In this document: positions 1-64,000 of the stretch, in pieces
Numbering within the stretch: the first letter of the stretch is position 1
Layout: every line of letters starts with the position of its first letter
Assembly (NCBI RefSeq): GCF_947503795.1
Contig: NZ_CANNEZ010000002.1
Coordinates: 310,001-374,000, forward strand
DNA: 64,000 bases
Origin: an uncultured Jannaschia sp.
GTDB lineage: Bacteria > Pseudomonadota > Alphaproteobacteria > Rhodobacterales > Rhodobacteraceae
Direction: 5' to 3'
Notes under the pieces: model-generated
Seen by the model: the letters and a program-made list of their open reading frames with translations, nothing else
Told to the model about the DNA's origin: nothing
Databases searched by the model: none
Program-made: the position numbers and the translations under genes

Positions 1-576
1 GCCGAAGGCCGCGTGGCTGTACTCGTAGATCTGGAACGCGGTGAACAGCGCGCCCAGCGCGATGGCGAGGATCAGGCCCCACTTCATGTCCTGTCGGTTG
101 TTCTCGTGGACCAGCGCGTGGTGCGCCCAGGTCGCCGCGGCCCCCGAGCAGAGCAGGATCAGCGTGTTGATCAGGGGCAGGTGCCAGGGGTCGAAGGTCT
201 CGATCCCCACGGGCGGCCAGACGCCGTCGATGCCGGGGCTTTCGGGGCCCATCGGGTAGATCGCGTGCTTGAAGAACGACCAGAACCACGCCGCGAAGAA
301 CATGACCTCGGACATGATGAAGAAGATGAAGCCGTAGCGCAGGCCGATGCGGACGACGGGCGTGTGGTCGCCCGCGTTCGATTCCTTCACCACGTCGGAC
401 CACCAGGCGAACATCACGCCGAGGACGCCGACAAACCCGGCCGCGAAGAGCCACGGGCCCGAGCCCTTCATCCACAGCACCGCGCCGATGAGCATGAAGA
501 AGCCCGAGACAGCGCCGATGAACGGCCAGATCGAGGGCGGCAGGATGTGGTAGTCGTGGTTCTTGGCGTGGGCCAT
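1..576 (-). CDS. ctaE: Cytochrome c oxidase subunit III, 3' part missing (window edge)
   Basis: Subunit III of the aa3-type haem-copper oxidase in the inner membrane. The first 192 residues are present (family length is about 265-270) and the frame runs off the left edge, so this is truncation by the window and not a broken gene. The start is fixed by [20 protein letters not shown], typical of alphaproteobacterial subunit III. Several hydrophobic segments are visible, and the conserved membrane glutamate sits in [11 protein letters not shown] (Glu90). It is the last visible gene of the cta cluster, 10 bases behind ctaG on the same strand. Confidence 0.96.
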
Positions 577-586
577 GGTCGTCCCT

Positions 587-1180
587 CTAGTTGGTCGTTC
601 GTACCGCGTCGTCGTCCTGCAACGCGGCGTATTCATCTGGCAAGTCCGTGACGTGGAACGTGTAGGACAGCGTGATCTCCGGGATACCCTTCGCCTCCGG
701 GTCGTCGACGATCGCCGGGTCGACATAGAAGGTGACGGGCATCGAGATCGTCTCGCCCGGCATCAGCACCTGCTCCTCGAAGCAGAAGCAGTCGATCTTC
801 ACGAAATGGAGACCGGCCGCATAGGGCGCCACGTTGTAGCTGGCCGTGCCCGCGACGGGTTCGTCGGTCGGGTTCGTCGCCTCGTAGAAGGCAAGATGGG
901 TCTCGCCGATGCGGACCTCCATCGAGGTCTGCTCGGGCCGGAACTCCCACGGCATGTCCCGCTCGCGTGAGGCGTCGAAGCGCACGAGGACGGTCTGGTC
1001 CAGCACCACGTCCGAACCGGCCTCGGCCCGCGCGGTCGTGCCGCCATATCCGGTGACGCGGCAGAACAGGTCGTAGAGCGGCACCGCCGCCCATCCGAGC
1101 GAGCCCATGCCGAGAACCGTCGCCAGCGTCAGCGCCACGACGCGGCCATTGGCCGTCAGGTCCCGCCACCAGCGCATCAT
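587..1180 (-). CDS. ctaG: Cytochrome c oxidase assembly protein CtaG (Cox11 family)
   Basis: Periplasm-facing copper chaperone that delivers CuB to subunit I of the aa3 oxidase. The 197-residue protein has a short cytoplasmic N terminus, one membrane anchor at about residues 13-38 and a Cox11 beta-sandwich domain. Copper-ligand cysteines are present: Cys40 after the anchor (LYDLFC) and the CFC pair Cys131/Cys133. The start is one of two tandem ATGs (1180 or 1177); the first overlaps the stop of the upstream small gene as ATGA, suggesting translational coupling. The length is normal for the family. Confidence 0.95.
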
Positions 1181-1368
1181 TCCGACGCCTCCGTCTCGGC
1201 GGGCAGCATCTGCGGGCGCGCGACGTGGTCGAACCCCTCGCTGAAGCCGCCGGTCTGGATCTTGGCCACGGTGATACCGAAGACGATCAGGATGAACGCC
1301 AGGAGCACGCCCAGAATGCCGAAATTGCTCGTCCGCTTGCGCTTGTGGACCTCGTGCTCGACCTGCAT
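1177..1368 (-). CDS. Small single-span membrane protein of the cta cluster (CoxF-like)
   Basis: A 63-residue protein between ctaB and ctaG. It has a basic N terminus (HKRKRTSNFG), one hydrophobic helix at about residues 17-36 and a polar tail, so it should be an N-in single-pass inner-membrane protein. Its start overlaps the ctaB stop (TGATG) and its stop overlaps the ctaG start, which argues strongly that it is translated. A small gene at this place is common in Rhodobacteraceae and is sometimes labelled CoxF. A role in oxidase assembly is inferred from position only; I see no catalytic or metal-binding motif. Confidence 0.85.
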   Translation of the reverse strand: MQVEHEVHKRKRTSNFGILGVLLAFILIVFGITVAKIQTGGFSEGFDHVARPQMLPAETEASE

Positions 1369-2306
1369 CACCAGCCTCCGAAGGGCAGCGCGGCCTCGGC
1401 CACGAACACGGCGAAATGCACGAAGAGATAGACGAGCGACCACTTGAAAAGGCGCTTCTCGGCGGCGTGGCCATCGGCCTCGCTGTCGGCATCGGTGCGG
1501 CGCCAGACGGCGAAGGCATACCGCAGGAACACCGCGTTCAGCCCCAGCGCCACCGCCAGCGTCAGCGGCCCGCCGACACCGGTCGTCGCCGTGAACACCG
1601 ACACCACGGCAAGCCCCAGCGCCCAGAGCCAGGTCTGACGGCGCGTCTCGGTCCGGCCGTGGGTCACGGTCAGCATCGGGATGCGCGCGGCGTGGTAGTC
1701 GAGCTTGACGAAGAGCGCGAGCGCCCAGAAATGCGGCGGCGTCCACATGAAGATCAGCGCAACCAGAAGCCATGCCTCGAGCGGGGTGCCGCCCGTCGCC
1801 GCGGCCCAGCCGATCATCGGGGGGAAGGCGCCCGCCAGCCCACCGATCACCGTGTTCCACGACGTCGTTCGCTTGAGCCACATCGAGTAGATCACCGCAT
1901 AGAAGAAGATCGTGAAGGCCAGCCAGCCGGCGGCGACCCAGTTGGCCGTCAGGCCCAGCATGACAACCGACACGCCCGTCAGGAACAGGCCCAGCGCCAG
2001 CGCGTCGCCGGGTGCGACCCGGCCCGAGGGGATGGGGCGCTTGCGCGTCCGCTTCATCACCCGGTCGATATCGGCATCGAACCACATGTTCAGCGCGGCC
2101 GACGCGCCCGCCCCGATCGCGATCCAGAGGATCGAGGTCGCGCCCAGCACCGGATGCACGCTGCCCGGCGCCACGAGCAGGCCCACCAGCGCGGTGAAGA
2201 CCGACAGCGACATCAGGCGCGGCTTCAGAAGCAGCCAATAGTCGCGCAGACCCGCCTCGTCGGAAGCGGGCCGCGGGGTCGCGATATGGAGGCTGGCGTC
2301 GGTCAA
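1368..2306 (-). CDS. ctaB: Protohaem IX farnesyltransferase (haem O synthase)
   Basis: Integral membrane UbiA-family prenyltransferase that adds farnesyl diphosphate to haem B to make haem O, the precursor of haem A for the aa3 oxidase. The 312-residue protein has multiple membrane spans and the first aspartate-rich motif N73-xxx-D-xxx-D-xxxx-RT (NMWFDADIDRVMKRT) followed by RPIPSG, diagnostic of the CyoE/CtaB branch. It lies 4 bases after ctaC and overlaps the next small gene, so it belongs to one transcript with ctaC and ctaG. Confidence 0.96.
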   Translation of the reverse strand: MTDASLHIATPRPASDEAGLRDYWLLLKPRLMSLSVFTALVGLLVAPGSVHPVLGATSILWIAIGAGASAALNMWFDADIDRVMKRTRKRPIPSGRVAPGDALALGLFLTGVSVVMLGLTANWVAAGWLAFTIFFYAVIYSMWLKRTTSWNTVIGGLAGAFPPMIGWAAATGGTPLEAWLLVALIFMWTPPHFWALALFVKLDYHAARIPMLTVTHGRTETRRQTWLWALGLAVVSVFTATTGVGGPLTLAVALGLNAVFLRYAFAVWRRTDADSEADGHAAEKRLFKWSLVYLFVHFAVFVAEAALPFGGW

Positions 2307-2310
2307 GTGC

Positions 2311-3177
2311 TTACCAGGTGACCAGCTCGTCGGCCTTCATCGCCGTGAGCCACGCCTGATACGCCTCGTCCGAGACGACCTTGACCGTGATCGGCATGTA
2401 GGCATGCGCGATGCCGCAGAGCTCCGAGCACTGGCCGAAATAGACGCCCTCCTGCTCGGCGCGGAACCACAGCTGCGCCAGGCGACCGGGGATGCCATCC
2501 TGCTTCACGCCGAAGGACGGGATTGTCCAGGAGTGGATGACGTCGCCGCCGGTGACCTGCATCACGACCGTCGCACCCACGGGCACGACGACCGACGTGT
2601 CGGTGGCCAGCAGGAACTGGTCGTCCGAGTAACCGGCCTCCTGCAGCTGGGCCGAGACCTCTTCGGTCATCATGTTCCCGGAATCCGCGCCGATCATGTA
2701 GCTGGAGAACTGGATGCCGTCCTCTTCGGGGTATTCGTAATCCCAGTACCACTGGTAGCCCGTGACCTTCACGACCACGTCGCCCTCGGGGATGCGCTGC
2801 TGGTCGAAGAGCACCGGCAGGGAGAACGCGCCGATGACCACGAGGATCACGATCGGCACCACGGTCCACGTCACCTCGAGCGGCGAATTGTGCGTGAAGC
2901 GCGCGGGCTCGGGGTTGGACTTGCGGTTGTAGCGGATCACGACCCAGGCCAGCAGGCCCGTCACGAAGAGCGCGATCACCGTGATGATCACCAGAAGGAA
3001 GGCGTCGAGCCAGTGGATCTCGGCGGCCAGCGACGTGGTCGCGGGCTGAAAGCCGATGCCGCCCTCCTGCGGGGTGCCGATGATCGGCAACTCGCCGAGG
3101 AAGCCCTGCGCGGCGGCGGGAATGGCGGTAAGCGCGAGCGTGACGGCGGCGAGCGCGGCCTTCGGGGCGTGGATCAT
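2311..3177 (-). CDS. ctaC: Cytochrome c oxidase subunit II
   Basis: Subunit II receives electrons from cytochrome c through the binuclear CuA centre. The 288-residue precursor has a signal peptide (cut near AAAQG, residue 24), two membrane helices (about 57-81 and 103-124) and a periplasmic cupredoxin domain. All CuA ligands are present: His215, Cys250, Glu252, Cys254, His258 and Met261 ([12 protein letters not shown]), plus the aromatic electron-entry stretch [10 protein letters not shown]. An upstream in-frame extension is open, but the signal peptide sets the ATG at 3177. First gene of the cluster; about 240 bases of non-coding DNA separate it from the next gene. Confidence 0.97.
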
Positions 3178-3416
3178 TCTCTTACGTCCTGTCTGTCGGA
3201 ATCGGGGCGGTTCGGATTCCGCCCCCCTGCGTCCTAGGCCGGGGTAAGACCATATCGGACGGGTCGGATGCAAGGCCCCGGTGGCCCTGTGTCGCACCCG
3301 CGACATGCCGGGCGGGCCGGCCTTCGGGTGCCCCCGTCGCGCGGCCCCGGCACGGGCCGCCGATCCGCCGAATCCCGCCCGCGATCCGGTTCAATCCGCG
3401 CCGCGCCCGTCGGGCC

Positions 3417-4208
3417 TCAGGCGCGCCCGGCCACCACGTGTACCGCGTCGGCATAGGTCATGCGGTCGCCCTCGATCTGGTCGGCCATCGCCGCCGCGAC
3501 ATTCGCCACCAGCGCCGCCCGCGCGTCCTCGGGCAGGGCCAGAAAGGCCCCGGCGATCGGCATCGACTGCAAATGCTGCGGCACGAAGACCTCGGGCGCG
3601 GGCACGTCGATCTCCAGCTCCTGCCGCGTGACCGACACCGCATCGAATCCCGCATCGCGCGCCGCGCGCTCCAGGGCCTCGGCGGTCGGGGTCTCGCGCT
3701 GGGCCCGCTGCATCGCCGCGGCCTCGGCCGAGATATGCGTGGCGACGGCATCGCAGAGCGCCTCGGTATAGGCGCTGTGCCCCGCCCAGATCGAGAACGC
3801 CATCGCGCCGCCGGGCGCCAGCAGCCGCCGAAACTCGCGCAGGGCGGCGGGCTTGTCGGGGAAGTAATGATAGCCGTGCTGCGACAGGGTCACGTCGACG
3901 CTTCCCGAGGGCAGCCCGCTGCCGTTGACGTCGGCGAGGATCCAGCGGATGTCGCGCCCCTCGGCCAGCTCCGCCGCCGTGGCCAGCATCCCTTCGTTGT
4001 TGTCGAGCCCCGCGACGTGCCCCTTTGGCCCCAGCGCGTCATGGACCATCCGGGTCGTGACGCCCGTGCCGCAGGCGATATCGAGCACCCGCGCATCCGC
4101 CGCGAGGTCCAGCGTCCCGACCAGCGCCTCGGCCCAGCGCCCGAACCAGAGCGGCACCAGCACCGTCTCGTAGATCTGCGGCCCCTCGCCCTGAAGCTGA
4201 AAGTTCAT
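3417..4208 (-). CDS. Class I SAM-dependent methyltransferase
   Basis: A 263-residue cytosolic protein of the UbiE/Methyltransf_11 type. The SAM-binding glycine motif VLDIACGTG is at about residues 41-49, an acidic loop (GLDNNEGM) follows, and the motif before strand 4 (DVTLSQHGYHYFPD) is intact. The substrate cannot be read from the sequence. It stands alone between the divergent tldD and the cta cluster, with no operon partner. Family assignment is secure, function is not. Confidence 0.85.
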   Translation of the reverse strand: MNFQLQGEGPQIYETVLVPLWFGRWAEALVGTLDLAADARVLDIACGTGVTTRMVHDALGPKGHVAGLDNNEGMLATAAELAEGRDIRWILADVNGSGLPSGSVDVTLSQHGYHYFPDKPAALREFRRLLAPGGAMAFSIWAGHSAYTEALCDAVATHISAEAAAMQRAQRETPTAEALERAARDAGFDAVSVTRQELEIDVPAPEVFVPQHLQSMPIAGAFLALPEDARAALVANVAAAMADQIEGDRMTYADAVHVVAGRA

Positions 4209-4375
4209 CGCCGCCTCCCCAATCCTCTCCCGCGCCCGAGCCTAGCGGCGAATCCCGCGTCTGGCGACCACGGCACACCTGGGGCCCGCCCCCCCGGTGC
4301 CCAATCCGGCGACAGCGTCTGGGGTCCGGCGCGCCGACGCCCTATCTATGCGGCAACAGTGACCGGAGACGCCCC

Positions 4376-5797
4376 ATGACCGATGCCCCTTTCCGCCCCT
4401 TCGAGACCCTGCTCGACCGCGAGGCCGCACTGGCCACACTGCGCGCCGCCACGGCCGGGGCCGATGACGGCGAGCTCTTCCTCGAGCGGCGCCGCTCCGA
4501 GGTGGTGGTGTACGATGATGGCCGCGTGAAGACGGCCAGCTACGACGCCTCCGAAGGCTTCGGCCTGCGCGCCGTGCGGGGCGAGACGGCGGGCTACACC
4601 CATTCGACCGAAATCTCCGAACAGGCGCTGACCCGCGCCTCCGAGACCGTGCGGCTCGCCGTGGGCGACGGCGGCGGCACGCTTTCGGACGCGCCCGCGC
4701 GCACCAACCGGCGACTCTATGGCGACGACGATCCGATCGCGGGCACTGCCTTCGCCGTCAAGCTCGACACGCTGCGCGAGATCGATGACTTCGCGCGTGC
4801 GCTTGACCCCCGCGTCGTGCAGGTCAGCGCCTCCATGGCCGCCTCTCACCAGGAGGTCGAGATCCTGCGCCCCGAGGGCCTGTCGGTCACCGATGTGCGC
4901 CCGATGGTCCGGCTCAACGTCTCGATCATCGTCGAGGAGGGGGGCCGCCGCGAGAGCGGAAGCGCCGGCGGCGGCGGGCGCGTCGGGCTGACCGGGCTGA
5001 TGACCCGCGATCATTGGGAGGGCGTCGCGCGCGAGGCGCTTCGGATCGCCGTCGTGAACCTCTCGGCCATCCCCGCCCCCGCGGGCGTGATGGATGTCGC
5101 ACTGGGCGCGGGCTGGCCCGGAATCCTTCTGCACGAGGCGGTGGGCCACGGGCTGGAAGGCGATTTCAACCGCAAGGGCCAATCGGCCTTCGCGGGCCTC
5201 ATGGGCCAGCGCGTCGCGTCGCCGGGCGTCACTGTGCTCGACGACGGCACGATCCCCGACCGGCGCGGGTCCATCAGCGTCGATGACGAGGGCACGCCGT
5301 CGGGGAAGAATACCCTGATCGAGGACGGCATCCTCGTGGGCTATATGCAGGACCGCCAGAGCGCGCGGCTGGTGGGCGTGGCGCCGACCGGAAACGGGCG
5401 ACGCGAAAGCTATGCCCACGCGCCCATGACGCGAATGACCAACACCTACATGCTGGGCGGCGACGCCGACCCGGCCGGCATCGTGGCCGACGTCAAGGAC
5501 GGCATCTATGCCGTGGGCTTCGGCGGCGGTCAGGTCGACATCACCAACGGCAAGTTCGTCTTCTCCTGCACCGAGGCCTACCGCGTGACGAACGGCGTCG
5601 TCGGCGCCCCCGTCAAGGGCGCGACCCTGATCGGCGACGGCGCGACGGCGCTCAAGGGCATCCGCGCCATCGGCAATGACATGGCGCTGGACCCGGGGAT
5701 GGGGAATTGCGGCAAGGCGGGCCAATGGGTGCCGGTGGGCGTGGGCCAACCGACGCTCCTGATCGGCGGGCTGACGGTGGGCGGCTCGGCGGCCTGA
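4376..5797 (+). CDS. tldD: Metalloprotease TldD
   Basis: Zinc metallopeptidase of the TldD/TldE (PmbA) complex, which degrades unfolded peptides and helps process modified peptides. The 473-residue protein carries the zinc motif HExxxH at about His253-His258 (HEAVGHGLEGDF) and the C-terminal family signature GMGNCGKAGQ. The protease needs TldE as partner, which is not in this window. A tldD gene divergent from ctaC is a familiar arrangement in Rhodobacteraceae. Confidence 0.95.
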   Translation: MTDAPFRPFETLLDREAALATLRAATAGADDGELFLERRRSEVVVYDDGRVKTASYDASEGFGLRAVRGETAGYTHSTEISEQALTRASETVRLAVGDGGGTLSDAPARTNRRLYGDDDPIAGTAFAVKLDTLREIDDFARALDPRVVQVSASMAASHQEVEILRPEGLSVTDVRPMVRLNVSIIVEEGGRRESGSAGGGGRVGLTGLMTRDHWEGVAREALRIAVVNLSAIPAPAGVMDVALGAGWPGILLHEAVGHGLEGDFNRKGQSAFAGLMGQRVASPGVTVLDDGTIPDRRGSISVDDEGTPSGKNTLIEDGILVGYMQDRQSARLVGVAPTGNGRRESYAHAPMTRMTNTYMLGGDADPAGIVADVKDGIYAVGFGGGQVDITNGKFVFSCTEAYRVTNGVVGAPVKGATLIGDGATALKGIRAIGNDMALDPGMGNCGKAGQWVPVGVGQPTLLIGGLTVGGSAA

Positions 5798-5813
5798 CGC
5801 GCGACATCGCGCG
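5798..5813 (+). terminator. Possible terminator hairpin behind tldD
   Basis: Directly after the tldD stop there is a perfect 6-bp GC inverted repeat, CGCGCG-acat-CGCGCG, followed within a few bases by GTTAACC and GTTTC and not by a clean T run. A weak intrinsic terminator is plausible; it would separate tldD from dprA. Confidence 0.35.
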
Positions 5814-5856
5814 GCGTTAACCGTTTCGCAACGCCCCCGTGGCGAAGCTCGGGCAT

Positions 5857-7044
5857 ATGGATGACGCGATTCCCGAGCTTCTGGACCATGGGCCCGGCTT
5901 CTCCGAGGCGCCGCTGCCGCTCTTCGATGCGCCCCCGCCGCAGGAGGAGCTGTTCGCGCGGCTTCGGCTGGCGCGGTCGCGGCGGGTCGGCCCGGCCACC
6001 TTCCGGCGCCTGATCGCCGCGCATGGCGATGCCGTCGCCGCACTGACCGCCCTCCCGGGTCTGGCCGCGGCGGCGGGCGACACGTCCTACGCCCCCGCGA
6101 CCGAGGCCGAGATCCGCCGCGAGATCCGGGCGGCCAAGGCCGCGGGCGCGCGGCTCCTGACCTTGGGCGCGCCGGGCTATCCCCATCGCCTGGCGCAGGT
6201 GGGCGATGCGCCGCCTGTGCTCTGGTGCCAGGGCGACCCGAAGCTTCTGACCCGGCGCAGCGTGGCGGTCGTCGGCACGCGGAACGCCTCGTCCCTGGCG
6301 CTCCGCATGGCCCGCGCGTTGGGCCGCGCCCTGTCCGAGGCGGGGGTGACCGTGGTCTCGGGGCTTGCGCGCGGGGTCGACACCGCCGCCCACACCGCCG
6401 CGCTGGACGGCGGGACGGTCGCCGTCCACGCGGGCGGGCTCGACCGGGTCTACCCCGCCGAGAACGCCGAACTCGGCACCGCGATCGCCGCGACCGGCTG
6501 CGCGCTGTCCGAACGCCCCTTCGGCCTGCACCCGACGGCGCGCGACTTCCCGCGCCGCAACCGCATCGTGTCGGGCGTGGCGCAGGCCGTCGTCGTGGTC
6601 GAGGCGGCCGCGCGCTCGGGCTCGATGATCACGGCGCGCGACGCGCTCGACCAGGGGCGCGAGGTGATGGCCGTGCCTGGCCACCCGTTCGACACCCGCG
6701 CGTCCGGCTGCAACCTTCTGCTGCGCGACGGTGCGACGCTGGTGCGCGGGGCCGAGGACGTTCTGGACCTGCTCGACGGGTTGATGCGCGACGCACCCCC
6801 GCGCCCCGCGCCCGAACCCGTCGCCGAGGCGACCGCACCCGCCCCAACCGATGGCGACGCGACGGTCCTGCGCGCCCGCATCCTGTCGCTCCTGTCGCCG
6901 GTTCCCGTGGGCGAGGACCAGCTTCGCCGCGACCTCGCGCCGGGCGGCGAGGCCGATGCGCGGGCGGTCGCGGCACAGCTCTCGGAGCTGGAACTCGCAG
7001 GCGAGATCGCGCGCCGGCCCGGCGGGTCGCTCGTCCGCCTCTAG
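5857..7044 (+). CDS. dprA: DNA-processing protein DprA (Smf)
   Basis: Cytosolic protein that binds single-stranded DNA and loads RecA during natural transformation. About 395 residues: an N-terminal helical (SAM-like) region, the extended Rossmann core with SVAVVGTRNAS, VSGLARGVDTAAHTAALDGG and SGSMITARDALDQGREV, and a C-terminal winged-helix-like domain. A GTG at 5839 is in frame and would add six residues (VAKLGH); I chose the ATG because neither site has a good ribosome-binding site. All core motifs are intact. Confidence 0.93.
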   Translation: MDDAIPELLDHGPGFSEAPLPLFDAPPPQEELFARLRLARSRRVGPATFRRLIAAHGDAVAALTALPGLAAAAGDTSYAPATEAEIRREIRAAKAAGARLLTLGAPGYPHRLAQVGDAPPVLWCQGDPKLLTRRSVAVVGTRNASSLALRMARALGRALSEAGVTVVSGLARGVDTAAHTAALDGGTVAVHAGGLDRVYPAENAELGTAIAATGCALSERPFGLHPTARDFPRRNRIVSGVAQAVVVVEAAARSGSMITARDALDQGREVMAVPGHPFDTRASGCNLLLRDGATLVRGAEDVLDLLDGLMRDAPPRPAPEPVAEATAPAPTDGDATVLRARILSLLSPVPVGEDQLRRDLAPGGEADARAVAAQLSELELAGEIARRPGGSLVRL

Positions 7045-7209
7045 CCGGTCCAAAACCGCGACGGCGGCGGCTGCGCCCGCCCGCATGGCACACCCCGGCG
7101 AAGGCGCCCGACCCCGGTCCGATCGGTCGGCGCCCGGGCCGAAACCCGGCGCTCCGGTGCCCCGTCCCGCGGGCGCGCGCGGCGCCCGATCGCCCGACCG
7201 GCCCTCCCA

Positions 7210-7239
7210 TTGACAATCCGCCGGGACCCCCCACATGGT
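7210..7239 (+). promoter_or_regulatory. topA: Candidate sigma-70 promoter for topA
   Basis: A perfect -35 box TTGACA (7210-7215) is followed after 18 bases by CATGGT (7234-7239), a 3-of-6 match to the -10 consensus. It lies about 65 bases before the topA start inside an otherwise very GC-rich 258-base gap. The -35 match is striking; the -10 is weak. Confidence 0.4.
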
Positions 7240-7302
7240 CCGCCGCCCAAGGGGGATCGCCACCGCATACCCCCGTCCGACCCCAGCCCGAGGTTCCGCC
7301 CC

Positions 7303-9939
7303 ATGCCCGTCGTCGTCGTCGAATCCCCGGCCAAGGCCAAGACCATCAACGGCTATCTGGGGTCCGATTACACTGTGCTGGCCAGCTACGGCCATGTCCG
7401 CGATCTGGTGGGCAAGGACGGGTCGGTCGACACCGACGACTGGGGCATGACCTGGGAGGTTCCGGCGGATTCGAAGAAGCGGATCAAGGACATCGCCGAC
7501 GCGCTGGCCGACGATCCGAACCTGATCCTCGCCACGGACCCCGACCGCGAGGGCGAGGCCATCTCCTGGCACCTGCAGGAGGCGCTGCTCAACCGGCGCG
7601 GCATCAAGAAGGACATGCCCGTCAGCCGGGTCGCCTTCAACGCCATCACCAAGACCGCCGTGCAGGAGGCCATCGCCAACCCGCGCGAGATCGACACCCC
7701 TCTGGTCCATGCCTACCTGGCGCGCCGCGCGCTCGACTACCTCGTGGGCTTCAACCTGAGCCCCGTGCTCTGGCGCAAGCTGCCGGGCGCCAAGTCGGCG
7801 GGGCGCGTCCAGTCGGTCAGCCTGCGCCTCATCGTCGAGCGCGAGATGGAGATCGAAGCCTTCGATCCGCGTGAATACTGGTCCGTCCGCGCCATGCTCG
7901 AGACGCCGCGTGGGCAGCAGTTCGAGGCCCGTCTGGTGTCGCTCGCGGGCAAGAAGCTCGACCGGTTCGACCTCGCCGACGCGACCCAGGCCGAGCTGGC
8001 CGTTCAGGCCGTCGAGAGCCGCAATCTCACGGTCACGCGCGTCGAGGCCAAGCCCGGCACCCGCAACCCCAGCCCGCCCTTCATGACCTCGACCCTGCAA
8101 CAGGAAGCCAGCCGCAAGTTCGGCATGGGCGCCAAGGCGGCGATGTCGACGGCCCAGCGACTCTATGAGGCCGGGCATATCACCTACATGCGGACCGACG
8201 GCATCGACATGGCCCCCGAGGCCGTCCACGCCGCCCGCGACGCCATCGCCGACCGCTACGGCAAGGACTACGTGCCGGGCAGCCCCCGGATGTACAAGAA
8301 CAAGGCCAAGAACGCGCAGGAGGCGCATGAGTGCATCCGGCCCACCGACATGGCCAAGGCCGCGGGCGACCTGAGGCTCGAGGCGGATCAGAAGAAGCTC
8401 TACGACCTGATCTGGAAGCGCACGCTGGCCAGCCAGATGGAGGCCGCGCGACTGGAGCGGACGACCGTGACCATCGCCGACCGCGACGAACAGGTCGAAC
8501 TGCGGGCGACCGGCCAGGTCGTGGCCTTCGACGGCTTCATGAAGGTCTATACCGAAGGGCGCGACGACGATGCCGAGGCGTCGGACGACGACAAGCGCCT
8601 GCCCGCCATCCACGAGGGCGACGCGGCCAAGAAGGTCGCAGCCTACGCGGACGAAACCTCGGAGAACCAGCTCGTGAAGGCGCCGTCGAACGCGGTCCTC
8701 GGCCAGCAGTCCTTCACCCAGCCGCCGCCCCGCTACACCGAGGCGACGCTGGTCAAGAAGATGGAGGAGCTCGGCATCGGGCGGCCCTCGACCTATGCCA
8801 GCATCCTCGGGACGATCGTTGACAGGGGCTATGTCCGCAAGGAGGGCAACCGGCTCTTCCCCGAGGACCAGGGACGGCTCGTGACCGCGTTCCTGTCGAA
8901 CTATTTCCGCCGCTACGTGGGCTACGACTTCACCGCCGGCCTCGAGGACGAGCTCGACCAGGTCTCGGCGGGGGACGCGGATTACAAGGACGTGCTCGGG
9001 CGGTTCTGGCGCGACTTCAAGGCCGCGGTGGACGAGACGGCGGAGCTGCGGATCACCGACGTGCTCGAGAAGATCAACGAGGTGCTCGAGCCGCATCTCT
9101 TCCCCGACAAGGGCGACGGCACCGATCCGCGGCTCTGCCCGCGCTGCGAACAGGGGCGCCTGTCGATGCGTACGGCCCGCTCGGGCGGCGCGTTCATCGG
9201 TTGCGGCCGCTATCCCGAATGCAACTACACCCGCCCCTTCGGCCCGCCGGGCATGGAGGGCGAGCAGACCGGCGAGGACCGGATGCTGGGGGTCGAGCCC
9301 GAGAGCGGGCTGGAGGTCTGGCTGAAATCGGGCCGCTTCGGGCCCTATGTCCAGCTCGGCGAGAAGACCGACGAGAACCCCAAGCCCAAGCGTTCCAGCC
9401 TGCCCAAGATGTGGGCCCCCGAGGCGCTGGACCTCGACCGGGGCCTGCAGCTTCTGTCGCTGCCCCGGCAAGTCGGCATGCATCCCGAGGATGGCCAGCC
9501 CATCGAGACCAATCTCGGCCGCTACGGCCCCTACGTGATGCACAAGCGCCCCGAGGACGCCAAGCCCATCTACGCCAACCTCGCCGACGAGGAGGAGGTC
9601 TTCACCATCGGCATGAACCGCGCCGTCGAGGTGCTGGCCGACAAGCGCGCCAATCCGCGCGGCGGCGGGCGGCAGGCGGCCAAGGCGCTGCGCGATCTGG
9701 GCGAGCATCCCGAGAACGGCGGCGCGATGGCCGTGATGGAAGGTCGGTTCGGGCCTTACGTGAAGTGGGAGAAGGTGAACGCGACGCTCCCGAAGGACGT
9801 CTCGCCCGAGGAGTTGACGGTGGCACAGGCGGTCGAGTTGATCGACGCGAAGGCCGCCAAGACGAAGAAGCCCGCCCGGAAGGCTGCGGCGAAGAAGCCC
9901 GCCGCCAAGAAGAAGCCGGCGGCCAAGAAGGCGAGCTGA
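7303..9939 (+). CDS. topA: DNA topoisomerase I
   Basis: Type IA topoisomerase that relaxes negative supercoils; 878 residues. The TOPRIM domain starts at once (VVVVESPAKAKT) and includes the DPDREGE acidic triad. The catalytic tyrosine is Tyr295 in HITYMRTDG. One C4 zinc finger is present (CPRC...CGRYPEC), followed by GPYV-type C-terminal repeats and a lysine/alanine-rich tail that should bind DNA. Upstream sequence is open in frame, but the ATG before PVVVVESPAKAKT is the conserved start. Confidence 0.97.
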   Translation: MPVVVVESPAKAKTINGYLGSDYTVLASYGHVRDLVGKDGSVDTDDWGMTWEVPADSKKRIKDIADALADDPNLILATDPDREGEAISWHLQEALLNRRGIKKDMPVSRVAFNAITKTAVQEAIANPREIDTPLVHAYLARRALDYLVGFNLSPVLWRKLPGAKSAGRVQSVSLRLIVEREMEIEAFDPREYWSVRAMLETPRGQQFEARLVSLAGKKLDRFDLADATQAELAVQAVESRNLTVTRVEAKPGTRNPSPPFMTSTLQQEASRKFGMGAKAAMSTAQRLYEAGHITYMRTDGIDMAPEAVHAARDAIADRYGKDYVPGSPRMYKNKAKNAQEAHECIRPTDMAKAAGDLRLEADQKKLYDLIWKRTLASQMEAARLERTTVTIADRDEQVELRATGQVVAFDGFMKVYTEGRDDDAEASDDDKRLPAIHEGDAAKKVAAYADETSENQLVKAPSNAVLGQQSFTQPPPRYTEATLVKKMEELGIGRPSTYASILGTIVDRGYVRKEGNRLFPEDQGRLVTAFLSNYFRRYVGYDFTAGLEDELDQVSAGDADYKDVLGRFWRDFKAAVDETAELRITDVLEKINEVLEPHLFPDKGDGTDPRLCPRCEQGRLSMRTARSGGAFIGCGRYPECNYTRPFGPPGMEGEQTGEDRMLGVEPESGLEVWLKSGRFGPYVQLGEKTDENPKPKRSSLPKMWAPEALDLDRGLQLLSLPRQVGMHPEDGQPIETNLGRYGPYVMHKRPEDAKPIYANLADEEEVFTIGMNRAVEVLADKRANPRGGGRQAAKALRDLGEHPENGGAMAVMEGRFGPYVKWEKVNATLPKDVSPEELTVAQAVELIDAKAAKTKKPARKAAAKKPAAKKKPAAKKAS

Positions 9940-9995
9940 CGGCCCGTTCAGCGCGCAACCAGTGTCTCGCGTCGTTGGCCCTCCGGGTCGCACAG

Positions 9996-10011
9996 GCCCG
10001 CATTCGCGGGC
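9996..10011 (+). terminator. Possible hairpin behind topA
   Basis: A 6-bp perfect inverted repeat GCCCGC-attc-GCGGGC lies 56 bases after the topA stop. No T run follows, so termination would be inefficient or Rho-assisted. Confidence 0.25.
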
Positions 10012-10085
10012 GCCGCCGGAACGGGCCATCCGCGCACAGCGCCTGCGCGCTTGAATCCGGCGCGCGCGGGGCTGACATAGCGACC

Positions 10086-10637
10086 ATGACGCACAGCATT
10101 CCCCCCCTCGCCCCCAATGCCGAGGCCGCCGCCTTCCTCGCGGCCCGCCGCTCCCGCCCGGCCAAGACGCTCGCGGAACCGGCGCCCGATCGTGCCGCCT
10201 TGTCGGCCATCCTCGAGACCGCGCTTCGCGTGCCCGATCACGGCAAGCTCGAACCCTGGCGGCTGGTGGTGCTGTCGGGCGCGGCGCTCGACCGGCTGGC
10301 CGCCCTGACCGAACGGCTGGGCCGCGCGCGCGGGCTCGACCCGGAGCGGACGGCGAAGGCCCGCGCGATGTTCGACGCGGCCCCCTGCATGGTGGGCGTG
10401 ATTTCGGACCCGGTGCCGTCCGAGAAGATCCCGCAGGTCGAGCAGATCCTCAGCGCCGGGGCGCTCTGCCACAACCTTGTCTGCGCGGCGCAGGCGGCGG
10501 GCTGGGGGGCCAACTGGCTCTCGGGCTGGATGGCCACGGATCCCGACTTCCTGCGCGACGGCTTCGATATCGAGCCGCCCGCATTCCTGGCCGGGCTGGT
10601 CGTGCTGGGAACCGAGACGGTCGTCCCGCCCGAATGA
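10086..10637 (+). CDS. Nitroreductase family protein (YdjA-like)
   Basis: FMN-dependent oxidoreductase fold, 183 residues, on the short side of the family. It has an N-terminal RRSRPAKTLAEPAPD segment (FMN phosphate binding), the VPDHGKLEPWRLVVL motif typical of YdjA-like members, and a C-terminal GLVVLGTE strand. Compact YdjA-type proteins act on small nitro or quinone compounds; the native substrate is unknown. Its stop forms an ATGA with an upstream in-frame ATG of the next gene, so the two are probably co-transcribed. Confidence 0.88.
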   Translation: MTHSIPPLAPNAEAAAFLAARRSRPAKTLAEPAPDRAALSAILETALRVPDHGKLEPWRLVVLSGAALDRLAALTERLGRARGLDPERTAKARAMFDAAPCMVGVISDPVPSEKIPQVEQILSAGALCHNLVCAAQAAGWGANWLSGWMATDPDFLRDGFDIEPPAFLAGLVVLGTETVVPPE

Positions 10638-10678
10638 CCCCGCCCCGATCCGCAGGCCAAGATCGCCTGGGTCGACGC

Positions 10679-11401
10679 ATGATCCGCAACCTGACGCTGG
10701 CGCTCGGCCAACTGACCGATCCGCGCTTTCGCGGCGTCCTGTTGGCCGGGATCGGCCTGTCGGCGGCGCTTCTGATCGGCTTCTCCGTGCTTCTCGTCTG
10801 GGGGGCGCAATGGCTGGTCGGTCCGACCGTGACGCTGCCGTGGCTGGGCGAGGTGACCTGGCTCGACAACGCGGCCGGCTGGGCGGTCGTGCCCTTCACG
10901 CTCATCGCGTCGGTGTTCCTGATGGTGCCCGTGGCCTCGGCCTTCACGGGTCTCTTCCTTGACCGGATCGCGCAGGCCGTTGAGGACAAGCACTATCCCG
11001 GCCTGCCCCCCGCCCGCGCGCAGGGCTGGCTCGAAATGGCGCGCGAGAGCGCGGGCTTTCTCGGCCTCGTCGTCGGCGCCAATCTTCTGGCGCTGATCGC
11101 CTATCTCGTGCTGGCGCCCTTCGCGCTCCTGATCTTCTGGGGGGTCAACGGCTTCCTGCTCGGCCGCGAATACGCGCAGCTCGTGGCACTCCGTCATCTC
11201 AGCCGGGACGAGGCCGCGGCCTTCCGCACCCGCCACCGCGCGCAGATCTGGGCCACGGGCATCCTGATGGCCATCCCGCTGTCGGTGCCGATCCTGAACC
11301 TTCTGGTGCCGGTGGTGGGGGCCGCGACCTTCACCCACCTCTTCCACCGCATCAATCGCGGATCGGCCGCCCCGTCACTGCGCGAATCCCGTCGATCGTG
11401 A
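10679..11401 (+). CDS. EI24 domain (CysZ-like) membrane protein
   Basis: Inner-membrane protein of about 240 residues with several hydrophobic spans, belonging to the EI24/CysZ family; CysZ itself takes up sulfate, but these alphaproteobacterial members are not proven transporters. An ATG at 10634 in frame overlaps the nitroreductase stop (ATGA); I prefer 10679 because family members start close to LTLALGQLTDPRFR. The 3' end overlaps the convergent DUF1467 gene by 50 bases. Confidence 0.82.
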   Translation: MIRNLTLALGQLTDPRFRGVLLAGIGLSAALLIGFSVLLVWGAQWLVGPTVTLPWLGEVTWLDNAAGWAVVPFTLIASVFLMVPVASAFTGLFLDRIAQAVEDKHYPGLPPARAQGWLEMARESAGFLGLVVGANLLALIAYLVLAPFALLIFWGVNGFLLGREYAQLVALRHLSRDEAAAFRTRHRAQIWATGILMAIPLSVPILNLLVPVVGAATFTHLFHRINRGSAAPSLRESRRS

Positions 11402-11630
11402 TGTGCCCCGAGGTGATCAGCCAGATCATCGGCACCCAGATCGCCAGGGCGATCGCCGTCGCCCACGCCATCCGCCGATAGACCCCGATCGGGCGCTCGG
11501 GGGTCGAGGCGTGGGTACCGCGCGTGACCTCGCCCGCGTCGCCCTGGGTGCGCTGGCCGATCTGAAGCCCGATCATGAAGACCATCGCCCAGATCATCGC
11601 GAAGACCACGAAGGCCGAGAAGATGGACAT
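11352..11630 (-). CDS. DUF1467 family small membrane protein
   Basis: A 92-residue protein with two predicted membrane helices (about residues 3-24 and 55-76) joined by a polar loop containing GDAGEVTRGTHASTPE. DUF1467 proteins are typical of alphaproteobacteria and commonly follow the methylmalonyl-CoA epimerase gene, as here, where the start overlaps the mce stop (TGATG). The function is unknown. Its last 50 bases overlap the end of the convergent EI24 gene. Confidence 0.85.
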   Translation of the reverse strand: MSIFSAFVVFAMIWAMVFMIGLQIGQRTQGDAGEVTRGTHASTPERPIGVYRRMAWATAIALAIWVPMIWLITSGHITIDGIRAVTGRPIRD

Positions 11631-12052
11631 CAGACGGCCTCCGCAGCGGGAACCTGCTCCAGCTCGACCAGCGTGCCGGTGAAATCCTTCGGATGCAGGA
11701 ACAGCACCGGGTTGCCATGAGCCCCGATCTTCGGCTCGCCGGTCCCGAGCACGCGCGCGCCCGCCGCCGTCAGCGCATCCCGCGCGGCGAGGATGTCCTC
11801 GACCTCGTAGCAGATGTGATGGATGCCGCCCGAAGGGTTCTTCTCGAGAAAGCCCGCGATGGGCGAGCCGTCGCCCAGCGGATGGAGAAGCTCGATCTTC
11901 GTGTTCGGAAGCTCGATGAAGACCACCGTCACGCCGTGATCCGGTTCGTCCTGCGGCGGATTCACATGGGCACCCAGCGTATCGCGATATTGCGCCGCGG
12001 CCGCCTCCAGGTCCGGCACCGCGATGGCCACGTGGTTCAGTCGTCCGATCAT
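11630..12052 (-). CDS. mce: Methylmalonyl-CoA epimerase
   Basis: Converts (S)- to (R)-methylmalonyl-CoA in propionyl-CoA and ethylmalonyl-CoA pathways. The 140-residue protein is a tandem glyoxalase/VOC fold: it starts MIGRLNHVAIAVPDLEAA, has the metal histidine in GGIHHICYEVED and the late glutamate in GTLVELEQ. An open upstream extension lacks homology, so the ATG at 12052 is used. Co-transcribed with the DUF1467 gene. Confidence 0.93.
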   Translation of the reverse strand: MIGRLNHVAIAVPDLEAAAAQYRDTLGAHVNPPQDEPDHGVTVVFIELPNTKIELLHPLGDGSPIAGFLEKNPSGGIHHICYEVEDILAARDALTAAGARVLGTGEPKIGAHGNPVLFLHPKDFTGTLVELEQVPAAEAV

Positions 12053-12203
12053 GGCAGCCGCCCCCTTGGTCCGCATTCGGGGGGCGTTATGGGCAGGACG
12101 GCCCGGCACCGCAAGCCGTGCCGCGTGCATGTTCACGCTTTGTTAGGACTGACGGCGCAATTCTGGCGGGGCGCAGACACCTCTGGATTCGGAGAAGACG
12201 ACG

Positions 12204-12902
12204 ATGGATGAAATCGCCCTCATGGCCCGCCCCGTTCCGACGCCCGCCCGACCGCTTCTCGGCCAGACGGTCCTTCTGGTCGAGGACAGTCGCTTCGCCT
12301 CCGAGGCGGTCCGCCTGTTGGCGCTCCGGTCCGGGGCGCGCATCCGCCGCGCCGACAGCCTCGCCGCCGCAGAGCGGCATCTCAACACCTATCGCGCCGG
12401 GATCGCGATCGTCGATCTGGGCCTGCCCGATGGCGACGGGCTCGACCTGATCGCCCGTCTGCGCACGGCGACGCAGCGGCCGGACGTGGTGCTGGCCACC
12501 TCGGGCCGCGACGCATCCGAAGTCGAGGCGGCGGCGCTCAAGGCCGGGGCCGACGCGTTCCTTCCCAAGCCGATCGAGAGCCTGGCCGCCTTCCAGGCTG
12601 TCATCCTGGGCGCGCTGCCCGACGACCAGCGCCCCAGGGGCCTGCGTGTGGTCGGCGCCGAAACGGTCGAGCCCGACCGCCTCGCGCTGTCCGAAGACCT
12701 GTTGCACGCCGAACGGCTGCTGGGCGACGGCTCGGTGCCGCCGGGCTTCGTCGCCGATTTCCTGCGCGGCGTCGCCCGCACGGGCCATGACGCGGCCCTG
12801 CTGTCGCAATCCGACATGCTGGCCCGGCGCGCGGTCGACGACATCCGGCCCGCGCTCCACGCACTCATCACCGAACGTCTGGCCGAGCCGCGGGTGGTCT
12901 AG
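12204..12902 (+). CDS. Orphan response-regulator receiver protein
   Basis: 232 residues. An N-terminal receiver domain (about 20-140) has every phosphorylation residue: Glu27/Asp28, phospho-acceptor Asp71 (VDLGLPDGDG), Thr99-Ser100 and Lys122 (LPKPIES). The remaining 90 or so residues are helical and match no output domain I recognise, with no DNA-binding helix-turn-helix or GGDEF. No histidine kinase is nearby. A good SD (GGAGAA) precedes the ATG. It ends 4 bases inside the convergent GNAT gene. Confidence 0.85.
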   Translation: MDEIALMARPVPTPARPLLGQTVLLVEDSRFASEAVRLLALRSGARIRRADSLAAAERHLNTYRAGIAIVDLGLPDGDGLDLIARLRTATQRPDVVLATSGRDASEVEAAALKAGADAFLPKPIESLAAFQAVILGALPDDQRPRGLRVVGAETVEPDRLALSEDLLHAERLLGDGSVPPGFVADFLRGVARTGHDAALLSQSDMLARRAVDDIRPALHALITERLAEPRVV

Positions 12903-13573
12903 GCGACGGTGGCGCCCGCCGCCTCAGCGACCATCACCGACAGCGACCGGGCCTGTCGGCCTGCAGCATCGAAATTGTCGGCATCGAGCCACGCACGGTG
13001 CACCTTGCAAAGGCGCGGCCAATCGCCGTCGAGAATGGCGAACCACGCCGTGTCGCGGTTGCGCCCCTTCACGACCATGTGCTGCCGGAACGTCCCGTCA
13101 TAGCCGAACCCGTAGCGCCGCGCCGCCGCGAGGCTGGGGCCGTTCGCGGCGTCGCATTTCCATTCCACCCGCCGGAACCCTGCCGCGAAGGCCTGCGCGA
13201 TCATCAAGTGGATCGCCTCGGTGGCCGCCCGCGTCCGCTGAAGCGCCGCCGACATCGCGATATGGCCGATCTCGATCACGCCGTTCGCGCGGTCCACCCG
13301 CAGATAGGAAGCCACCCCCGCCCAGCCGTCTTCGCCCCGGATGGCATAAAAGATCGGATCGCTCGACGCGGCGGCCTCCGCCACCCAGTCCCGATAGGCC
13401 TCCCGATCGGCGAAGGGCCCGTAGGGCAGATAGGCCCACATCGCGTCATCGGCGCGGTTCGCCGCATCGAGTGCATCGGCATGGTCCCCGGACAAGCGCT
13501 CCAACCGCGTCGCCGTCCCCTCCAGAACGGGCGCGGGCTCGAAGGTCAGCGGGGTCCAGTCGGCCAGGGTCAT
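12899..13573 (-). CDS. GNAT family N-acetyltransferase (RimJ/RimL-like)
   Basis: 224 residues of the Acetyltransf_3 type: it recalls ribosomal-protein acetyltransferases and their relatives, with TRLERLSGDHADALDAANR near the N terminus, GHIAMSAALQRTRAATEA at the acetyl-CoA site and FRRVEWKCDAANGPSLAAAR in the later strand. The acceptor is unknown. Its start overlaps the stop of the upstream SDR gene (ATGA), so the two share a transcript. Confidence 0.85.
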   Translation of the reverse strand: MTLADWTPLTFEPAPVLEGTATRLERLSGDHADALDAANRADDAMWAYLPYGPFADREAYRDWVAEAAASSDPIFYAIRGEDGWAGVASYLRVDRANGVIEIGHIAMSAALQRTRAATEAIHLMIAQAFAAGFRRVEWKCDAANGPSLAAARRYGFGYDGTFRQHMVVKGRNRDTAWFAILDGDWPRLCKVHRAWLDADNFDAAGRQARSLSVMVAEAAGATVA

Positions 13574-14328
13574 CGCGGCGTCATCCGGATCGCGCCGTCC
13601 AGCCGGATGACCTCGCCGTTGAGCATCGGGTTGCGCGCGATCTCGGCCACGAGCGACGCGAATTCCGACGGCTGACCCAGCCGCGACGGGTACGGGACCT
13701 GCGCCCCGAGGCTATCCTGCACCTCCTGCGGCAGACCCTGCAGCATCGGCGTCAGGAAGAGGCCCGGCGCCACCGCGACCACCCGGACGCCCCGCGACGC
13801 CAGGTCCCGCGCCATCGGCAGCGTCAGCGACGCGACCCCGCCCTTGGACGCCGCATAGGCCGCCTGCCCGATCTGACCCTCGTAGGCCGCGACCGAGGCG
13901 GTGTTCACGATCACGCCCCGCTCCCCGTCGGGCCCCTGCCCGTCCTGCGCCGACATGATCGCGGCGGCGGCAGAGGCACAGTTGAACGTGCCGACCAAGT
14001 TGATCGCGATGACGCGCGCGAAAAGCTCCGGATCATGCGCGCCGTCCCGCCCGACGGTCTTGGCGGCAGGCGCGATGCCCGCGCAGTTGACCATCAGGTC
14101 GAGCCGCCCCGCGCCCGCGACCTCGGCCAGCACGGCGGCACAGGCCGCGGCATCCGTCACGTCGAGCGCGAAGAACCGACCACCGATCTCCTCGGCCAGC
14201 GCCGCGCCGCCCGCATCGCGGTCTAGGATCGCGACCGATCCGCCTGAGGCCGCCACGTGTCGCGCGACCGCGGCCCCCAGCCCGCCGGCCCCGCCGGTGA
14301 TCGCCGCCACGCATCCCTTCAACTCCAT
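13570..14328 (-). CDS. SDR oxidoreductase, 3-hydroxyacyl-CoA dehydrogenase type II-like
   Basis: Classical short-chain dehydrogenase, 252 residues. The cofactor motif is GGAGGLG, Asp at the end of strand 2 (AILDRDAGG) suggests NAD(H), NCAGIAPA is the NNAG variant, and the catalytic part is NTASVAAYEGQIGQAAYAAS (Ser, Tyr, Lys). The pattern resembles HSD10-type 3-hydroxyacyl-CoA dehydrogenases of fatty-acid or branched-chain degradation. GGAGGGG upstream is a good SD. Exact substrate not proven. Confidence 0.83.
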   Translation of the reverse strand: MELKGCVAAITGGAGGLGAAVARHVAASGGSVAILDRDAGGAALAEEIGGRFFALDVTDAAACAAVLAEVAGAGRLDLMVNCAGIAPAAKTVGRDGAHDPELFARVIAINLVGTFNCASAAAAIMSAQDGQGPDGERGVIVNTASVAAYEGQIGQAAYAASKGGVASLTLPMARDLASRGVRVVAVAPGLFLTPMLQGLPQEVQDSLGAQVPYPSRLGQPSEFASLVAEIARNPMLNGEVIRLDGAIRMTPR

Positions 14329-14470
14329 CCCGTCCCCTCCGATGTTCCGGCCCGAACGGTAGCGGAGGCGGGGGCGGGCGCAAGTCGCACGCCCCGCGCG
14401 AGGGGCGCGATTAGCTGTGGAGAAGGCGAAACCCGCTCTTTACAGACCGTGCGCCCCGCTCCACCATATC

Positions 14471-14500
14471 TTGTGTGGGACGGGACGACCCAATCATAAG
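14471..14500 (+). promoter_or_regulatory. Candidate promoter of the YbjN-like gene
   Basis: TTGTGT (14471-14476), 18 bases, then CATAAG (14495-14500; 4 of 6 to the -10 consensus), about 50 bases before the start codon in an otherwise empty 221-base gap. Suggestive only. Confidence 0.3.
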
Positions 14501-14549
14501 GTTCGCCCCCCCACCCCAGACCTAGCGGCCAGAGCGGAAGGCTTCGACC

Positions 14550-15056
14550 ATGCTCCATCAACGCGATCAGTTCTCCGAAACAGGCGACCTCCACCCGATC
14601 GACCTCGTCGAGACCGTGGCCGAGACCCATGAATGGGATTTCGACCGCGTCGGCGAGGATCAGATCGCCATGGTGGTCGAGGGCCAGTGGCGCAGCTATT
14701 CCGTCACCCTCGCCTGGTCCGAGCCCGACGAGACGCTGCGCCTGATCTGCTGCTTCGAGATGGAGCCGCCCGCCGACAGCCTGCCGCGTCTCTACGAGAC
14801 GCTGAACCTCGCCAACGACCAGTGCTGGGCGGGGGCATTCAGCTACTGGCTGGAACAGAAGATGATGGTTTATCGCTACGGGCTCGTGCTGGCCGGGGGC
14901 GCCTGCGCGCAGGTCGAGCAGATCAACCAGATGGTTGCCGAGGCGATCCTCGCGGGCGAGCGCTACTACCCGGCGTTCCAGCTCGTGTGCTGGGGCGGTC
15001 GCCGCCCGTCGGACGCGATGCAGGTCGCGATGGCCGAAGCCTACGGCCACGCCTGA
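14550..15056 (+). CDS. YbjN domain-containing protein
   Basis: 168 residues of the YbjN fold, related to type III secretion chaperones. Family features are VVEGQWRSYSVTLAWSEPD and an acidic N terminus. Proteins of this type are soluble and of unclear role (stress-linked in E. coli). No signal peptide or membrane segment. It precedes proC by 49 bases on the same strand, a common pairing in Rhodobacteraceae. Confidence 0.85.
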   Translation: MLHQRDQFSETGDLHPIDLVETVAETHEWDFDRVGEDQIAMVVEGQWRSYSVTLAWSEPDETLRLICCFEMEPPADSLPRLYETLNLANDQCWAGAFSYWLEQKMMVYRYGLVLAGGACAQVEQINQMVAEAILAGERYYPAFQLVCWGGRRPSDAMQVAMAEAYGHA

Positions 15057-15105
15057 CTTGCGCGCGGCCCCGGCGCGGCTACTCTCGCGCCCCGGAGGTG
15101 GGTTC

Positions 15106-15897
15106 ATGGATTTCGAGGACGTCAATGCGCGCGGTCTGGTGCTGCTGGGCTGCGGCAAGATGGGATCGGCGATGCTGGCCGGGTGGCTGGACCGCGGTCT
15201 GTCGCCCGCCGCGGTGACGGCAATCGATCCGGCCCCCTCGGACTGGCTGCAGGGCACGGGTGTGGCGCTGAACACCGCACTACCCGATGCGCCCGCCATC
15301 GCGCTCATCGCCGTCAAGCCGCAGATGATGGACGCGGCCCTACCCGCCCTCCGGGCGCTGACGAACACGCTCTTCGTGACGGTCGCGGCGGGGACGCCCA
15401 TCGCCGCCTACGAGGCCGCGCTGGGCGACATCCGCCTCGTGCGGGCCATGCCCAACACGCCGGCCGCCGTCGGCCGCGGCATCACCGCGATCGTCGGAAA
15501 CGCGGCCGCCACGGCCGCCGATCTCGACACCGCCGAAACCTTCCTCGCGGCGGTCGGAGAGGTCGTGCGGCTGGAACACGAGGATCAGATGGACGCGGTG
15601 ACGGGCCTGTCGGGATCGGGCCCGGCCTATGTCTTTCACATGATCGAGGCGATGGCCGCGGCGGGCGAAGCGCAGGGCCTCGCCCCCGACCTTGCGATGC
15701 GGCTGGCACGCGCGACGGTCGCGGGGGCGGGCGAGCTGGCCATGACGGGCGAGGACCCGGCCCAGCTCCGGATCAACGTCACATCGCCGAACGGCACGAC
15801 GCAGGCCGGGCTCGAGGTGCTGATGCCGGAACTGCCGGACCTGATGGCGCGGACGGTCGCCGCCGCCGCAGACCGCTCGCGGGAGCTGCGCGCATGA
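15106..15897 (+). CDS. proC: Pyrroline-5-carboxylate reductase
   Basis: Last step of proline synthesis: reduces pyrroline-5-carboxylate with NAD(P)H. 263 residues; Rossmann motif LLGCGKMGSAML, the substrate/cofactor loop RAMPNTPAAVGRG, and the signature LSGSGPAYVFHMIEAM are all present. The ATG at 15106 has a strong SD (GGAGGTG). First of four genes joined by start/stop overlaps (to ogt), which suggests one transcript although the functions differ. Confidence 0.96.
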   Translation: MDFEDVNARGLVLLGCGKMGSAMLAGWLDRGLSPAAVTAIDPAPSDWLQGTGVALNTALPDAPAIALIAVKPQMMDAALPALRALTNTLFVTVAAGTPIAAYEAALGDIRLVRAMPNTPAAVGRGITAIVGNAAATAADLDTAETFLAAVGEVVRLEHEDQMDAVTGLSGSGPAYVFHMIEAMAAAGEAQGLAPDLAMRLARATVAGAGELAMTGEDPAQLRINVTSPNGTTQAGLEVLMPELPDLMARTVAAAADRSRELRA

Positions 15898-16232
15898 GCG
15901 AGATCGACTTCGACGACTTCCTCAAGGTCGATATCCGCGTCGGGCGCGTCACGCGCGCCGAGCCTTTCCCCGAGGCCCGCAAGCCCGCGATCAAGATGTG
16001 GGTCGATTTCGGCGCCGAGCTGGGCGAACGCAAGACCTCGGCGCAGGTCACGCGGCACTACACGCCCGAGGCCCTTGTCGGGCGACAGGTCGTGGCCGTC
16101 GTGAACTTCCCGCCCCGCCAGATCGGGCCCTTCATGTCGGAGGTGCTGGTGCTCGGGCTGCCCGATCCGGATGGCGAGGTCGTCCTGCTGACCCCGGACC
16201 AGGCGGTCCCCGATGGCGGGCGGATGCACTGA
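15894..16232 (+). CDS. tRNA-binding domain protein (CsaA-like)
   Basis: 112 residues forming a single OB-fold tRNA-binding domain like CsaA/Trbp111. DFLKVDIRVGRV at the start, KMWVDFGAELG and VVNFPPRQIGPFMSEVLVLG are conserved family segments. CsaA is reported as a chaperone or secretion-related factor; the role here is not known. The start overlaps the proC stop as ATGA. Confidence 0.92.
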   Translation: MSEIDFDDFLKVDIRVGRVTRAEPFPEARKPAIKMWVDFGAELGERKTSAQVTRHYTPEALVGRQVVAVVNFPPRQIGPFMSEVLVLGLPDPDGEVVLLTPDQAVPDGGRMH

Positions 16233-17182
16233 TGGCCGAACGTCCCGCCCTCCTCGTCTCCCGCGCGCTGCCCGACAGCATCATGGAAGCCGCGCGCGAC
16301 CGCTTCGACCTCACCGTGCGCGACACAACGCAACCGATGGATGCGGACGAATGCCGCGCGGCGCTGGCCGGGTACGATGTCGTCCTGCCGACGCTGGGTG
16401 ACGCCTTTTCGGGCGTGTTCGATGGCGCGATCCGGGCGAAGGGCCTCGCGAATTTCGGTGTCGGCTATAACCATATCGACGTGGCCGGAGCGCACCGCGC
16501 GGGCCTCGTGGTGACCAACACGCCCGGTGCCGTCACCGACGCGACCGCCGACACGGCCATGACGCTGATCCTGATGACGGCGCGGCGTGCGGGCGAGGGC
16601 GAACGGCTCGTGCGCGCAGGCGACTGGCATGGCTGGCACCCAGTGCAGATGCTGGGCATGCACGTCACCGGCAAGACCGTGGGCATCGTCGGGATGGGTC
16701 GCATCGGGCAGGCCATCGCAGAGCGATGCCGCGCTGGCTTCGGGATGGAGGTGGTGTTCTACAACCGCTCCGAGAAGACGGTCGAGGGCGCGCGGCAACT
16801 GGGCTCCGTCGCCGAGGTCTGCGCCGCCGCGGACATCGTGGTCACCGCCGCCGCCGCCACGCCCGAGACGCGGCACATCATCGGGCCGGACGCGCTTGCG
16901 GCGATGCGGCCCCATGCGATCCTCGTGAACATCGCGCGCGGCGACCTCGTGGACGAAACGGCGCTGATCGAGACGTTGCAGGCCGGTCGCATCGCGGGCG
17001 CCGGGCTCGACGTCTACGAAGACGAACCCCACGTCCCCGCAGCACTCCGCGCGCTGGAAAACGCGGTTCTCTTGCCGCATCTCGGAACGGCGGCGCTGGA
17101 AGTGCGCGAGGCGATGGGCCGGATGGCGCTCGACAACGCGATCGCCATCGCCGAAGGCCGCGATCCGCCGAACCCGGTGTGA
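16232..17182 (+). CDS. D-2-hydroxyacid dehydrogenase (glyoxylate/hydroxypyruvate reductase-like)
   Basis: 316 residues. The NAD-binding motif GMGRIGQ and catalytic residues Arg (VNIARGDLVDE), Glu (YEDEP) and His (LLPHLGTA) are all present. N-terminal NFGVGYNHIDV is typical of the GhrB/GyaR branch, which reduces glyoxylate or hydroxypyruvate. The start overlaps the previous stop (TGATG). Substrate is inferred from family only. Confidence 0.88.
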   Translation: MAERPALLVSRALPDSIMEAARDRFDLTVRDTTQPMDADECRAALAGYDVVLPTLGDAFSGVFDGAIRAKGLANFGVGYNHIDVAGAHRAGLVVTNTPGAVTDATADTAMTLILMTARRAGEGERLVRAGDWHGWHPVQMLGMHVTGKTVGIVGMGRIGQAIAERCRAGFGMEVVFYNRSEKTVEGARQLGSVAEVCAAADIVVTAAAATPETRHIIGPDALAAMRPHAILVNIARGDLVDETALIETLQAGRIAGAGLDVYEDEPHVPAALRALENAVLLPHLGTAALEVREAMGRMALDNAIAIAEGRDPPNPV

Positions 17183-17664
17183 CGGGCACGCGCACCCCGC
17201 TCGACACGCCGCTCGGCCAACTGCATCTCGTGGCCGACAGCGGCGCGCTGGCCGCGATCCACTGGCCCGACGCGCCCCCGGACCTGCCGCTCGACCCGGA
17301 CGCGCTGCCCGAGGTCCGCGCCCAGCTCGCCGCCTATTTTGACGGGCGCCTGACGCGCTTCGACCTCGCGCTGGCCCCCGGTGGCACGCCGTTTCAGCAG
17401 GAGGTCTGGCGCGCGCTCCGCGACATCCCGCAGGGCCGGACCCGCAGCTACGGCGAGATCGCCGCCGCCATCGGCCGGCCGAAGGGCGCGCAGGCCGTCG
17501 GGCAGGCCAACGGCGCCAACCCGATCCCCATCGTGATCCCCTGCCACCGCGTCGTCGCCAATGACGGCGGGATCGGCGGGTTCTCGGGCGGGCTCGACAT
17601 CAAGCGGCGGCTGCTCGCCCATGAGGGTGCGCCGTTCGAGGCCGAGCAGCCACGGCTTCTCTAG
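17179..17664 (+). CDS. ogt: Methylated-DNA--[protein]-cysteine S-methyltransferase, odd Arg finger
   Basis: Suicide repair protein for O6-alkylguanine, 161 residues, starting with GTG inside the end of the previous gene. The acceptor is Cys122 in PCHRV, and the HTH region with TRSYGEIAAAIGRP is intact. The residue that is normally the arginine finger (the R in the usual RAVG) is Gln105 here: GAQAVGQANG. Loss of this Arg lowers nucleotide flipping in other members, so activity may be altered. Confidence 0.9.
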   Translation: MTGTRTPLDTPLGQLHLVADSGALAAIHWPDAPPDLPLDPDALPEVRAQLAAYFDGRLTRFDLALAPGGTPFQQEVWRALRDIPQGRTRSYGEIAAAIGRPKGAQAVGQANGANPIPIVIPCHRVVANDGGIGGFSGGLDIKRRLLAHEGAPFEAEQPRLL

Positions 17665-17704
17665 AGCGCGAACGCCCGGACGTCGCACGACCCGGCCGCG
17701 CCCG

Positions 17705-19150
17705 TCAGATTCCGTCGACGCAGACGTATTTCGTCTCCAGATAATCCTCTAGACCCTGACTGCCGCCTTCCTTGCCGAGCCCGCTTTCCTTTACGCCGCC
17801 GAATGGCGCTTCGACGGTGGTGATAAGGCCCGAATTGATGCCGATCATCCCGTATTGCAGCCCTTCGTTGAGCCGGAACGCACGGCCCAGATCGGCGGTA
17901 TAGGCATAGCAGGCGAGGCCGTAGACCGTGTCGTTGGCCATCTCGATCGCCTCCTCCTCGGTCTCGAAGCGGAAGATCGGGGCCAGCGGGCCGAAGATCT
18001 CCTCGGTGGCGAAGCGCATCGCTTGCGTCGCGCCGGTCATCACCGTCGGCTCGAAGAAGGTGCCGCCGTTGCCGTGCCGTCCGCCGCCGATCACGACCTC
18101 GGCCCCCTTCGACGTGGCGTCCTCGACGAAGGCCTCGACCTTCTCGACCGCGTCCATGTCGATCATCGGCCCCTGCTCGACGCCCGTCTCCAGACCGTCG
18201 CCCACCTTCATCGCGCGGGTCTTCTCGACCAGCCGTTCGACGAAGGCGTCGTGAATGCCCGATTGGACGTAGATTCGGTTCGCGCAGACACAGGTCTGGC
18301 CCGCATTGCGGAACTTCGAGACCATCGCGCCCTCGACGGCCGCGTCCAGATGGGCGTCGTCGAAGACGAGGAACGGCGCGTTGCCGCCCAGCTCCATCGA
18401 GACCTTCTTCACGGTATCCGCCGACTGCCGGATCAGTTCCTTGCCGACCTCGGTCGACCCGGTGAACGTCACCTTGCGCACCCGCGGGTCGTCCATGATG
18501 GCACCCGCGATCTCGCGCGCCGACCCGGTCACGATGTTCATCACGCCCGCCGGATACCCGACCTCCTCGGCCAACGCGCCCCAAGCGAGGCCGCTATAGG
18601 GCGTCGCCGTCGCGGGTTTGGCGACGACCGTGCAGCCGACGGCCAGCGCGGGCGCGACCTTTCGGGCCAGCATCGAGCTGGGGAAGTTCCAAGGCGTGAT
18701 CATGCCCACCACGCCGATCGCGTGCTTGGTCACGAGGATGCGGCGACCATTCACGCCCGCGGGCACGATCTCGCCCTTGGCGCGGCGCGCTTCTTCGGCG
18801 AACCAGCGGACATACTGTGCGCCGATGGCGATCTCGCCCATCGACTCGGCAAGGGGCTTGCCCATCTCGACGGTCAAGAGCTCGGCCAGGTCTTTCTGGT
18901 GGTCCATCAGCGCATCATGCAGCTTCCAGAGCAAGTTGCAGCGCTCCATCAGAGACATGTCGCGGAAGGCCGGGAAGGCCGCCGCTGCCGCGTCGATGGC
19001 GCGCGAGGTCTCGGCGCGACCGCCCTTCGGAACCGTCCCGATCACCGACCCATCCACCGGGTTCGTCACGTCGATGGTCTCGCCCCCGTCCGCGCCGACC
19101 CAGTCGCCGCCGATCAGGTTCGCCTGCTTCATCCAGTCCTGGAACGCCAT
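17705..19150 (-). CDS. NAD(P)-dependent semialdehyde dehydrogenase (GabD-like)
   Basis: Aldehyde dehydrogenase of 481 residues. FTGSTEVGKELI (cofactor), MELGGNAPFLVF (general base Glu) and GQTCVCANR (catalytic Cys) are intact, and the best overall likeness is to succinate semialdehyde dehydrogenases. The ATG at 19150 is preceded by GAGGAGGTGAGG. It is the last of seven minus-strand genes that begin with the kinase at 25428 and sits 5 bases after galM, so a sugar-derived aldehyde, for example sulfolactaldehyde or lactaldehyde, is as likely a substrate as succinate semialdehyde. GabD-like enzymes are known to oxidise sulfolactaldehyde in some sulfoglycolytic pathways. Confidence 0.9.
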   Translation of the reverse strand: MAFQDWMKQANLIGGDWVGADGGETIDVTNPVDGSVIGTVPKGGRAETSRAIDAAAAAFPAFRDMSLMERCNLLWKLHDALMDHQKDLAELLTVEMGKPLAESMGEIAIGAQYVRWFAEEARRAKGEIVPAGVNGRRILVTKHAIGVVGMITPWNFPSSMLARKVAPALAVGCTVVAKPATATPYSGLAWGALAEEVGYPAGVMNIVTGSAREIAGAIMDDPRVRKVTFTGSTEVGKELIRQSADTVKKVSMELGGNAPFLVFDDAHLDAAVEGAMVSKFRNAGQTCVCANRIYVQSGIHDAFVERLVEKTRAMKVGDGLETGVEQGPMIDMDAVEKVEAFVEDATSKGAEVVIGGGRHGNGGTFFEPTVMTGATQAMRFATEEIFGPLAPIFRFETEEEAIEMANDTVYGLACYAYTADLGRAFRLNEGLQYGMIGINSGLITTVEAPFGGVKESGLGKEGGSQGLEDYLETKYVCVDGI

Positions 19151-19155
19151 CGTCC

Positions 19156-20106
19156 TCACCTCCTCGAAAATCGAAATTCCGTTATCTGCTCATAGGTCTC
19201 GCCGGGGCGCAGAACCGCGCTCGGGAAGCCCGCCTGGTTGGGCGCGTCGGGCCAGACCTGCGGCTCCAGCGCGACACCGGCATGGGCGCGATAAACGCGC
19301 CCCTCCAGCCCCGGCACCTGCGTGTTCAGCTTGGCGCCGTCATAGACCTGCAACCCCGGCTCGGTCGTGGCCACCGCCATCTCCAGCCCGCCCGTGCGCA
19401 GCCACGCCACCTCGCGCAACGCCACGCGTTCGTCCGAGAGACAGAGGTTGTGGTCGAGCAGGCCCTCGGCGGGCAGCGCGCGGCCCCGGCGGAAGTCGAA
19501 GGCGGTGCCGTCCACCGGCGCGATGCCGGTCGGGATCAGGTCGTCATCCACCGGCACGTAACGATCGGCGGCGACGGTCAGGACGTGGTCCGCGACCGTC
19601 GCCGCCCCGTCGAGGTTCCAATAGGTGTGATGCGCCAGGTTGCAGAGCGTCGGTGCGTCGCAGGTCGCGCGGTATTCCACCCGCAGAGCGGCGTCAGGCG
19701 CGCAGACGTAGCGCGCCTCGATCCGCATCGCGCCGGGAAACCCCATCTCGCCGTCGGCGAGGTCGATGGCGAAGGTGATCGCGTCATCGCCGTGTTGGGC
19801 CACGTCCCAGATCCGCTTTCCGATCCCGGCCGATCCGCCGTGCAGCGTATGGCGCTCCTTGAAGTTGGGATCGGTCCGGTGCGTCGCGCCGTCGAGCTCG
19901 AACCGCGCGCCCCCGATCCGGTTCGCCACCCGCCCGGCCGTCGCACCCATGTAGTTCGAGAACTCCGGGTAATGGTCCAGATCGGCCAGCCCCAGCACCA
20001 GCGGATGGTCGATCCCGTCGAGCCGGAGATCGTGCAGGACGGCACCCAGATCGGTGAATGTCGCGGTCAGGCCGTGGCCGCGGATCGTGTAGGCGGGGCG
20101 GCTCAT
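19156..20106 (-). CDS. galM: Aldose 1-epimerase (galactose mutarotase family)
   Basis: Interconverts alpha and beta anomers of a hexose. 316 residues; HTLHGG, NLAHHTYWNL (catalytic His) and the late Glu in GVALEPQVWPD match the family. E. coli YihR, in the sulfoquinovose operon, is also of this family. The start overlaps the stop of the upstream SerA-like gene (ATGA). Which sugar it serves depends on the operon; the galactose genes lie 20 kb away. Confidence 0.9.
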   Translation of the reverse strand: MSRPAYTIRGHGLTATFTDLGAVLHDLRLDGIDHPLVLGLADLDHYPEFSNYMGATAGRVANRIGGARFELDGATHRTDPNFKERHTLHGGSAGIGKRIWDVAQHGDDAITFAIDLADGEMGFPGAMRIEARYVCAPDAALRVEYRATCDAPTLCNLAHHTYWNLDGAATVADHVLTVAADRYVPVDDDLIPTGIAPVDGTAFDFRRGRALPAEGLLDHNLCLSDERVALREVAWLRTGGLEMAVATTEPGLQVYDGAKLNTQVPGLEGRVYRAHAGVALEPQVWPDAPNQAGFPSAVLRPGETYEQITEFRFSRR

Positions 20107-21005
20107 GCGAGGCCCAGTTCCGCGGCGACGGTGCGCGCCGTCATCTCCGAGACGCGGGTGTTCGCCTCGGCGGTCACGCCGCCGATATGGGGCGTCAGGA
20201 TCAGGTTCGGCACGCCCGCGAAGTCGTTCTCCGCACCCAGCGGTTCCGTCGCGAAGGTATCGAGCGCCGCTCCCGCGAGATGCCCGGAGCGGAGCGCGTC
20301 GCAGACCGCCGCCTCGTCGACGATGCCTCCCCGCGCTGCATTAACCAGCACCGCACCCGGCTTCATCGCCGCCAGCGCGGCGGCGTCGATCATCTCGCGC
20401 GTCTCCTCGGTCAGCGGCACGTGCAGCGAGACGACGTCGGCCGCCGCCAGAACCTCCGCGACGCTCGCCTTCCGCGCGCCGTCGAAATCCGTCGCGTATG
20501 GGTCGGCGGCCACGACCTCCATCCCGAGCGCCCGGCCGAGCTCGCCCGTCTTCCGCGCGATCTCGCCGTAGCCGAGCAGCCCCAGCACCTTGCCCGCGAT
20601 CTCGCGCCCCCGCCCCGCGACCCCGCGCGGCCAGTCGCCGGCCTCCATCGCCGGGCGCATCATGTAGGCGCCGCGCAACAGGACCGCCGCCGTCGTCACG
20701 ACGTATTCCGCGACCGAAAGCGTGTTGGCCCCCGTTGCCGGGTGAACCGAGATCCCCCGCAGGCGGCAGCCGTCGAGATCGATATTGTCGAGGCCGACAC
20801 CAAGCCGCCCGACACAAGTGAACCCGGCATCCAGAAGCCCCCCCCGCACCTGCGTCCGGTTGCGCACGATCAGGCCCTGCGCCTCGGCCGCCAACCGCGC
20901 CAGATCGTCCGGCCGGTCGGACAGATCCGGCTCGTAGGTCACCTCGGCGCGCGCCCGCAGCCAGTCGACCCAGGCCTCGTCCATGAATTCGGTGATCAGG
21001 ATCAT
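20103..21005 (-). CDS. SerA-like D-isomer-specific 2-hydroxyacid dehydrogenase
   Basis: 300 residues, much shorter than biosynthetic SerA because the ACT domain is missing. NAD motif LGYGEIARKTGE (third Gly position present as GYGEI), Arg in NAARGGIVDE, Glu in FATEPLG and His in LTPHIGG complete the active site. In this operon it may oxidise a 2-hydroxyacid made from the sugar; sulfolactate dehydrogenase SlcC belongs to the same family. Located after a 124-base gap holding the dispersed repeat and directly before galM. Confidence 0.88.
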   Translation of the reverse strand: MILITEFMDEAWVDWLRARAEVTYEPDLSDRPDDLARLAAEAQGLIVRNRTQVRGGLLDAGFTCVGRLGVGLDNIDLDGCRLRGISVHPATGANTLSVAEYVVTTAAVLLRGAYMMRPAMEAGDWPRGVAGRGREIAGKVLGLLGYGEIARKTGELGRALGMEVVAADPYATDFDGARKASVAEVLAAADVVSLHVPLTEETREMIDAAALAAMKPGAVLVNAARGGIVDEAAVCDALRSGHLAGAALDTFATEPLGAENDFAGVPNLILTPHIGGVTAEANTRVSEMTARTVAAELGLA

Positions 21006-21030
21006 CGGCCGGTCGCCCCTTCACATGCCA

Positions 21031-21114
21031 TCAAGGTTAACACGCGCCCGCCCGGTCCTCTGGCCTGAAATACCTCGGGGGGCCGCCGAAGGCGGCGGGG
21101 GCAGCGCCCCCTCC
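21031..21114 (+). repeat. Dispersed intergenic repeat, copy 1
   Basis: About 84 bases that recur at 43684-43766 in the same orientation. Shared core: AAGGTTAAC, then CCTCTGGCC(T/G)GAAATACC and a run of G, then two hairpins (GCCGCC-gaa-GGCGGC and GGGGGC-agc-GCCCCC) and CTCC. It fills the only sizeable gap in the operon 17705-25428. Blocks of this kind are frequent between genes of Rhodobacteraceae; the GC hairpins may act on mRNA ends. Confidence 0.7.
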
Positions 21115-21129
21115 CCGCGCGAGGTCCGC

Positions 21130-22224
21130 TCACGGGCCCCGCCCCAGAAGCGAGATCGCCTCGCCCGAACGCGCGGATTCCTCGGCCGCCTCGCCCACCA
21201 GCACGGACCAGTAGCCGTCCTCCAGCGTCACCTCGGGCACGTTCCCGCCCCGGCGCACCAGCTCCAGGAACCGCTGGTGCTGGTAGAAGGTCGAGCCGTG
21301 ATGATCGCCCGCGATCAGAAGCTCGGGCGGCGTGTGGATGACCTCGCGCACCTCTTCCTTCAGGGCGCGGACGCTGGTGACGAATTCCGCCTCGCGCGGC
21401 GCGCCGTCGGGCGCGAAGCGTGCGGGTCCGGGGATCAGCGCGTCGCAGCGGGCCTTCGGGCCGGTGACCGCGACGAATTCCTGCCAATGCGAGCCTTCCG
21501 CGAACATGCACAGATCCAGCATCCCGCGCGTCCCGTTGGCGAAATCGACGATGACATAGGCGTTGTCCACGATATCCGGCACACCTCCCGCATAGCGCTC
21601 GTCGCGATGGTTCACGTCGACGCCGCCGCTGGCATAGACGCGCACCGGGTCGGATTTCACGATCAACCGCATCAGGTCCCAGAAATGGCAGCATTTCTCG
21701 ACCAGCGTGCCGCCGGTCCGCGCGTTGAAGCGGTTCCAGTCGTCGACCTTTGGAAGGAACGGGAAGCGATGCTCGCGGATCGAGACCATGCGCGGGTCGC
21801 CCACCGCGCCCTGTTCGATCGCCTGCAACAGCCTCTGGATCGGCGGCATGTAGCGGTATTCCATCGCCACCCAGATCGGCGCGCGGCGGCCCTTGGCCAT
21901 GTTGAGAAGGTCGCGACAGGCGGCCGTCGTGGTCGCGAGCGGCTTCTCGACGAGGATCGGCTTGTCCGTCGCCATCAACCGCTGCAGCAGCCCGGCATGG
22001 AGGTCGTTGGGCGCGGCCACCAGATAGACGTCGCACTCGCCTTCCGCGATCAGGTCGTCGGCCGTCAGGAAGCCCCTGGCGCTTTCGGCGGTGGCCATCG
22101 AGAGGCGGCGCATCGCCTCGTCGGGATCGGCCACGGCGGTCACGCGCGCATCGTCCAGAAGGTTGATGTTGCGGATATGCTCCTGCCCCATCATGCCCGC
22201 GCCGATCAGGCCGTATCGGATCAT
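21130..22224 (-). CDS. Gfo/Idh/MocA family protein (sugar dehydrogenase or NAD-dependent glycosidase)
   Basis: 364 residues. N-terminal Rossmann fold with GLIGAGMMGQEH, the EKP motif (ILVEKPLA) and the C-terminal alpha/beta domain containing REHRFPFLPKVDDWNRF and GGTLVEKCCHFWDLMR. Members oxidise inositol or sugars, but some use NAD+ transiently to hydrolyse glycosides, including sulfoquinovosidases (GH188) and GH109. Start overlaps the isomerase stop (ATGA). The operon has no classical glycosidase, which makes the glycosidase option attractive but unproven. Confidence 0.88.
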   Translation of the reverse strand: MIRYGLIGAGMMGQEHIRNINLLDDARVTAVADPDEAMRRLSMATAESARGFLTADDLIAEGECDVYLVAAPNDLHAGLLQRLMATDKPILVEKPLATTTAACRDLLNMAKGRRAPIWVAMEYRYMPPIQRLLQAIEQGAVGDPRMVSIREHRFPFLPKVDDWNRFNARTGGTLVEKCCHFWDLMRLIVKSDPVRVYASGGVDVNHRDERYAGGVPDIVDNAYVIVDFANGTRGMLDLCMFAEGSHWQEFVAVTGPKARCDALIPGPARFAPDGAPREAEFVTSVRALKEEVREVIHTPPELLIAGDHHGSTFYQHQRFLELVRRGGNVPEVTLEDGYWSVLVGEAAEESARSGEAISLLGRGP

Positions 22225-23558
22225 CGCGCGGCCTCCCGTGCCGCACCGAGCTCCAGGACCGGGACGCCCAGGCCCGCCGCGACCCCGGCCAGCGTGGCCG
22301 CATGGTCGCCGTAGGCCAGCGCCATGTGGTGCTCCAGACCGCTGGCCATCACGTCGCGGCAGACCGCGTCCGCGCCGCGGTCGAAGCGCACCGTTCCGCT
22401 TGTGCCCGTGAAGGCCATCGGCGCGTCCGTCACCTCGCCCGTGGCGATCACGACCTGCGGGCGGCCATGGGCCTGGCTCAGCCGGAAGAGCGTCACGCGC
22501 CCCGGCTTCAACGCGAATTCCATCAGGAGCGCCTGCTTGCGGTTGGTATGGACCGTGGCACCCCGCGCGCCCGCCGCCATCGATGCGGGCGCCTGCCCGC
22601 AATGCCAGACGACGCCGGTCTCGCCGTCCATGTCCACCAGATCGGCAAGGAAGACCGGGGCGTCGGCCACGTCCTGCAGGATGGCCTGGGTCACCGCGCC
22701 GTAGACATCCGCCTCGCAGGCGCAGGGGGTGCGCGCCTCGCCCAGCATGGCCACGGGCCCGCAGACCGCGCCGCCGTATTCGGTGAAGGTCTCAGGCCAG
22801 CAGCGGATCGCCATGGCGTCGAACCGATGCTCGGCCCGCAGGTCGTCGAGCGCGCCCGCCAGCCGCAGCGACCGGTCGAGCTCGCCCGCGTCCAGTTCCG
22901 CCACGCCGTCCAGCGCCTCGGCCTGCGCGACATGTTCGGGCCGGGCGGGCGTGGCGCGCGCGCGATCGAAGAGGTCCGGGAGGGTCAGTTCCGTCACCTC
23001 CGCGCCCGTCAGGCCCCGAAGAGCGGCGGCATCGTAGGCGCAGGTGTCGAACCCCTCGGGCCGCTCGCCGATGCGCGCGATCCGCAGGTCGCGCCGGATG
23101 GCGCGCGGGGCCGCATCCGTCGCCATGCCAAGGACCGGCGCCACCTCGGGCCCGGTCAGCAGCGCGTCGAGATCGACCGTGTCGCCGTAAGCCCAGGCGA
23201 AGCGCCGGTCGTTGAGACCGAGCGCATGGCTCAGGAGGTTGAGGCCGCAGAACGCGTTCAGCCGCAGCCGCCCGCCGACCCGCGGCTCGGGCACGGCCCA
23301 GATCGCGACCCGCCCGTCGAACCCCGTCGCGGCCCGCGTGGCGAAGGCCGCATCGGTGAAGGTGACCTGCAGGATCAGGAGCACGTCCGCCCCGGCCACG
23401 GCGTCGAGCGCACCTTCGTCCGGCCCCATCAGGAGCGCGCGCGACCCGACCACCTCGTGCCCGCTCGCGTCGAGCGCGGCCAGCATCGCGGCCAGCTTCT
23501 CCTCGGCGAAGGCGACGTCGAAGGTCGGTCGCGCCAGAGGAAGGATGCCGATCTTCAC
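22221..23558 (-). CDS. L-fucose/L-arabinose isomerase-like protein
   Basis: 445 residues, GTG start that overlaps the upstream aldolase stop (GTGA). The C-terminal half shows the pattern of fucose-isomerase-like proteins: RCWPETFTEYGGAVCGPVA, CEADVYGAVTQAIL, DLVDMDGE and HCGQAP, with Glu, Asp and His that normally bind Mn2+. It should convert an aldose to a ketose, giving the substrate for the neighbouring kinase. The specific sugar cannot be read from sequence. Confidence 0.82.
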   Translation of the reverse strand: MKIGILPLARPTFDVAFAEEKLAAMLAALDASGHEVVGSRALLMGPDEGALDAVAGADVLLILQVTFTDAAFATRAATGFDGRVAIWAVPEPRVGGRLRLNAFCGLNLLSHALGLNDRRFAWAYGDTVDLDALLTGPEVAPVLGMATDAAPRAIRRDLRIARIGERPEGFDTCAYDAAALRGLTGAEVTELTLPDLFDRARATPARPEHVAQAEALDGVAELDAGELDRSLRLAGALDDLRAEHRFDAMAIRCWPETFTEYGGAVCGPVAMLGEARTPCACEADVYGAVTQAILQDVADAPVFLADLVDMDGETGVVWHCGQAPASMAAGARGATVHTNRKQALLMEFALKPGRVTLFRLSQAHGRPQVVIATGEVTDAPMAFTGTSGTVRFDRGADAVCRDVMASGLEHHMALAYGDHAATLAGVAAGLGVPVLELGAAREAAR

Positions 23559-24589
23559 GAGATGTCTCCGTAGCTCCGGCGGAAGGTCTCGGTCGGGTCG
23601 CAGAACGCGAGGCCCTGGCCGCCATAGACGTCGTGGCGATGCCAGGGCGTCGCCTTCTCGTCGGTCAGAAGGTTCAGCTCGTCCATGTAGGGCACCGAGT
23701 CGCGCACCAGCCCCTCGCCCATCGCCTCCCAGTCGGGATAGGATCTGAACGCGTCGAGCCAGATCGCCCGTCCCGCGAGATAGCCCGAGGCGCCGGCCGC
23801 GTAGGCATAGTCGAGCACCGTCTTGAAGTCCGGCTTGTCGGCCCCCGCCGACAGCATCACCCAAGGGCGCCCCGCCGCGCGCCCAAGCTCGCTGAAGAGC
23901 GCCTGCACCGCGTCGTCGCCCGGCGTGATCCCCTTGGCGGGGACCGGGCTTTCCAGCTTGAAGACATCGACGCCGTAATCAGGGCCGGCGAAGGCCTCGA
24001 CCGATTTCAGGACGTGATCGGAATGCTTCGTCGCCATCTCGGTGTAGTCGGAGGTCTGCTCGGCATCGCTCTCGATCGGGTGGACCAGCAGCTCGAAGAG
24101 GAACGGGATATCGAACCGCGCGCAGGCCTGACCGATGCGCTTGACGAAATCATGCTGCGCCTGCGCGATCTCCTCGGAGATGTCGGGCCGATACCACGCC
24201 AGCACCTTCACCGCGTCGCCGCCCATCCGCTTGATCTTGCCCACCGACCAATCGTCGATCTCGGCGGACCGGCGGCCCTGGCCGGTCTCGACAAAGAGGC
24301 TGTCCTCCAGCGTCACGATCAGGCCCTTCCTGGGGTCGAACACCTCCCAGCCATGCGGGATCGCGAAATGCGGGTCGAGCAGCATCGCCGTCGACGAGGG
24401 CTGCAGCGCCTCCAGCAGCATCGTCTTGACGCGCGCCACGTCCTCCCACGGCGCCTCGCCGCCATGATGCTCCGCGATCGGACCCTTGATCGGCGGGCGC
24501 TGGTCGACGGCGGTCATCTTGAAGAGACCGGCCGCGTCGGACATGCGGCGGAAGCCCAGCTGTTTGCCGGGGGTGAGCGTGATGGTCAT
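23555..24589 (-). CDS. Class I sugar-phosphate aldolase (LacD/YihT-like)
   Basis: 344 residues of the LacD/tagatose-bisphosphate aldolase family, cleaving a ketose phosphate into dihydroxyacetone phosphate and an aldehyde. FKMTAVDQRPP opens the barrel, VKVLAWYRPD follows, the Schiff-base lysine is probably Lys211 in VFKLESP, and PWVMLSAGAD plus GYLAGRAIW close it. These segments also line up with E. coli YihT (sulfofructose-phosphate aldolase) by eye. Start overlaps the kinase stop (ATGA). An alternative is the aldolase-like DUF2090 part found in IolC proteins. Confidence 0.85.
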   Translation of the reverse strand: MTITLTPGKQLGFRRMSDAAGLFKMTAVDQRPPIKGPIAEHHGGEAPWEDVARVKTMLLEALQPSSTAMLLDPHFAIPHGWEVFDPRKGLIVTLEDSLFVETGQGRRSAEIDDWSVGKIKRMGGDAVKVLAWYRPDISEEIAQAQHDFVKRIGQACARFDIPFLFELLVHPIESDAEQTSDYTEMATKHSDHVLKSVEAFAGPDYGVDVFKLESPVPAKGITPGDDAVQALFSELGRAAGRPWVMLSAGADKPDFKTVLDYAYAAGASGYLAGRAIWLDAFRSYPDWEAMGEGLVRDSVPYMDELNLLTDEKATPWHRHDVYGGQGLAFCDPTETFRRSYGDIS

Positions 24590-25428
24590 GAACCCTCCAG
24601 GTCGCGCGCCACGGGATAGACCTCCCACCCCCCGGCGCGCGTGCATTTGATCGCCGCCGCACGGTTGGCGAAATCCGACGCGGCGTCCAGTGCTTCCCCG
24701 CGTCCGAGCGCCAACGTAAACGCCCCGTGCCATAGATCGCCCGCCCCGAGCGTGTCGACCGGATCGACCTCGGGCGCCGGCACATGGAGTCCGTCGGCCC
24801 AGCGCACGCCGTCCGGCCCGTCGGTATAGGCCACCGCGCCCGGAAGCCGCGACGCCGCATCCGCCAGCGCCCGGTCGAGCGCGTCGATCCCGGTGAAGTC
24901 CCGCAGGCCTGGCGCGCTGAAGACGACATGCGACGCCTGCGCGGCCAGCGTGGCGGGTGTGTATTTCTCGCCATCAAGCACGCCCGGTCGGCCCGCCGCC
25001 CGCGCCGCGCCAAGCGCCGCCTCGGCTGCCTCGGGCCAACGGCAATCGGCCAGCACCGCGTCGAAATTCGGCAAGGGCGGCGGCACGGTCGGCAGGTCCG
25101 CACCGGGGAAGTTGACGATCATCCGTTCGCCCGATGCGTCCACCATCACCGACGACAGCGGTGTCCGCCCGCCGCGCACCAGCATCGGCGTCACGCCTTG
25201 CCCGTCGAGAAGCGCCGCGAGCTCGTCGCCCGCGCCGTCGCGACCCGCGCGCGACAAGAGCGTCACGCGCGCGCCCAGCCGCGCAGCACCCACCGCCGCG
25301 TTCGCAGCACAGCCGCCGCCGATCCGCTCGAAGCTGTGGGATCGGTGCTTGCCCTCGCCCTCGGGCAGCACGTCCATCCGGTGGACGTAATCCATCACGG
25401 CGATGCCGCAGACGAGAAGCCGGGTCAT
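24586..25428 (-). CDS. PfkB family sugar kinase (YihV-like)
   Basis: 280-residue ribokinase-fold kinase; first gene of the seven-gene operon. The catalytic motif is DTLGAGDLWHGAF (base Asp231) and the N-terminal Gly pair is IGGGCAANAA. Over its whole length it resembles E. coli YihV: CGIAVMDYV at the start, GERMIVNFPG, VLADCRW and IKCTRAGGWEVYP at the end. As far as I recall, YihV uses a Gly, an Asn and an Arg to hold the sulfonate; the aligned Gly26, Asn106 and Arg130 are all present. Ketose-phosphate substrate is likely, sulfofructose is a hypothesis. Confidence 0.88.
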   Translation of the reverse strand: MTRLLVCGIAVMDYVHRMDVLPEGEGKHRSHSFERIGGGCAANAAVGAARLGARVTLLSRAGRDGAGDELAALLDGQGVTPMLVRGGRTPLSSVMVDASGERMIVNFPGADLPTVPPPLPNFDAVLADCRWPEAAEAALGAARAAGRPGVLDGEKYTPATLAAQASHVVFSAPGLRDFTGIDALDRALADAASRLPGAVAYTDGPDGVRWADGLHVPAPEVDPVDTLGAGDLWHGAFTLALGRGEALDAASDFANRAAAIKCTRAGGWEVYPVARDLEGS

Positions 25429-25442
25429 CGCGCCACGCCGCC

Positions 25443-25472
25443 GGGGAAAAATCTGCCGGAAGATTTTTCCCC
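25443..25472 (-). terminator. Perfect 12-bp hairpin just before the pfkB gene
   Basis: GGGGAAAAATCT-gccgga-AGATTTTTCCCC is a perfect inverted repeat with a 6-base loop. It lies 14 bases ahead of the pfkB start codon and 30 bases behind the stop of the dihaem gene, all on the minus strand. The A5/T5 tracts inside the stem make it act as a possible bidirectional terminator, or as an attenuator or operator in the leader of the sugar operon. Confidence 0.6.
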
Positions 25473-25492
25473 ATTTTCTACGATGAGAAAAT
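25473..25492 (-). repeat. Second inverted repeat next to the pfkB leader hairpin
   Basis: ATTTTCT-acgatg-AGAAAAT, a 7-bp perfect inverted repeat that starts at the very next base after the first hairpin. Together they make a 50-base AT-rich double dyad in a region where everything else is above 65% G+C by eye. A protein-binding operator is as plausible as an RNA hairpin. Confidence 0.55.
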
Positions 25493-25501
25493 GATCGCGC
25501 A

Positions 25502-26794
25502 TCAATCGACCGGCAATCCGCTGGGCACGGCGTCGGGTCGACCGAGCCGCCCGTGCCGACTTGCCCCGCCCTCCAGCGCGCCAAGGAACGCGACCAGGTC
25601 GGCGATGTCGCCGTCGCTGAGTTCGACCGGCACGATATCGACCCGCGCCGCCACCCGCGCCATCTCGCGGCGGTCGTCCCGTATCGCGAAATCGACCGCG
25701 GCCAGCCACGGGGCGTCGGGCAGCTTGGCGAGGTCGGGCGTCCAGGCGGTCAGCGCGCCGAGCGGATCGGCGTGGTGCCGGATGATCCCCTCGAGCGTCG
25801 GATAGGCCCCGTTGTGGCCGTAGGGCGCGGTCAGCGTCACGTTGCGCAAAGACGGCGTACGGAAGCGGTAGGCATCCTCGAGGTCGTCGGTCTCGGCCAT
25901 CCGTCCGGTGTCGCGCGGCAGGGGATCGAAGCGCCGGGTGCGACCGGGGCCGAAGGGCGGCAGCGCCAGCGCATGAAAGTCGTGATCGGTAAAGAGCGGT
26001 CCCGAATGGCACGACGCGCAATTGGCCGCCCCGAAGAACAGCGCACGGCCCCGCTCCTGCGCCGGGGCAAGCGGGGTGCCGTCGAGATACGCGTCCCACT
26101 GCGCATCGAGCGAGCGCCATTCCGAGCCCATGAAATCCGCCAGCGCGATGGCGATATGCGTGATCGTCACATCCTCGGCGGCGGTCACGTCGTCGAAGGC
26201 GGCCACGAAGGCGTCGCCATAGGCCGGAATGCCCCGCACCCGCTTCGCCAGGATCGGCCAGCCGAGGTCGATGCGGTCGCCGACGGCGCCCGTCACCTCG
26301 TTCTCGCCCACGTTGCCCGCCATCTCGAACTGCGCCGTCATCGGGAACAGCGCCTGCACCGCCAAGAGCGTCGGCAAGCCGTCGGGCAGCCATTCCTCGG
26401 CGGGTGTGTCGTAGCCGTTGCCATAGGCCTCCGAGAGCGAGACCCGCCCGTCATGGAAGAACCGCTCGAACTCGGTCGCGCCGACGTTCCAGAGTGCGGG
26501 CGCATGGCGCGGCACGCGCTTGCGGATGGCCGCCGCCCCCGCCCCGGCGGTGCGCTTCGGCCCCAGCCCCTCGCCGCCCTCGCCGATGCCCAGCGACAGC
26601 CCGTCGCCCGAGAACGTCTCGTGGTGGTGGCAGGTCCCGCAGGAGATGTTGCGGTTGCCCGACAGGATGGGGTCGTAGAACAGGAGCCGCCCGATCTCGG
26701 CCCGCGCAGGATCGAAGGGATGGAAGGTCACCTCTTCCGCCAGGGCGGGCGCCGCCGCTAGGGTCAGCGCGAGGAGAAGACGATGAACTGCCAT
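25502..26794 (-). CDS. Dihaem cytochrome c peroxidase / MauG family protein
   Basis: 430 residues, exported (signal peptide up to about residue 19, ALAEE). Two c-haem sites: Cys52-GT-Cys55-His56 and CASCHSG near residue 258, with the family's PALWNVG and FRTPSLRNVTLTAPYGHNG segments. Members reduce peroxide or make modified side chains using cytochrome c as electron source. It stands alone upstream of the kinase operon, and its start overlaps the divergent Sel1 gene by 12 bases. Confidence 0.9.
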   Translation of the reverse strand: MAVHRLLLALTLAAAPALAEEVTFHPFDPARAEIGRLLFYDPILSGNRNISCGTCHHHETFSGDGLSLGIGEGGEGLGPKRTAGAGAAAIRKRVPRHAPALWNVGATEFERFFHDGRVSLSEAYGNGYDTPAEEWLPDGLPTLLAVQALFPMTAQFEMAGNVGENEVTGAVGDRIDLGWPILAKRVRGIPAYGDAFVAAFDDVTAAEDVTITHIAIALADFMGSEWRSLDAQWDAYLDGTPLAPAQERGRALFFGAANCASCHSGPLFTDHDFHALALPPFGPGRTRRFDPLPRDTGRMAETDDLEDAYRFRTPSLRNVTLTAPYGHNGAYPTLEGIIRHHADPLGALTAWTPDLAKLPDAPWLAAVDFAIRDDRREMARVAARVDIVPVELSDGDIADLVAFLGALEGGASRHGRLGRPDAVPSGLPVD

Positions 26795-27262
26795 GCCGCG
26801 ATCTTGGCCACCCTGCTGGTGGTGTCCAGCCCCGCCCGCGCCGATATCGAGGAGGCGCGCGACCTGATGGAAGCCGGCCGCTTCGCCGAGGCCCGCGCCG
26901 CGCTCTGGCCCGCTGCGCGGTCCGGCAACGCCGATGCCGAGGAGCTGATCGGCGTCATGTACGCGCTGGGCCTCGGGGTCGAGCGCGACCCGGTCCGCGC
27001 CTTCGACTGGTATCTCCGCTCGGCGATGAAGGGCCATCCCGGCGCGCAATCGGGCGTCGGCTGGTATTACGAGGTCGGCCTGGGCATGCCCGCGCCGGAC
27101 CTCGTCCGCGCCTATCTGTGGTACGTGCTTTCGGCCATCGGCGGAGATCCCGATGCCGCCATCAGCCAGGAGGAGGTCGTCAAGAAGATGACCCCCGAGC
27201 AGATCGCCCACGCCCTCGTGCTGGTCGAGGACTACAAGGTCTGGATGTATCCGTTCCGCTGA
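26783..27262 (+). CDS. Exported Sel1-repeat protein
   Basis: 159 residues with a signal peptide (cut near ARADI, about residue 21) followed by two Sel1-like (TPR-related) repeats: AEELIGVMYALGLGVERDPV and AQSGVGWYYEVGLGMPAPDL. Such proteins mediate protein contacts in the periplasm. The ATG has a strong SD (GAGGAGAA) but lies inside the first codons of the divergent dihaem gene, so one of the two starts may be different or the two genes share a bidirectional promoter inside coding sequence. Confidence 0.85.
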   Translation: MNCHAAILATLLVVSSPARADIEEARDLMEAGRFAEARAALWPAARSGNADAEELIGVMYALGLGVERDPVRAFDWYLRSAMKGHPGAQSGVGWYYEVGLGMPAPDLVRAYLWYVLSAIGGDPDAAISQEEVVKKMTPEQIAHALVLVEDYKVWMYPFR

Positions 27263-27305
27263 GGGTGCGCCCGACCGCCTCCCACGGTCGGGCGCGCGGC
27301 CCCGG

Positions 27306-28118
27306 TCAGTCGAACATGTCCGGGGCGTCCTGCGCCAGCTGGTTCCAGATGGTCTGGAAATGCAGCCAGCCGATATAGTCCGAGCCGACATGCTCGCGCG
27401 AATAGCGGGCCCGGTCCTCGGGGATGCGGATCGGGTCGATGCCGGTCGCCGCCAGCGCGAGCTGCTGCTGGCAGCACCGCTCGAGCGCGATGAACCAGAA
27501 GGCCGCCGAATCGATCGAATGACGCGACGCCGTCAGCAGCCCGTGGTTCTGGTGCAGCGCCGCCTTCACACCCTTGAACGCCACCGCCACGTCCGAACCC
27601 GCATGGTTCTCGACGGCGACCGCGCCCGCCTGGTCGCCGATTACGACATGGTCCTCGAAGAACGCACAGGCATCCTGCGTCACCGGGTCGATCGGGCGTC
27701 CCGTCGCGCACCACGCGGTGCCGTAGGTCGTGTGCGCGTGGCACATCGCGATGATGTCGGGATGCGCCTCGTGGACATTGGCATGGAGCACGAAGCCCGC
27801 GCGGTTTACCGCATGGGTGCCCTCGATGACGGTGCCCTCGTGATCGACGAGGATCAGGTTCGACATCTTCACCTTGTCGAAATGGATGCACATCGGGTTC
27901 GTCCAGTAGAGCTCCGGACGCTCGGGGTCGCGGATGGTCAGGTGACCCGCGAAGCCGTAATCGAACCCCTCGGCCGCGAAGGCGCGGCAGGCGGCGACCA
28001 GACGCTCCTTGCGATGTCGCCGTTCCTCGTCGACGCTGTCGAAATGGGGCTCGTAGGGAAATTCGAGGCCGGTCTGTTCCGGCTGGTAGATCGAGACGCG
28101 GTTGCCGAGATCGAGCAT
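27306..28118 (-). CDS. Class II aldolase/adducin family protein
   Basis: 270 residues of the zinc-dependent class II aldolase fold. Metal ligands appear in HANVHEAHPD (Glu), CHAHTTYGTAW (two His) and LHQNHGLLT (His). Larger members close to this one are annotated as putative aldolases of unknown substrate in alphaproteobacteria. The ATG at 28118 has a GGAGG SD; the open sequence upstream is non-coding. Divergent from a LysR gene, which probably controls it. Confidence 0.88.
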   Translation of the reverse strand: MLDLGNRVSIYQPEQTGLEFPYEPHFDSVDEERRHRKERLVAACRAFAAEGFDYGFAGHLTIRDPERPELYWTNPMCIHFDKVKMSNLILVDHEGTVIEGTHAVNRAGFVLHANVHEAHPDIIAMCHAHTTYGTAWCATGRPIDPVTQDACAFFEDHVVIGDQAGAVAVENHAGSDVAVAFKGVKAALHQNHGLLTASRHSIDSAAFWFIALERCCQQQLALAATGIDPIRIPEDRARYSREHVGSDYIGWLHFQTIWNQLAQDAPDMFD

Positions 28119-28234
28119 CGTGGGTCCTCCGGGCGCGCGGGCGCCGCATGGGGTGACGGAATGGGTGGCCGGACGATGCCGCGCGGTGCCGCGTCGCGCA
28201 ACGCCGCCGCCGTGATGACAGTTATGGTGCACGC

Positions 28235-29140
28235 GTGAAGGACGACCGCCTCCTCCAGATGCGGATCTTCGTGGCCGTGATCGAGGCGGGGGGCTTCACC
28301 GCCGCCGCGCATCGGCTGGGCACCGGGCAGCCTTTCGTGTCGCAATCCGTGCGGCGCCTGGAGGATCGGCTCGGGACGAAGCTCCTGCACCGGACCACGC
28401 GCGGGATCCGCCCCACGGACGAGGGCCTGCGCTATGCCGAAGGCGCGCGCACGGCCCTCGACGCCGTCGAGCGGGCGGAGGGCGAGACCCGCGACGGCGC
28501 GGCCCGCATCGCGGGAACCCTGCGCGTCTCGGCACCGCTGGCGTTCGGGCTCGACCGGATCGCGCCGCTCCTGCCCGGCTTTCTCGACAGCCATCCCGCG
28601 CTCGACCTGTCGCTGGTGCTGACCGATGACAGCGTCGACCTCGTGGCCGACGGGATCGACGTGGCCATCCGCATGGGTCGTCTGCCCGATAGCGGCCTGA
28701 CGGTACGCCGCCTCTGCGATCTGCGCCGCGTCGTGGTCGCCGCCCCCGCCTTCCTGGCCCGCCACCCCGCGCCCGAGACGCCGCGAGACCTCGACGCGCT
28801 GCCCGTCCTCGCCTGGGCGGGCGCGCGCGAGCATCTGAACGCCTGGCCCTTCACGATCGACGGCCAGCGCTGGACGTTCCAGGCGCGCGGGCGGTTCCGC
28901 TCGAACGAAGGGTTATCGCTGGTGCAGATGTGCGAGGCGGGGTTCGGCATCATGCGCTGCGCCGAGCATCTGGCGCGTCCCGCCATTCGCGAGGGTCGCC
29001 TCGTCCCCCTGCTCGAAGCGTATACCGAGGCCGATGATGGCGCGGTGCACGCGGTCTTCCTGCCCGACCGCACCCTGCCCGCCCGTGTGCGCGCCTTCGT
29101 CGATCACATCGCCGCGGCCCTGCGCGCGCCGGACTGGTAG
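28235..29140 (+). CDS. LysR family transcriptional regulator
   Basis: 301 residues. N-terminal winged helix (LLQMRIFVAVIEAGGFTAAA...VSQSVRRLEDRLGTKLLHRTTR) and a periplasmic-binding-protein-like effector domain (PLLPGFLDSHPALDLSLVL and beyond) of the CrgA/DsdC-like subgroup. The start is GTG. The 116-base gap to the divergent class II aldolase gene is the obvious operator region; I see no convincing T-N11-A box with strong arms. Confidence 0.92.
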   Translation: MKDDRLLQMRIFVAVIEAGGFTAAAHRLGTGQPFVSQSVRRLEDRLGTKLLHRTTRGIRPTDEGLRYAEGARTALDAVERAEGETRDGAARIAGTLRVSAPLAFGLDRIAPLLPGFLDSHPALDLSLVLTDDSVDLVADGIDVAIRMGRLPDSGLTVRRLCDLRRVVVAAPAFLARHPAPETPRDLDALPVLAWAGAREHLNAWPFTIDGQRWTFQARGRFRSNEGLSLVQMCEAGFGIMRCAEHLARPAIREGRLVPLLEAYTEADDGAVHAVFLPDRTLPARVRAFVDHIAAALRAPDW

Positions 29141-29155
29141 CCCCGTCCCCACGAC

Positions 29156-29184
29156 GAAAAACGGGGCGGCCCGAAGGCCGCCCC
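29156..29184 (-). terminator. Intrinsic terminator of the dctP gene
   Basis: Perfect 9-bp stem GGGGCGGCC-UUCG-GGCCGCCCC when read on the minus strand, followed by G and TTTTT. Textbook shape with a very stable UUCG tetraloop. It ends the dctP transcript 25 bases after the stop codon and may also stop the convergent LysR message. Confidence 0.85.
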
Positions 29185-29209
29185 GGTGGTCACACCCGTC
29201 CGGGTGCGA

Positions 29210-30280
29210 TCATTGCATGTCCATGTCGCGGCGGGCGCCGACACTTTCCTCGGCGGTGGCGATGGCCGCGCGGAAGTTAGCCAGCATCTCCTCGCCGCCA
29301 TCCACATTCGACGCGAACCAGTCATAGACCGGCGCCGCGGCGTCCTGGAACGCCTGCTTCTCGTCCGGCGTCAGCACGTAGAGATCGCCGCCCCCGGCCA
29401 CGAACTCCTCGTAGGCCTGGATCGACTTGCGCTTCGGCGAGGCGAAGGTCGCCTGCTGCAGTGCCGAGAACCCGTCGACGATGACGCGCTTCATGGCGTC
29501 GTCCATCTCCTGGAACTTGGCGTTGTTCATCACCCAGATGGCGGCCATGTAGGCGTGCCCGTCCAGCGTGACGTATTGCAGGCCGGCATCGGGGAACTTC
29601 ATGCCCATGATGTCGGTGATGCCGTTCTTCGAGCCTTCGACCACGCCCGTCTGGAACGAGGTGAAGAGCTCGGGCCACGGAATCGGTGTCGGCGAAGCAC
29701 CCAGCGCGCGCACCAGCTCCTGCGGGAGGTCGGCGACCACGGTGCGGATCTTCAGGCCTTCCATGTCGGCGGGCGCGGCCACGCGGCGCTGCGTGTTGGC
29801 GAAGTTGCGCCAGCCGCCGGTGTTGCCCACGGTCATGATGCGGATCGCGTCGCCGGAATCCTCCAGCGCCTTCGAGCGGAGCTGGCTGACGAGGTCGGTG
29901 TTCGTCAGCACCTCCTCGGCGATGCGGTCATCGGCCATGAGGTAGGGCAGGTCGAAGATCTGCACGTAGGGGAAGATGCCCGCGGCGCCTCCGCTCGTGG
30001 TCACGAAGATGTCGATCGACCCGTCGGCCACGCCTTGCAGGCACTCGGCCCCGTTCGAGCAGAGCTGCGTCCCGATGAAGAGCTCGACCGTGATCGCGCC
30101 GTTGGACGCGTTCTCGACGTAGTTCTTGAAGACCACGAGCCCGTCGTAATCCTCATCGTTCTCGTTCGAGTTCGCCGTGGCGCGGATGTTGATGGCGTGG
30201 CCGTCGGCCCAGGCCGCGACGCCCGGAAGCGTCACGAGCGCGGCCAGCGCACCGGCCTTCAGCATGGATGCGAATTTCAT
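29210..30280 (-). CDS. TRAP transporter substrate-binding protein (DctP family)
   Basis: 356 residues, exported (signal peptide cut after AWADG, near residue 25). The DctP fold features are IRIMTVGNTGGWRNFANTQR, MEGLKIRTV with the carboxylate-binding Arg, and ASPTPIPWPELFTSFQTGVV EG-type helix. The mature protein should bind an organic acid in the periplasm. SD GGAGGACAG is clear. It is the last gene of the block dctQ, dctM, dehydrogenase, cytochrome, dctP and follows a 184-base gap, so it may have its own promoter. Confidence 0.93.
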   Translation of the reverse strand: MKFASMLKAGALAALVTLPGVAAWADGHAINIRATANSNENDEDYDGLVVFKNYVENASNGAITVELFIGTQLCSNGAECLQGVADGSIDIFVTTSGGAAGIFPYVQIFDLPYLMADDRIAEEVLTNTDLVSQLRSKALEDSGDAIRIMTVGNTGGWRNFANTQRRVAAPADMEGLKIRTVVADLPQELVRALGASPTPIPWPELFTSFQTGVVEGSKNGITDIMGMKFPDAGLQYVTLDGHAYMAAIWVMNNAKFQEMDDAMKRVIVDGFSALQQATFASPKRKSIQAYEEFVAGGGDLYVLTPDEKQAFQDAAAPVYDWFASNVDGGEEMLANFRAAIATAEESVGARRDMDMQ

Positions 30281-30464
30281 TTCTGTCCTCCCTGTCGGGG
30301 CCTCATGTGCGTGCCCCCGTTCTCTTGCCGGCCGCAGGCGATCCCTCCTCCCGGCATCGATCTCCGCCGCCGGGGCCGAGGGTCTCGGCGCCGATGACGG
30401 GCGATGGGGGCATCTGACGGGATGATGCGGCCTTAGTCCACCACCAGATTCGCAAAGCCGGGCG

Positions 30465-31043
30465 TCAGGGCACGGGCGCGATCTCCAGCGTGACGGCGGC
30501 ATACCAGTCGGCATAGGCACGGATTTCGGCGTCGGTCAGGTCGGCCGCGATGTCGGTCATGATCTCGTGGGTGCGCTTGCCCGTGCGGAACGCCTTGAGC
30601 TGGTTGTCGATATAGATGTTCACCTCGCCCGCGAGGTTCGGCGCGTCGGGCACCAGCGACAGGCCGTCCGCGCCGTGGCAGGCGACGCAATCCTCGGGCG
30701 CGTCCTCGGCCCCGACCCCCTCGGGCAGCGTCGCCGTGACCTCGTGGGCGGCGTACCACGCCGAGACGTCCGCGATCTGCGTCTCCGACAGGCCGCGGGC
30801 GACGATGGACATCATCTCGTGCTCGCGCGTGCCGTCCTTGAAGGCGTTGAGCTGCGCCTCGAGGTAGTCGAGCGGCTCGCCCCCGATATGGGGCGCGATG
30901 GGGATCTGCGCGTAGCCGTCGAGCCCGTGGCACGTCCGGCACATGTTGGCGACCTGCCGCCCGGCGGCGGGATCGGCGGCGAAGGCGGGTGAGCCCCCGG
31001 CGAGCATGAGCCCGCCGAGAGCCAGAAGGCAGATGTGCCTCAT
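30465..31043 (-). CDS. Dihaem cytochrome c (c4-like)
   Basis: 192 residues with a signal peptide (cut about residue 22) and two similar c domains: Cys35-RT-Cys38-His39 and Cys119-VA-Cys122-His123. The halves are internally duplicated (LNAFKDGTREHEMM against LKAFRTGKRTHEIM) and each offers a Met axial ligand. It should carry electrons in the periplasm. The start overlaps the upstream sugar dehydrogenase stop (ATGA), so it is very probably its electron acceptor. Confidence 0.92.
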   Translation of the reverse strand: MRHICLLALGGLMLAGGSPAFAADPAAGRQVANMCRTCHGLDGYAQIPIAPHIGGEPLDYLEAQLNAFKDGTREHEMMSIVARGLSETQIADVSAWYAAHEVTATLPEGVGAEDAPEDCVACHGADGLSLVPDAPNLAGEVNIYIDNQLKAFRTGKRTHEIMTDIAADLTDAEIRAYADWYAAVTLEIAPVP

Positions 31044-32299
31044 TCGGTCGAAGGTACGTGCGCGATGCGCCAGATCGCCCCGGCGAAGTCGTCGGAGACC
31101 AGCATCGAGCCGTCGCGGAGGAAGGCGATGTCCATCGGCCGTCCGCGATACTCGCCCGTCGACTCGTCGAGCCAGCCGTCGGCGAAGACCTCGGCGCCCG
31201 CGGCGTTCCCCTCCTCGTCGAGCGCGGTGAACATCACCCGTGCGCCCACCGGCGTGGTGCGGTTCCACGAGCCGTGCTGCGCCCAGAAGATGCCGCCCTG
31301 ATACTGTTCGGGGAAGCTGTCACCGCGATAGAAGCTCATGCCCAGATCGGCGGCATGGGCGGTCAGTTCCAGCTGCGGCTCGACGAAGGAGACGCCCTCG
31401 GGACGGGGGACGCCCTGGTATTCGGGGATCTCGACCCGGCTATTCGTCCACGGGAAGCCGAAATGCTGACCGGCTTCCGTCTGGCGGTTCAGCTCGCCGG
31501 GCGGGATGTCGTCCCCCATGCCGTCGACCTGGTTATCGGTCCACCAGAGCTCGCCCGTCTCGGGGTTGAAGTCATGACCCACCGAGTTGCGCACGCCGCG
31601 GGTATAGACCTCGCGCTCCGAGCCATCGGTGTTCATCCGGACGATGCCGCCGATGCCGATCTCGTCATACATTTCCAGCTTCTCGACCGGCTGCACGTTG
31701 AAGGGCTGGCCCAGCGAGACGTAAAGCTTGCCGTCCGGCCCGATGCGGCAGACCCGCGCGGTGTGGTTGAAGCTCTCCTCCTCGGGCGGGATCAGCTCGC
31801 CCTGTGCCACGACCACGCCGACCGCGGGGTCGGGGCCCTCGAAGAAGAACTCGGCGGCCGGGAATTGCAGGATGCGGTTGCGCTCGGCGATGTAGAGAAA
31901 CCCGTCGGGCGAGAAGCACGGCCCGTTCGGGATGTCGAAGGTGATGGACGGCGCGAAGTCGAAGACCTGGTCGGCGACGCGATTGCGGTCGCGGTCGACG
32001 ATCGACCAGACCTTGTCCTTGCGCGTGCCCGCGAACACCACCGTCCCCTGGGGTGCGACGGCCATCGAACGGGCGTCGGGCACCACGGCATAGAGACTGA
32101 CCTCGAACCCGTCCGGCACGTTGATGTGCTGGAGGATGTCGCGCAGCGCATCGGCCCGCTCGCCGTCTTGCGCGATCTCGGTATGGGTGGCCCCGGTGGC
32201 CTGCATGTTGCCGAGTTTCTCGAGGTTGGACTGGGCCAGCACGGGGCCGGCCAAGATGGTCGTCGCGATCAGCGCGACGAGGGTCTTCGCGGTTGTCAT
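31040..32299 (-). CDS. PQQ-type soluble sugar dehydrogenase (sorbosone/aldose)
   Basis: 419 residues, exported (signal peptide, PVLAQS at about residue 22). Six-bladed propeller of the GDH-B/YliI family: HINVPDGFEVSLYA, DRDRNRVADQVFDF, GHDFNPETGELWWTDN and the C-terminal RPMDIAFLRDGSMLVSDD. Relatives oxidise aldoses or L-sorbosone with PQQ. The dehydrogenase and the following dihaem cytochrome form a periplasmic redox pair. PQQ synthesis genes are not in the window. Confidence 0.88.
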   Translation of the reverse strand: MTTAKTLVALIATTILAGPVLAQSNLEKLGNMQATGATHTEIAQDGERADALRDILQHINVPDGFEVSLYAVVPDARSMAVAPQGTVVFAGTRKDKVWSIVDRDRNRVADQVFDFAPSITFDIPNGPCFSPDGFLYIAERNRILQFPAAEFFFEGPDPAVGVVVAQGELIPPEEESFNHTARVCRIGPDGKLYVSLGQPFNVQPVEKLEMYDEIGIGGIVRMNTDGSEREVYTRGVRNSVGHDFNPETGELWWTDNQVDGMGDDIPPGELNRQTEAGQHFGFPWTNSRVEIPEYQGVPRPEGVSFVEPQLELTAHAADLGMSFYRGDSFPEQYQGGIFWAQHGSWNRTTPVGARVMFTALDEEGNAAGAEVFADGWLDESTGEYRGRPMDIAFLRDGSMLVSDDFAGAIWRIAHVPSTE

Positions 32300-32430
32300 G
32301 AGTCTCTCTCCCTGTGAACCGGCCGCCCACCACGCCCTCCCAGACAGGGCGGGGACCGGACCCTTGATGATTTACGCAGGGTCAAGTTCTGTCAATCGCG
32401 CTGAAATCAAAGGCGCTTTGCCGCCGATGG

Positions 32431-33723
32431 TCAGAGGAAGCCGAAGAAGCGCGGCACCGCGAGCGAGATGGCAGGGATGTAGGTGATGAGGAAGATCACC
32501 AGCACCTCGACCGCGAGGAAGGGCAGGATCGCGCGCGCGATGGATTCCACCCGTTCGCCCGACACCGAGGACGCCACGAAGAGCACGAGCCCCATCGGCG
32601 GCGTCGCGAGGCCCACGGTGAGGTTCACCGACATGATGATCGCGAAATGCACCGGATCGACGCCCAGATCGGTGAAGATCGGCCCGAGGATCGGGCCGAG
32701 AATGATGATCGCGGGGCCCGCATCGAGGAACATCCCGATGATGAACAGCAGAAGGTTGATGAGCAGCAGCAGGATCAGGGGGTTCTGCGACAGCGACAGG
32801 ATGAAGTCGGCCAGCGCCTCGGGCGCGTGGCTCAACGCCACGACCGTCTTGAACGCCATCGCCGCGCCCACCAGCAGCAGCACGACCGACGAGATCAGCG
32901 CCGCCTTGCCGAGCACGTCCGGCAGGTCGCGCCACGTCATCTCGCGCAGGATGAAGAGCGACACGATCACCGCGTAGCCGACCGCGACGGCGCTGGCCTC
33001 GGTCGGTGTGAATGCCCCGCCGAGGATGCCGCCCAGGATGATGACGGGCGTCAGGAGCGGGAAGAAGGCCTTGAGCGATGCGCGCCCCTTCTCTGGCCAT
33101 GTGGCGCGACGCTTCAGGGCGGGCATCGCCGCCGGGTCGCGCCGCGCGATCAGGTTGGTGACGAGCATCAGCCCGATCCCCACCAGCGCGCCGGGCACGA
33201 TCCCGGCGAGGAACAGCGCGGCCACCGACTGCTCCATGACGTAGGCGTAGATGATCATGATCCCCGAGGGCGGGATGATCGGGCCGATCACCGACGAGGC
33301 GGCGGTGACTGCGGCAGCGAACTTGCGGGTGTAGCCTTCCTTCTCCATCGCCGGGATCAGCATCGAGCCCAGCGCCGAGGTGTCGGCGACCGCCGAGCCC
33401 GACAGTCCCGCGAAGAGCATGGACGACAGGATGTTCACCTGCGCGAGACCGGCGCGGAAATGGCCGACCAGCGCCTGCGCGAATTCGACCAGCCGCAGCG
33501 TGATGCCGCCGCGGTTCATCATCTCGCCGGCGAGCATGAAGAACGGGATCGCCATCAGCGGGAAGCTGTCCATCCCGTTATACGTGTTGCGGTAGAGCAG
33601 GACGAGATCCTTGGCGTCGCCGTTGAGCCAGAGCATCACGCCAGGCGCCGCCAAGAGCGCGAAGAACACCGGCAAGCCGACCATGAGGAGGAGCAGGAAG
33701 AGCGGCAGGAACCAGACGAGCAT
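32431..33723 (-). CDS. dctM: TRAP transporter large permease subunit
   Basis: 430 residues, about 12 membrane helices, with GLSGSAVADTSALGSMLIPAM and GVAT-type PPMGL motifs of DctM proteins. It forms the Na+-coupled organic acid channel with DctQ and DctP. Its start follows the dctQ stop with zero spacing (TAGATG). Between its stop and the next gene are 131 bases with only a weak dyad. Confidence 0.94.
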   Translation of the reverse strand: MLVWFLPLFLLLLMVGLPVFFALLAAPGVMLWLNGDAKDLVLLYRNTYNGMDSFPLMAIPFFMLAGEMMNRGGITLRLVEFAQALVGHFRAGLAQVNILSSMLFAGLSGSAVADTSALGSMLIPAMEKEGYTRKFAAAVTAASSVIGPIIPPSGIMIIYAYVMEQSVAALFLAGIVPGALVGIGLMLVTNLIARRDPAAMPALKRRATWPEKGRASLKAFFPLLTPVIILGGILGGAFTPTEASAVAVGYAVIVSLFILREMTWRDLPDVLGKAALISSVVLLLVGAAMAFKTVVALSHAPEALADFILSLSQNPLILLLLINLLLFIIGMFLDAGPAIIILGPILGPIFTDLGVDPVHFAIIMSVNLTVGLATPPMGLVLFVASSVSGERVESIARAILPFLAVEVLVIFLITYIPAISLAVPRFFGFL

Positions 33724-34302
33724 CTATTCCGCCCCCACCGTGTCGGTCTCGGGAATGACGGGCAGGCGATCCGCCGCCCCGCCCAGCGCCGCGATCTGTC
33801 GCAGGATCAGCTCGACCATGACCGAGACCATCATCACGAGGCCCACGACCAGCGACGCCATCATCCAACTGCGCGGCATCTTCTCCCAGCCCTCGCCGGT
33901 CGGGTAGTAGAGCGCAGACGTCTTGAAGCGCCCCGAGAAGCCCGTGACCTCGTCCCAGCCGATCTTGGCGGCCACGACCAGCACCAGAAGCGACAGGAGC
34001 GACAGCACCAGCATCAGAAGGCCGCCGACCACGCGCGGCAGCACGAGCTGGATCATGTCGATCGCCACGAACCCGCCCCGCCGCAGCGCCGTCGGTGCGA
34101 CGACCATCAGCCACAGCATGAGAAAGCGCGCGGCTTCTTCCGGCCAGGGAAGCGGGTTCGAGAGGATGTAGCGCCAGAAGACCTGGATCAGGATGAAGCC
34201 GACCATCAGCGCCATGCAGAGCACGCCGACCCAGCGGCCCACGGCCAGCGCGCCCGCGTTTATGGTGCCCAGCGCCCGTACGGCTGCGACGATCCCTCCC
34301 AT
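33724..34302 (-). CDS. dctQ: TRAP transporter small permease subunit
   Basis: 192 residues with four hydrophobic spans, typical DctQ length. NPLPWPEEAARFLMLW is the conserved segment. The ATG at 34302 has a GGAGGG SD; the frame upstream is open but unsupported. First gene of the five-gene block that ends with dctP, divergent from an outer-membrane protein gene. Confidence 0.9.
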   Translation of the reverse strand: MGGIVAAVRALGTINAGALAVGRWVGVLCMALMVGFILIQVFWRYILSNPLPWPEEAARFLMLWLMVVAPTALRRGGFVAIDMIQLVLPRVVGGLLMLVLSLLSLLVLVVAAKIGWDEVTGFSGRFKTSALYYPTGEGWEKMPRSWMMASLVVGLVMMVSVMVELILRQIAALGGAADRLPVIPETDTVGAE

Positions 34303-34491
34303 ACGCCCTCCCCGGCGATGCCTGGAGCGATGAACGCAGCCACGGCGGTTTCCGTCAACCGCGATGATCCCGAAACCACACGTGGCGGCAGTTCCCGCGT
34401 GCGGGCCGGATCGCGAGTTGACCCAACGGGCTGCAGCGGCCATTCGAATAAAGTGTTAACAACCCATTAATTTTCACGCGAACCGCCGGAT

Positions 34492-35175
34492 ATGTCACTC
34501 AAGCACCTCGTCACCGCGCTCGTCATCGCAATCACCGCGGCCGGCCCCGCGACCGCGCAGGATTGGGCGGGGCGGACGATCGGCCTGCAACTGGGCCATG
34601 TGTCGGGCTCACCCGCGCATACCCGCGTCCTCCCCGCGGGGCGGCAGGGTCACGAGGTCTCGACCGACGGTATGACCGTCGGTCTGTCCTACGGTCACAC
34701 CTGGCAACGCGGCCGGCTGATCTTCGGGATCGACGGCGATCTCGCCGTGTCGGATGCCGCGGGCCGCACGGTGCGTCGGGGCGGCGGCAACGCGCCCTGT
34801 GGCCGGGGACGCGGCGGCTGCGACCACGCGGTGAACGCGCTCGCCACGGTGCAGGGACGGCTCGGCTTCGCGCTCGAGAACGGCATCCTGCCTTACGTGA
34901 CGGGCGGGCTCGCGGTGGCCGACGTGTCGGCGACGGCCAGCATCGGGCGATGTGGCGCCACGCCTTGCACGGTCGATGGCATCGAGACGGGATATACCGT
35001 GGGCTTCGGGATCGAGGTGCCGATGCCCGACCGCTGGTCGCTCCGCTCCGAGGTGTCGCGCGTCGACCTCGGTACCGTGCGGTTCGACCGGTCGTCCAAC
35101 CCGGCGGGCAACCGGTTCATCGAGACGGACCTGAGCTACACCCACGTCTCGATCGGCTTCCACCGCCGCTTCTGA
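34492..35175 (+). CDS. Outer-membrane beta-barrel protein (OmpA/Omp25-like)
   Basis: 227 residues: signal peptide (cut after ATAQD, about residue 23), then short amphipathic strands, and a C terminus ending in aromatic residues (SYTHVSIGFHRRF) as required for BAM recognition. GILPYVTGGLAVADV is typical of small barrels of the OMP_b-brl type. Two Cys pairs (NAPCGRGRGGC, GRCGATPC) are unusual for such barrels and could form disulfides in loops. Preceded by an AT-rich patch around 34441-34490. Confidence 0.85.
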   Translation: MSLKHLVTALVIAITAAGPATAQDWAGRTIGLQLGHVSGSPAHTRVLPAGRQGHEVSTDGMTVGLSYGHTWQRGRLIFGIDGDLAVSDAAGRTVRRGGGNAPCGRGRGGCDHAVNALATVQGRLGFALENGILPYVTGGLAVADVSATASIGRCGATPCTVDGIETGYTVGFGIEVPMPDRWSLRSEVSRVDLGTVRFDRSSNPAGNRFIETDLSYTHVSIGFHRRF

Positions 35176-35181
35176 GCGCGG

Positions 35182-36237
35182 TCAGCGCAGCCGCGCGCCG
35201 CTTTCGGCGTCGAACAGCATCAAACGCGCCGGATCGATCGAAAGCCCGACCCTGTCGCCGTCCGACGACCGCACGTCGCCGCGTTCCTCGACGATCAGCC
35301 GTTCGCCGTCGCGGGCCATCAGATACGCGTAGCTGACGCCGCCCAGCGCCTCGGTCAGCTCGACGTCCAGCACGTCGCCGGGCCCGATCTCAAGGTGTTC
35401 GGGCCGCAGCCCAACGACCACCTCCGTTCCCTCGGGCGGCAGCGCCACCGGCGGGGTCAGCGTCAGACCGACGCTCGGCATCTCGACCGCGCCGCCCCGC
35501 ACCGTCCCCGGCACGAAGTTCATCGAGGGCGAGCCGATGAAGCCCGCCACGAAGCGGTTGTCGGGGTTGCGGTACAGCTCCAGCGGCGCGCCCACCTGCT
35601 CGATCCGGCCGTCGCGCAGAACGACGATCTTGTCGGCCATGGTCATCGCCTCGACCTGGTCATGGGTGACGTAGATCATCGTCGCCCCGATCTCCTTGTG
35701 GAGCCGTGCGATCTCGACCCGCATCTCGACCCTGAGTTCGGCATCGAGATTGGACAAGGGCTCGTCGAAGAGGAACACCTCCGGCCCGCGCACGATGGCC
35801 CGGCCGATGGCGACCCGCTGGCGCTGCCCGCCGGAGAGCGCGGCGGGCTTGCGCTTGAGGTAAGGGTCGAGCTTCAGGACCCGGCTCGCCTCGCCGACCT
35901 TTGCGTCGATCTCGGATTTCGCGTGGCCGTTCATCTTCAGGCCGAACCCCATATTCTCGCCCACCGTCATGTGCGGGTAGAGCGCGTAGGTCTGGAACAC
36001 CATCGCGACGCCGCGCTGGGCCGGGTCTTCGCGGGTAACGTCTCGCGCGCCGATCTCGATCTTGCCGGCCGTCGTCTCCTCCAGCCCGGCGATCATCCGC
36101 AGGAGCGTGGACTTGCCGCAGCCCGACGGCCCGACGAAGACGCAGAACTCGCCCTCCTCGATCCCGAGATCCACGCCGTGGATCACCTGCGTCTCGCCGT
36201 AGCGCTTGATCACGTCAGTCAGTTGCACGCCCGCCAT
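35182..36237 (-). CDS. ABC sugar importer ATP-binding subunit (UgpC/MsmK-like)
   Basis: 351-residue ATPase: Walker A GPSGCGKST (36-44), signature LSGGQRQRV, Walker B with DEPLSNLDAELR, His switch THDQ, and the C-terminal MalK-type regulatory TOBE domain (FIGSPSMNFVPG). It should drive the permeases at 38998 and 40687, although it is on the opposite strand behind the IclR gene and starts 3 bases after its stop. One ATPase of this type can serve several importers. Confidence 0.94.
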   Translation of the reverse strand: MAGVQLTDVIKRYGETQVIHGVDLGIEEGEFCVFVGPSGCGKSTLLRMIAGLEETTAGKIEIGARDVTREDPAQRGVAMVFQTYALYPHMTVGENMGFGLKMNGHAKSEIDAKVGEASRVLKLDPYLKRKPAALSGGQRQRVAIGRAIVRGPEVFLFDEPLSNLDAELRVEMRVEIARLHKEIGATMIYVTHDQVEAMTMADKIVVLRDGRIEQVGAPLELYRNPDNRFVAGFIGSPSMNFVPGTVRGGAVEMPSVGLTLTPPVALPPEGTEVVVGLRPEHLEIGPGDVLDVELTEALGGVSYAYLMARDGERLIVEERGDVRSSDGDRVGLSIDPARLMLFDAESGARLR

Positions 36238-36240
36238 GGG

Positions 36241-37029
36241 TCAGCCCTCCCTCTGATCGGGGAAGCGCCAGTCGCGCAGGGCCCCTGAAATCCGTTCGAC
36301 CGCCGCGGCGAGCGCCGGGCGGTGCGCCATCAGGCGCGTCTCGTCCAGGCCCTGGCCGGTCACCGACACCGCGCCCTGCACCCGCCCGCCCGGCGACAGG
36401 ACCGGCATCGCGATGCAGGCGATGCCCGGTTCGTGCTCCTCGCGGTCGAAGGCGTGGCCGGCGGCCCGAATGGCGGCCAGCTCGGCGCGCATCGCGTCGG
36501 CGTCGGTGATGGTCGAGGGCGTGAAGCGGTGCCAGGACTGGCGGTCCAGCGCGGCGGCCAGTTCGGGCTCGGGCAGATAGGCGAGCATCACCTTGCCGAC
36601 CCCGGTGCAATAGGCCGGTCCGACCTTGCCCGCCTCGGAATACATCGGCACCGCGCGCGCCGGGCCGCGCTTGTCGAGATAGAGAACCTGCCCGCTGTCG
36701 AGCTGTGCGAGATGCACCGTCTGCCCGATTTCGGCGGCCAGCGCCTCGAGATGCGGACGGGCGATCGGGGCGAGGTTCGATTGCGACCACGCCGCATGGG
36801 CCAGCCGGACCAGCCGCAGGCCCGGCGTATAGGTCCCCGTCTCGGGATCGAGCGACAGCATCCCCTGGCTCACGAGCGTCTGGAGCAGGCGGTAGAGCGT
36901 GGCCTTCGGATGCGGCGACGTCTCGAGCAGCTCCGAGAACCGCACCGGCCGCCCGATCGACGCGACATGGTCGAGCACGCCCAGCGCCTTGCCCACGGTC
37001 CCGTCGCCGCTGTCATGTCGAATGTTCAC
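36241..37029 (-). CDS. IclR family transcriptional regulator
   Basis: 262 residues: an N-terminal winged helix (KALGVLDHVASIGRPVRF...PKATLYRLLQTLVSQGM) and the C-terminal IclR effector domain with GPAYCTGVGKVMLAYL and PGIACIAMPVL. Divergent from the sugar-binding protein gene, with a candidate operator in the 133-base gap, so it most likely controls the importer and galactoside genes, with a sugar or sugar acid as effector. Confidence 0.93.
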   Translation of the reverse strand: MNIRHDSGDGTVGKALGVLDHVASIGRPVRFSELLETSPHPKATLYRLLQTLVSQGMLSLDPETGTYTPGLRLVRLAHAAWSQSNLAPIARPHLEALAAEIGQTVHLAQLDSGQVLYLDKRGPARAVPMYSEAGKVGPAYCTGVGKVMLAYLPEPELAAALDRQSWHRFTPSTITDADAMRAELAAIRAAGHAFDREEHEPGIACIAMPVLSPGGRVQGAVSVTGQGLDETRLMAHRPALAAAVERISGALRDWRFPDQREG

Positions 37030-37050
37030 GCGGCCTCCCCCGGTGGATGC

Positions 37051-37079
37051 TTGACAGGCTAGCCGGAACGTCCGACAGT
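37051..37079 (+). promoter_or_regulatory. Candidate promoter of the sugar-binding protein gene
   Basis: A perfect -35 TTGACA (37051-37056), 17 bases, then GACAGT (3 of 6 to -10 consensus). Transcription would begin near 37086, directly before the candidate IclR operator. A consensus -35 is rare in this GC-rich DNA, which adds weight. Confidence 0.5.
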
Positions 37080-37090
37080 TTTCAACATAA

Positions 37091-37119
37091 GAAACCGCGT
37101 TTCACTATTTGGAACCGCG
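37091..37119 (+). promoter_or_regulatory. Candidate IclR operator (two half-matching sites 20 bp apart)
   Basis: GAAACCGCG (37091-37099) and GGAACCGCG (37111-37119) are a 9-base near-repeat exactly 20 bases apart, two turns on the same helix face. The first is itself a perfect dyad, GAAAC-cgc-GTTTC. The pair lies between an IclR gene and the gene it should control, just after the likely start of transcription, which fits repression. Confidence 0.5.
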
Positions 37120-37162
37120 GGAGCTTCAAGAATAATGCGACCGCACAATCTGGGAGGATATC

Positions 37163-38410
37163 ATGCGATCCATTCTGACGGCCCTGGCCGCCACCACCAT
37201 GCTCACCGGGACCGCCTTCGCCGACGCCCACGCGCTGTCGGGCGATCTGCGGATCATCTCCGACATGTCCAACCCGGCGCCTCGCGCGGTGATGGAAGGC
37301 CTCGTCGCCGAGTTCGGCGAGATGCATCCCGATCTCAACATCGAGCTGGAGGTCATCGACCGCGAGGCCTGGAAGTCCCAGATCCGCAACGTGCTGTCCG
37401 CGAACCCGCCCGACGTCGTGAACTGGTACGCGGCCAACCGCATGATGCCCTACGTGAACGCGGGTCTCTTCGAGGATGTGTCCGACGTCTGGGGAGAGAT
37501 CGAGGGGCTCGATTCCGTCAAGGGCGCGCTGACCATCGACGGCAAGCAGTATGGCGTCCCCTACACCTACTACCAGTGGGGCGTTTACTACCGCGAGGAC
37601 ATCTTCAACGAGCTTGGCCTGACCGAGCCCACGACCTGGGAAGAGGAGCTCGCCAACTGCCAGGCGATCCTCGATTCGGGCCGCAAGTGCTACACGATCG
37701 GCACCAAGTTCCTGTGGACCGCCGGCGGCTGGTTCGACTACCTCAACATGCGGACCAACGGGTTCGACTTCCACATGCAGCTCGCCCAGGGCGAGATCCC
37801 GTGGACCGACGACCGCGTGCGCCAGACCTTCGCCAACTGGCGGCAGCTGATCGACATGGGCGCCTATATCGACGACCACCAGAACTACTCCTGGCAGGAG
37901 GCGCTGCCCCTGATGGTCAACGGCGAGGCCACGGCCTACCTGATGGGCAACTTCGCCGTCGCACCGATGCGCGAGGCGGGCCTGACCGACGATCAGATCG
38001 ACTTCTACCAGTTCCCGGCGATCAACCCCGATGTGGAGATGGGCGAGGACGCCCCGACGGACACGTTCCACATCGCCTCGGGCGCTCAGAACAAGGAAGC
38101 CGCGCGCGAATTCCTGAAGTTCGTCGTCTCGGCGGACGTCCAGACGGACATCAACTCGGGCGCCAAACTCGGCCAGCTTCCGGTCAACGCCAACTCCTCG
38201 GTCGATGACGACGAGTTCCTGAACCAGGGCTTCACCATGCTGTCCGAGAACGCCACCGGCGGCATCGCGCAGTTCTTCGACCGGGACTTCCCGGCCGAGA
38301 TGGCCGCGCTCGGGATGGAAGGCCTGCAGGAGTTCATGGTGTTCCCCGACAATCTCGAGGACATCCTCCAGCGCCTCGAGCAGGCCCGCGAGCGCATCTA
38401 CGCGAACTGA
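37163..38410 (+). CDS. ABC sugar importer, periplasmic substrate-binding protein
   Basis: 415 residues, exported (signal peptide, cut after AFADA). Extracellular solute-binding protein family 1: SGDLRIISDMSNPAPRAV at the start, DREAWKSQIRN, PPDVVNWYAANRM and GVPYTYYQWGVYYRED are typical of oligosaccharide binders. SD GGGAGGA is very good. The downstream genes supply two permeases and glycosidases for galactosides, so a galactoside is the probable ligand. Confidence 0.94.
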   Translation: MRSILTALAATTMLTGTAFADAHALSGDLRIISDMSNPAPRAVMEGLVAEFGEMHPDLNIELEVIDREAWKSQIRNVLSANPPDVVNWYAANRMMPYVNAGLFEDVSDVWGEIEGLDSVKGALTIDGKQYGVPYTYYQWGVYYREDIFNELGLTEPTTWEEELANCQAILDSGRKCYTIGTKFLWTAGGWFDYLNMRTNGFDFHMQLAQGEIPWTDDRVRQTFANWRQLIDMGAYIDDHQNYSWQEALPLMVNGEATAYLMGNFAVAPMREAGLTDDQIDFYQFPAINPDVEMGEDAPTDTFHIASGAQNKEAAREFLKFVVSADVQTDINSGAKLGQLPVNANSSVDDDEFLNQGFTMLSENATGGIAQFFDRDFPAEMAALGMEGLQEFMVFPDNLEDILQRLEQARERIYAN

Positions 38411-38420
38411 TCCGGCGCGC

Positions 38421-38477
38421 GGGCGGAGGCATCCTCCGCCCCCGCCCAGACGACCCCGGCCATCCGCGGCCGGGGTC
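38421..38477 (+). repeat. Tandem GC hairpins behind the binding-protein gene
   Basis: GGGCGGAGG-cat-CCTCCGCCC (38421-38441) and GACCCCGGC-catccgcg-GCCGGGGTC (38452-38477), both perfect 9-bp stems, lie in the 128-base gap after the binding-protein gene. No T run follows. Such hairpins between binding-protein and permease genes usually protect the upstream mRNA so that more binding protein than permease is made. Confidence 0.6.
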
Positions 38478-38538
38478 CGCCATCCCGACCCATCCGCATG
38501 GCCCCGCCATCCGAATGTGCCGGAACGGGAGACCGACC

Positions 38539-38988
38539 ATGATCCGCATCGCGATCGCACTCGCCCTTCTCGCCGGCCCCGCCGCCGCGCAGACCGTGAC
38601 CGGTGCCTGTACCGACGGCAGCATCTGGACGGGCGGCCCCGGCGATGCCGGTCTCGGGCCCTGCGAAAGCCCCGGCGAGGGGTTCTTCCGGCTCCGCTGC
38701 GACGCCGGGTCGGTCGTGATGAACGTCGAGAGCCCCTATCCCATCGCCGAGGACCAGCGCGGCACGGTCGATCTGACCGTGGACGGCACCGTCTGGCGTC
38801 TGGAAGGCGTCGGGCGCACCTTCGACCGGACCGACACGCGCGGCCTCGCCGCCGTCGCGGTGCCCACCGAGGCGCTCGACGCGCTGGCCGCGGGCAGCAC
38901 CGCGCGGCTCGACATGCCGACCGAGACGCGGCCCTTCCACCTGACCGGCTCGGGTGCGGCGCTCGCCGCGCTGCGCGACGCCTGCTGA
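38539..38988 (+). CDS. Small exported protein of unknown function, in importer operon
   Basis: 149 residues with a clear signal peptide (MIRIAIALALLAGPAAA). The mature part holds four Cys (CTDG, GPCES, RCDAG and the final Cys149), so two disulfides are possible. No family recognised. An in-frame start at 38515 would add eight residues and break the signal peptide. It sits 9 bases before the first permease, co-directional, so co-expressed with the importer. Confidence 0.75.
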   Translation: MIRIAIALALLAGPAAAQTVTGACTDGSIWTGGPGDAGLGPCESPGEGFFRLRCDAGSVVMNVESPYPIAEDQRGTVDLTVDGTVWRLEGVGRTFDRTDTRGLAAVAVPTEALDALAAGSTARLDMPTETRPFHLTGSGAALAALRDAC

Positions 38989-38997
38989 GGAGCGATC

Positions 38998-39945
38998 ATG
39001 TCCACCACCGCCCCCGCCGTTCCGCCGACCGACGCCCCGCCCCGCCGAGGCTGGTATGCGCGCAACCAGATCGCGGTGACCCCGTGGCTCTTCCTCGTGC
39101 CGGGCCTGCTGTTCTTCGCCGTCTACGTCATCCTGCCGATCTTCCAGTCCTTCCAGGTCAGCCTCTACCGCTGGGACGGCTTGGGCGAATTGTCCGAAAC
39201 GGGCACCTTCATCGGCCTCGACAATTACCGCGAACTGGCGACCGACCGGGCGTTCGACATCTCGCTCTGGAACAACTTCCGCTGGCTCCTGCTCTATCTT
39301 CTGGCCATCCCGATGGGCCTCGGGATCGCGCTCTTCCTCAACCAGACCGTGACCGGCATCCGGCTCTACAAATCGCTCTTCTTCTTTCCCTTCGTCATCA
39401 GCCAGGTCGTCGTGGGCCTCGTCTTCTCGTGGTTCTACCTCCCCAAGGAGGGCCTGCTGAACGCGGCGCTGGCGCTCTTCGGGCTGGGGCCGATCAACAT
39501 CCTCGGCGACCCCGACCTCGCGACCTACGGCATCATCGCCGCCGGGCTCTGGCCGCAGACGGCGTATTGCATGATCCTCTATCTCACCGGGCTCAACGCC
39601 GTGGACCCCGAGCAGGTCGAGGCCGCGCGGCTCGACGGCGCGAAAGGCTGGAAGATGCTCTGGTACGTCATCATCCCGCAGCTCAAGCCCGCGACCTTCA
39701 TCGCCTTCGTCGTCACGATCATCGGCGCGCTCCGGTCCTTCGACCTGATCTCGATCATGACCAACGGCGGGCCGTTCGGTTCGACGCGGGTGCTGTCGTT
39801 CTACATGTTCGAGAAGGCGCTCGCCGAATTCGGCTTCCGCATGGGCTACGGCGCGGCCATCGCGGTCGTCCTATTCCTCATCATGCTCTGCTTCATCGCC
39901 TATTTCCTCTGGTCGATGTGGCGCGACGAAAGGTCCCCGAGATGA
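38998..39945 (+). CDS. ABC sugar importer permease (MalF/UgpA-like)
   Basis: 315 residues with a proline-rich N-terminal tail and six membrane spans. The EAA loop that docks the ATPase is EAARLDGAKGWKMLWYVIIP. Length and features fit the LplB/MalF-like subunit of CUT1 importers. Its stop overlaps the next small gene (ATGA). Confidence 0.94.
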   Translation: MSTTAPAVPPTDAPPRRGWYARNQIAVTPWLFLVPGLLFFAVYVILPIFQSFQVSLYRWDGLGELSETGTFIGLDNYRELATDRAFDISLWNNFRWLLLYLLAIPMGLGIALFLNQTVTGIRLYKSLFFFPFVISQVVVGLVFSWFYLPKEGLLNAALALFGLGPINILGDPDLATYGIIAAGLWPQTAYCMILYLTGLNAVDPEQVEAARLDGAKGWKMLWYVIIPQLKPATFIAFVVTIIGALRSFDLISIMTNGGPFGSTRVLSFYMFEKALAEFGFRMGYGAAIAVVLFLIMLCFIAYFLWSMWRDERSPR

Positions 39946-40325
39946 AGCCTCTTCTAGCCACATTGTCCGCGTTCCTAGTCATGACGAGCGCCGCATTTCC
40001 AGAAGTCGTGATCGACGAAGGCATTGAGCAGTCCGGTTGGTCCGAAGGACCGCGCCCGGTCGCGCTGAGGTGCGCCGGGCTGCTCGGCATTATTGCTAAG
40101 CAGGCAAGTTCCATGGAGGCGCTGAACGCTCAGATGATCCTCCTGCGTGAAGCGGTGCGTCTTTCCGATGGCGATCCACCCTTCGGAGATGTGGCGGCAG
40201 AGTCTGAAGAGTACGCCGAAGCCTATCTGGGCTTGCCGCAGACCGACGAGATCGGCGCGATGATCGCCTCGGACATGCAAAGCTGCACCACGCTCATTAG
40301 CGTAGTGCAAAAAGCGTCTGAATGA
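39942..40325 (+). CDS. Small exported protein of unknown function, atypical composition
   Basis: 127 residues with a signal peptide (MKPLLATLSAFLVMTSAAF). The mature part is acidic, mostly helical, with two Cys that could pair. No family recognised. Its codons (CTA, ATT, AAA, AGT, TCT) are rarer in the neighbours and the stretch is visibly lower in G+C, so it may be a recent insert. Yet it overlaps the permease stop and the next start (ATGA on both sides), which is unusual for an insertion. It separates the two permease genes. Confidence 0.7.
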   Translation: MKPLLATLSAFLVMTSAAFPEVVIDEGIEQSGWSEGPRPVALRCAGLLGIIAKQASSMEALNAQMILLREAVRLSDGDPPFGDVAAESEEYAEAYLGLPQTDEIGAMIASDMQSCTTLISVVQKASE

Positions 40326-40687
40326 CCCGCGCCGAGTTCGACGCCCTTTGCGCGCCCCACCCCGGCGCGGTCCTTTCCGGCCCCGGCGAGCTCGATGCCT
40401 GGAAGGTCGGCGGCAAGATGTTCGCCTGCTTCGGGCATGTCGACGCGCGGGCCACCAATGACGACCACGTCGTGGTCCGCTGCGCCGACAACGATATGGC
40501 CCGGATGCTGATCGAGACGGGCGCGGCCGGAAAGCCCGCCTATTTCCGCGGCGCCTGGGTCCGGCTGGACCTGCCCGATCTCGACCCGGACGAGGCCGCC
40601 CACCGCGTCGCCGTCAGCTACGACACCATCCGAGCGGGCCTGACGAAGAAGGCCCAGGCCGACCTGCCCCCACGGGAGTCCGACTGA
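40322..40687 (+). CDS. MmcQ/YjbR family protein
   Basis: 121 residues of the YjbR fold (double-wing DNA-binding-like). DAWKVGGKMFACFG and ADNDMARMLIE are typical. The role is not known; YjbR proteins bind DNA or RNA in some reports. Its start overlaps the stop of the atypical small gene and its stop overlaps the second permease start, so all are in one message. A member inside an ABC sugar operon is unusual. Confidence 0.83.
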   Translation: MTRAEFDALCAPHPGAVLSGPGELDAWKVGGKMFACFGHVDARATNDDHVVVRCADNDMARMLIETGAAGKPAYFRGAWVRLDLPDLDPDEAAHRVAVSYDTIRAGLTKKAQADLPPRESD

Positions 40688-41535
40688 TGTTCCCCACCCC
40701 GATCGCCAAGACCTCTCGCGCGTGGCAGCTCACCTACCAGTCGCTGCTGCCCGTAGCGCTGATCGTGTGGCTGCTGCCGCTGATCGCGGTGATGCTTTTC
40801 TCGATCAAGCCGGACACGGATTTCACGACGGGCAACTACTGGGGCTGGCCCTCGGCCTTCAAAGGCTTCGAGAATTACGGGCGCGTGTTCTTCGAAAGTG
40901 ACATGCCCCGCTACCTGCTGAATTCGGTCCTGATCACCGTGCCCACGGTCATCGGCGTCCTGATCCTCTCCTGCATGACGGGCTTCGCGCTGGGGATCTA
41001 CCGCTTCAAGGGCAACCTTCTGATCTTCTTCATGTTCATCGCGGGCAACTTCGTGCCCTTCCAGATCCTGATGGTCCCCGTCCGCGACCTGACGATCGAC
41101 ATGAACCTCTACGATACCAAGACGGGCCTCGTGCTGTTCCACATCGCGTTCCAGACGGGGTTCTGCACGCTCTTCATGCGCAACTTCATCCGCGCGCTGC
41201 CCTTCCCCCTGATCGAGGCGGCGCGGGTCGAAGGCGTCGCCGAATGGCGCATCTTCTGGTACGTGGTGATCCCGCTGATGAAGCCTGCCATGGCGGCGCT
41301 CGCCGTGCTGATCTTCACCTTCATCTGGAACGACTATTTCTGGGCCATCGTGCTGACCCAGGGCGCCGACAGCCAGCCGGTCACCGCGGGCATCACGTCC
41401 TTCAACGCCCAGTACCGTGCGGCCTATCACCTGATGAGCGCCGGCAGCATCGTCGCCGCCCTGCCCCCGGTGTTAATGTTCTTCCTGATGCAGCGCCACT
41501 TCATCGCGGGCCTGACCCTGGGCGCGGTCAAGTGA
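40687..41535 (+). CDS. ABC sugar importer permease (MalG/UgpE-like)
   Basis: 282 residues, six membrane spans; EAA loop EAARVEGVAEWRIFWYVVIP is intact, with the LTLGAVKG-like end of CUT1 MalG-type subunits. TGATG overlap with the upstream YjbR gene. With the other permease and the ATPase at 35182 it completes the importer. Confidence 0.94.
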   Translation: MFPTPIAKTSRAWQLTYQSLLPVALIVWLLPLIAVMLFSIKPDTDFTTGNYWGWPSAFKGFENYGRVFFESDMPRYLLNSVLITVPTVIGVLILSCMTGFALGIYRFKGNLLIFFMFIAGNFVPFQILMVPVRDLTIDMNLYDTKTGLVLFHIAFQTGFCTLFMRNFIRALPFPLIEAARVEGVAEWRIFWYVVIPLMKPAMAALAVLIFTFIWNDYFWAIVLTQGADSQPVTAGITSFNAQYRAAYHLMSAGSIVAALPPVLMFFLMQRHFIAGLTLGAVK

Positions 41536-41545
41536 CCTCGGCGCG

Positions 41546-43666
41546 ATGAAGGACACCGCAACCGTGACGACGCGCACCTGGCGTCTCGACGACACCGCGC
41601 CCGGCACCGGCACGCGCCAGACCATGGTGCTCGCCGCCGAGCACGACCGCCTGCCGCAGGTGGTCTATTGGGGGGCGCCCCTGCCGCCCGAGGCCGATCT
41701 CGCGACGCTCGCCGCGGCCCACGCGATCGACGTGACCGGCGGGATGCTCGACGCCAATCCCGACCTGTCGCTCTGCCCCGAGGCGGTGCGCTCCTTTCCC
41801 GGCCAGCCCGGCCTCATCCTGCGCGGCGAGGACGGCACGCCGCTCCTGCCCAAGTTCCATTACGCCTCCGAGGACGGCAGCCACGGCCTCGCCCTCACCT
41901 ACACGGATCCGGACAACGGCCTCGCCCTCACCTTCCGCCTGACGCCCGACCCCTCGACCCGGATCGTCCAGCTCAAGACCATCCTCACCTCCGAGCGGCC
42001 CGTCCATCTCCACTGGCTCGCCGCGCCCGTGCTGCCCGCGCCCCAGCAGTCCTCCGAGATGATCGATGTCGCCGGGCGTTGGACGGGCGAATTCCAGCTC
42101 AACCGCACGCCCTGGTCCGCAGGCATCCGCTACCGCGAGAACCGGACCGGGCGCACAGGGCACGAGCATTTCCCCGGCCTGATCGTCCCGGCCACCGGCG
42201 CCACGAACACCCAAGGCGAAGCGTGGGGCTTCCACTACGGCTGGTCCGGCGGACATCGCATGATCGCCGAGGAGCTGCCCGACGGCCGCCGCCAGATCCA
42301 GTTCGGCCATTCCGCCCGAATGGAGACGAAGCCCGCCACCCGGTTCGAGAGCGCCACGCTCTACGTCACCTATTCGCCCTATGGCCTGAACGGCTGCGCC
42401 GTCGCCTTCCAGCGCCATGCCCGCGACCGTATCGTGACCTGGCCCGACGACGCCCGCCCCCGGCCTGTGCATTACAACTGCTGGGAGGCCGTCTATTTCG
42501 ACCACAAGCTCCCGGTCCTGACCGACATCGCCAGCCGCGCCGCCGCCCTCGGGGCCGAGCGCTTCGTGCTCGACGACGGCTGGTTCGGCCAGCGCGACGA
42601 CGACACCCGCTCGCTCTCGGACTGGACGGTGGACGCGCGCAAGTATCCCGACGGGCTGGGCCCGCTGATCTCCCATGTCCACGGGCTGGGCATGACCTTC
42701 GGCATCTGGTTCGAGCCCGAGATGATCAATCCCGACAGCGACATCCACCGTGCCCATCCCGATTGGGCGCTGGGCGGCGACGACCAGACGCTGGGCCGCC
42801 AGCAGAAGGCGCTGAACATGGCGCTGCCCGAGGTGCGGGACTTCATCTACGATCGGATGGCCGCGATCCTCGCCGCGCACGAGATCGACTACGTCAAATG
42901 GGACCACAACCGCGTGCTACCCATGCCAGATGCCGACCAGACCCGCGGCTCCTACGCGCTGATCGACCGGCTCCGCGCCGCCTTCCCGCAGGTCGAGATC
43001 GAGAGCTGTGCCTCGGGCGGCGGGCGCATCGATTTCGGGATCCTCAAGCGGACCCAGCGCGTCTGGCTCTCCGATTCGAACGACGCGCTGGAACGCCTCC
43101 GCATCCAGCACGACGCGGCGCTCTTCCTGCCGCTCGCGGTCACCGGCTCCCATGTCGGGCCCCGCCGCTGCCACACATCCGGGCGCATCCTCGACATCTC
43201 GTTCCGCGCATGGGTCGCGGCCCAGCGGCATATGGGGTTCGAGATGGATCCCCGCGAACTCGACGACCACGAGGCGCGCGTCCTCACCGAGGTCACCGCC
43301 TGGTGGAAGGCGAACCGCGACTGGATGACCCTGGCCGATATCCACCGGCTCGACGCCCCCGACCCCGCCATCCTCGCCGAGCAGCAGCAGCACCGCACCG
43401 GCGACCGCTTCGTGGTCTTCGCGGGCAAGGCCGCCACCTCGACCCAGATCGCGCCGCGCCCGCTGCGCCTGACCGCGCTCGAGGCCGATGCCACCTACCG
43501 GATCGAGCTCATCAACCGTGCCTCTGCACCCGCCCTGTCGCGCGGCAACCCGATCCTCAAGGACGGCCCGATCGATGTTTCGGGCACTTGGCTCATGCAT
43601 CACGGCGTTACCCTGCCGTGGCATTTCCCCGAGACGATGTGGGTTCTCGAAGGGACGCGGCTGTGA
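41546..43666 (+). CDS. Alpha-galactosidase (GH36)
   Basis: 706 residues of the GH36 family (no signal peptide, so cytosolic). Catalytic nucleophile Asp453 in YVKWDHNR and acid/base Asp510 in WLSDSNDALERLR; CASGGGRIDFGIL is another family motif. It hydrolyses alpha-galactosides such as melibiose or raffinose after import. 10 bases behind the permease gene. Confidence 0.95.
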   Translation: MKDTATVTTRTWRLDDTAPGTGTRQTMVLAAEHDRLPQVVYWGAPLPPEADLATLAAAHAIDVTGGMLDANPDLSLCPEAVRSFPGQPGLILRGEDGTPLLPKFHYASEDGSHGLALTYTDPDNGLALTFRLTPDPSTRIVQLKTILTSERPVHLHWLAAPVLPAPQQSSEMIDVAGRWTGEFQLNRTPWSAGIRYRENRTGRTGHEHFPGLIVPATGATNTQGEAWGFHYGWSGGHRMIAEELPDGRRQIQFGHSARMETKPATRFESATLYVTYSPYGLNGCAVAFQRHARDRIVTWPDDARPRPVHYNCWEAVYFDHKLPVLTDIASRAAALGAERFVLDDGWFGQRDDDTRSLSDWTVDARKYPDGLGPLISHVHGLGMTFGIWFEPEMINPDSDIHRAHPDWALGGDDQTLGRQQKALNMALPEVRDFIYDRMAAILAAHEIDYVKWDHNRVLPMPDADQTRGSYALIDRLRAAFPQVEIESCASGGGRIDFGILKRTQRVWLSDSNDALERLRIQHDAALFLPLAVTGSHVGPRRCHTSGRILDISFRAWVAAQRHMGFEMDPRELDDHEARVLTEVTAWWKANRDWMTLADIHRLDAPDPAILAEQQQHRTGDRFVVFAGKAATSTQIAPRPLRLTALEADATYRIELINRASAPALSRGNPILKDGPIDVSGTWLMHHGVTLPWHFPETMWVLEGTRL

Positions 43667-43683
43667 CCCGACCTTCATCTCGC

Positions 43684-43766
43684 ATTAAGGTTAACGCGAC
43701 CGCCCTTTTCCTCTGGCCGGAAATACCTCGGGGGGGCGCCGCAGGCGCGGGGGCAGCGCCCCCTCC
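43684..43766 (+). repeat. Dispersed intergenic repeat, copy 2
   Basis: The second copy of the 84-base element described at 21031. It has TTAAGGTTAACG, CCTCTGGCCGGAAATACC and the hairpins GGCGCC-gca-GGCGC(C) and GGGGGC-agc-GCCCCC. It lies in the 199-base gap between the alpha-galactosidase and the SDR gene, where a transcript end or partial terminator is plausible. The rest of the gap holds nothing else I recognise. Confidence 0.7.
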
Positions 43767-43865
43767 GGACGCGCCACCAAACACCCCTGCCGCCCGGTCC
43801 GCGCCCATGACACCCACCCGACCGAGATTCCCCGTGGCGCGCCCACGACCCATCCGAGGCTCCCG

Positions 43866-44636
43866 ATGACCGACATGCCCACCTATCCCGACCTCGACGG
43901 CGCCTCCGTCTTCATCACCGGCGGCGGCTCCGGCATCGGCGCGAGCCTGACCGAAGGCTTCCTGCGCCAGGGCGCGCGCGTCGCCTTCATCGGCCGCTCG
44001 GATGCCTCGGCCTTCGTATCGGAGATGTCCGAGGCGACGGGCAACACGCCACTCTTCATCCAGGGCGACATCACCGACATCGCCGGCCTGCGCGCCGCGA
44101 TGGACCGGGCCGCGGAGGCCCACGGCCCCGTCACCCGCCTCGTCAACAATGCCGCCAACGACCAGCGCCACGACAGCCTCGATGTCGACGAGGACTTCTA
44201 CCGCTGGTCCACCGACATCAACTTCAAGTCGTATTTCTTCGCCTGCCAGCACGCGATCGCGGGGATGCGGGCGGGCGGCTACGGCCACATCGTCAACTTC
44301 TCCTCGATCTCCTACATGATGGGGAATGCGGGTTACGCGCTCTATACCGCGTCGAATGCCGCGATCACCGGCATGACCCGGTCGATGGCGCGCGAGTTCG
44401 GGCCTGACGGCATCCGCATCAACGCGCTCGCCCCCGGCTGGGTCCTGACCCAGAAGCAGCTCGACAAGTGGGCGACGCCGGACGGGCTGGCCGCCCATCT
44501 CGACCGCCAATGCCTCAAGACCCATCTTGCCCCCGACGATATCGTGGCCCCGACGCTGTTTCTCTCCAGCACCGCCTCGCGGATGATGACCGGCCAGCTC
44601 ATGGCCGTGGACGGCGGCGTGGTCGTTACCGGATGA
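43866..44636 (+). CDS. SDR sugar dehydrogenase, probably D-galactose 1-dehydrogenase
   Basis: 256-residue short-chain dehydrogenase: cofactor motif GGGSGIG, NNAA (NNAANDQRH), Ser-Tyr-Lys in [20 protein letters not shown], and no Asp-type strand-2 end, which gives a mixed NAD(P) preference. Similar SDRs in alphaproteobacterial sugar operons oxidise galactose, fucose or arabinose to lactones. Its stop overlaps dgoK (ATGA). The galactose reading rests on the neighbouring glycosidases, DgoK and DgoA. Confidence 0.85.
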
Positions 44637-45514
44637 CGGGCTGGATCGCCCTCGATTGGGGCACCACGGCCCTGCGCGCGACCCGCATGGACGGGACCGA
44701 CCCGCAGGAGACGCGGCAGAACGAGGCGGGCATGGCCGGGCTCGCGCGGGACGGGTTCGAGCCCGCGCTCCTCGAACTCGTCGGCGACTGGATCGACGAT
44801 GCCCCCCTCGTGATCGCCTGCGGCATGGTCGGTTCGCGGCAGGGCTGGCACGAGGCGCCCTACGCCGCCGTTCCCTCCGCCCCGCTCGGCGCCGGGCTGG
44901 TGGAGGTGCCAACCAACGATCCGCGCCTCCGCGTCCGCATCGTGCCCGGCCTGTCGCAGCAGACGCCGCATCCGGACGTGATGCGCGGCGAGGAGACGCA
45001 GATCGCGGGCATCCTCGCGCGCCTGCCCGACTTCGACGGCGTCGCCTGCCTGCCGGGCACCCATACCAAGTGGGCGCATCTGAGCGCGGGCGAGGTCGTC
45101 AGCTTCCGCACCATCATGACCGGCGAGGTCTTCGCCGCCCTCGGCCGCGACACGATCCTGCGCCATTCGCTGGGTGGCGACGGCTGGTCCGAGGCGGCGT
45201 TCCTCGACGCCGTGTCCGACGCGCTCTCTCGGCCCGAAACCCTCACCGCGCGCCTGTTCGAACTGCGCGCCGCCGACCTCCTCCACGGGCAGGATTCCAC
45301 CACCGCGCGGTCGATCCTCTCGGGGCTCTTGATCGGGGCCGAACTGGCCGCCACCAAGCCGTGGTGGATGGGCCGCGACGTCGTCGTTACCGGCTCGGAC
45401 ACGACCACCCGCGCCTATGCCTCCGCCCTGCGCGCGCAGGGCCTCGACCCGACCATCCTCGCCGCCGACGCCATGACGTGGGCCGGTCTCGCCGCCGCCA
45501 GGAGCCTGCCATGA
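44633..45514 (+). CDS. dgoK: 2-dehydro-3-deoxygalactonokinase
   Basis: 293 residues of the DgoK family: [16 protein letters not shown] at the N terminus, [28 protein letters not shown] and [16 protein letters not shown]. Phosphorylates 2-keto-3-deoxygalactonate in the De Ley-Doudoroff pathway. Start and stop both overlap neighbours (ATGA). Confidence 0.94.
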
Positions 45515-46131
45515 CCCGACCGCTGATCGCCATCCTGCGCGGGCTTCCCCCGGACGATGCCGTACCCGCCTGCGAGGCGCTGATCGCCGCCGGGATCACC
45601 GTGATCGAGGTGCCGCTGAACTCGCCCGAGCCGCTGCGCTCCATCGCCGCGATGGCCGAGGCGGCGGGCGACCGCGCGATCATTGGGGCGGGCACCGTCC
45701 TCTCCGCCTCCGAGGTCGAGGCCGTGGCCGAGGCGGGCGGGCGCCTGATCGTGTCGCCCAATGCCGATGCCGACGTGATCGCCCGCACCCGCGAACTGGG
45801 CCTCGAAAGCTGGCCCGGCATCTTCACCCCGACCGAGGCCTTCGCCGCCATCAAGGCCGGCGCGACGGGCCTGAAGCTTTTTCCCGGCTCCATGGCGGGA
45901 CCGGGCGGGCTCAAGGCGATGAAGGCGGTCCTGCCGGGCACGCATCCGGTCTACGCCGTCGGCGGCGCGGGCCCCGAGAACTTCGCCGAGTGGCTGGCGG
46001 CGGGGGCCGACGGCTTCGGCCTCGGGACCGCGCTCTACACGCCCGGCCTCGCCCCGGACGAGATCGCCGCCCGCGCCCGCCGCATCGTCGCGGCCTATGA
46101 CGCGGCCACCGACGCGGGACGCATGGCATGA
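45511..46131 (+). CDS. dgoA: 2-dehydro-3-deoxy-6-phosphogalactonate aldolase
   Basis: 206 residues, class I aldolase of the KDPG/KDPGal family. Glu in VIEVPLNSP and Schiff-base Lys in GLKLFPGS are present, with GAGTVLS and VYAVGGAGP. Splits KDPGal to pyruvate and glyceraldehyde 3-phosphate, the latter being the substrate of the GAPDH at 48864. Confidence 0.95.
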
Positions 46132-46991
46132 CCCAGGCCCGGATCTGGGACGACCGCGTCTGCGCGCTGGGCGAAGGCGCGCTGTGGCATCCCGAACGCC
46201 AGCAGCTCTTCTGGTTCGACATCCTCGCCGCCACGCTCCACAGCCGCGCGGGCGACACGCCGCTTTCGTGGACCTTCCCCGAGCCGGTCAGCGCCGCGGG
46301 CTGGATCGACCGCGACACGCTGATGGTCGCGGGGGCCACGGGCTTCTGGCAGTTCGACATCCCCTCGGGCGAGATCGCGCGGCTGGCCGATCTCGAAGCC
46401 GACCGGCCCGACACCCGCTCGAACGACGGGCGCGCCGACCCGGTCGGCGGCTTCTGGATCGGCACGATGGGGCTCGGGGCGGAACCGGGCGCCGGTGCGA
46501 TCTACCGGTATTTCCGGGGCGAAGTCCGCCGCATCGTGGCCGATATCACCATCCCCAACTCAATCTGCTTCTCGCCCCATGGGGATTTCGCCTATTACGC
46601 AGACACCCGCGCGGGGATCATCTGGCGACAGCGGATCGACCGCGCGGGCTGGCCCTCGGGCAAGCGCGAGGTCTTCGCGGATTTCTCGGGCGTCGGCCTC
46701 GCGCCCGACGGGGCGGTCTGCGACGCGGATGGCAATGTCTGGGTCGCGCAATGGGGCGCGTGGCGGGTCGCCTGCCACGGCCCCGACGGGCGGTTCCTGC
46801 AGGCGCTGGCCTGCGGTGCCGCGCACACCACCTGCCCGGCCTTCGGCGGCCCCGACCTCGCCACGATGTACGTGACCTCCGCCACCCAGGGGCTCGACGA
46901 CGGCACGCTTGATCACCAGCCGGGCGGCGGGCGCACCTGGGCCGCCGAGATGCCGGTGCGGGGTCTCGCCGAACACAAGGTCGTCCTGTGA
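46128..46991 (+). CDS. SMP-30/gluconolactonase family lactonase
   Basis: 287 residues, six-bladed propeller. Metal ligands Glu ([10 protein letters not shown]), Asn in [11 protein letters not shown] and Asp in [14 protein letters not shown] are present, and [19 protein letters not shown] is a family motif. It should open the sugar lactone (galactonolactone) made by the SDR. Both ends overlap neighbours. Confidence 0.92.
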
Positions 46992-48880
46992 CGCGAACGC
47001 TGGGGACCTGCTGGTATCCCGAACACTGGCCCGAGGCGATGTGGGCGGGCGACGCCGCGCGCATGGCCGATCTCGGCCTGACCTGGGTTCGGATCGGCGA
47101 GTTCGCATGGTCGAAGCTGGAGCCCGAGCCAGGCCGCTTCGACTGGGGCTGGCTCGACCGCGCGGTCGATGTGCTGACGGAGGCGGGGCTGCGCGTCGTG
47201 ATGGGCACGCCTTCGGCCACGCCGCCCCGCTGGATGCTCGACCGCCACCCCGACATGCTCGCCGTGGACGCCGAGGGACGCCCGCGCGGCTTCGGCTCCC
47301 GCCGCCACTATTGCTTCAGCCACGCGGGCTATCGCGAGGAGGCCGCGCGGATGGCTGGCCACATGGCCGAGCGCTATGGCGACCGGGTCGCGGCGTGGCA
47401 GACCGACAACGAATACGGCTGCCACGACACCGTGCTCAGCTATTCCGACGCCGCGCGCGACGCCTTCCGCGACTGGCTCCGTCACCGCTACCAGACACCG
47501 GAGGCGCTGAACGCGGCCTGGGGCAACGTCTTTTGGTCGATGGACTACGCCGACTGGGCCGAGATCGACCTGCCCCACCTCACCGTGACCGAACCGAACC
47601 CCTCCCACGCGCTCGCCTTCCGCCGCTTCTCCAGCGACCAGGTGATCCGCTGGAACGCCGCACAGGTCGAGGCCATCCGGGCCCATTCCGACGCGCCGAT
47701 CTCGCACAATTACATGGGCCGCGTGACCGAGTTCGATCACCACGTCCTCGGGCGCCAGATGGAGATCGCGACCTGGGACAGCTACCCGCTGGGCTTCCTG
47801 CTGGACCGCGTGCCCGGCGGCGATCGCGCCGCCTATCTCCGGCAGGGCGATCCGGACTTCCAGGCCTTCCACCACGATCTCTATCGCGGCGTCTCGCCCC
47901 GCTGGTGGGTGATGGAGCAGCAGCCCGGCCCGGTGAACTGGGCGCCGTGGAACCCCGCCCCGCTGCCCGGCATGGTCCGGCTCTGGACGTGGGAAGCCTT
48001 CGCCCATGGCGCCGAATGCGTCAGCTGGTTCCGCTGGCGGCAGTTCCCGCAGGCGCAGGAGCAGCAGCATGCGGGCCTCCGCCGCCCCGATGACGGCCCC
48101 GGTCATGGCTGGGCCGAGGCCGAGACCGTCGCAGCCGAACTGCGCGACGCGCCGGAGGTCTCGCCCGTGCAGGCCCCCGTCGCGCTGATCTTCGACTACG
48201 CGTCGCAATGGGCGTGGGAGGTGCAGCCGCAGGGCTTGGGCTTCGACCATTTCGCGCTGGCCTTCGACCTCTACCGCGCGCTCCGGTCGTTGGGGCTCAG
48301 CATCGACATCCTGCCGCCGGACACCGCCGATCTCGACGGCTATGCGCTCGTTCTCGTGCCCGGTCTCCTCACCCTGACGGACCCGCTTCGTGCCGCGATC
48401 GCGGCCGCGCCGGGACTCGTCCTCACCGGGCCACGCACCGACCTGAAGACCCGCGAGCTGGGCATTCCGCAGCCCCTCGGCCCCGCCCTGTCAGGCTTGC
48501 GGGCGACCAGCGTGATGGAGGAGACCTTCCCGCCCGACGCCCCCCGCCCGCTCAGCGGTGGAGGGCGCGCGACGCTCTGGCTGGAGCATCTCGAGACCGG
48601 GGCCGAGGTCGTCGAGGCCACGGCGGACGGCACCCCCGTCCTGATCCGCGACGGCGACCGCGCCCATCTCGCGACCTGGCCCGACCGTTTGGCCGCGCGT
48701 CGTATTCTGCGCGATCTGGCCCGCGACGCCGGGCTCGAGACATGCGACCTGCCAGAAGGCTTACGCATCCGCGACACGGGCACGGAGCGGTTCGTCTTCA
48801 ACTACGCCGCCGAGGCGCGCGACTTCGACGGCGAGACCGTGCCCCCGGCGGGTCTTCTTCGGCTCACGCGCCCATCCTGA
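46988..48880 (+). CDS. Beta-galactosidase (GH42)
   Basis: 630 residues; acid/base Glu142 (TDNEYGCHD) and nucleophile Glu310 (WWVMEQQPGPVNW) with the typical three GH42 domains. The start is GTG and overlaps the lactonase stop (GTGA). No signal peptide, so it acts on imported beta-galactosides. Its last 17 bases overlap the convergent GAPDH gene. Confidence 0.95.
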   Translation: MTRTLGTCWYPEHWPEAMWAGDAARMADLGLTWVRIGEFAWSKLEPEPGRFDWGWLDRAVDVLTEAGLRVVMGTPSATPPRWMLDRHPDMLAVDAEGRPRGFGSRRHYCFSHAGYREEAARMAGHMAERYGDRVAAWQTDNEYGCHDTVLSYSDAARDAFRDWLRHRYQTPEALNAAWGNVFWSMDYADWAEIDLPHLTVTEPNPSHALAFRRFSSDQVIRWNAAQVEAIRAHSDAPISHNYMGRVTEFDHHVLGRQMEIATWDSYPLGFLLDRVPGGDRAAYLRQGDPDFQAFHHDLYRGVSPRWWVMEQQPGPVNWAPWNPAPLPGMVRLWTWEAFAHGAECVSWFRWRQFPQAQEQQHAGLRRPDDGPGHGWAEAETVAAELRDAPEVSPVQAPVALIFDYASQWAWEVQPQGLGFDHFALAFDLYRALRSLGLSIDILPPDTADLDGYALVLVPGLLTLTDPLRAAIAAAPGLVLTGPRTDLKTRELGIPQPLGPALSGLRATSVMEETFPPDAPRPLSGGGRATLWLEHLETGAEVVEATADGTPVLIRDGDRAHLATWPDRLAARRILRDLARDAGLETCDLPEGLRIRDTGTERFVFNYAAEARDFDGETVPPAGLLRLTRPS

Positions 48881-49844
48881 GCCCGAGGTCCAGCATCCGG
48901 TTCGCGAAGCCCCATTCGTTGTCGTACCAGCCGAAGACCCGCATCAGCCCGCCCGTCGCGGCGCGGGTCTCGGGCAGCGCCATGATGACGCTCTCGGCGC
49001 GGCCCCTCAGGTCCGAGCTGACGAGCGGACCCATCTCGGTCCCGATCACGCCGCCCGCCGCCGTAAGCGCCGCGTTCACCGCACCCACATCCGTCACCTT
49101 CGCGGGCAGGAACGTCAGGTCCACCGCCGAGACGCTGGCCACGGGCACGCGCACCGACTGGCACGGCACCCGCCCCGCCAGGTGCGGCAGCACCTGATCG
49201 ACCAGCCGGCCCGCGCTGGTCGTCGTCGGCACCATCGAGAGCGCCGCCGCGCGACTGCGCCCGAGATCCGAGCCGCCCCGCGCCATGTCCACGGTCGGCT
49301 GGCTGCCGGTGTAGCAATGGATCGTCGTCATCGAGCCCGATACCACGCCCACCGCCGCATCGAGCACGGCCAGGAGCGGAGCCACCGCGTTGGTCGTGCA
49401 GGATGCGTTCGAAACGACGCGATGCGCCGGGTCCAGCATGTCATCATTCGCGCCCAGCACCACGGTCGCGTCCGCCACGTCGGATGGGCCCGACATCAGC
49501 ACCTTCCCCGCCCCGGCCAGCAGGCCGCGCTCGACCTCGGCGCGGGTGCCGGCATGGCCCGTGCATTCCATCACGAGATCCACCCCCGAGAGCGTCAACG
49601 TCCGAAGGTCGGGCGTCCGGTAGAACGGGATCGCGCGCCCGTCCACCACCAGCGCATCCTCGCCGGTCTCGACCGTTCCCGGCCACGGGCCGAAGACGCT
49701 GTCGTAGCGGAAGAGATAGGCACAGGCATCCAGCGCGGCGATGTCGTTGATCCCGACGATCTCGATCCCCGCGCCGGCCCCGCCCAGATGCGCCCGCAGG
49801 ATCGACCGTCCGATCCGTCCGAACCCGTTGATGAACACCCGCAT
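48864..49844 (-). CDS. gap: Glyceraldehyde-3-phosphate dehydrogenase family protein
   Basis: 326 residues. Cofactor fold INGFGRIGRS; Cys149 in SNASCTTN is the classical active-site position and His in TTIHCYTGSQ follows. Phosphate-site TTTSAG and VASVSAVDLTF are present, GWYDNEWGFANRM ends it. It may be the second GAPDH of the organism or a sugar-specific paralogue close to erythrose-4-phosphate dehydrogenase. Convergent with the galactosidase. Confidence 0.9.
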   Translation of the reverse strand: MRVFINGFGRIGRSILRAHLGGAGAGIEIVGINDIAALDACAYLFRYDSVFGPWPGTVETGEDALVVDGRAIPFYRTPDLRTLTLSGVDLVMECTGHAGTRAEVERGLLAGAGKVLMSGPSDVADATVVLGANDDMLDPAHRVVSNASCTTNAVAPLLAVLDAAVGVVSGSMTTIHCYTGSQPTVDMARGGSDLGRSRAAALSMVPTTTSAGRLVDQVLPHLAGRVPCQSVRVPVASVSAVDLTFLPAKVTDVGAVNAALTAAGGVIGTEMGPLVSSDLRGRAESVIMALPETRAATGGLMRVFGWYDNEWGFANRMLDLGLRMGA

Positions 49845-49948
49845 GGCACGCCTCCCGCCCCTTCATAGGAGAGCGACCACGACCGAGGTCAACGCCGAAG
49901 GCGTATCGCTACAATGCGCGTCTTTGCTCGGAAAACATGCCGGGGGTT

Positions 49949-49964
49949 TGGGGGCTGGCCCCCA
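49949..49964 (-). terminator. GC hairpin behind the lectin-like gene
   Basis: TGGGGGC and GCCCCCA around a tiny loop, set inside a GCCGGGGG-TTTG context; on the minus strand AAACCCCCGG and then TGTTTTCC follow, so it could end the upstream lectin-like transcript. The remaining 162-base gap up to 50006 shows nothing else. Confidence 0.4.
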
Positions 49965-50006
49965 TCGCGGCAGGGGAATGCGGCGTCAGCCGCGCCGCTT
50001 CGACGG

Positions 50007-50354
50007 TCAGACGTCCCATTCGTCGTCGGCACGCACCTCGCCGATCGCGGTCCAGTCGGCGCGGATGCGGGCGACGCGGGTGTCGCCCCAGGTGCGGAAG
50101 ATCATGTCGAACGCCTCCTCGGTGACGTTGCCATGGGTCAGGTCCGCGCGCTGGTTGGTGCGCTCGTCGATGTCGAACATCGCAAGCGCGGTCAGGATCA
50201 CGGGCACGGTCTTGAAGGGCTCGTCATAGGCGATGCGCACGCGCGCCTCGCGCGGCCCGCGGCCCGTCCACATCTCGCCGCCATCCTCGAAATCCGAGAA
50301 CATGACATGGCTGCCCTGCTGGACGCCGATGAGATGGTTGCGCAGCTTCCGCAT
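50007..50354 (-). CDS. H-type lectin domain protein
   Basis: 115 residues with the H-type lectin fold: GVQQGSHVMFSDFEDGGEMW at the N terminus, FKTVPVILTALAMFDIDERTN and DTRVARIRADWTAIGEV. The domain binds N-acetylgalactosamine in snail lectin, but the bacterial ligand is unknown. Cytosolic by sequence (no signal). It lies 3' of the F1-ATPase operon, behind its terminator; the same neighbourhood occurs in other Rhodobacteraceae. Confidence 0.85.
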   Translation of the reverse strand: MRKLRNHLIGVQQGSHVMFSDFEDGGEMWTGRGPREARVRIAYDEPFKTVPVILTALAMFDIDERTNQRADLTHGNVTEEAFDMIFRTWGDTRVARIRADWTAIGEVRADDEWDV

Positions 50355-50442
50355 GTCGGATCCGTACCCGTGGCCCCGTCTGATGCGGGGTCCGACGCCC
50401 AACCTATCCGAAAATCTGGCGAAAACAGGCCCCAAACACGAA

Positions 50443-50469
50443 GGCTCCGGGAATTTCGATCCCGGAGCC
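50443..50469 (-). terminator. Terminator of the atpHAGDC operon
   Basis: A perfect 10-bp stem GGCTCCGGGA / TCCCGGAGCC with a 7-base loop lies 30 bases after the atpC stop. On the minus strand it is followed by TTCGTGTTTGG, a modest T-rich tail. Confidence 0.75.
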
Positions 50470-50498
50470 CTCGGTGCCGTCCGCCGATCCCGCCGGGA

Positions 50499-50905
50499 TC
50501 AGAGGTTGGGCTGGTTTGAATTGAGGCCGATCTCGCCGCCCATCGCGACCATGTCGGCCAGAAGCTTGACCGCCGCGTCGACCGCGTCGTCGCCCGCCTC
50601 GTCACGGGCGGTGCGCGCCTGGTCGACCCAGTCGTCGAAGGTCTCCTGCGTGACGTCGTCCACGGGCAGCGCCCGCTCGGCGAGGACGGTGACGCCCGAG
50701 CCGATCTCGGCGAAGCCGCCGGTCACCGCGAATTTCTGCGCGCCGCCAGGGGCCTCGACCGTCAGGATGCCGGGCCGCAGGGTCGTGATGGTCGGCGCGT
50801 GGTCGGCCATCGCGGTCATGTCCCCGTCGGCGCCGGGGATGCGCACGGCATCGGCGTCGTCCATGGACGCCAGCCGCCGCTCGGGAGAGACGAGTTCGAA
50901 CTGCA

Positions 50906-50906
<1 letters not shown>
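50499..50906 (-). CDS. atpC: ATP synthase F1 epsilon subunit
   Basis: 135 residues; [28 protein letters not shown] and TLRPGILTV are conserved epsilon features; it forms the central stalk with gamma and inhibits hydrolysis. Last gene of the operon; TGATG overlap with atpD. The C-terminal helical part is short and Ala/Asp-rich, as often in alphaproteobacteria. Confidence 0.95.
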
Positions 50907-53220
<2,314 letters not shown>

Positions 53221-53229
53221 CGTCCGGCC

Positions 53230-54768
53230 TTACGCGAAGGTCTTGGCGTATGCGTCGATCTCGGCCTTCAGCTTGTCCTCGGCGTCGCCCTTGATCTTGG
53301 GGTCGTCCTTGGTGATCCAGTCGAGCACGTCCTGGCCCGCGCCGCGCATGTGGCTCAGCAGACCCGCTTCCCAGCGGCCGACATCCTTGACCGGCACCTT
53401 GTCGAGATAGCCCTTGGTGCCCGCATAGATGACAGCCACGATCTCGGCATTGGTCAGCGGCGAATATTGCGGCTGCTTCATCAGCTCGGTCAGACGCGCG
53501 CCGCGGGCCAGAAGCTGCTGCGTCGAGGCGTCGAGGTCCGAGCCGAACTGCGCGAAGGCCGCCATCTCGCGATACTGCGCGAGAGAGAGCTTCACGGGAC
53601 CGGCGACCGACTTCATCGAGTCCGTCTGCGCCGACGAGCCGACGCGCGACACCGACAGACCGGTGTTCACGGCGGGACGGATGCCCTGGAAGAACAGCTC
53701 CGTCTCGAGGAAGATCTGGCCGTCGGTGATCGAGATCACGTTGGTCGGGATGAACGCAGACACGTCGCCGCCCTGCGTCTCGATGATCGGCAGCGCCGTC
53801 AGCGAGCCGGAACCGGCCGCTTCGCCCAGCTTGCACGACCGCTCGAGCAGGCGCGAGTGGAGGTAGAACACGTCGCCCGGATAGGCTTCGCGGCCGGGCG
53901 GGCGGCGCAGCAGGAGCGACATCTGGCGGTAGGACACGGCCTGCTTGGAGAGGTCGTCATAGACGATCAGCGCGTGGCGGCCGTTGTCGCGGAAATACTC
54001 GGCCATCGCGGTCGCGGCGTAGGGCGCGAGGAACTGCATCGGCGCGGGCTCGGAGGCGGTCGCGGCGACGACGATCGAATAGTCGATGGCGCCCGATTCC
54101 TCGAGGCGCTTCACCAGCTGCGCCACGGTCGAGCGCTTCTGGCCGATCGCGACGTAGACGCAGTAGAGCTTCTTGCTCTCATCGTCGCCGGCGGCCTTGT
54201 TGTAGCTCGCCTGATTCAGGATCGCGTCCAGCGCCACGGCGGTCTTGCCGGTCTGGCGGTCGCCGATGATCAGCTCACGCTGGCCGCGGCCGATCGGGAT
54301 CATGGCATCGACGGACTTGAGGCCCGTGGCCATCGGCTCGTGAACGGATTTGCGCGGAATGATGCCCGGCGCCTTGACGTCGGCCACGCGGCGCTCGGTG
54401 GCCTTGATCGGGCCCTTGCCGTCGAGCGGGTTGCCGAGACCGTCGACGACCCGACCCAGGAGCGCGTCGCCCGCGGGCACGTCCACGATCGAGTTCGTGC
54501 GCTTGACGGTGTCGCCTTCCTTGATGTCCCGGTCCGAGCCGAAGATCACGACGCCCACATTGTCGGCTTCGAGGTTCAGGGCCATGCCCTGGATGCCGCC
54601 CGGAAACTCGACCATCTCGCCGGCCTGGACATTGTCGAGGCCGTAGACGCGCGCGATGCCGTCGCCGACCGACAGGACGCGACCGACCTCGGCGACCTCG
54701 GCCTCCTGGCCGAAGTTCTTGATCTGATCCTTCAGGATCGCGGAAATCTCGGCTGCCTGAATGGCCAT
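53230..54768 (-). CDS. atpA: ATP synthase F1 alpha subunit
   Basis: 512 residues; P-loop [28 protein letters not shown] and [10 protein letters not shown] are textbook alpha motifs. Non-catalytic nucleotide-binding subunit. Its start overlaps the atpH stop (TGATG). Confidence 0.98.
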
Positions 54769-55328
54769 CAGCGGACCTCTTTCATCGTATTCTGGAGTGC
54801 GTTGAGCTTCGCGCGGATCGAGGTGTCGATCATGCGCGAGCCGATCTTGACCACGAGACCGCCGATCAGCGCGTCGTCTACGGTCACATCTAGGTTGACG
54901 TCCTTGCCCGTCGACGCCTTGAGCGTCGAAGCGAGCTTGTCGGACTGGGCCTTCGACAGGGCCTTGGCGGTGCGGACCTCGGCGGTCACCTCGCCGCGCT
55001 CGTCGGCAAGCATGTCTTTGAGGGTCTTGACCATCTGCGGCACCACGAAGAGCCGCCGCTTCGACGCCATCAGCGCCAGCACGTTCGAAACGGTGTCGGT
55101 CAAGCCCATCTTCGAGGCGAGGCCCGCCAGCGCGTTGCCCTGATCACCGCGCGAGACCACCGGCGAGGTCAGCACGTCGCGCAGCTCGGGCGAGGCCGCG
55201 ATGGCGTCGTCAAGGGCGGTGACATCCGACTCCAGCTTCTTGAGGTCGCCGGCATCGCGGCTGAGGTCGAAGACGGCTTGCGCGTAGCGCGCGGCAATCC
55301 CCATCGAGATCGAAGCTGGTTCGGACAC
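54768..55328 (-). CDS. atpH: ATP synthase F1 delta subunit
   Basis: 186 residues, GTG start at 55328 chosen because [20 protein letters not shown] is the known N terminus and GGGTGG lies ahead of it; an earlier in-frame ATG at 55412 has no homology. Links F1 to the peripheral stalk. First gene of the operon; the FO genes (a, b, b', c) are elsewhere, as is usual for these bacteria. Confidence 0.95.
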
Positions 55329-55424
55329 GTCCACCCTTTCGATAATCGGTCGAACTGTCCCCGATCCCCCGGTGGCAGCCCATTTCAGATCGGTCCCGAG
55401 GGGTCCGATCACGATTTCGCGCTC

Positions 55425-55453
55425 CCTCTAGCAGAGGGGTTTGGCTGCTGCAA
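55425..55453 (-). promoter_or_regulatory. Weak candidate promoter for the atp operon (gap 55329-55693)
   Basis: The 365-base gap between atpH and the next gene has no ORF I can support. On the minus strand TTGCAG (55453-55448) and TAGAGG (55430-55425) are 17 bases apart, about 100 bases before the atpH start. Each matches the consensus at only 3 positions. I see no other structure in the gap beyond G/C-rich runs. Confidence 0.3.
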
Positions 55454-55693
55454 CCAGCGTCCAGCATGCGGTTTCGTCGCAGCCAACCCCCCTGCGCCAC
55501 AGCCTCGAACGCGCCGTCATGCCGCACTGCCGCATGGGCGATACCGGCGTCCCGCCCGGCTCCGCGCGCGGCCCGGAGAATCATGCCCGAGGTCGGGTTT
55601 CCCCCACTCTCGCGCCGCCTCCCTTGCCGCTAGGTCAGGGATCAGCCCGGTCGATCGTCGCCGGGCCCGCAAGCCACGCCGAGGGAGACCGGA

Positions 55694-56587
55694 ATGCAGA
55701 TCGAATTCGCCGACGTGCCGATCCTCCAGTTGCTCGGGCTGGCCGGGGCTGCCTGTTACATCATCAACTACACCCTCGTGACGTCGCGCTGGCTCAGCAC
55801 CGATGGCGTGACGTACTTCGTTCTCAACCTCCTCGCCGCCGGGATGGTGCTGGCCAGTCTCGGGCACGCCTTCAACATGGCCTCACTGGTGATCCAGGTC
55901 TTCTTCATCGCCGTCAGTTTCGTGGGCATCGCCACGCGCCTGCGCCGCCCGCCCCGGCGACCCCGGTCAGAGGCGCTTGAGATAGGTCAGCCGGTCGACC
56001 CCGTCGCCGTAATAGCCGGGAATGGTGGCGACGTGTCCGAACCCCAGCGCGGCATAGAGCGCGCGAGCGGCGGCCTGGTTTTCGATCGACGCCGTGTCGA
56101 TCAGGAGCATGCGGCCCCCGGCGGCACGGGCATGGGCCTCGGACTCGGTCACGAGCGCGCGGCCGATCCCGCCGCGCTGCGCGGACGGATCTACCGCGAG
56201 GAACAGGAGGTTCCAGGCCGCGTCGGACATCGGCTCAGGGGCGAGCATCGCGGCCCCTTGGCGGTCGCCATCTATGAAGAGGACGGCTCCGGCGGTCGTC
56301 TCGCGCAGGCTCTCGCCGAAGAACGCGGCATCGTCTGCGTCGAACAGGCCGGAACGGACGGCGATGTCGACGATCGTCGGGTGGTCCGCCGGATGGGCGG
56401 TGCGGATAGACATCATGGAATGGTGCTTTCGATCAGGACGGAAGACCCCGCGGCACATGCGGGGGGACTGCGGCGGCCCGCAGATCGAAACGCCGCCACT
56501 CTGGGCGCCGCTCCCGCTCCGGTCAACCCACGCGACCGGCCGCCGTCGGCTCGGGTACGCCCTCGAGAACCCGCAGCGGGCGCCTGA
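55694..56587 (+). CDS. CBU_0592-type small membrane protein, reading frame lacks its usual stop
   Basis: The first 90 residues ([20 protein letters not shown] onward) form the three-helix membrane protein family known as CBU_0592, of unknown function; SD GGGAGAC lies ahead. The family ends near residue 90, but no stop codon occurs here and the frame continues to 297 residues across the whole antisense strand of the GNAT gene. The extension has no likeness to any family. Either the stop was lost by mutation or a frameshift hides it. Confidence 0.55.
55967..56416 (-). CDS. GNAT family N-acetyltransferase
   Basis: 149 residues; [18 protein letters not shown] at the start, [19 protein letters not shown] (acetyl-CoA pyrophosphate loop) and [21 protein letters not shown] at the end, all typical. 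Two tandem ATG starts (56416 or 56413). The whole gene lies antisense to the extended frame of the CBU_0592-type gene. The substrate is unknown. Confidence 0.85.
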   Translation of the reverse strand: MMSIRTAHPADHPTIVDIAVRSGLFDADDAAFFGESLRETTAGAVLFIDGDRQGAAMLAPEPMSDAAWNLLFLAVDPSAQRGGIGRALVTESEAHARAAGGRMLLIDTASIENQAAARALYAALGFGHVATIPGYYGDGVDRLTYLKRL

Positions 56588-57275
56588 CCCGCTCGGCCAG
56601 GCCGGGCCGCGAACGCGCGGGCACCTGCTTGGACACTTCGAGGAAAATGACGCCGCCGCCCCCCGACCGGCTGAGGCGCTGGCCCATCCGCTCGACCACG
56701 CCGCCCGCGCGCAGCCAGAAATTGCTGGCCGAGGGCGGCGCGAAGAGGGCCGCGGCATGGCGCTCCGGCACGAGGCCCGCGCGTTTGACCTGCGCCTCGA
56801 GCTGGCCCAGCGAATAGGGCCGCCCGAAGCCGAAGGGCGTCCGATCCCGCCGCGCCCAGAGGCCCGAGCGGTTCGGCACGATGAAGACCGCGCGCCCGCC
56901 GGGCCCCAGCACGCGGGCGCATTCGTCCAGAAGGGCCGTCGGGTTCTCGGAGGTATCGAGCCCGTGCAGCAACACCAGCTTGTCCACCGCCCCGGTCTCG
57001 ATCGGCCAGAGCGTCTCCTCGACCAGCACCGAGACGTTCTTCATCCCCGCGGGCCAGTGCATCACGCCCTGCGGTGCGGGCATCAGCCCGATGACGCGCC
57101 GTGCATCCGCGAGATACGGCCGAAGCAGCGGCACCGCGAAGCCGAATCCCGCGACGGTCTGGCCCTTGGCCTCGGGCCAGAGCGCGGTCAGCCGGTCGCG
57201 CACGGCCTTCTGCGCCGCGCGGCCCAGCCGCGTGCGGTAGTAGAACTGCCGCAGGTCCAGAACATCCAGATGCAT
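56523..57275 (-). CDS. SAM-dependent methyltransferase (Methyltransf_11 type)
   Basis: 250 residues. [19 protein letters not shown] at the start and [20 protein letters not shown] at the motif before strand 4 are typical of an alphaproteobacterial family that lies next to gloB in Rhodobacteraceae. The usual GxGxG SAM loop is replaced by GFGFAVPLL, so cofactor binding is presumably a variant. No target is known. Confidence 0.85.
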
Positions 57276-57336
57276 CGGTTTCGCATTGCCCCGTCGTCGC
57301 GTCGCGCCATGCTTACCCCGACACCGGGAGAAAGCC

Positions 57337-58092
57337 ATGACCATCCGCGATAGCCTGACCACGATCCCCTGCCTGTCGGACAACTACGCCTTCCTCTTCG
57401 AGAGCGGTGAGCGCCGCGCCGTGGTCGACGTGCCCGAGGCGGAACCGATCCTCTCGGCACTGGACCGGCGACCGCTGACCGACATCCTGCTGACGCACCA
57501 TCATTGGGACCATGTCGACGGGGTCGCGGACCTCGTGGCGGCGACGGGGGCGACGGTCTGGGGCGCGGCCGCCGACGCCCACCGCCTGCCGCCCCTCGAT
57601 CACGCGCTCGCCCCCGGCGACGTGATCGAGATCGGTACGGCGCGCGCCCGGATCATCGACGTCTCCGGCCACACGATCGGACATATCGCATTCCTCTTCG
57701 ACGACGTGGCCTTCACCGGCGACAGCCTGATGGCTGCGGGCTGCGGGCGGCTCTTCGAAGGCACGCCCGAGCAGATGCACGCGAGCCTCGCGCAGTTCGC
57801 CGACCTGCCCGACGAGCTCCTGATCGCGTCCGGTCACGAGTACACGACCTCGAACCTCGCCTTCGCGCGCAGCCTTGAACCCGACAACCCGGCACTTATT
57901 TCTAGACAGACCGAGACGGAGCGACTGCGTTCGGAGGGTGAGCCTTCCGTTCCCTCCACCCTCGGGCTTGAACGCCACACAAACCCGTTCCTGCGTGCCC
58001 ACGACCCTGCTCTGAAGGCCGCGACCGGAACCAGCGAACAATCGGACACCGCCACCTTTGCCGCCGCACGGCGTGCAAAGGATGCCTTCTGA
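57337..58092 (+). CDS. gloB: Hydroxyacylglutathione hydrolase (glyoxalase II)
   Basis: 251-residue metallo-beta-lactamase fold enzyme: HHHWDH binuclear metal motif, [25 protein letters not shown] and [14 protein letters not shown]. Hydrolyses S-lactoylglutathione in methylglyoxal detoxification. Divergent from the methyltransferase with a 61-base gap. Confidence 0.96.
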
Positions 58093-58242
58093 TGCAACGT
58101 CCCCGCCGACAAATCGGTCACCTTCCGGTGAAACGAGGTCGCACCGGCCACGAAAAGGCTTGAAGCGCGGCGGGCGACAACCAAAACTTAAAGGAACGCG
58201 GTCTATACCCCCGTGGACCGCAGACAGGCTGAGGAGAACATC

Positions 58243-60579
<2,337 letters not shown>

Positions 60580-60596
60580 CCCGGCCCGACACATAC

Positions 60597-60628
60597 GCCC
60601 CCGCCGCAGCGATGCGGCGGGGGCTTTT
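60597..60628 (+). terminator. Intrinsic terminator of clpA
   Basis: Perfect 12-bp stem GCCCCCGCCGCA / TGCGGCGGGGGC with a GCGA tetraloop, followed by TTTT. It begins 18 bases after the clpA stop. Confidence 0.92.
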
Positions 60629-60854
60629 CGTGCGCGCAGTGGGGGCGTTGCGGGCGATCGCATGTCGGACCGCTCCTCCGTCGCCCACGCTGACCGAACG
60701 CGCCCGCCCCGATGACGCGATGTGCTTCGCAGGCCCATCGGCCCGCGTCGCGTATCCGCGCGAAAGCGCGGCGCTGTCCCACCTCGATCCGAGTTCTGCG
60801 CAGGAGCAGCCTCCCGACTGGCCGCTTGCGCGTCTGCATCCTCCGCTTCGCCCC

Positions 60855-61889
60855 GTGAGCGAGACGAGGGCGCAGGGCGACGATGCGAGGCCACGCCCCC
60901 GCGCGCCGGTTCACGGCACTCCGACCCGCGGCAATCGCATAGTCCGGGACCTACGCGCGACGACATCCACCGCCGGATGGCGCGTCGCCGCCATCGCGCT
61001 CGCCGCGTTCGTGGCCCCGCCCGCCGCCGCGCAGGAGTTCCGGCTGGCCCTCCCGCTCGATTGCACGCTGGGCGAGACCTGCGACATCCAGCAGTATGTC
61101 GACGCCGATCCCGGTCCCGGCGCGCGGGATTATACCGGGGGATTCCTGGCCTATGACGGCCATCAGGGCACCGACTTCCGCGTCCCCGATCTCGAGGCGA
61201 TGGCGGCGGGCATACCCATTCTCGCGCCCGCGCCGGGGACCGTCGCGGGAATCCGCAACTCCGTTCCCGACGGCACCTTCCCCGAGGGGCAGGATTGCGG
61301 CAACGGCCTGCGGATCGACCATGGCGGCGGCTGGTCGACGCAGCTGTGCCACTTCGCGCAGGGCTCCGTCACCGTGACCCCCGGCGACCGGGTCGAGACC
61401 GGCGATGTCCTGGGCCGGATGGGCATGACCGGGCGCACCCAGTTCCCCCATGTCCACATCACCGTCCGGCGCGGCGACACCGTCGTCGATCCCTTCGTCG
61501 AGGGCCTGTGGTCCGATCCGCCCGACTACGCGCCCGGCGGCCTGCTCTCGGCGGGGTTCTCGGACGCGATCCCGGAATTCGCCGCCATCCGGGCCGGCAC
61601 GGCCGATGCCGCCGAACTGCCCGTGGACGCCCCCGCGCTGGTCCTCTGGGGACAGGTCTTCGGCGGGCAGACGGGCGATGTCGTCCGGCTGTCGATCACC
61701 GGCCCCGACGGGCGCGACGTCTTCGCGACCGAGCAGGTGCTGGAGCGGACGCAGGCGCTTCTCTTCCGGGCGGGCGGGCGACGGCTGCGCGAGGCGCGCT
61801 GGCGCGGCGGCGATTATGTCGGGCGGGTCGAACTGGACCGGGACGGCACCGTGATCGACGCGATCGAGACGCGGATCGCGCTGCGCTAG
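60855..61889 (+). CDS. Exported M23 family metallopeptidase, start uncertain
   Basis: LytM-type peptidase: hydrophobic export segment (AAIALAAFVAPPAAAQ), zinc motifs HQGTD (first His/Asp) and HVH in FPHVHITVRRG, with DHGGGWSTQLCHF between. It should cleave peptidoglycan cross-links or regulate an amidase. The frame stays open back to 60576 and no ATG lies just before the signal segment; I use the GTG at 60855, which leaves an unusually long, basic N terminus (about 30 residues). The bases 60629-60854 show nothing else. Confidence 0.8.
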   Translation: MSETRAQGDDARPRPRAPVHGTPTRGNRIVRDLRATTSTAGWRVAAIALAAFVAPPAAAQEFRLALPLDCTLGETCDIQQYVDADPGPGARDYTGGFLAYDGHQGTDFRVPDLEAMAAGIPILAPAPGTVAGIRNSVPDGTFPEGQDCGNGLRIDHGGGWSTQLCHFAQGSVTVTPGDRVETGDVLGRMGMTGRTQFPHVHITVRRGDTVVDPFVEGLWSDPPDYAPGGLLSAGFSDAIPEFAAIRAGTADAAELPVDAPALVLWGQVFGGQTGDVVRLSITGPDGRDVFATEQVLERTQALLFRAGGRRLREARWRGGDYVGRVELDRDGTVIDAIETRIALR

Positions 61890-62278
61890 CCCTGCGGCGC
61901 GTCGGTCTTCGGCGCCGGGATCTCGACCGGCGCCTCGGCCTCGACCCAGGCCTCCATCCCGCCGTCCAGATGCGCCACCTCGAAGCCCATATCGGTCAGG
62001 GTCGCCGCGGCCAGCGCCGACCGCCAGCCCATGGCGCAATGCAAGACGAACGGCCCCGGCCCGGCGAACACCTCGCGGTGATAGGGCGAGGTCGGGTCCC
62101 ACCAGAATTCCAGCATCCCGCGCGGCGCGTGGACCGAGCCGGGGATGTACCCCTTGGCGCGCTCGCGCACGTCGCGGATATCGACGATCACGGCCTCGGG
62201 CGTGGCCCGCAGCCGCGCCACGTCCCATTCCTCGATCTTCGTGCGAGCCTCGGCGACCAGCTGTTCGACGGTCTTCAT
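61886..62278 (-). CDS. Rhodanese-like domain protein
   Basis: 130 residues; a single rhodanese domain with VIVDIRDVRERAKGYIPGSVH and the active-site Cys in LHCAMGWRSA. It transfers sulfane sulfur or acts as a thiol-binding module. Ends 4 bases inside the convergent peptidase gene. The ATG at 62278 begins MKTVEQLV; longer frames upstream are not supported. Confidence 0.9.
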   Translation of the reverse strand: MKTVEQLVAEARTKIEEWDVARLRATPEAVIVDIRDVRERAKGYIPGSVHAPRGMLEFWWDPTSPYHREVFAGPGPFVLHCAMGWRSALAAATLTDMGFEVAHLDGGMEAWVEAEAPVEIPAPKTDAPQG

Positions 62279-62340
62279 GGGGACACGTTGACGCGGAGGC
62301 GGACCGGGTTCAAGCATCTCCGGCAACAGGGAGGATCGCC

Positions 62341-63078
62341 ATGGACCGCATCGCATTGATCACCGGGGGCGCGCAGGGCATCGGACGCGCCTGCGCCGAG
62401 GCACTGGCCGAAGATGGCTGCCGCATCGTGCTGGCCGACATCAAGGAGAGCGTCCACGAGACGGCCAAGGATCTCGGCGGCACGGGCTATGTCTGCGACA
62501 TGGGCGACCCGGATGCGGTGGCGAAGCTTTTCGACGACATGGAGCGCGATGTCGGCCCGGCCTCGGTCCTCGTGAACAATGCCGGCATCGCCATCGCGGG
62601 CGATTTCCTCACGATGTCCGAGGCCGATTTCCGCCGCGTCCTCGACGTCAACCTCGTGGGCGTGTTCCTCGCCACGCAGCGGGCGGCGAAGACGATGATC
62701 GACAAGGGCATCCACGGCGCGGTCGTCAACATGTCCTCGATCAACGCGCAGGTCGCGATCCCGGCGATCGCGGGGTATTGTGCGTCGAAGGGCGGCGTCA
62801 TGCAGCTGACCAAGGTGGCGTCGCTGGCGCTGGCGCCGCACGGAATCCGGGTCAATGCCGTCGGTCCCGGCAGCATCGACACCGAGATGATGGCCGCGGT
62901 GAATGCCGACCCCGCCGCCTTCGACCGCGCGATGTCGCGCACGCCCCTGAAGCGGCCCGGCACCGCGCGCGAGATCGGCGATGTCGTGGCGTTCCTCGCC
63001 TCCGACAAGGCCAGCTACGTGACGGGCGAAACCATCTATGTCGACGGCGGACGCCTCGGCCTCAACTACACGGTGTGA
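62341..63078 (+). CDS. SDR oxidoreductase (FabG-like)
   Basis: 245 residues; GGAQGIG cofactor motif, Asp at the strand-2 end (VLADIKES), NNAG, Ser-Tyr-Lys in [20 protein letters not shown], and [12 protein letters not shown] at the end. General 3-oxoacyl reductase-like dehydrogenase; substrate unknown. It is 2 bases before a RidA gene, and the pair may act in amino-sugar or amino-acid breakdown. Confidence 0.88.
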
Positions 63079-63080
63079 CC

Positions 63081-63431
63081 ATGTTGGAACGAAAGCATAC
63101 GACCGACCGGATGAGCCAGATCGTTACCCACGGGGACACGATCTACCTGGCCGGACAGGTGGGTGAAGGCGCCACCGTGACCGAACAGACCCGCGACATG
63201 CTGGCCAAGGTGGACGCCCTCCTGAAGGAGGCCGGGTCGAGCCGCGAGCATATGCTGCAGGCGATCATCTGGCTGGCCGACATGGCCGATTTCGCCGAGA
63301 TGAACGCGGTCTGGGACGAGTGGGTGCCGAAGGGCCATGCGCCCGCCCGCGCCGCGGGCGAGGCCGCGCTGGCGACGCCCGACTTCCTGGTCGAGGTCAT
63401 CATCACGGCGGCCAAGGCCGGCTGGCGCTAG
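63081..63431 (+). CDS. RidA family protein
   Basis: 116 residues of the RidA/YjgF family: [13 protein letters not shown] at the start, KAGSS-like loop and the active-site Arg in [12 protein letters not shown]. It hydrolyses reactive enamine/imine intermediates. The N-terminal [15 protein letters not shown] pattern is of the Rid7/Rid6 type more than strict RidA; co-transcribed with the SDR. Confidence 0.88.
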
Positions 63432-63434
63432 GGC

Positions 63435-64000
63435 TTAGCGCCCGTGCGGATGCGCGCGGGCATAGGTCTCCATCAGATGCGCGGCATCGACGCCGGTATA
63501 GGCCTGCGTGGTGCTGAGCGAGGCGTGGCCGAGCAGCTCCTGAATGGTCCGCAGATCGCCCCCGGCTTCGAGCAAGTGGGTTGCGAAACTGTGCCGGAGC
63601 GCATGGGGCGTGGCGGTCGCAGGCAGGCCGAGCTGCATCCGCGCCCGCGCCATCGCGCCGGAGACCAGCCGCGGCGACAGCGGCCCGCCCCGCGCGCCCC
63701 GAAAGAGCGGCGCGGTCGCATCGAGGTCATGGGGACAGGCGCGCCGATAGGCCTCCACCGCCGTCCGCGCGGCGGGTAGGACGGGAACCAGCCGGTCCTT
63801 GCCCCCCTTGCCCCGGATGCGCAGCATGTCGGGCAGGGGCGCATCCGCGCCGGTCAGGCCCAACCCCTCCGAGATGCGCAGCCCGCAGCCGTAGAGCACC
63901 GTCACCACGGCCACGTCGCGCGCGGCGATCCACGGCGTCGCGTGCTGCAAGCCAACGGTTGCGATCAAATCCCTGGCCGCGTCCTGCTGCAGTGGGCGGG
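63435..64000 (-). CDS. Tyrosine recombinase (XerC-like), 5' part missing (window edge)
   Basis: The C-terminal catalytic domain of a XerC/XerD-type recombinase, cut by the right edge after about 188 residues. Catalytic Arg in YGCGLRISEGLGL, Lys in IRGKGGKDRLVPV, HALRHSFATHLLE, the second His in LGHASLSTT and the tyrosine nucleophile in QAYTGVD are all present. It resolves chromosome dimers if it is XerC. TAA stop 3 bases after the RidA gene ends. Confidence 0.92.
   Translation of the reverse strand, partial: RPLQQDAARDLIATVGLQHATPWIAARDVAVVTVLYGCGLRISEGLGLTGADAPLPDMLRIRGKGGKDRLVPVLPAARTAVEAYRRACPHDLDATAPLFRGARGGPLSPRLVSGAMARARMQLGLPATATPHALRHSFATHLLEAGGDLRTIQELLGHASLSTTQAYTGVDAAHLMETYARAHPHGR

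Follow-up and report, generated by a model that had tools for sequence, protein, structure and literature searches.

The locus described here lies in a window of 64,000 nucleotides (the whole stretch of DNA analysed) from an uncultured Jannaschia sp. and very probably serves to import and degrade sulfoquinovose (SQ), the sulfur-containing sugar that forms the head group of the sulfolipid of plants and algae, or its glycerol glycoside. Judging from sequence, SQ is much the best-supported substrate. Homology, conserved residues, gene context and co-occurrence across genomes lend strong support to a sulfo-EMP-like route by way of sulfolactaldehyde, sulfolactate and sulfopyruvate. Of the sulfo-EMP-like SQ pathway put forward in the original prediction, the route to sulfopyruvate stands, but the aldolase is no YihT orthologue, the isomerase is not YihS, a transporter is present and the pathway's end most likely lies outside the window. 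The operon core puts known parts together in a new way. With its partners elsewhere in the genome, it predicts one marine cell that takes SQ via sulfo-EMP chemistry to pyruvate and sulfite, whereas known sulfoglycolysis in pure culture often ends in excreted C3 sulfonates (according to the available text of PMC12890257).

Operon layout and recurrence

Seven genes run on the minus strand from 25428 to 17705, encoding a kinase, an aldolase, an isomerase, a Gfo/Idh/MocA protein, a SerA-like protein, a mutarotase and an aldehyde dehydrogenase (ALDH). Five of the six junctions overlap by 4 bases, although with the other choice of ALDH start the last of them becomes a 5-base gap; at the remaining junction, 124 bases separate Gfo from SerA. 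This seven-gene operon is real: order, span, Pfam families and tight junctions (five of six overlapping or within 5 bases) are all as originally described.

The gene set recurs in the loci of the best 80 of 202 isomerase relatives in a collection of genome contigs, with the kinase in 74/80, Gfo/GH188 in 72/80, the aldolase in 69/80, SerA in 53/80, the mutarotase in 50/80 and the ALDH in 48/80. When the 1389 genes called in these best 80 loci were clustered blind to their names, using a gene caller calibrated on those genes of each locus that had been matched beforehand, 12 families occurred in at least 47 loci and the next in 17. Such recurrence places the grouping beyond chance.

Predicted route from SQ glycoside to sulfolactaldehyde

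The Gfo/Idh/MocA protein (21130..22224, minus strand) matched PDB entries 8zn9 (7e-117), 8qc3 (4.7e-106) and 8qc2 (6.5e-105), with the next structure at 2.7e-23. Aligned to the 8qc3 chain, its R153, L157 and K159 correspond to the sulfonate contacts R166, L170 and K172 of ArSqgA, and K94, Y123, E176, H180 and H308 to the catalytic K107, Y136, E189, H193 and H321. Eight of the nine positions checked are thus kept in register; the ninth, E163, is displaced by one residue even in the reference chain, where a conserved Glu lies adjacent. The Glu contacting O4 of SQ is retained. These matches and residues identify the protein as a predicted GH188 NAD-dependent sulfoquinovosidase (SqgA-like), which would cleave the glycoside by transiently oxidising C3 with NAD, as is known for homologues in the literature. 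A GH188 homologue is active on SQ glycosides and inactive on glucosides and a glucuronide (PMC10755693). The operon had been described as lacking a GH31 sulfoquinovosidase; none is indeed among the seven genes, but with the Gfo/Idh/MocA protein read as GH188 the entry enzyme of the pathway is not missing.

The mutarotase (an aldose 1-epimerase, 19156..20106, minus strand; PF01263, 2.4e-69) and the fucose-isomerase-like protein (22221..23558, minus strand) would together convert SQ to sulfofructose, judging from family and context. The isomerase had a single NCBIfam match at 0.001, the SftI model NF048012 (240 bits, E 3.1e-71, below the cut-off of 700), and its structure model (pLDDT 91.3) matched L-arabinose and L-fucose isomerases in fold (best E 8e-19; 1fui 1.3e-12), which is consistent with a distant SftI/SqvD-type enzyme. 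A YihS-type isomerase was rejected in favour of this Fucose_iso_C/SftI-like assignment, and no ORF had YihS as its best match across the loci of the best 80 of 202 isomerase relatives.

The PfkB kinase (PF00294; 24586..25428, minus strand) had 7ag6, 'Sulfofructose kinase', as its best PDB match (5.7e-51) and shares 40% identity with E. coli YihV across 280 positions. YihV residues K27, N109, R138 and D244, which we take to bind or act on sulfofructose, align with K27, N106, R130 and D231, and the equivalents of K27 and R138 are kept in 75/75 kinases. In the whole genome the operon kinase is the best match to YihV (172 bits; next 81). The kinase tree is poorly resolved, with LacC rows on their own long branch. 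By alignment the protein is closest to YihV, and we predict a sulfofructose kinase that would yield sulfofructose 1-phosphate.

The class I aldolase (PF01791, DeoC/LacD; 23555..24589, minus strand) belongs to the LacD/PRK12858 group: it scored 317.9 bits against PRK12858, a tagatose-bisphosphate aldolase subfamily with a cut-off of 184. Its best PDB match was 8tnf (6.9e-92), a 'DUF2090 domain-containing protein' with no function given, and tagatose-bisphosphate aldolases (2.6e-38) were nearer than YihT (3e-20). In the tree, the window group was split from the YihT, Arthrobacter and Cereibacter aldolases at 100/100 support, and LacD rows formed their own long branch inside the wider LacD-like side. 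YihT orthology was accordingly rejected. Equivalents of YihT Lys193, Ser226 and Arg253, presumably functional residues, are kept; pocket residues of the aldolase and the ALDH are also found in LacD and GabD enzymes and are non-discriminating. From family and context, the aldolase would split sulfofructose 1-phosphate into DHAP and (S)-sulfolactaldehyde. The Lac (tagatose-6-phosphate) pathway was not recovered as a candidate, LacD and LacC falling on their own branches and no LacAB-type family being among the seven genes.

The generic PfkB, LacD, fucose isomerase and mutarotase families, and the aldolase's score above the threshold for a tagatose-bisphosphate aldolase subfamily, would also suit the breakdown of an ordinary ketose without a sulfonate group (tagatose, fructose or fuculose). 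We consider this reading very improbable in view of the GH188 protein with its intact sulfonate site, the invariant kinase residues, and the sulfolactate and sulfopyruvate enzymes that adjoin the operon in relatives. The same chemistry on another sulfosugar, such as sulfofucose via sulfotagatose, with SQ as no more than a side substrate, also appears improbable. The LacD-like aldolase would fit it, LacD enzymes handling tagatose, and a sulfofucose-degrading Paracoccus has a PfkB/LacD-family pair in its cluster; in the available text of PMC12421959, however, that pair was not induced and sulfofucose was degraded by ED-type enzymes, whose families are missing from the operon. The specificity of the GH188 homologue (PMC10755693), together with the O4-contacting Glu kept here, further argues for SQ, as does the occurrence of the TRAP module at SQ monooxygenase-like clusters.

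With an aldolase that is not a YihT orthologue and an isomerase that is not YihS, the predicted SQ pathway would be neither plain sulfo-EMP nor sulfo-EMP2, but a hybrid. It would resemble sulfo-EMP2 of Bacillus urumqiensis in its intermediates and in its candidate SQ isomerase of the fucose-isomerase family (SqvD in sulfo-EMP2), whereas that pathway has a PfkA-type kinase (SqiK) and a class II aldolase (SqiA) in place of PfkB and class I enzymes (PMC9594981). Common to the operon and Arthrobacter sulfo-EMP are GH188 SqgA, a PfkB kinase, a class I aldolase and a GabD-type sulfolactaldehyde (SLA) dehydrogenase (available text of PMC8873060 and PMC10755693). Unlike the operon, Arthrobacter has a YihS-type isomerase and an ABC importer, has no mutarotase and excretes sulfolactate, as far as the available text of PMC8873060 goes; its aldolase is YihT-type, a plasmid example being 46% identical to YihT and 26% to the operon aldolase. 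The 'Y160' cluster of the Actinobacteria bacterium IMCC26103 likewise combines GH188, SLA dehydrogenase, a phosphoglycerate-dehydrogenase-like gene, SFP aldolase, SF kinase, fucose isomerase and SuyAB, but the operon has Leu (L157) rather than Tyr at the sulfonate position, TRAP rather than ABC genes, and SuyAB-like genes elsewhere (PMC11465081). Core clusters of two relatives have already been published: figure legends list a Jannaschia faecimaris GH188 cluster (PMC10755693) and Pseudoruegeria haliotis PVTD01000003.1 (PMC8873060) among SQ clusters. Both species are in our set (loci L030 and L075, the latter from contig PVTD01000003.1), and in each locus the kinase, aldolase, isomerase and GH188 genes are conserved; the two legends, on which this comparison is based, do not mention LacD-type aldolase, SerA, TRAP, di-haem or Sel1 genes.

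Predicted dehydrogenases and the probable end of the pathway

The GabD-like ALDH (17705..19159, or 19150, minus strand) matched PDB 8c54, which we take to be RlGabD, at 1.8e-160. Placed by motif, its W157-N158, R166, R284, C290 and E256 stand at RlGabD W162-N163, R171, R289, C295 and E261; the equivalent residues also occur in true succinate-semialdehyde dehydrogenases. The predicted reaction is oxidation of sulfolactaldehyde to (S)-sulfolactate.

The SerA-like 2-hydroxyacid dehydrogenase (PF02826/PF00389; 20103..21005, minus strand) had phosphoglycerate dehydrogenases as its best PDB and NCBIfam matches and is 57% identical to the product of a gene flanked by SuyAB and ComC in Hoeflea halophila. 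Among the best 80 of 202 loci, SuyAB adjoins the operon in 5 and, instead of it, ComD/ComE, the sulfopyruvate decarboxylase, in 13; a SerA gene is present in 18/18 loci with SuyB or ComD/ComE, and 18 of the 53 SerA-bearing loci have SuyB or ComDE adjoining. Because the gene adjoins SuyAB or ComDE in 18/80 related loci, the protein is best read as a predicted sulfolactate dehydrogenase (SlcC-like role), which would convert (S)-sulfolactate to sulfopyruvate.

In the same genome, a SuyB-type match on contig C1 (1366623-1366994) neighbours an Ldh_2/ComC-type match (1364801-1365733), and the SuyA-, SuyB- and ComC-like genes there are 83, 85 and 53% identical to counterparts beside the Oceanomicrobium copy of the operon. 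No NCBIfam SuyAB model matched the SuyA and SuyB candidates, whose only match was galactarate dehydratase, below cut-off; the ComC candidate reached 178 bits against the L-sulfolactate dehydrogenase model (cut-off 500). ComDE was not found in the genome (no TIGR03845 match), and Xsc is present (912 bits, cut-off 676). Gene content thus suggests formation of (R)-sulfolactate from sulfopyruvate by a ComC-like reductase, followed by SuyAB cleavage to pyruvate and sulfite; these C1 genes, beyond the window, are the most likely end of the pathway.

Across 198 genomes of the same family, one per genus, SuyB or ComE occurred in 17/18 isomerase-bearing and 65/180 isomerase-free genomes (Fisher one-sided 1.3e-6). 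At the thresholds applied, the exception (G171), which is Litoreibacter-type, has neither SuyB nor ComE, and Litoreibacter-type loci, including that of Litoreibacter roseus (L034), have no SerA gene. These cases would suit a pathway ending in the excretion of sulfolactate or sulfopyruvate, the C1 SuyAB/ComC genes then serving imported free sulfolactate. Those genes sit on a different contig and have a GntR-type regulator of their own, SuyB occurs in 28/180 isomerase-free genomes and hence has other uses too, and Arthrobacter excretes its sulfolactate (PMC8873060, available text). We nevertheless hold excretion to be unlikely here: the operon has a SerA gene, useless to a sulfolactate excreter, SuyB or ComDE adjoins a third of SerA-bearing loci as counted above, and the genome co-occurrence is strong.

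Upstream transporter, di-haem and Sel1 genes

The original prediction, which found no ABC or TRAP genes, was right for the seven genes, but upstream on the minus strand lie the TRAP solute-binding protein DctP (29210..30265; PF03480), the large permease DctM (32431..33723; PF06808, 1.5e-117) and the small permease DctQ (33724..34302; PF04290, 5.1e-21). Also overlooked were a di-haem cytochrome c peroxidase/MauG-like protein with a signal peptide and an uncertain start (25502..26794, minus strand; PF03150) and, divergent from it, a Sel1-repeat protein with a signal peptide (26783..27262, plus strand; PF08238). In the best 80 of 202 loci, DctP was found in 68/80, DctM in 65/80, DctQ in 60/80, the di-haem gene in 62/80 and Sel1 in 63/80, with DctP, di-haem and Sel1 together in 61/80.

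The best PDB match of DctP was 4p47 (6.8e-32), followed by the isethionate-binding DctP 8t9t (2.2e-29); R153 and R174 are kept in 86/86 copies and N214 in 85/86, and the structure model had a pLDDT of 53.1. From gene context, DctP is a predicted SQ or SQ-glycerol binder, and the transporter would import either compound. The di-haem orthologue of J. faecimaris was nearest to 6e1c, 'Di-heme enzyme' (7e-27), and to NCBIfam TIGR03981 (257 bits, below the cut-off of 340). In Sel1, W76, W94, W113 and W154 are invariant across 84/84 aligned copies, all at least 50% identical.

In isomerase-free genomes, DctP/di-haem/Sel1 genes adjoin sulfo-SMO-like genes in 18/20 stretches. These roseobacter clusters, as on the Ruegeria sp. 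TM1040 megaplasmid, share with the operon GH188 and the same TRAP, di-haem peroxidase and Sel1/TPR genes, but a flavin monooxygenase cuts the C-S bond first; no SMO-type flavin monooxygenase was found in any of the best 80 of 202 isomerase loci (0/80). A candidate importer and haem-protein partner are hence common to both kinds of cluster. Tentatively, and with the odds against it, the TRAP, di-haem MauG/MbnH-like and Sel1 genes might form a portable SQ uptake module of two chemically unrelated SQ pathways, in which the di-haem enzyme would mature or protect a periplasmic partner, plausibly by oxidising the invariant Sel1 tryptophans. MbnH, which oxidises a tryptophan of MbnP, is the model for this idea. 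We know of no protein-oxidation step for any TRAP system; if the idea is true, SQ import in marine Rhodobacterales would need one.

No CsqR orthologue was found in the genome itself. A DeoR-family regulator occurs in 48/80 of the best 80 of 202 loci, with E. coli CsqR, the sole DeoR-type reference in the comparison set, as its best reference match; these 'CsqR-like' proteins share 30-40% identity with CsqR, and one was nearest a DeoR/GlpR model in NCBIfam.

Core enzymes and substrate

The genome to which the window belongs comprises 3.46 Mb in four contigs, with the window at C2:310001-374000, and its closest named relatives, judged by the isomerase, are Jannaschia species (72–84%). Gene calls and Pfam families bore out the predicted seven-gene operon on the minus strand (25428 to 17705), coordinates and overlaps included, which encodes in transcription order a PfkB kinase, a LacD-like aldolase, an isomerase, a Gfo/Idh/MocA protein, a SerA-like dehydrogenase, a mutarotase and a GabD-like aldehyde dehydrogenase (ALDH). 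The original prediction had cast these genes as a possible sulfo-EMP-like pathway for sulfoquinovose (SQ). The substrate stands, SQ being very likely that of the core pathway; membership of plain sulfo-EMP and of plain sulfo-EMP2 was rejected, since each is defined by some enzymes that were looked for and not found in the operon.

The kinship of the kinase with E. coli YihV held up, at 40% identity over 280 positions, and its top match in the PDB is the sulfofructose kinase 7ag6 (5.7e-51), followed by an unnamed sugar kinase (1.2e-41) and, as best ribokinase, a match at 7.7e-20. A search of the genome with YihV gave the window kinase 172 bits and the runner-up 81. Among 75 kinase homologues, the window kinase counted, YihV K27, R138 and D244 are kept in every one and N109 in 61; in YihV these four residues bind or act on sulfofructose. 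The tree against other PfkB groups was built as well, but it did not resolve the branching and carries no weight as evidence. For the isomerase, the single curated match is the SQ isomerase SftI (E 3.1e-71, far below the family cut-off), and no PDB sequence match was found at 0.01. By fold, its predicted model (pLDDT 91.3, 27 sequences) resembles isomerases of L-arabinose (8e-19) and of L-fucose (1fui, 1.3e-12); the TM-scores, normalised by query length, are 0.50–0.58.

The aldolase lies above the cut-off of the PRK12858 'tagatose 1,6-diphosphate aldolase' subfamily, and its PDB matches run from 8tnf, a 'DUF2090 domain-containing protein' (6.9e-92), through tagatose-bisphosphate aldolases (2.6e-38) to YihT-type enzymes (3e-20). 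Its supposed kinship with YihT had to be given up: a tree of 20 rows, from which Aureimonas and the contig-scan loci L033 and L076 were left out, splits it from YihT and from one Arthrobacter and one Cereibacter aldolase (100/100), and places lactose-pathway LacD proteins on a separate long branch. The GabD-type ALDH matches 8c54, which we take to be RlGabD, at 1.8e-160, ranked after five other succinate-semialdehyde or aldehyde dehydrogenases. An Arg pair proposed to bind the sulfonate (PMC10599462) was located by motif in the window ALDH and is common to GabD enzymes too.

For the fourth gene, the Gfo/Idh/MocA family assignment was right, and structure matches and residues change its reading to a GH188 (NAD-dependent) sulfoquinovosidase. 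Its protein matches 8zn9 (7e-117), 8qc3 (4.7e-106) and 8qc2 (6.5e-105), the next structure standing at 2.7e-23, and 8QC2 is cited as a GH188 sulfoquinovosidase structure in PMC11465081. ArSqgA is 8qc2 or 8qc3, and a single offset brings the ArSqgA residues given in PMC10755693 into line with the 8qc3 chain. Of these nine positions eight are in register, and the window protein keeps all eight, the three sulfonate contacts among them; at the ninth, Glu163, the reference chain is itself shifted by one residue.

Relatives of the operon

An isomerase scan of genome contigs returned 202 relatives, the best 80 of which were examined; these are mostly Rhodobacterales, the rest coming from Hyphomicrobiales and two gammaproteobacterial MAGs. 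Each locus was scored for its genes by blastp (best match, coverage ≥40%), and since 18 of the 80 loci are shorter than 19 kb and 62 are not, the counts are lower bounds. The best 80 loci hold the kinase at least 74 times, GH188 at least 72 and the aldolase at least 69; the TRAP genes DctP, DctM and DctQ at least 68, 65 and 60; Sel1 and di-haem proteins at least 63 and 62; SerA, mutarotase and ALDH at least 53, 50 and 48; ComD and ComE at least 13 each, SuyA and SuyB at least 5 each, and ComC at least 4. A CsqR-like gene, meaning a DeoR-type protein with 30–40% identity to CsqR (the sole DeoR-type reference used), is present in at least 48. Kinase, aldolase, isomerase and GH188 occur together in 63/80, DctP, di-haem and Sel1 in 61/80, and both sets in 53/80. 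A name-blind clustering control on 1389 called genes of these 80 loci, in which Sel1 is undercounted, gave 12 families in at least 47 loci each and all others in at most 17.

The core cluster is not new, since those of Jannaschia faecimaris and Pseudoruegeria haliotis are already named in figure legends (PMC10755693 and PMC8873060, respectively). Sulfo-EMP, sulfo-EMP2 and hybrids are covered in two reviews (PMC12890257; PMC9594981), and the Y160 cluster of actinobacteria (PMC11465081) has an enzyme list almost identical to that of the window operon.

A CsqR candidate in the genome itself, at C1:310061, was rejected: it was the sole match to a Shimia CsqR-like query and is 37% identical to E. 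coli CsqR. It shares 39–43% with six CsqR-like proteins of relatives, and the Jannaschia and Litoreibacter CsqR-like proteins share 66–82% with each other; because of this low identity and an adjoining GlpD-like gene (by eye), we read it as GlpR.

Some loci are of a different make-up. Seven from Silicimonas/Boseongicola MAGs (L047, L052, L057, L067, L074, L080 and L082) retain a YihV-like kinase, isomerase, ALDH and SerA, but an aldolase, a GH188 gene and a TRAP module of the window kind are all absent from the locus DNA examined; their cleavage step is encoded elsewhere or non-homologous. At the Aliiruegeria/Pseudoruegeria haliotis locus (L075), the genes beside the operon include a mutarotase and a YihU-like one (60%), and the 21 kb examined gave no match for ALDH or SerA, which suggests a DHPS-forming variant. 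The small plasmid pZZM402 of Zymomonas mobilis, an ethanol-fermenting model organism, encodes (L128, 1-11394) a class II aldolase, a mutarotase, fucose-isomerase-like (36%) and GH188-like (45%) proteins, an MFS transporter, a TonB receptor and an ALDH, and is a possible SQ cluster. A Cereibacter sphaeroides plasmid (L137) carries close together an ABC transporter, an ALDH, a tartrate-dehydrogenase-like gene, a YihT-clade aldolase and a PfkB kinase that shares 42% identity with the window kinase, making it a candidate for another sulfosugar cluster.

SerA and the end of the pathway

A SerA-like gene would be pointless for a pathway that excretes sulfolactate. Among the best 80 of 202 loci, genes for the sulfolactate sulfo-lyase SuyAB, mostly with ComC-like genes, adjoin SerA in 5 (Hoeflea and Oceanomicrobium, for example), and those for the sulfopyruvate decarboxylase ComDE do so in 13; both subunits of the Shimia haliotis ComDE exceed the TIGR03845 and TIGR03846 cut-offs. 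SerA is present in 18/18 of these 80 loci that carry SuyB or ComD/ComE, 35 have SerA without lyase or decarboxylase, 27 have neither, and none has a lyase or decarboxylase without SerA. In the available part of a gut study, ComDE appears in a legend only.

The prediction was tested on 198 genomes, each from a different genus of the family, of which 18 carry the isomerase (1e-60), 38 SuyB (1e-100) and 46 ComE (1e-30). SuyB or ComE occurs in 17/18 isomerase genomes versus 65/180 others (one-sided Fisher 1.3e-6), SuyB taken alone in 10/18 versus 28/180 (p 3e-4) and ComE alone in 8/18 versus 38/180 (p 0.03), the p-values being a rough guide only because genera are not independent. The sole exception, G171, matches the Litoreibacter roseus locus (L034), where no SerA gene was found.

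No ComDE was found in the genome that carries the window. On its contig C1, SuyA-, SuyB- and ComC-kind genes neighbour one another, with a GntR-type regulator, and their proteins are 83, 85 and 53% identical to operon-adjoining counterparts in Oceanomicrobium. No SuyA or SuyB model of the curated library named the C1 proteins, so these names rest on context, Pfam family and PMC12421959, which proposes joint action of SlcC, ComC and SuyAB on (S)-sulfolactate. Mineralisation via SerA, ComC and SuyAB is fairly likely in this genome. A gene elsewhere on C1 (1268692-1270425) encodes Xsc, a sulfoacetaldehyde acetyltransferase scoring 912 bits against a cut-off of 676, and its neighbours are acetate kinase-like and aminotransferase-like by eye; this region is a separate two-carbon (C2) sulfonate route, probably that of taurine.

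The upstream module and its transporter

The operon itself had been noted to lack ABC and TRAP genes; a TRAP set nonetheless lies upstream, within 25.5-34.3 kb, along with genes for a di-haem MauG/CCP-type protein and, on the opposite strand, a Sel1 protein. These last two (25502-27262) are divergent and almost touching, and W76, W94, W113 and W154 of Sel1 are invariant in 84/84 aligned copies. DctP is parted from DctM/DctQ by cytochrome c and glucose/sorbosone dehydrogenase-like genes (30465-32299), each present in 2 of the best 80 of 202 loci (L026 and L031), and between Sel1 and DctP (27306-29140) stand a class II aldolase/adducin-type gene (0/80) and a LysR gene (1/80). They are not conserved among relatives, and the genes of both stretches are taken as insertions, the former pair possibly a periplasmic sugar oxidation add-on.

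Whether the module goes with SQ or just with this lineage was examined by searching the J. faecimaris di-haem protein against the same 198 genomes, where its family is widespread (120/198 at 1e-60). Twenty stretches were taken around di-haem matches in isomerase-free genomes (the 19 strongest plus G013). Di-haem and Sel1 are found in 20/20, which were chosen by di-haem match, DctP in 18/20 and GH188 in 13/20; with reference genes from L105, itself one of the 20, sulfo-SMO-like aldo/keto-reductase and flavin-reductase genes were found in 18/20 and the monooxygenase in 17/20, and in 2/20 the di-haem/Sel1 pair stands alone. The sulfo-SMO-like monooxygenase is found in 0/80 isomerase loci (best 80 of 202) and reaches 253 bits with the alkanesulfonate monooxygenase model, below the cut-off of 518; the roseobacter clusters are presumably sulfo-SMO, an assignment made by family. 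The pair accompanies SQ clusters of two different chemistries. PMC10755693 reports GH188 as near-universal in roseobacter sulfo-SMO clusters, and the Ruegeria sp. TM1040 megaplasmid holds, within about 10 kb, a 'cytochrome c peroxidase', a 'tetratricopeptide repeat protein', TRAP genes, a flavin reductase, an aldo/keto reductase, an LLM oxidoreductase and a GH188-like gene. Among the matches listed, a di-haem match lies within 12 kb of the isomerase in 12/18 isomerase genomes and in none of the other six (G014, G040, G057, G074, G126 and G143), which tells against a tight module link. The search of the window's own genome for a sulfo-SMO monooxygenase found none, a weak negative as it had no positive control.

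The second-best PDB match of DctP is an isethionate-binding protein, and the anion-binding Arg/Arg/Asn of IseP, as described in PMC11668362, fall by motif on R153, R174 and N214; the same paper states that TRAP proteins which bind carboxylates also keep them almost without exception. The best argument that the transporter carries SQ or SQ-glycerol is that two unrelated SQ pathways share one TRAP, and we think it likely to be an importer of one or the other. The TRAP described in a taurine-respirer paper is a putative sulfolactate importer, and a TRAP assignment for roseobacter SQ clusters may already be in print.
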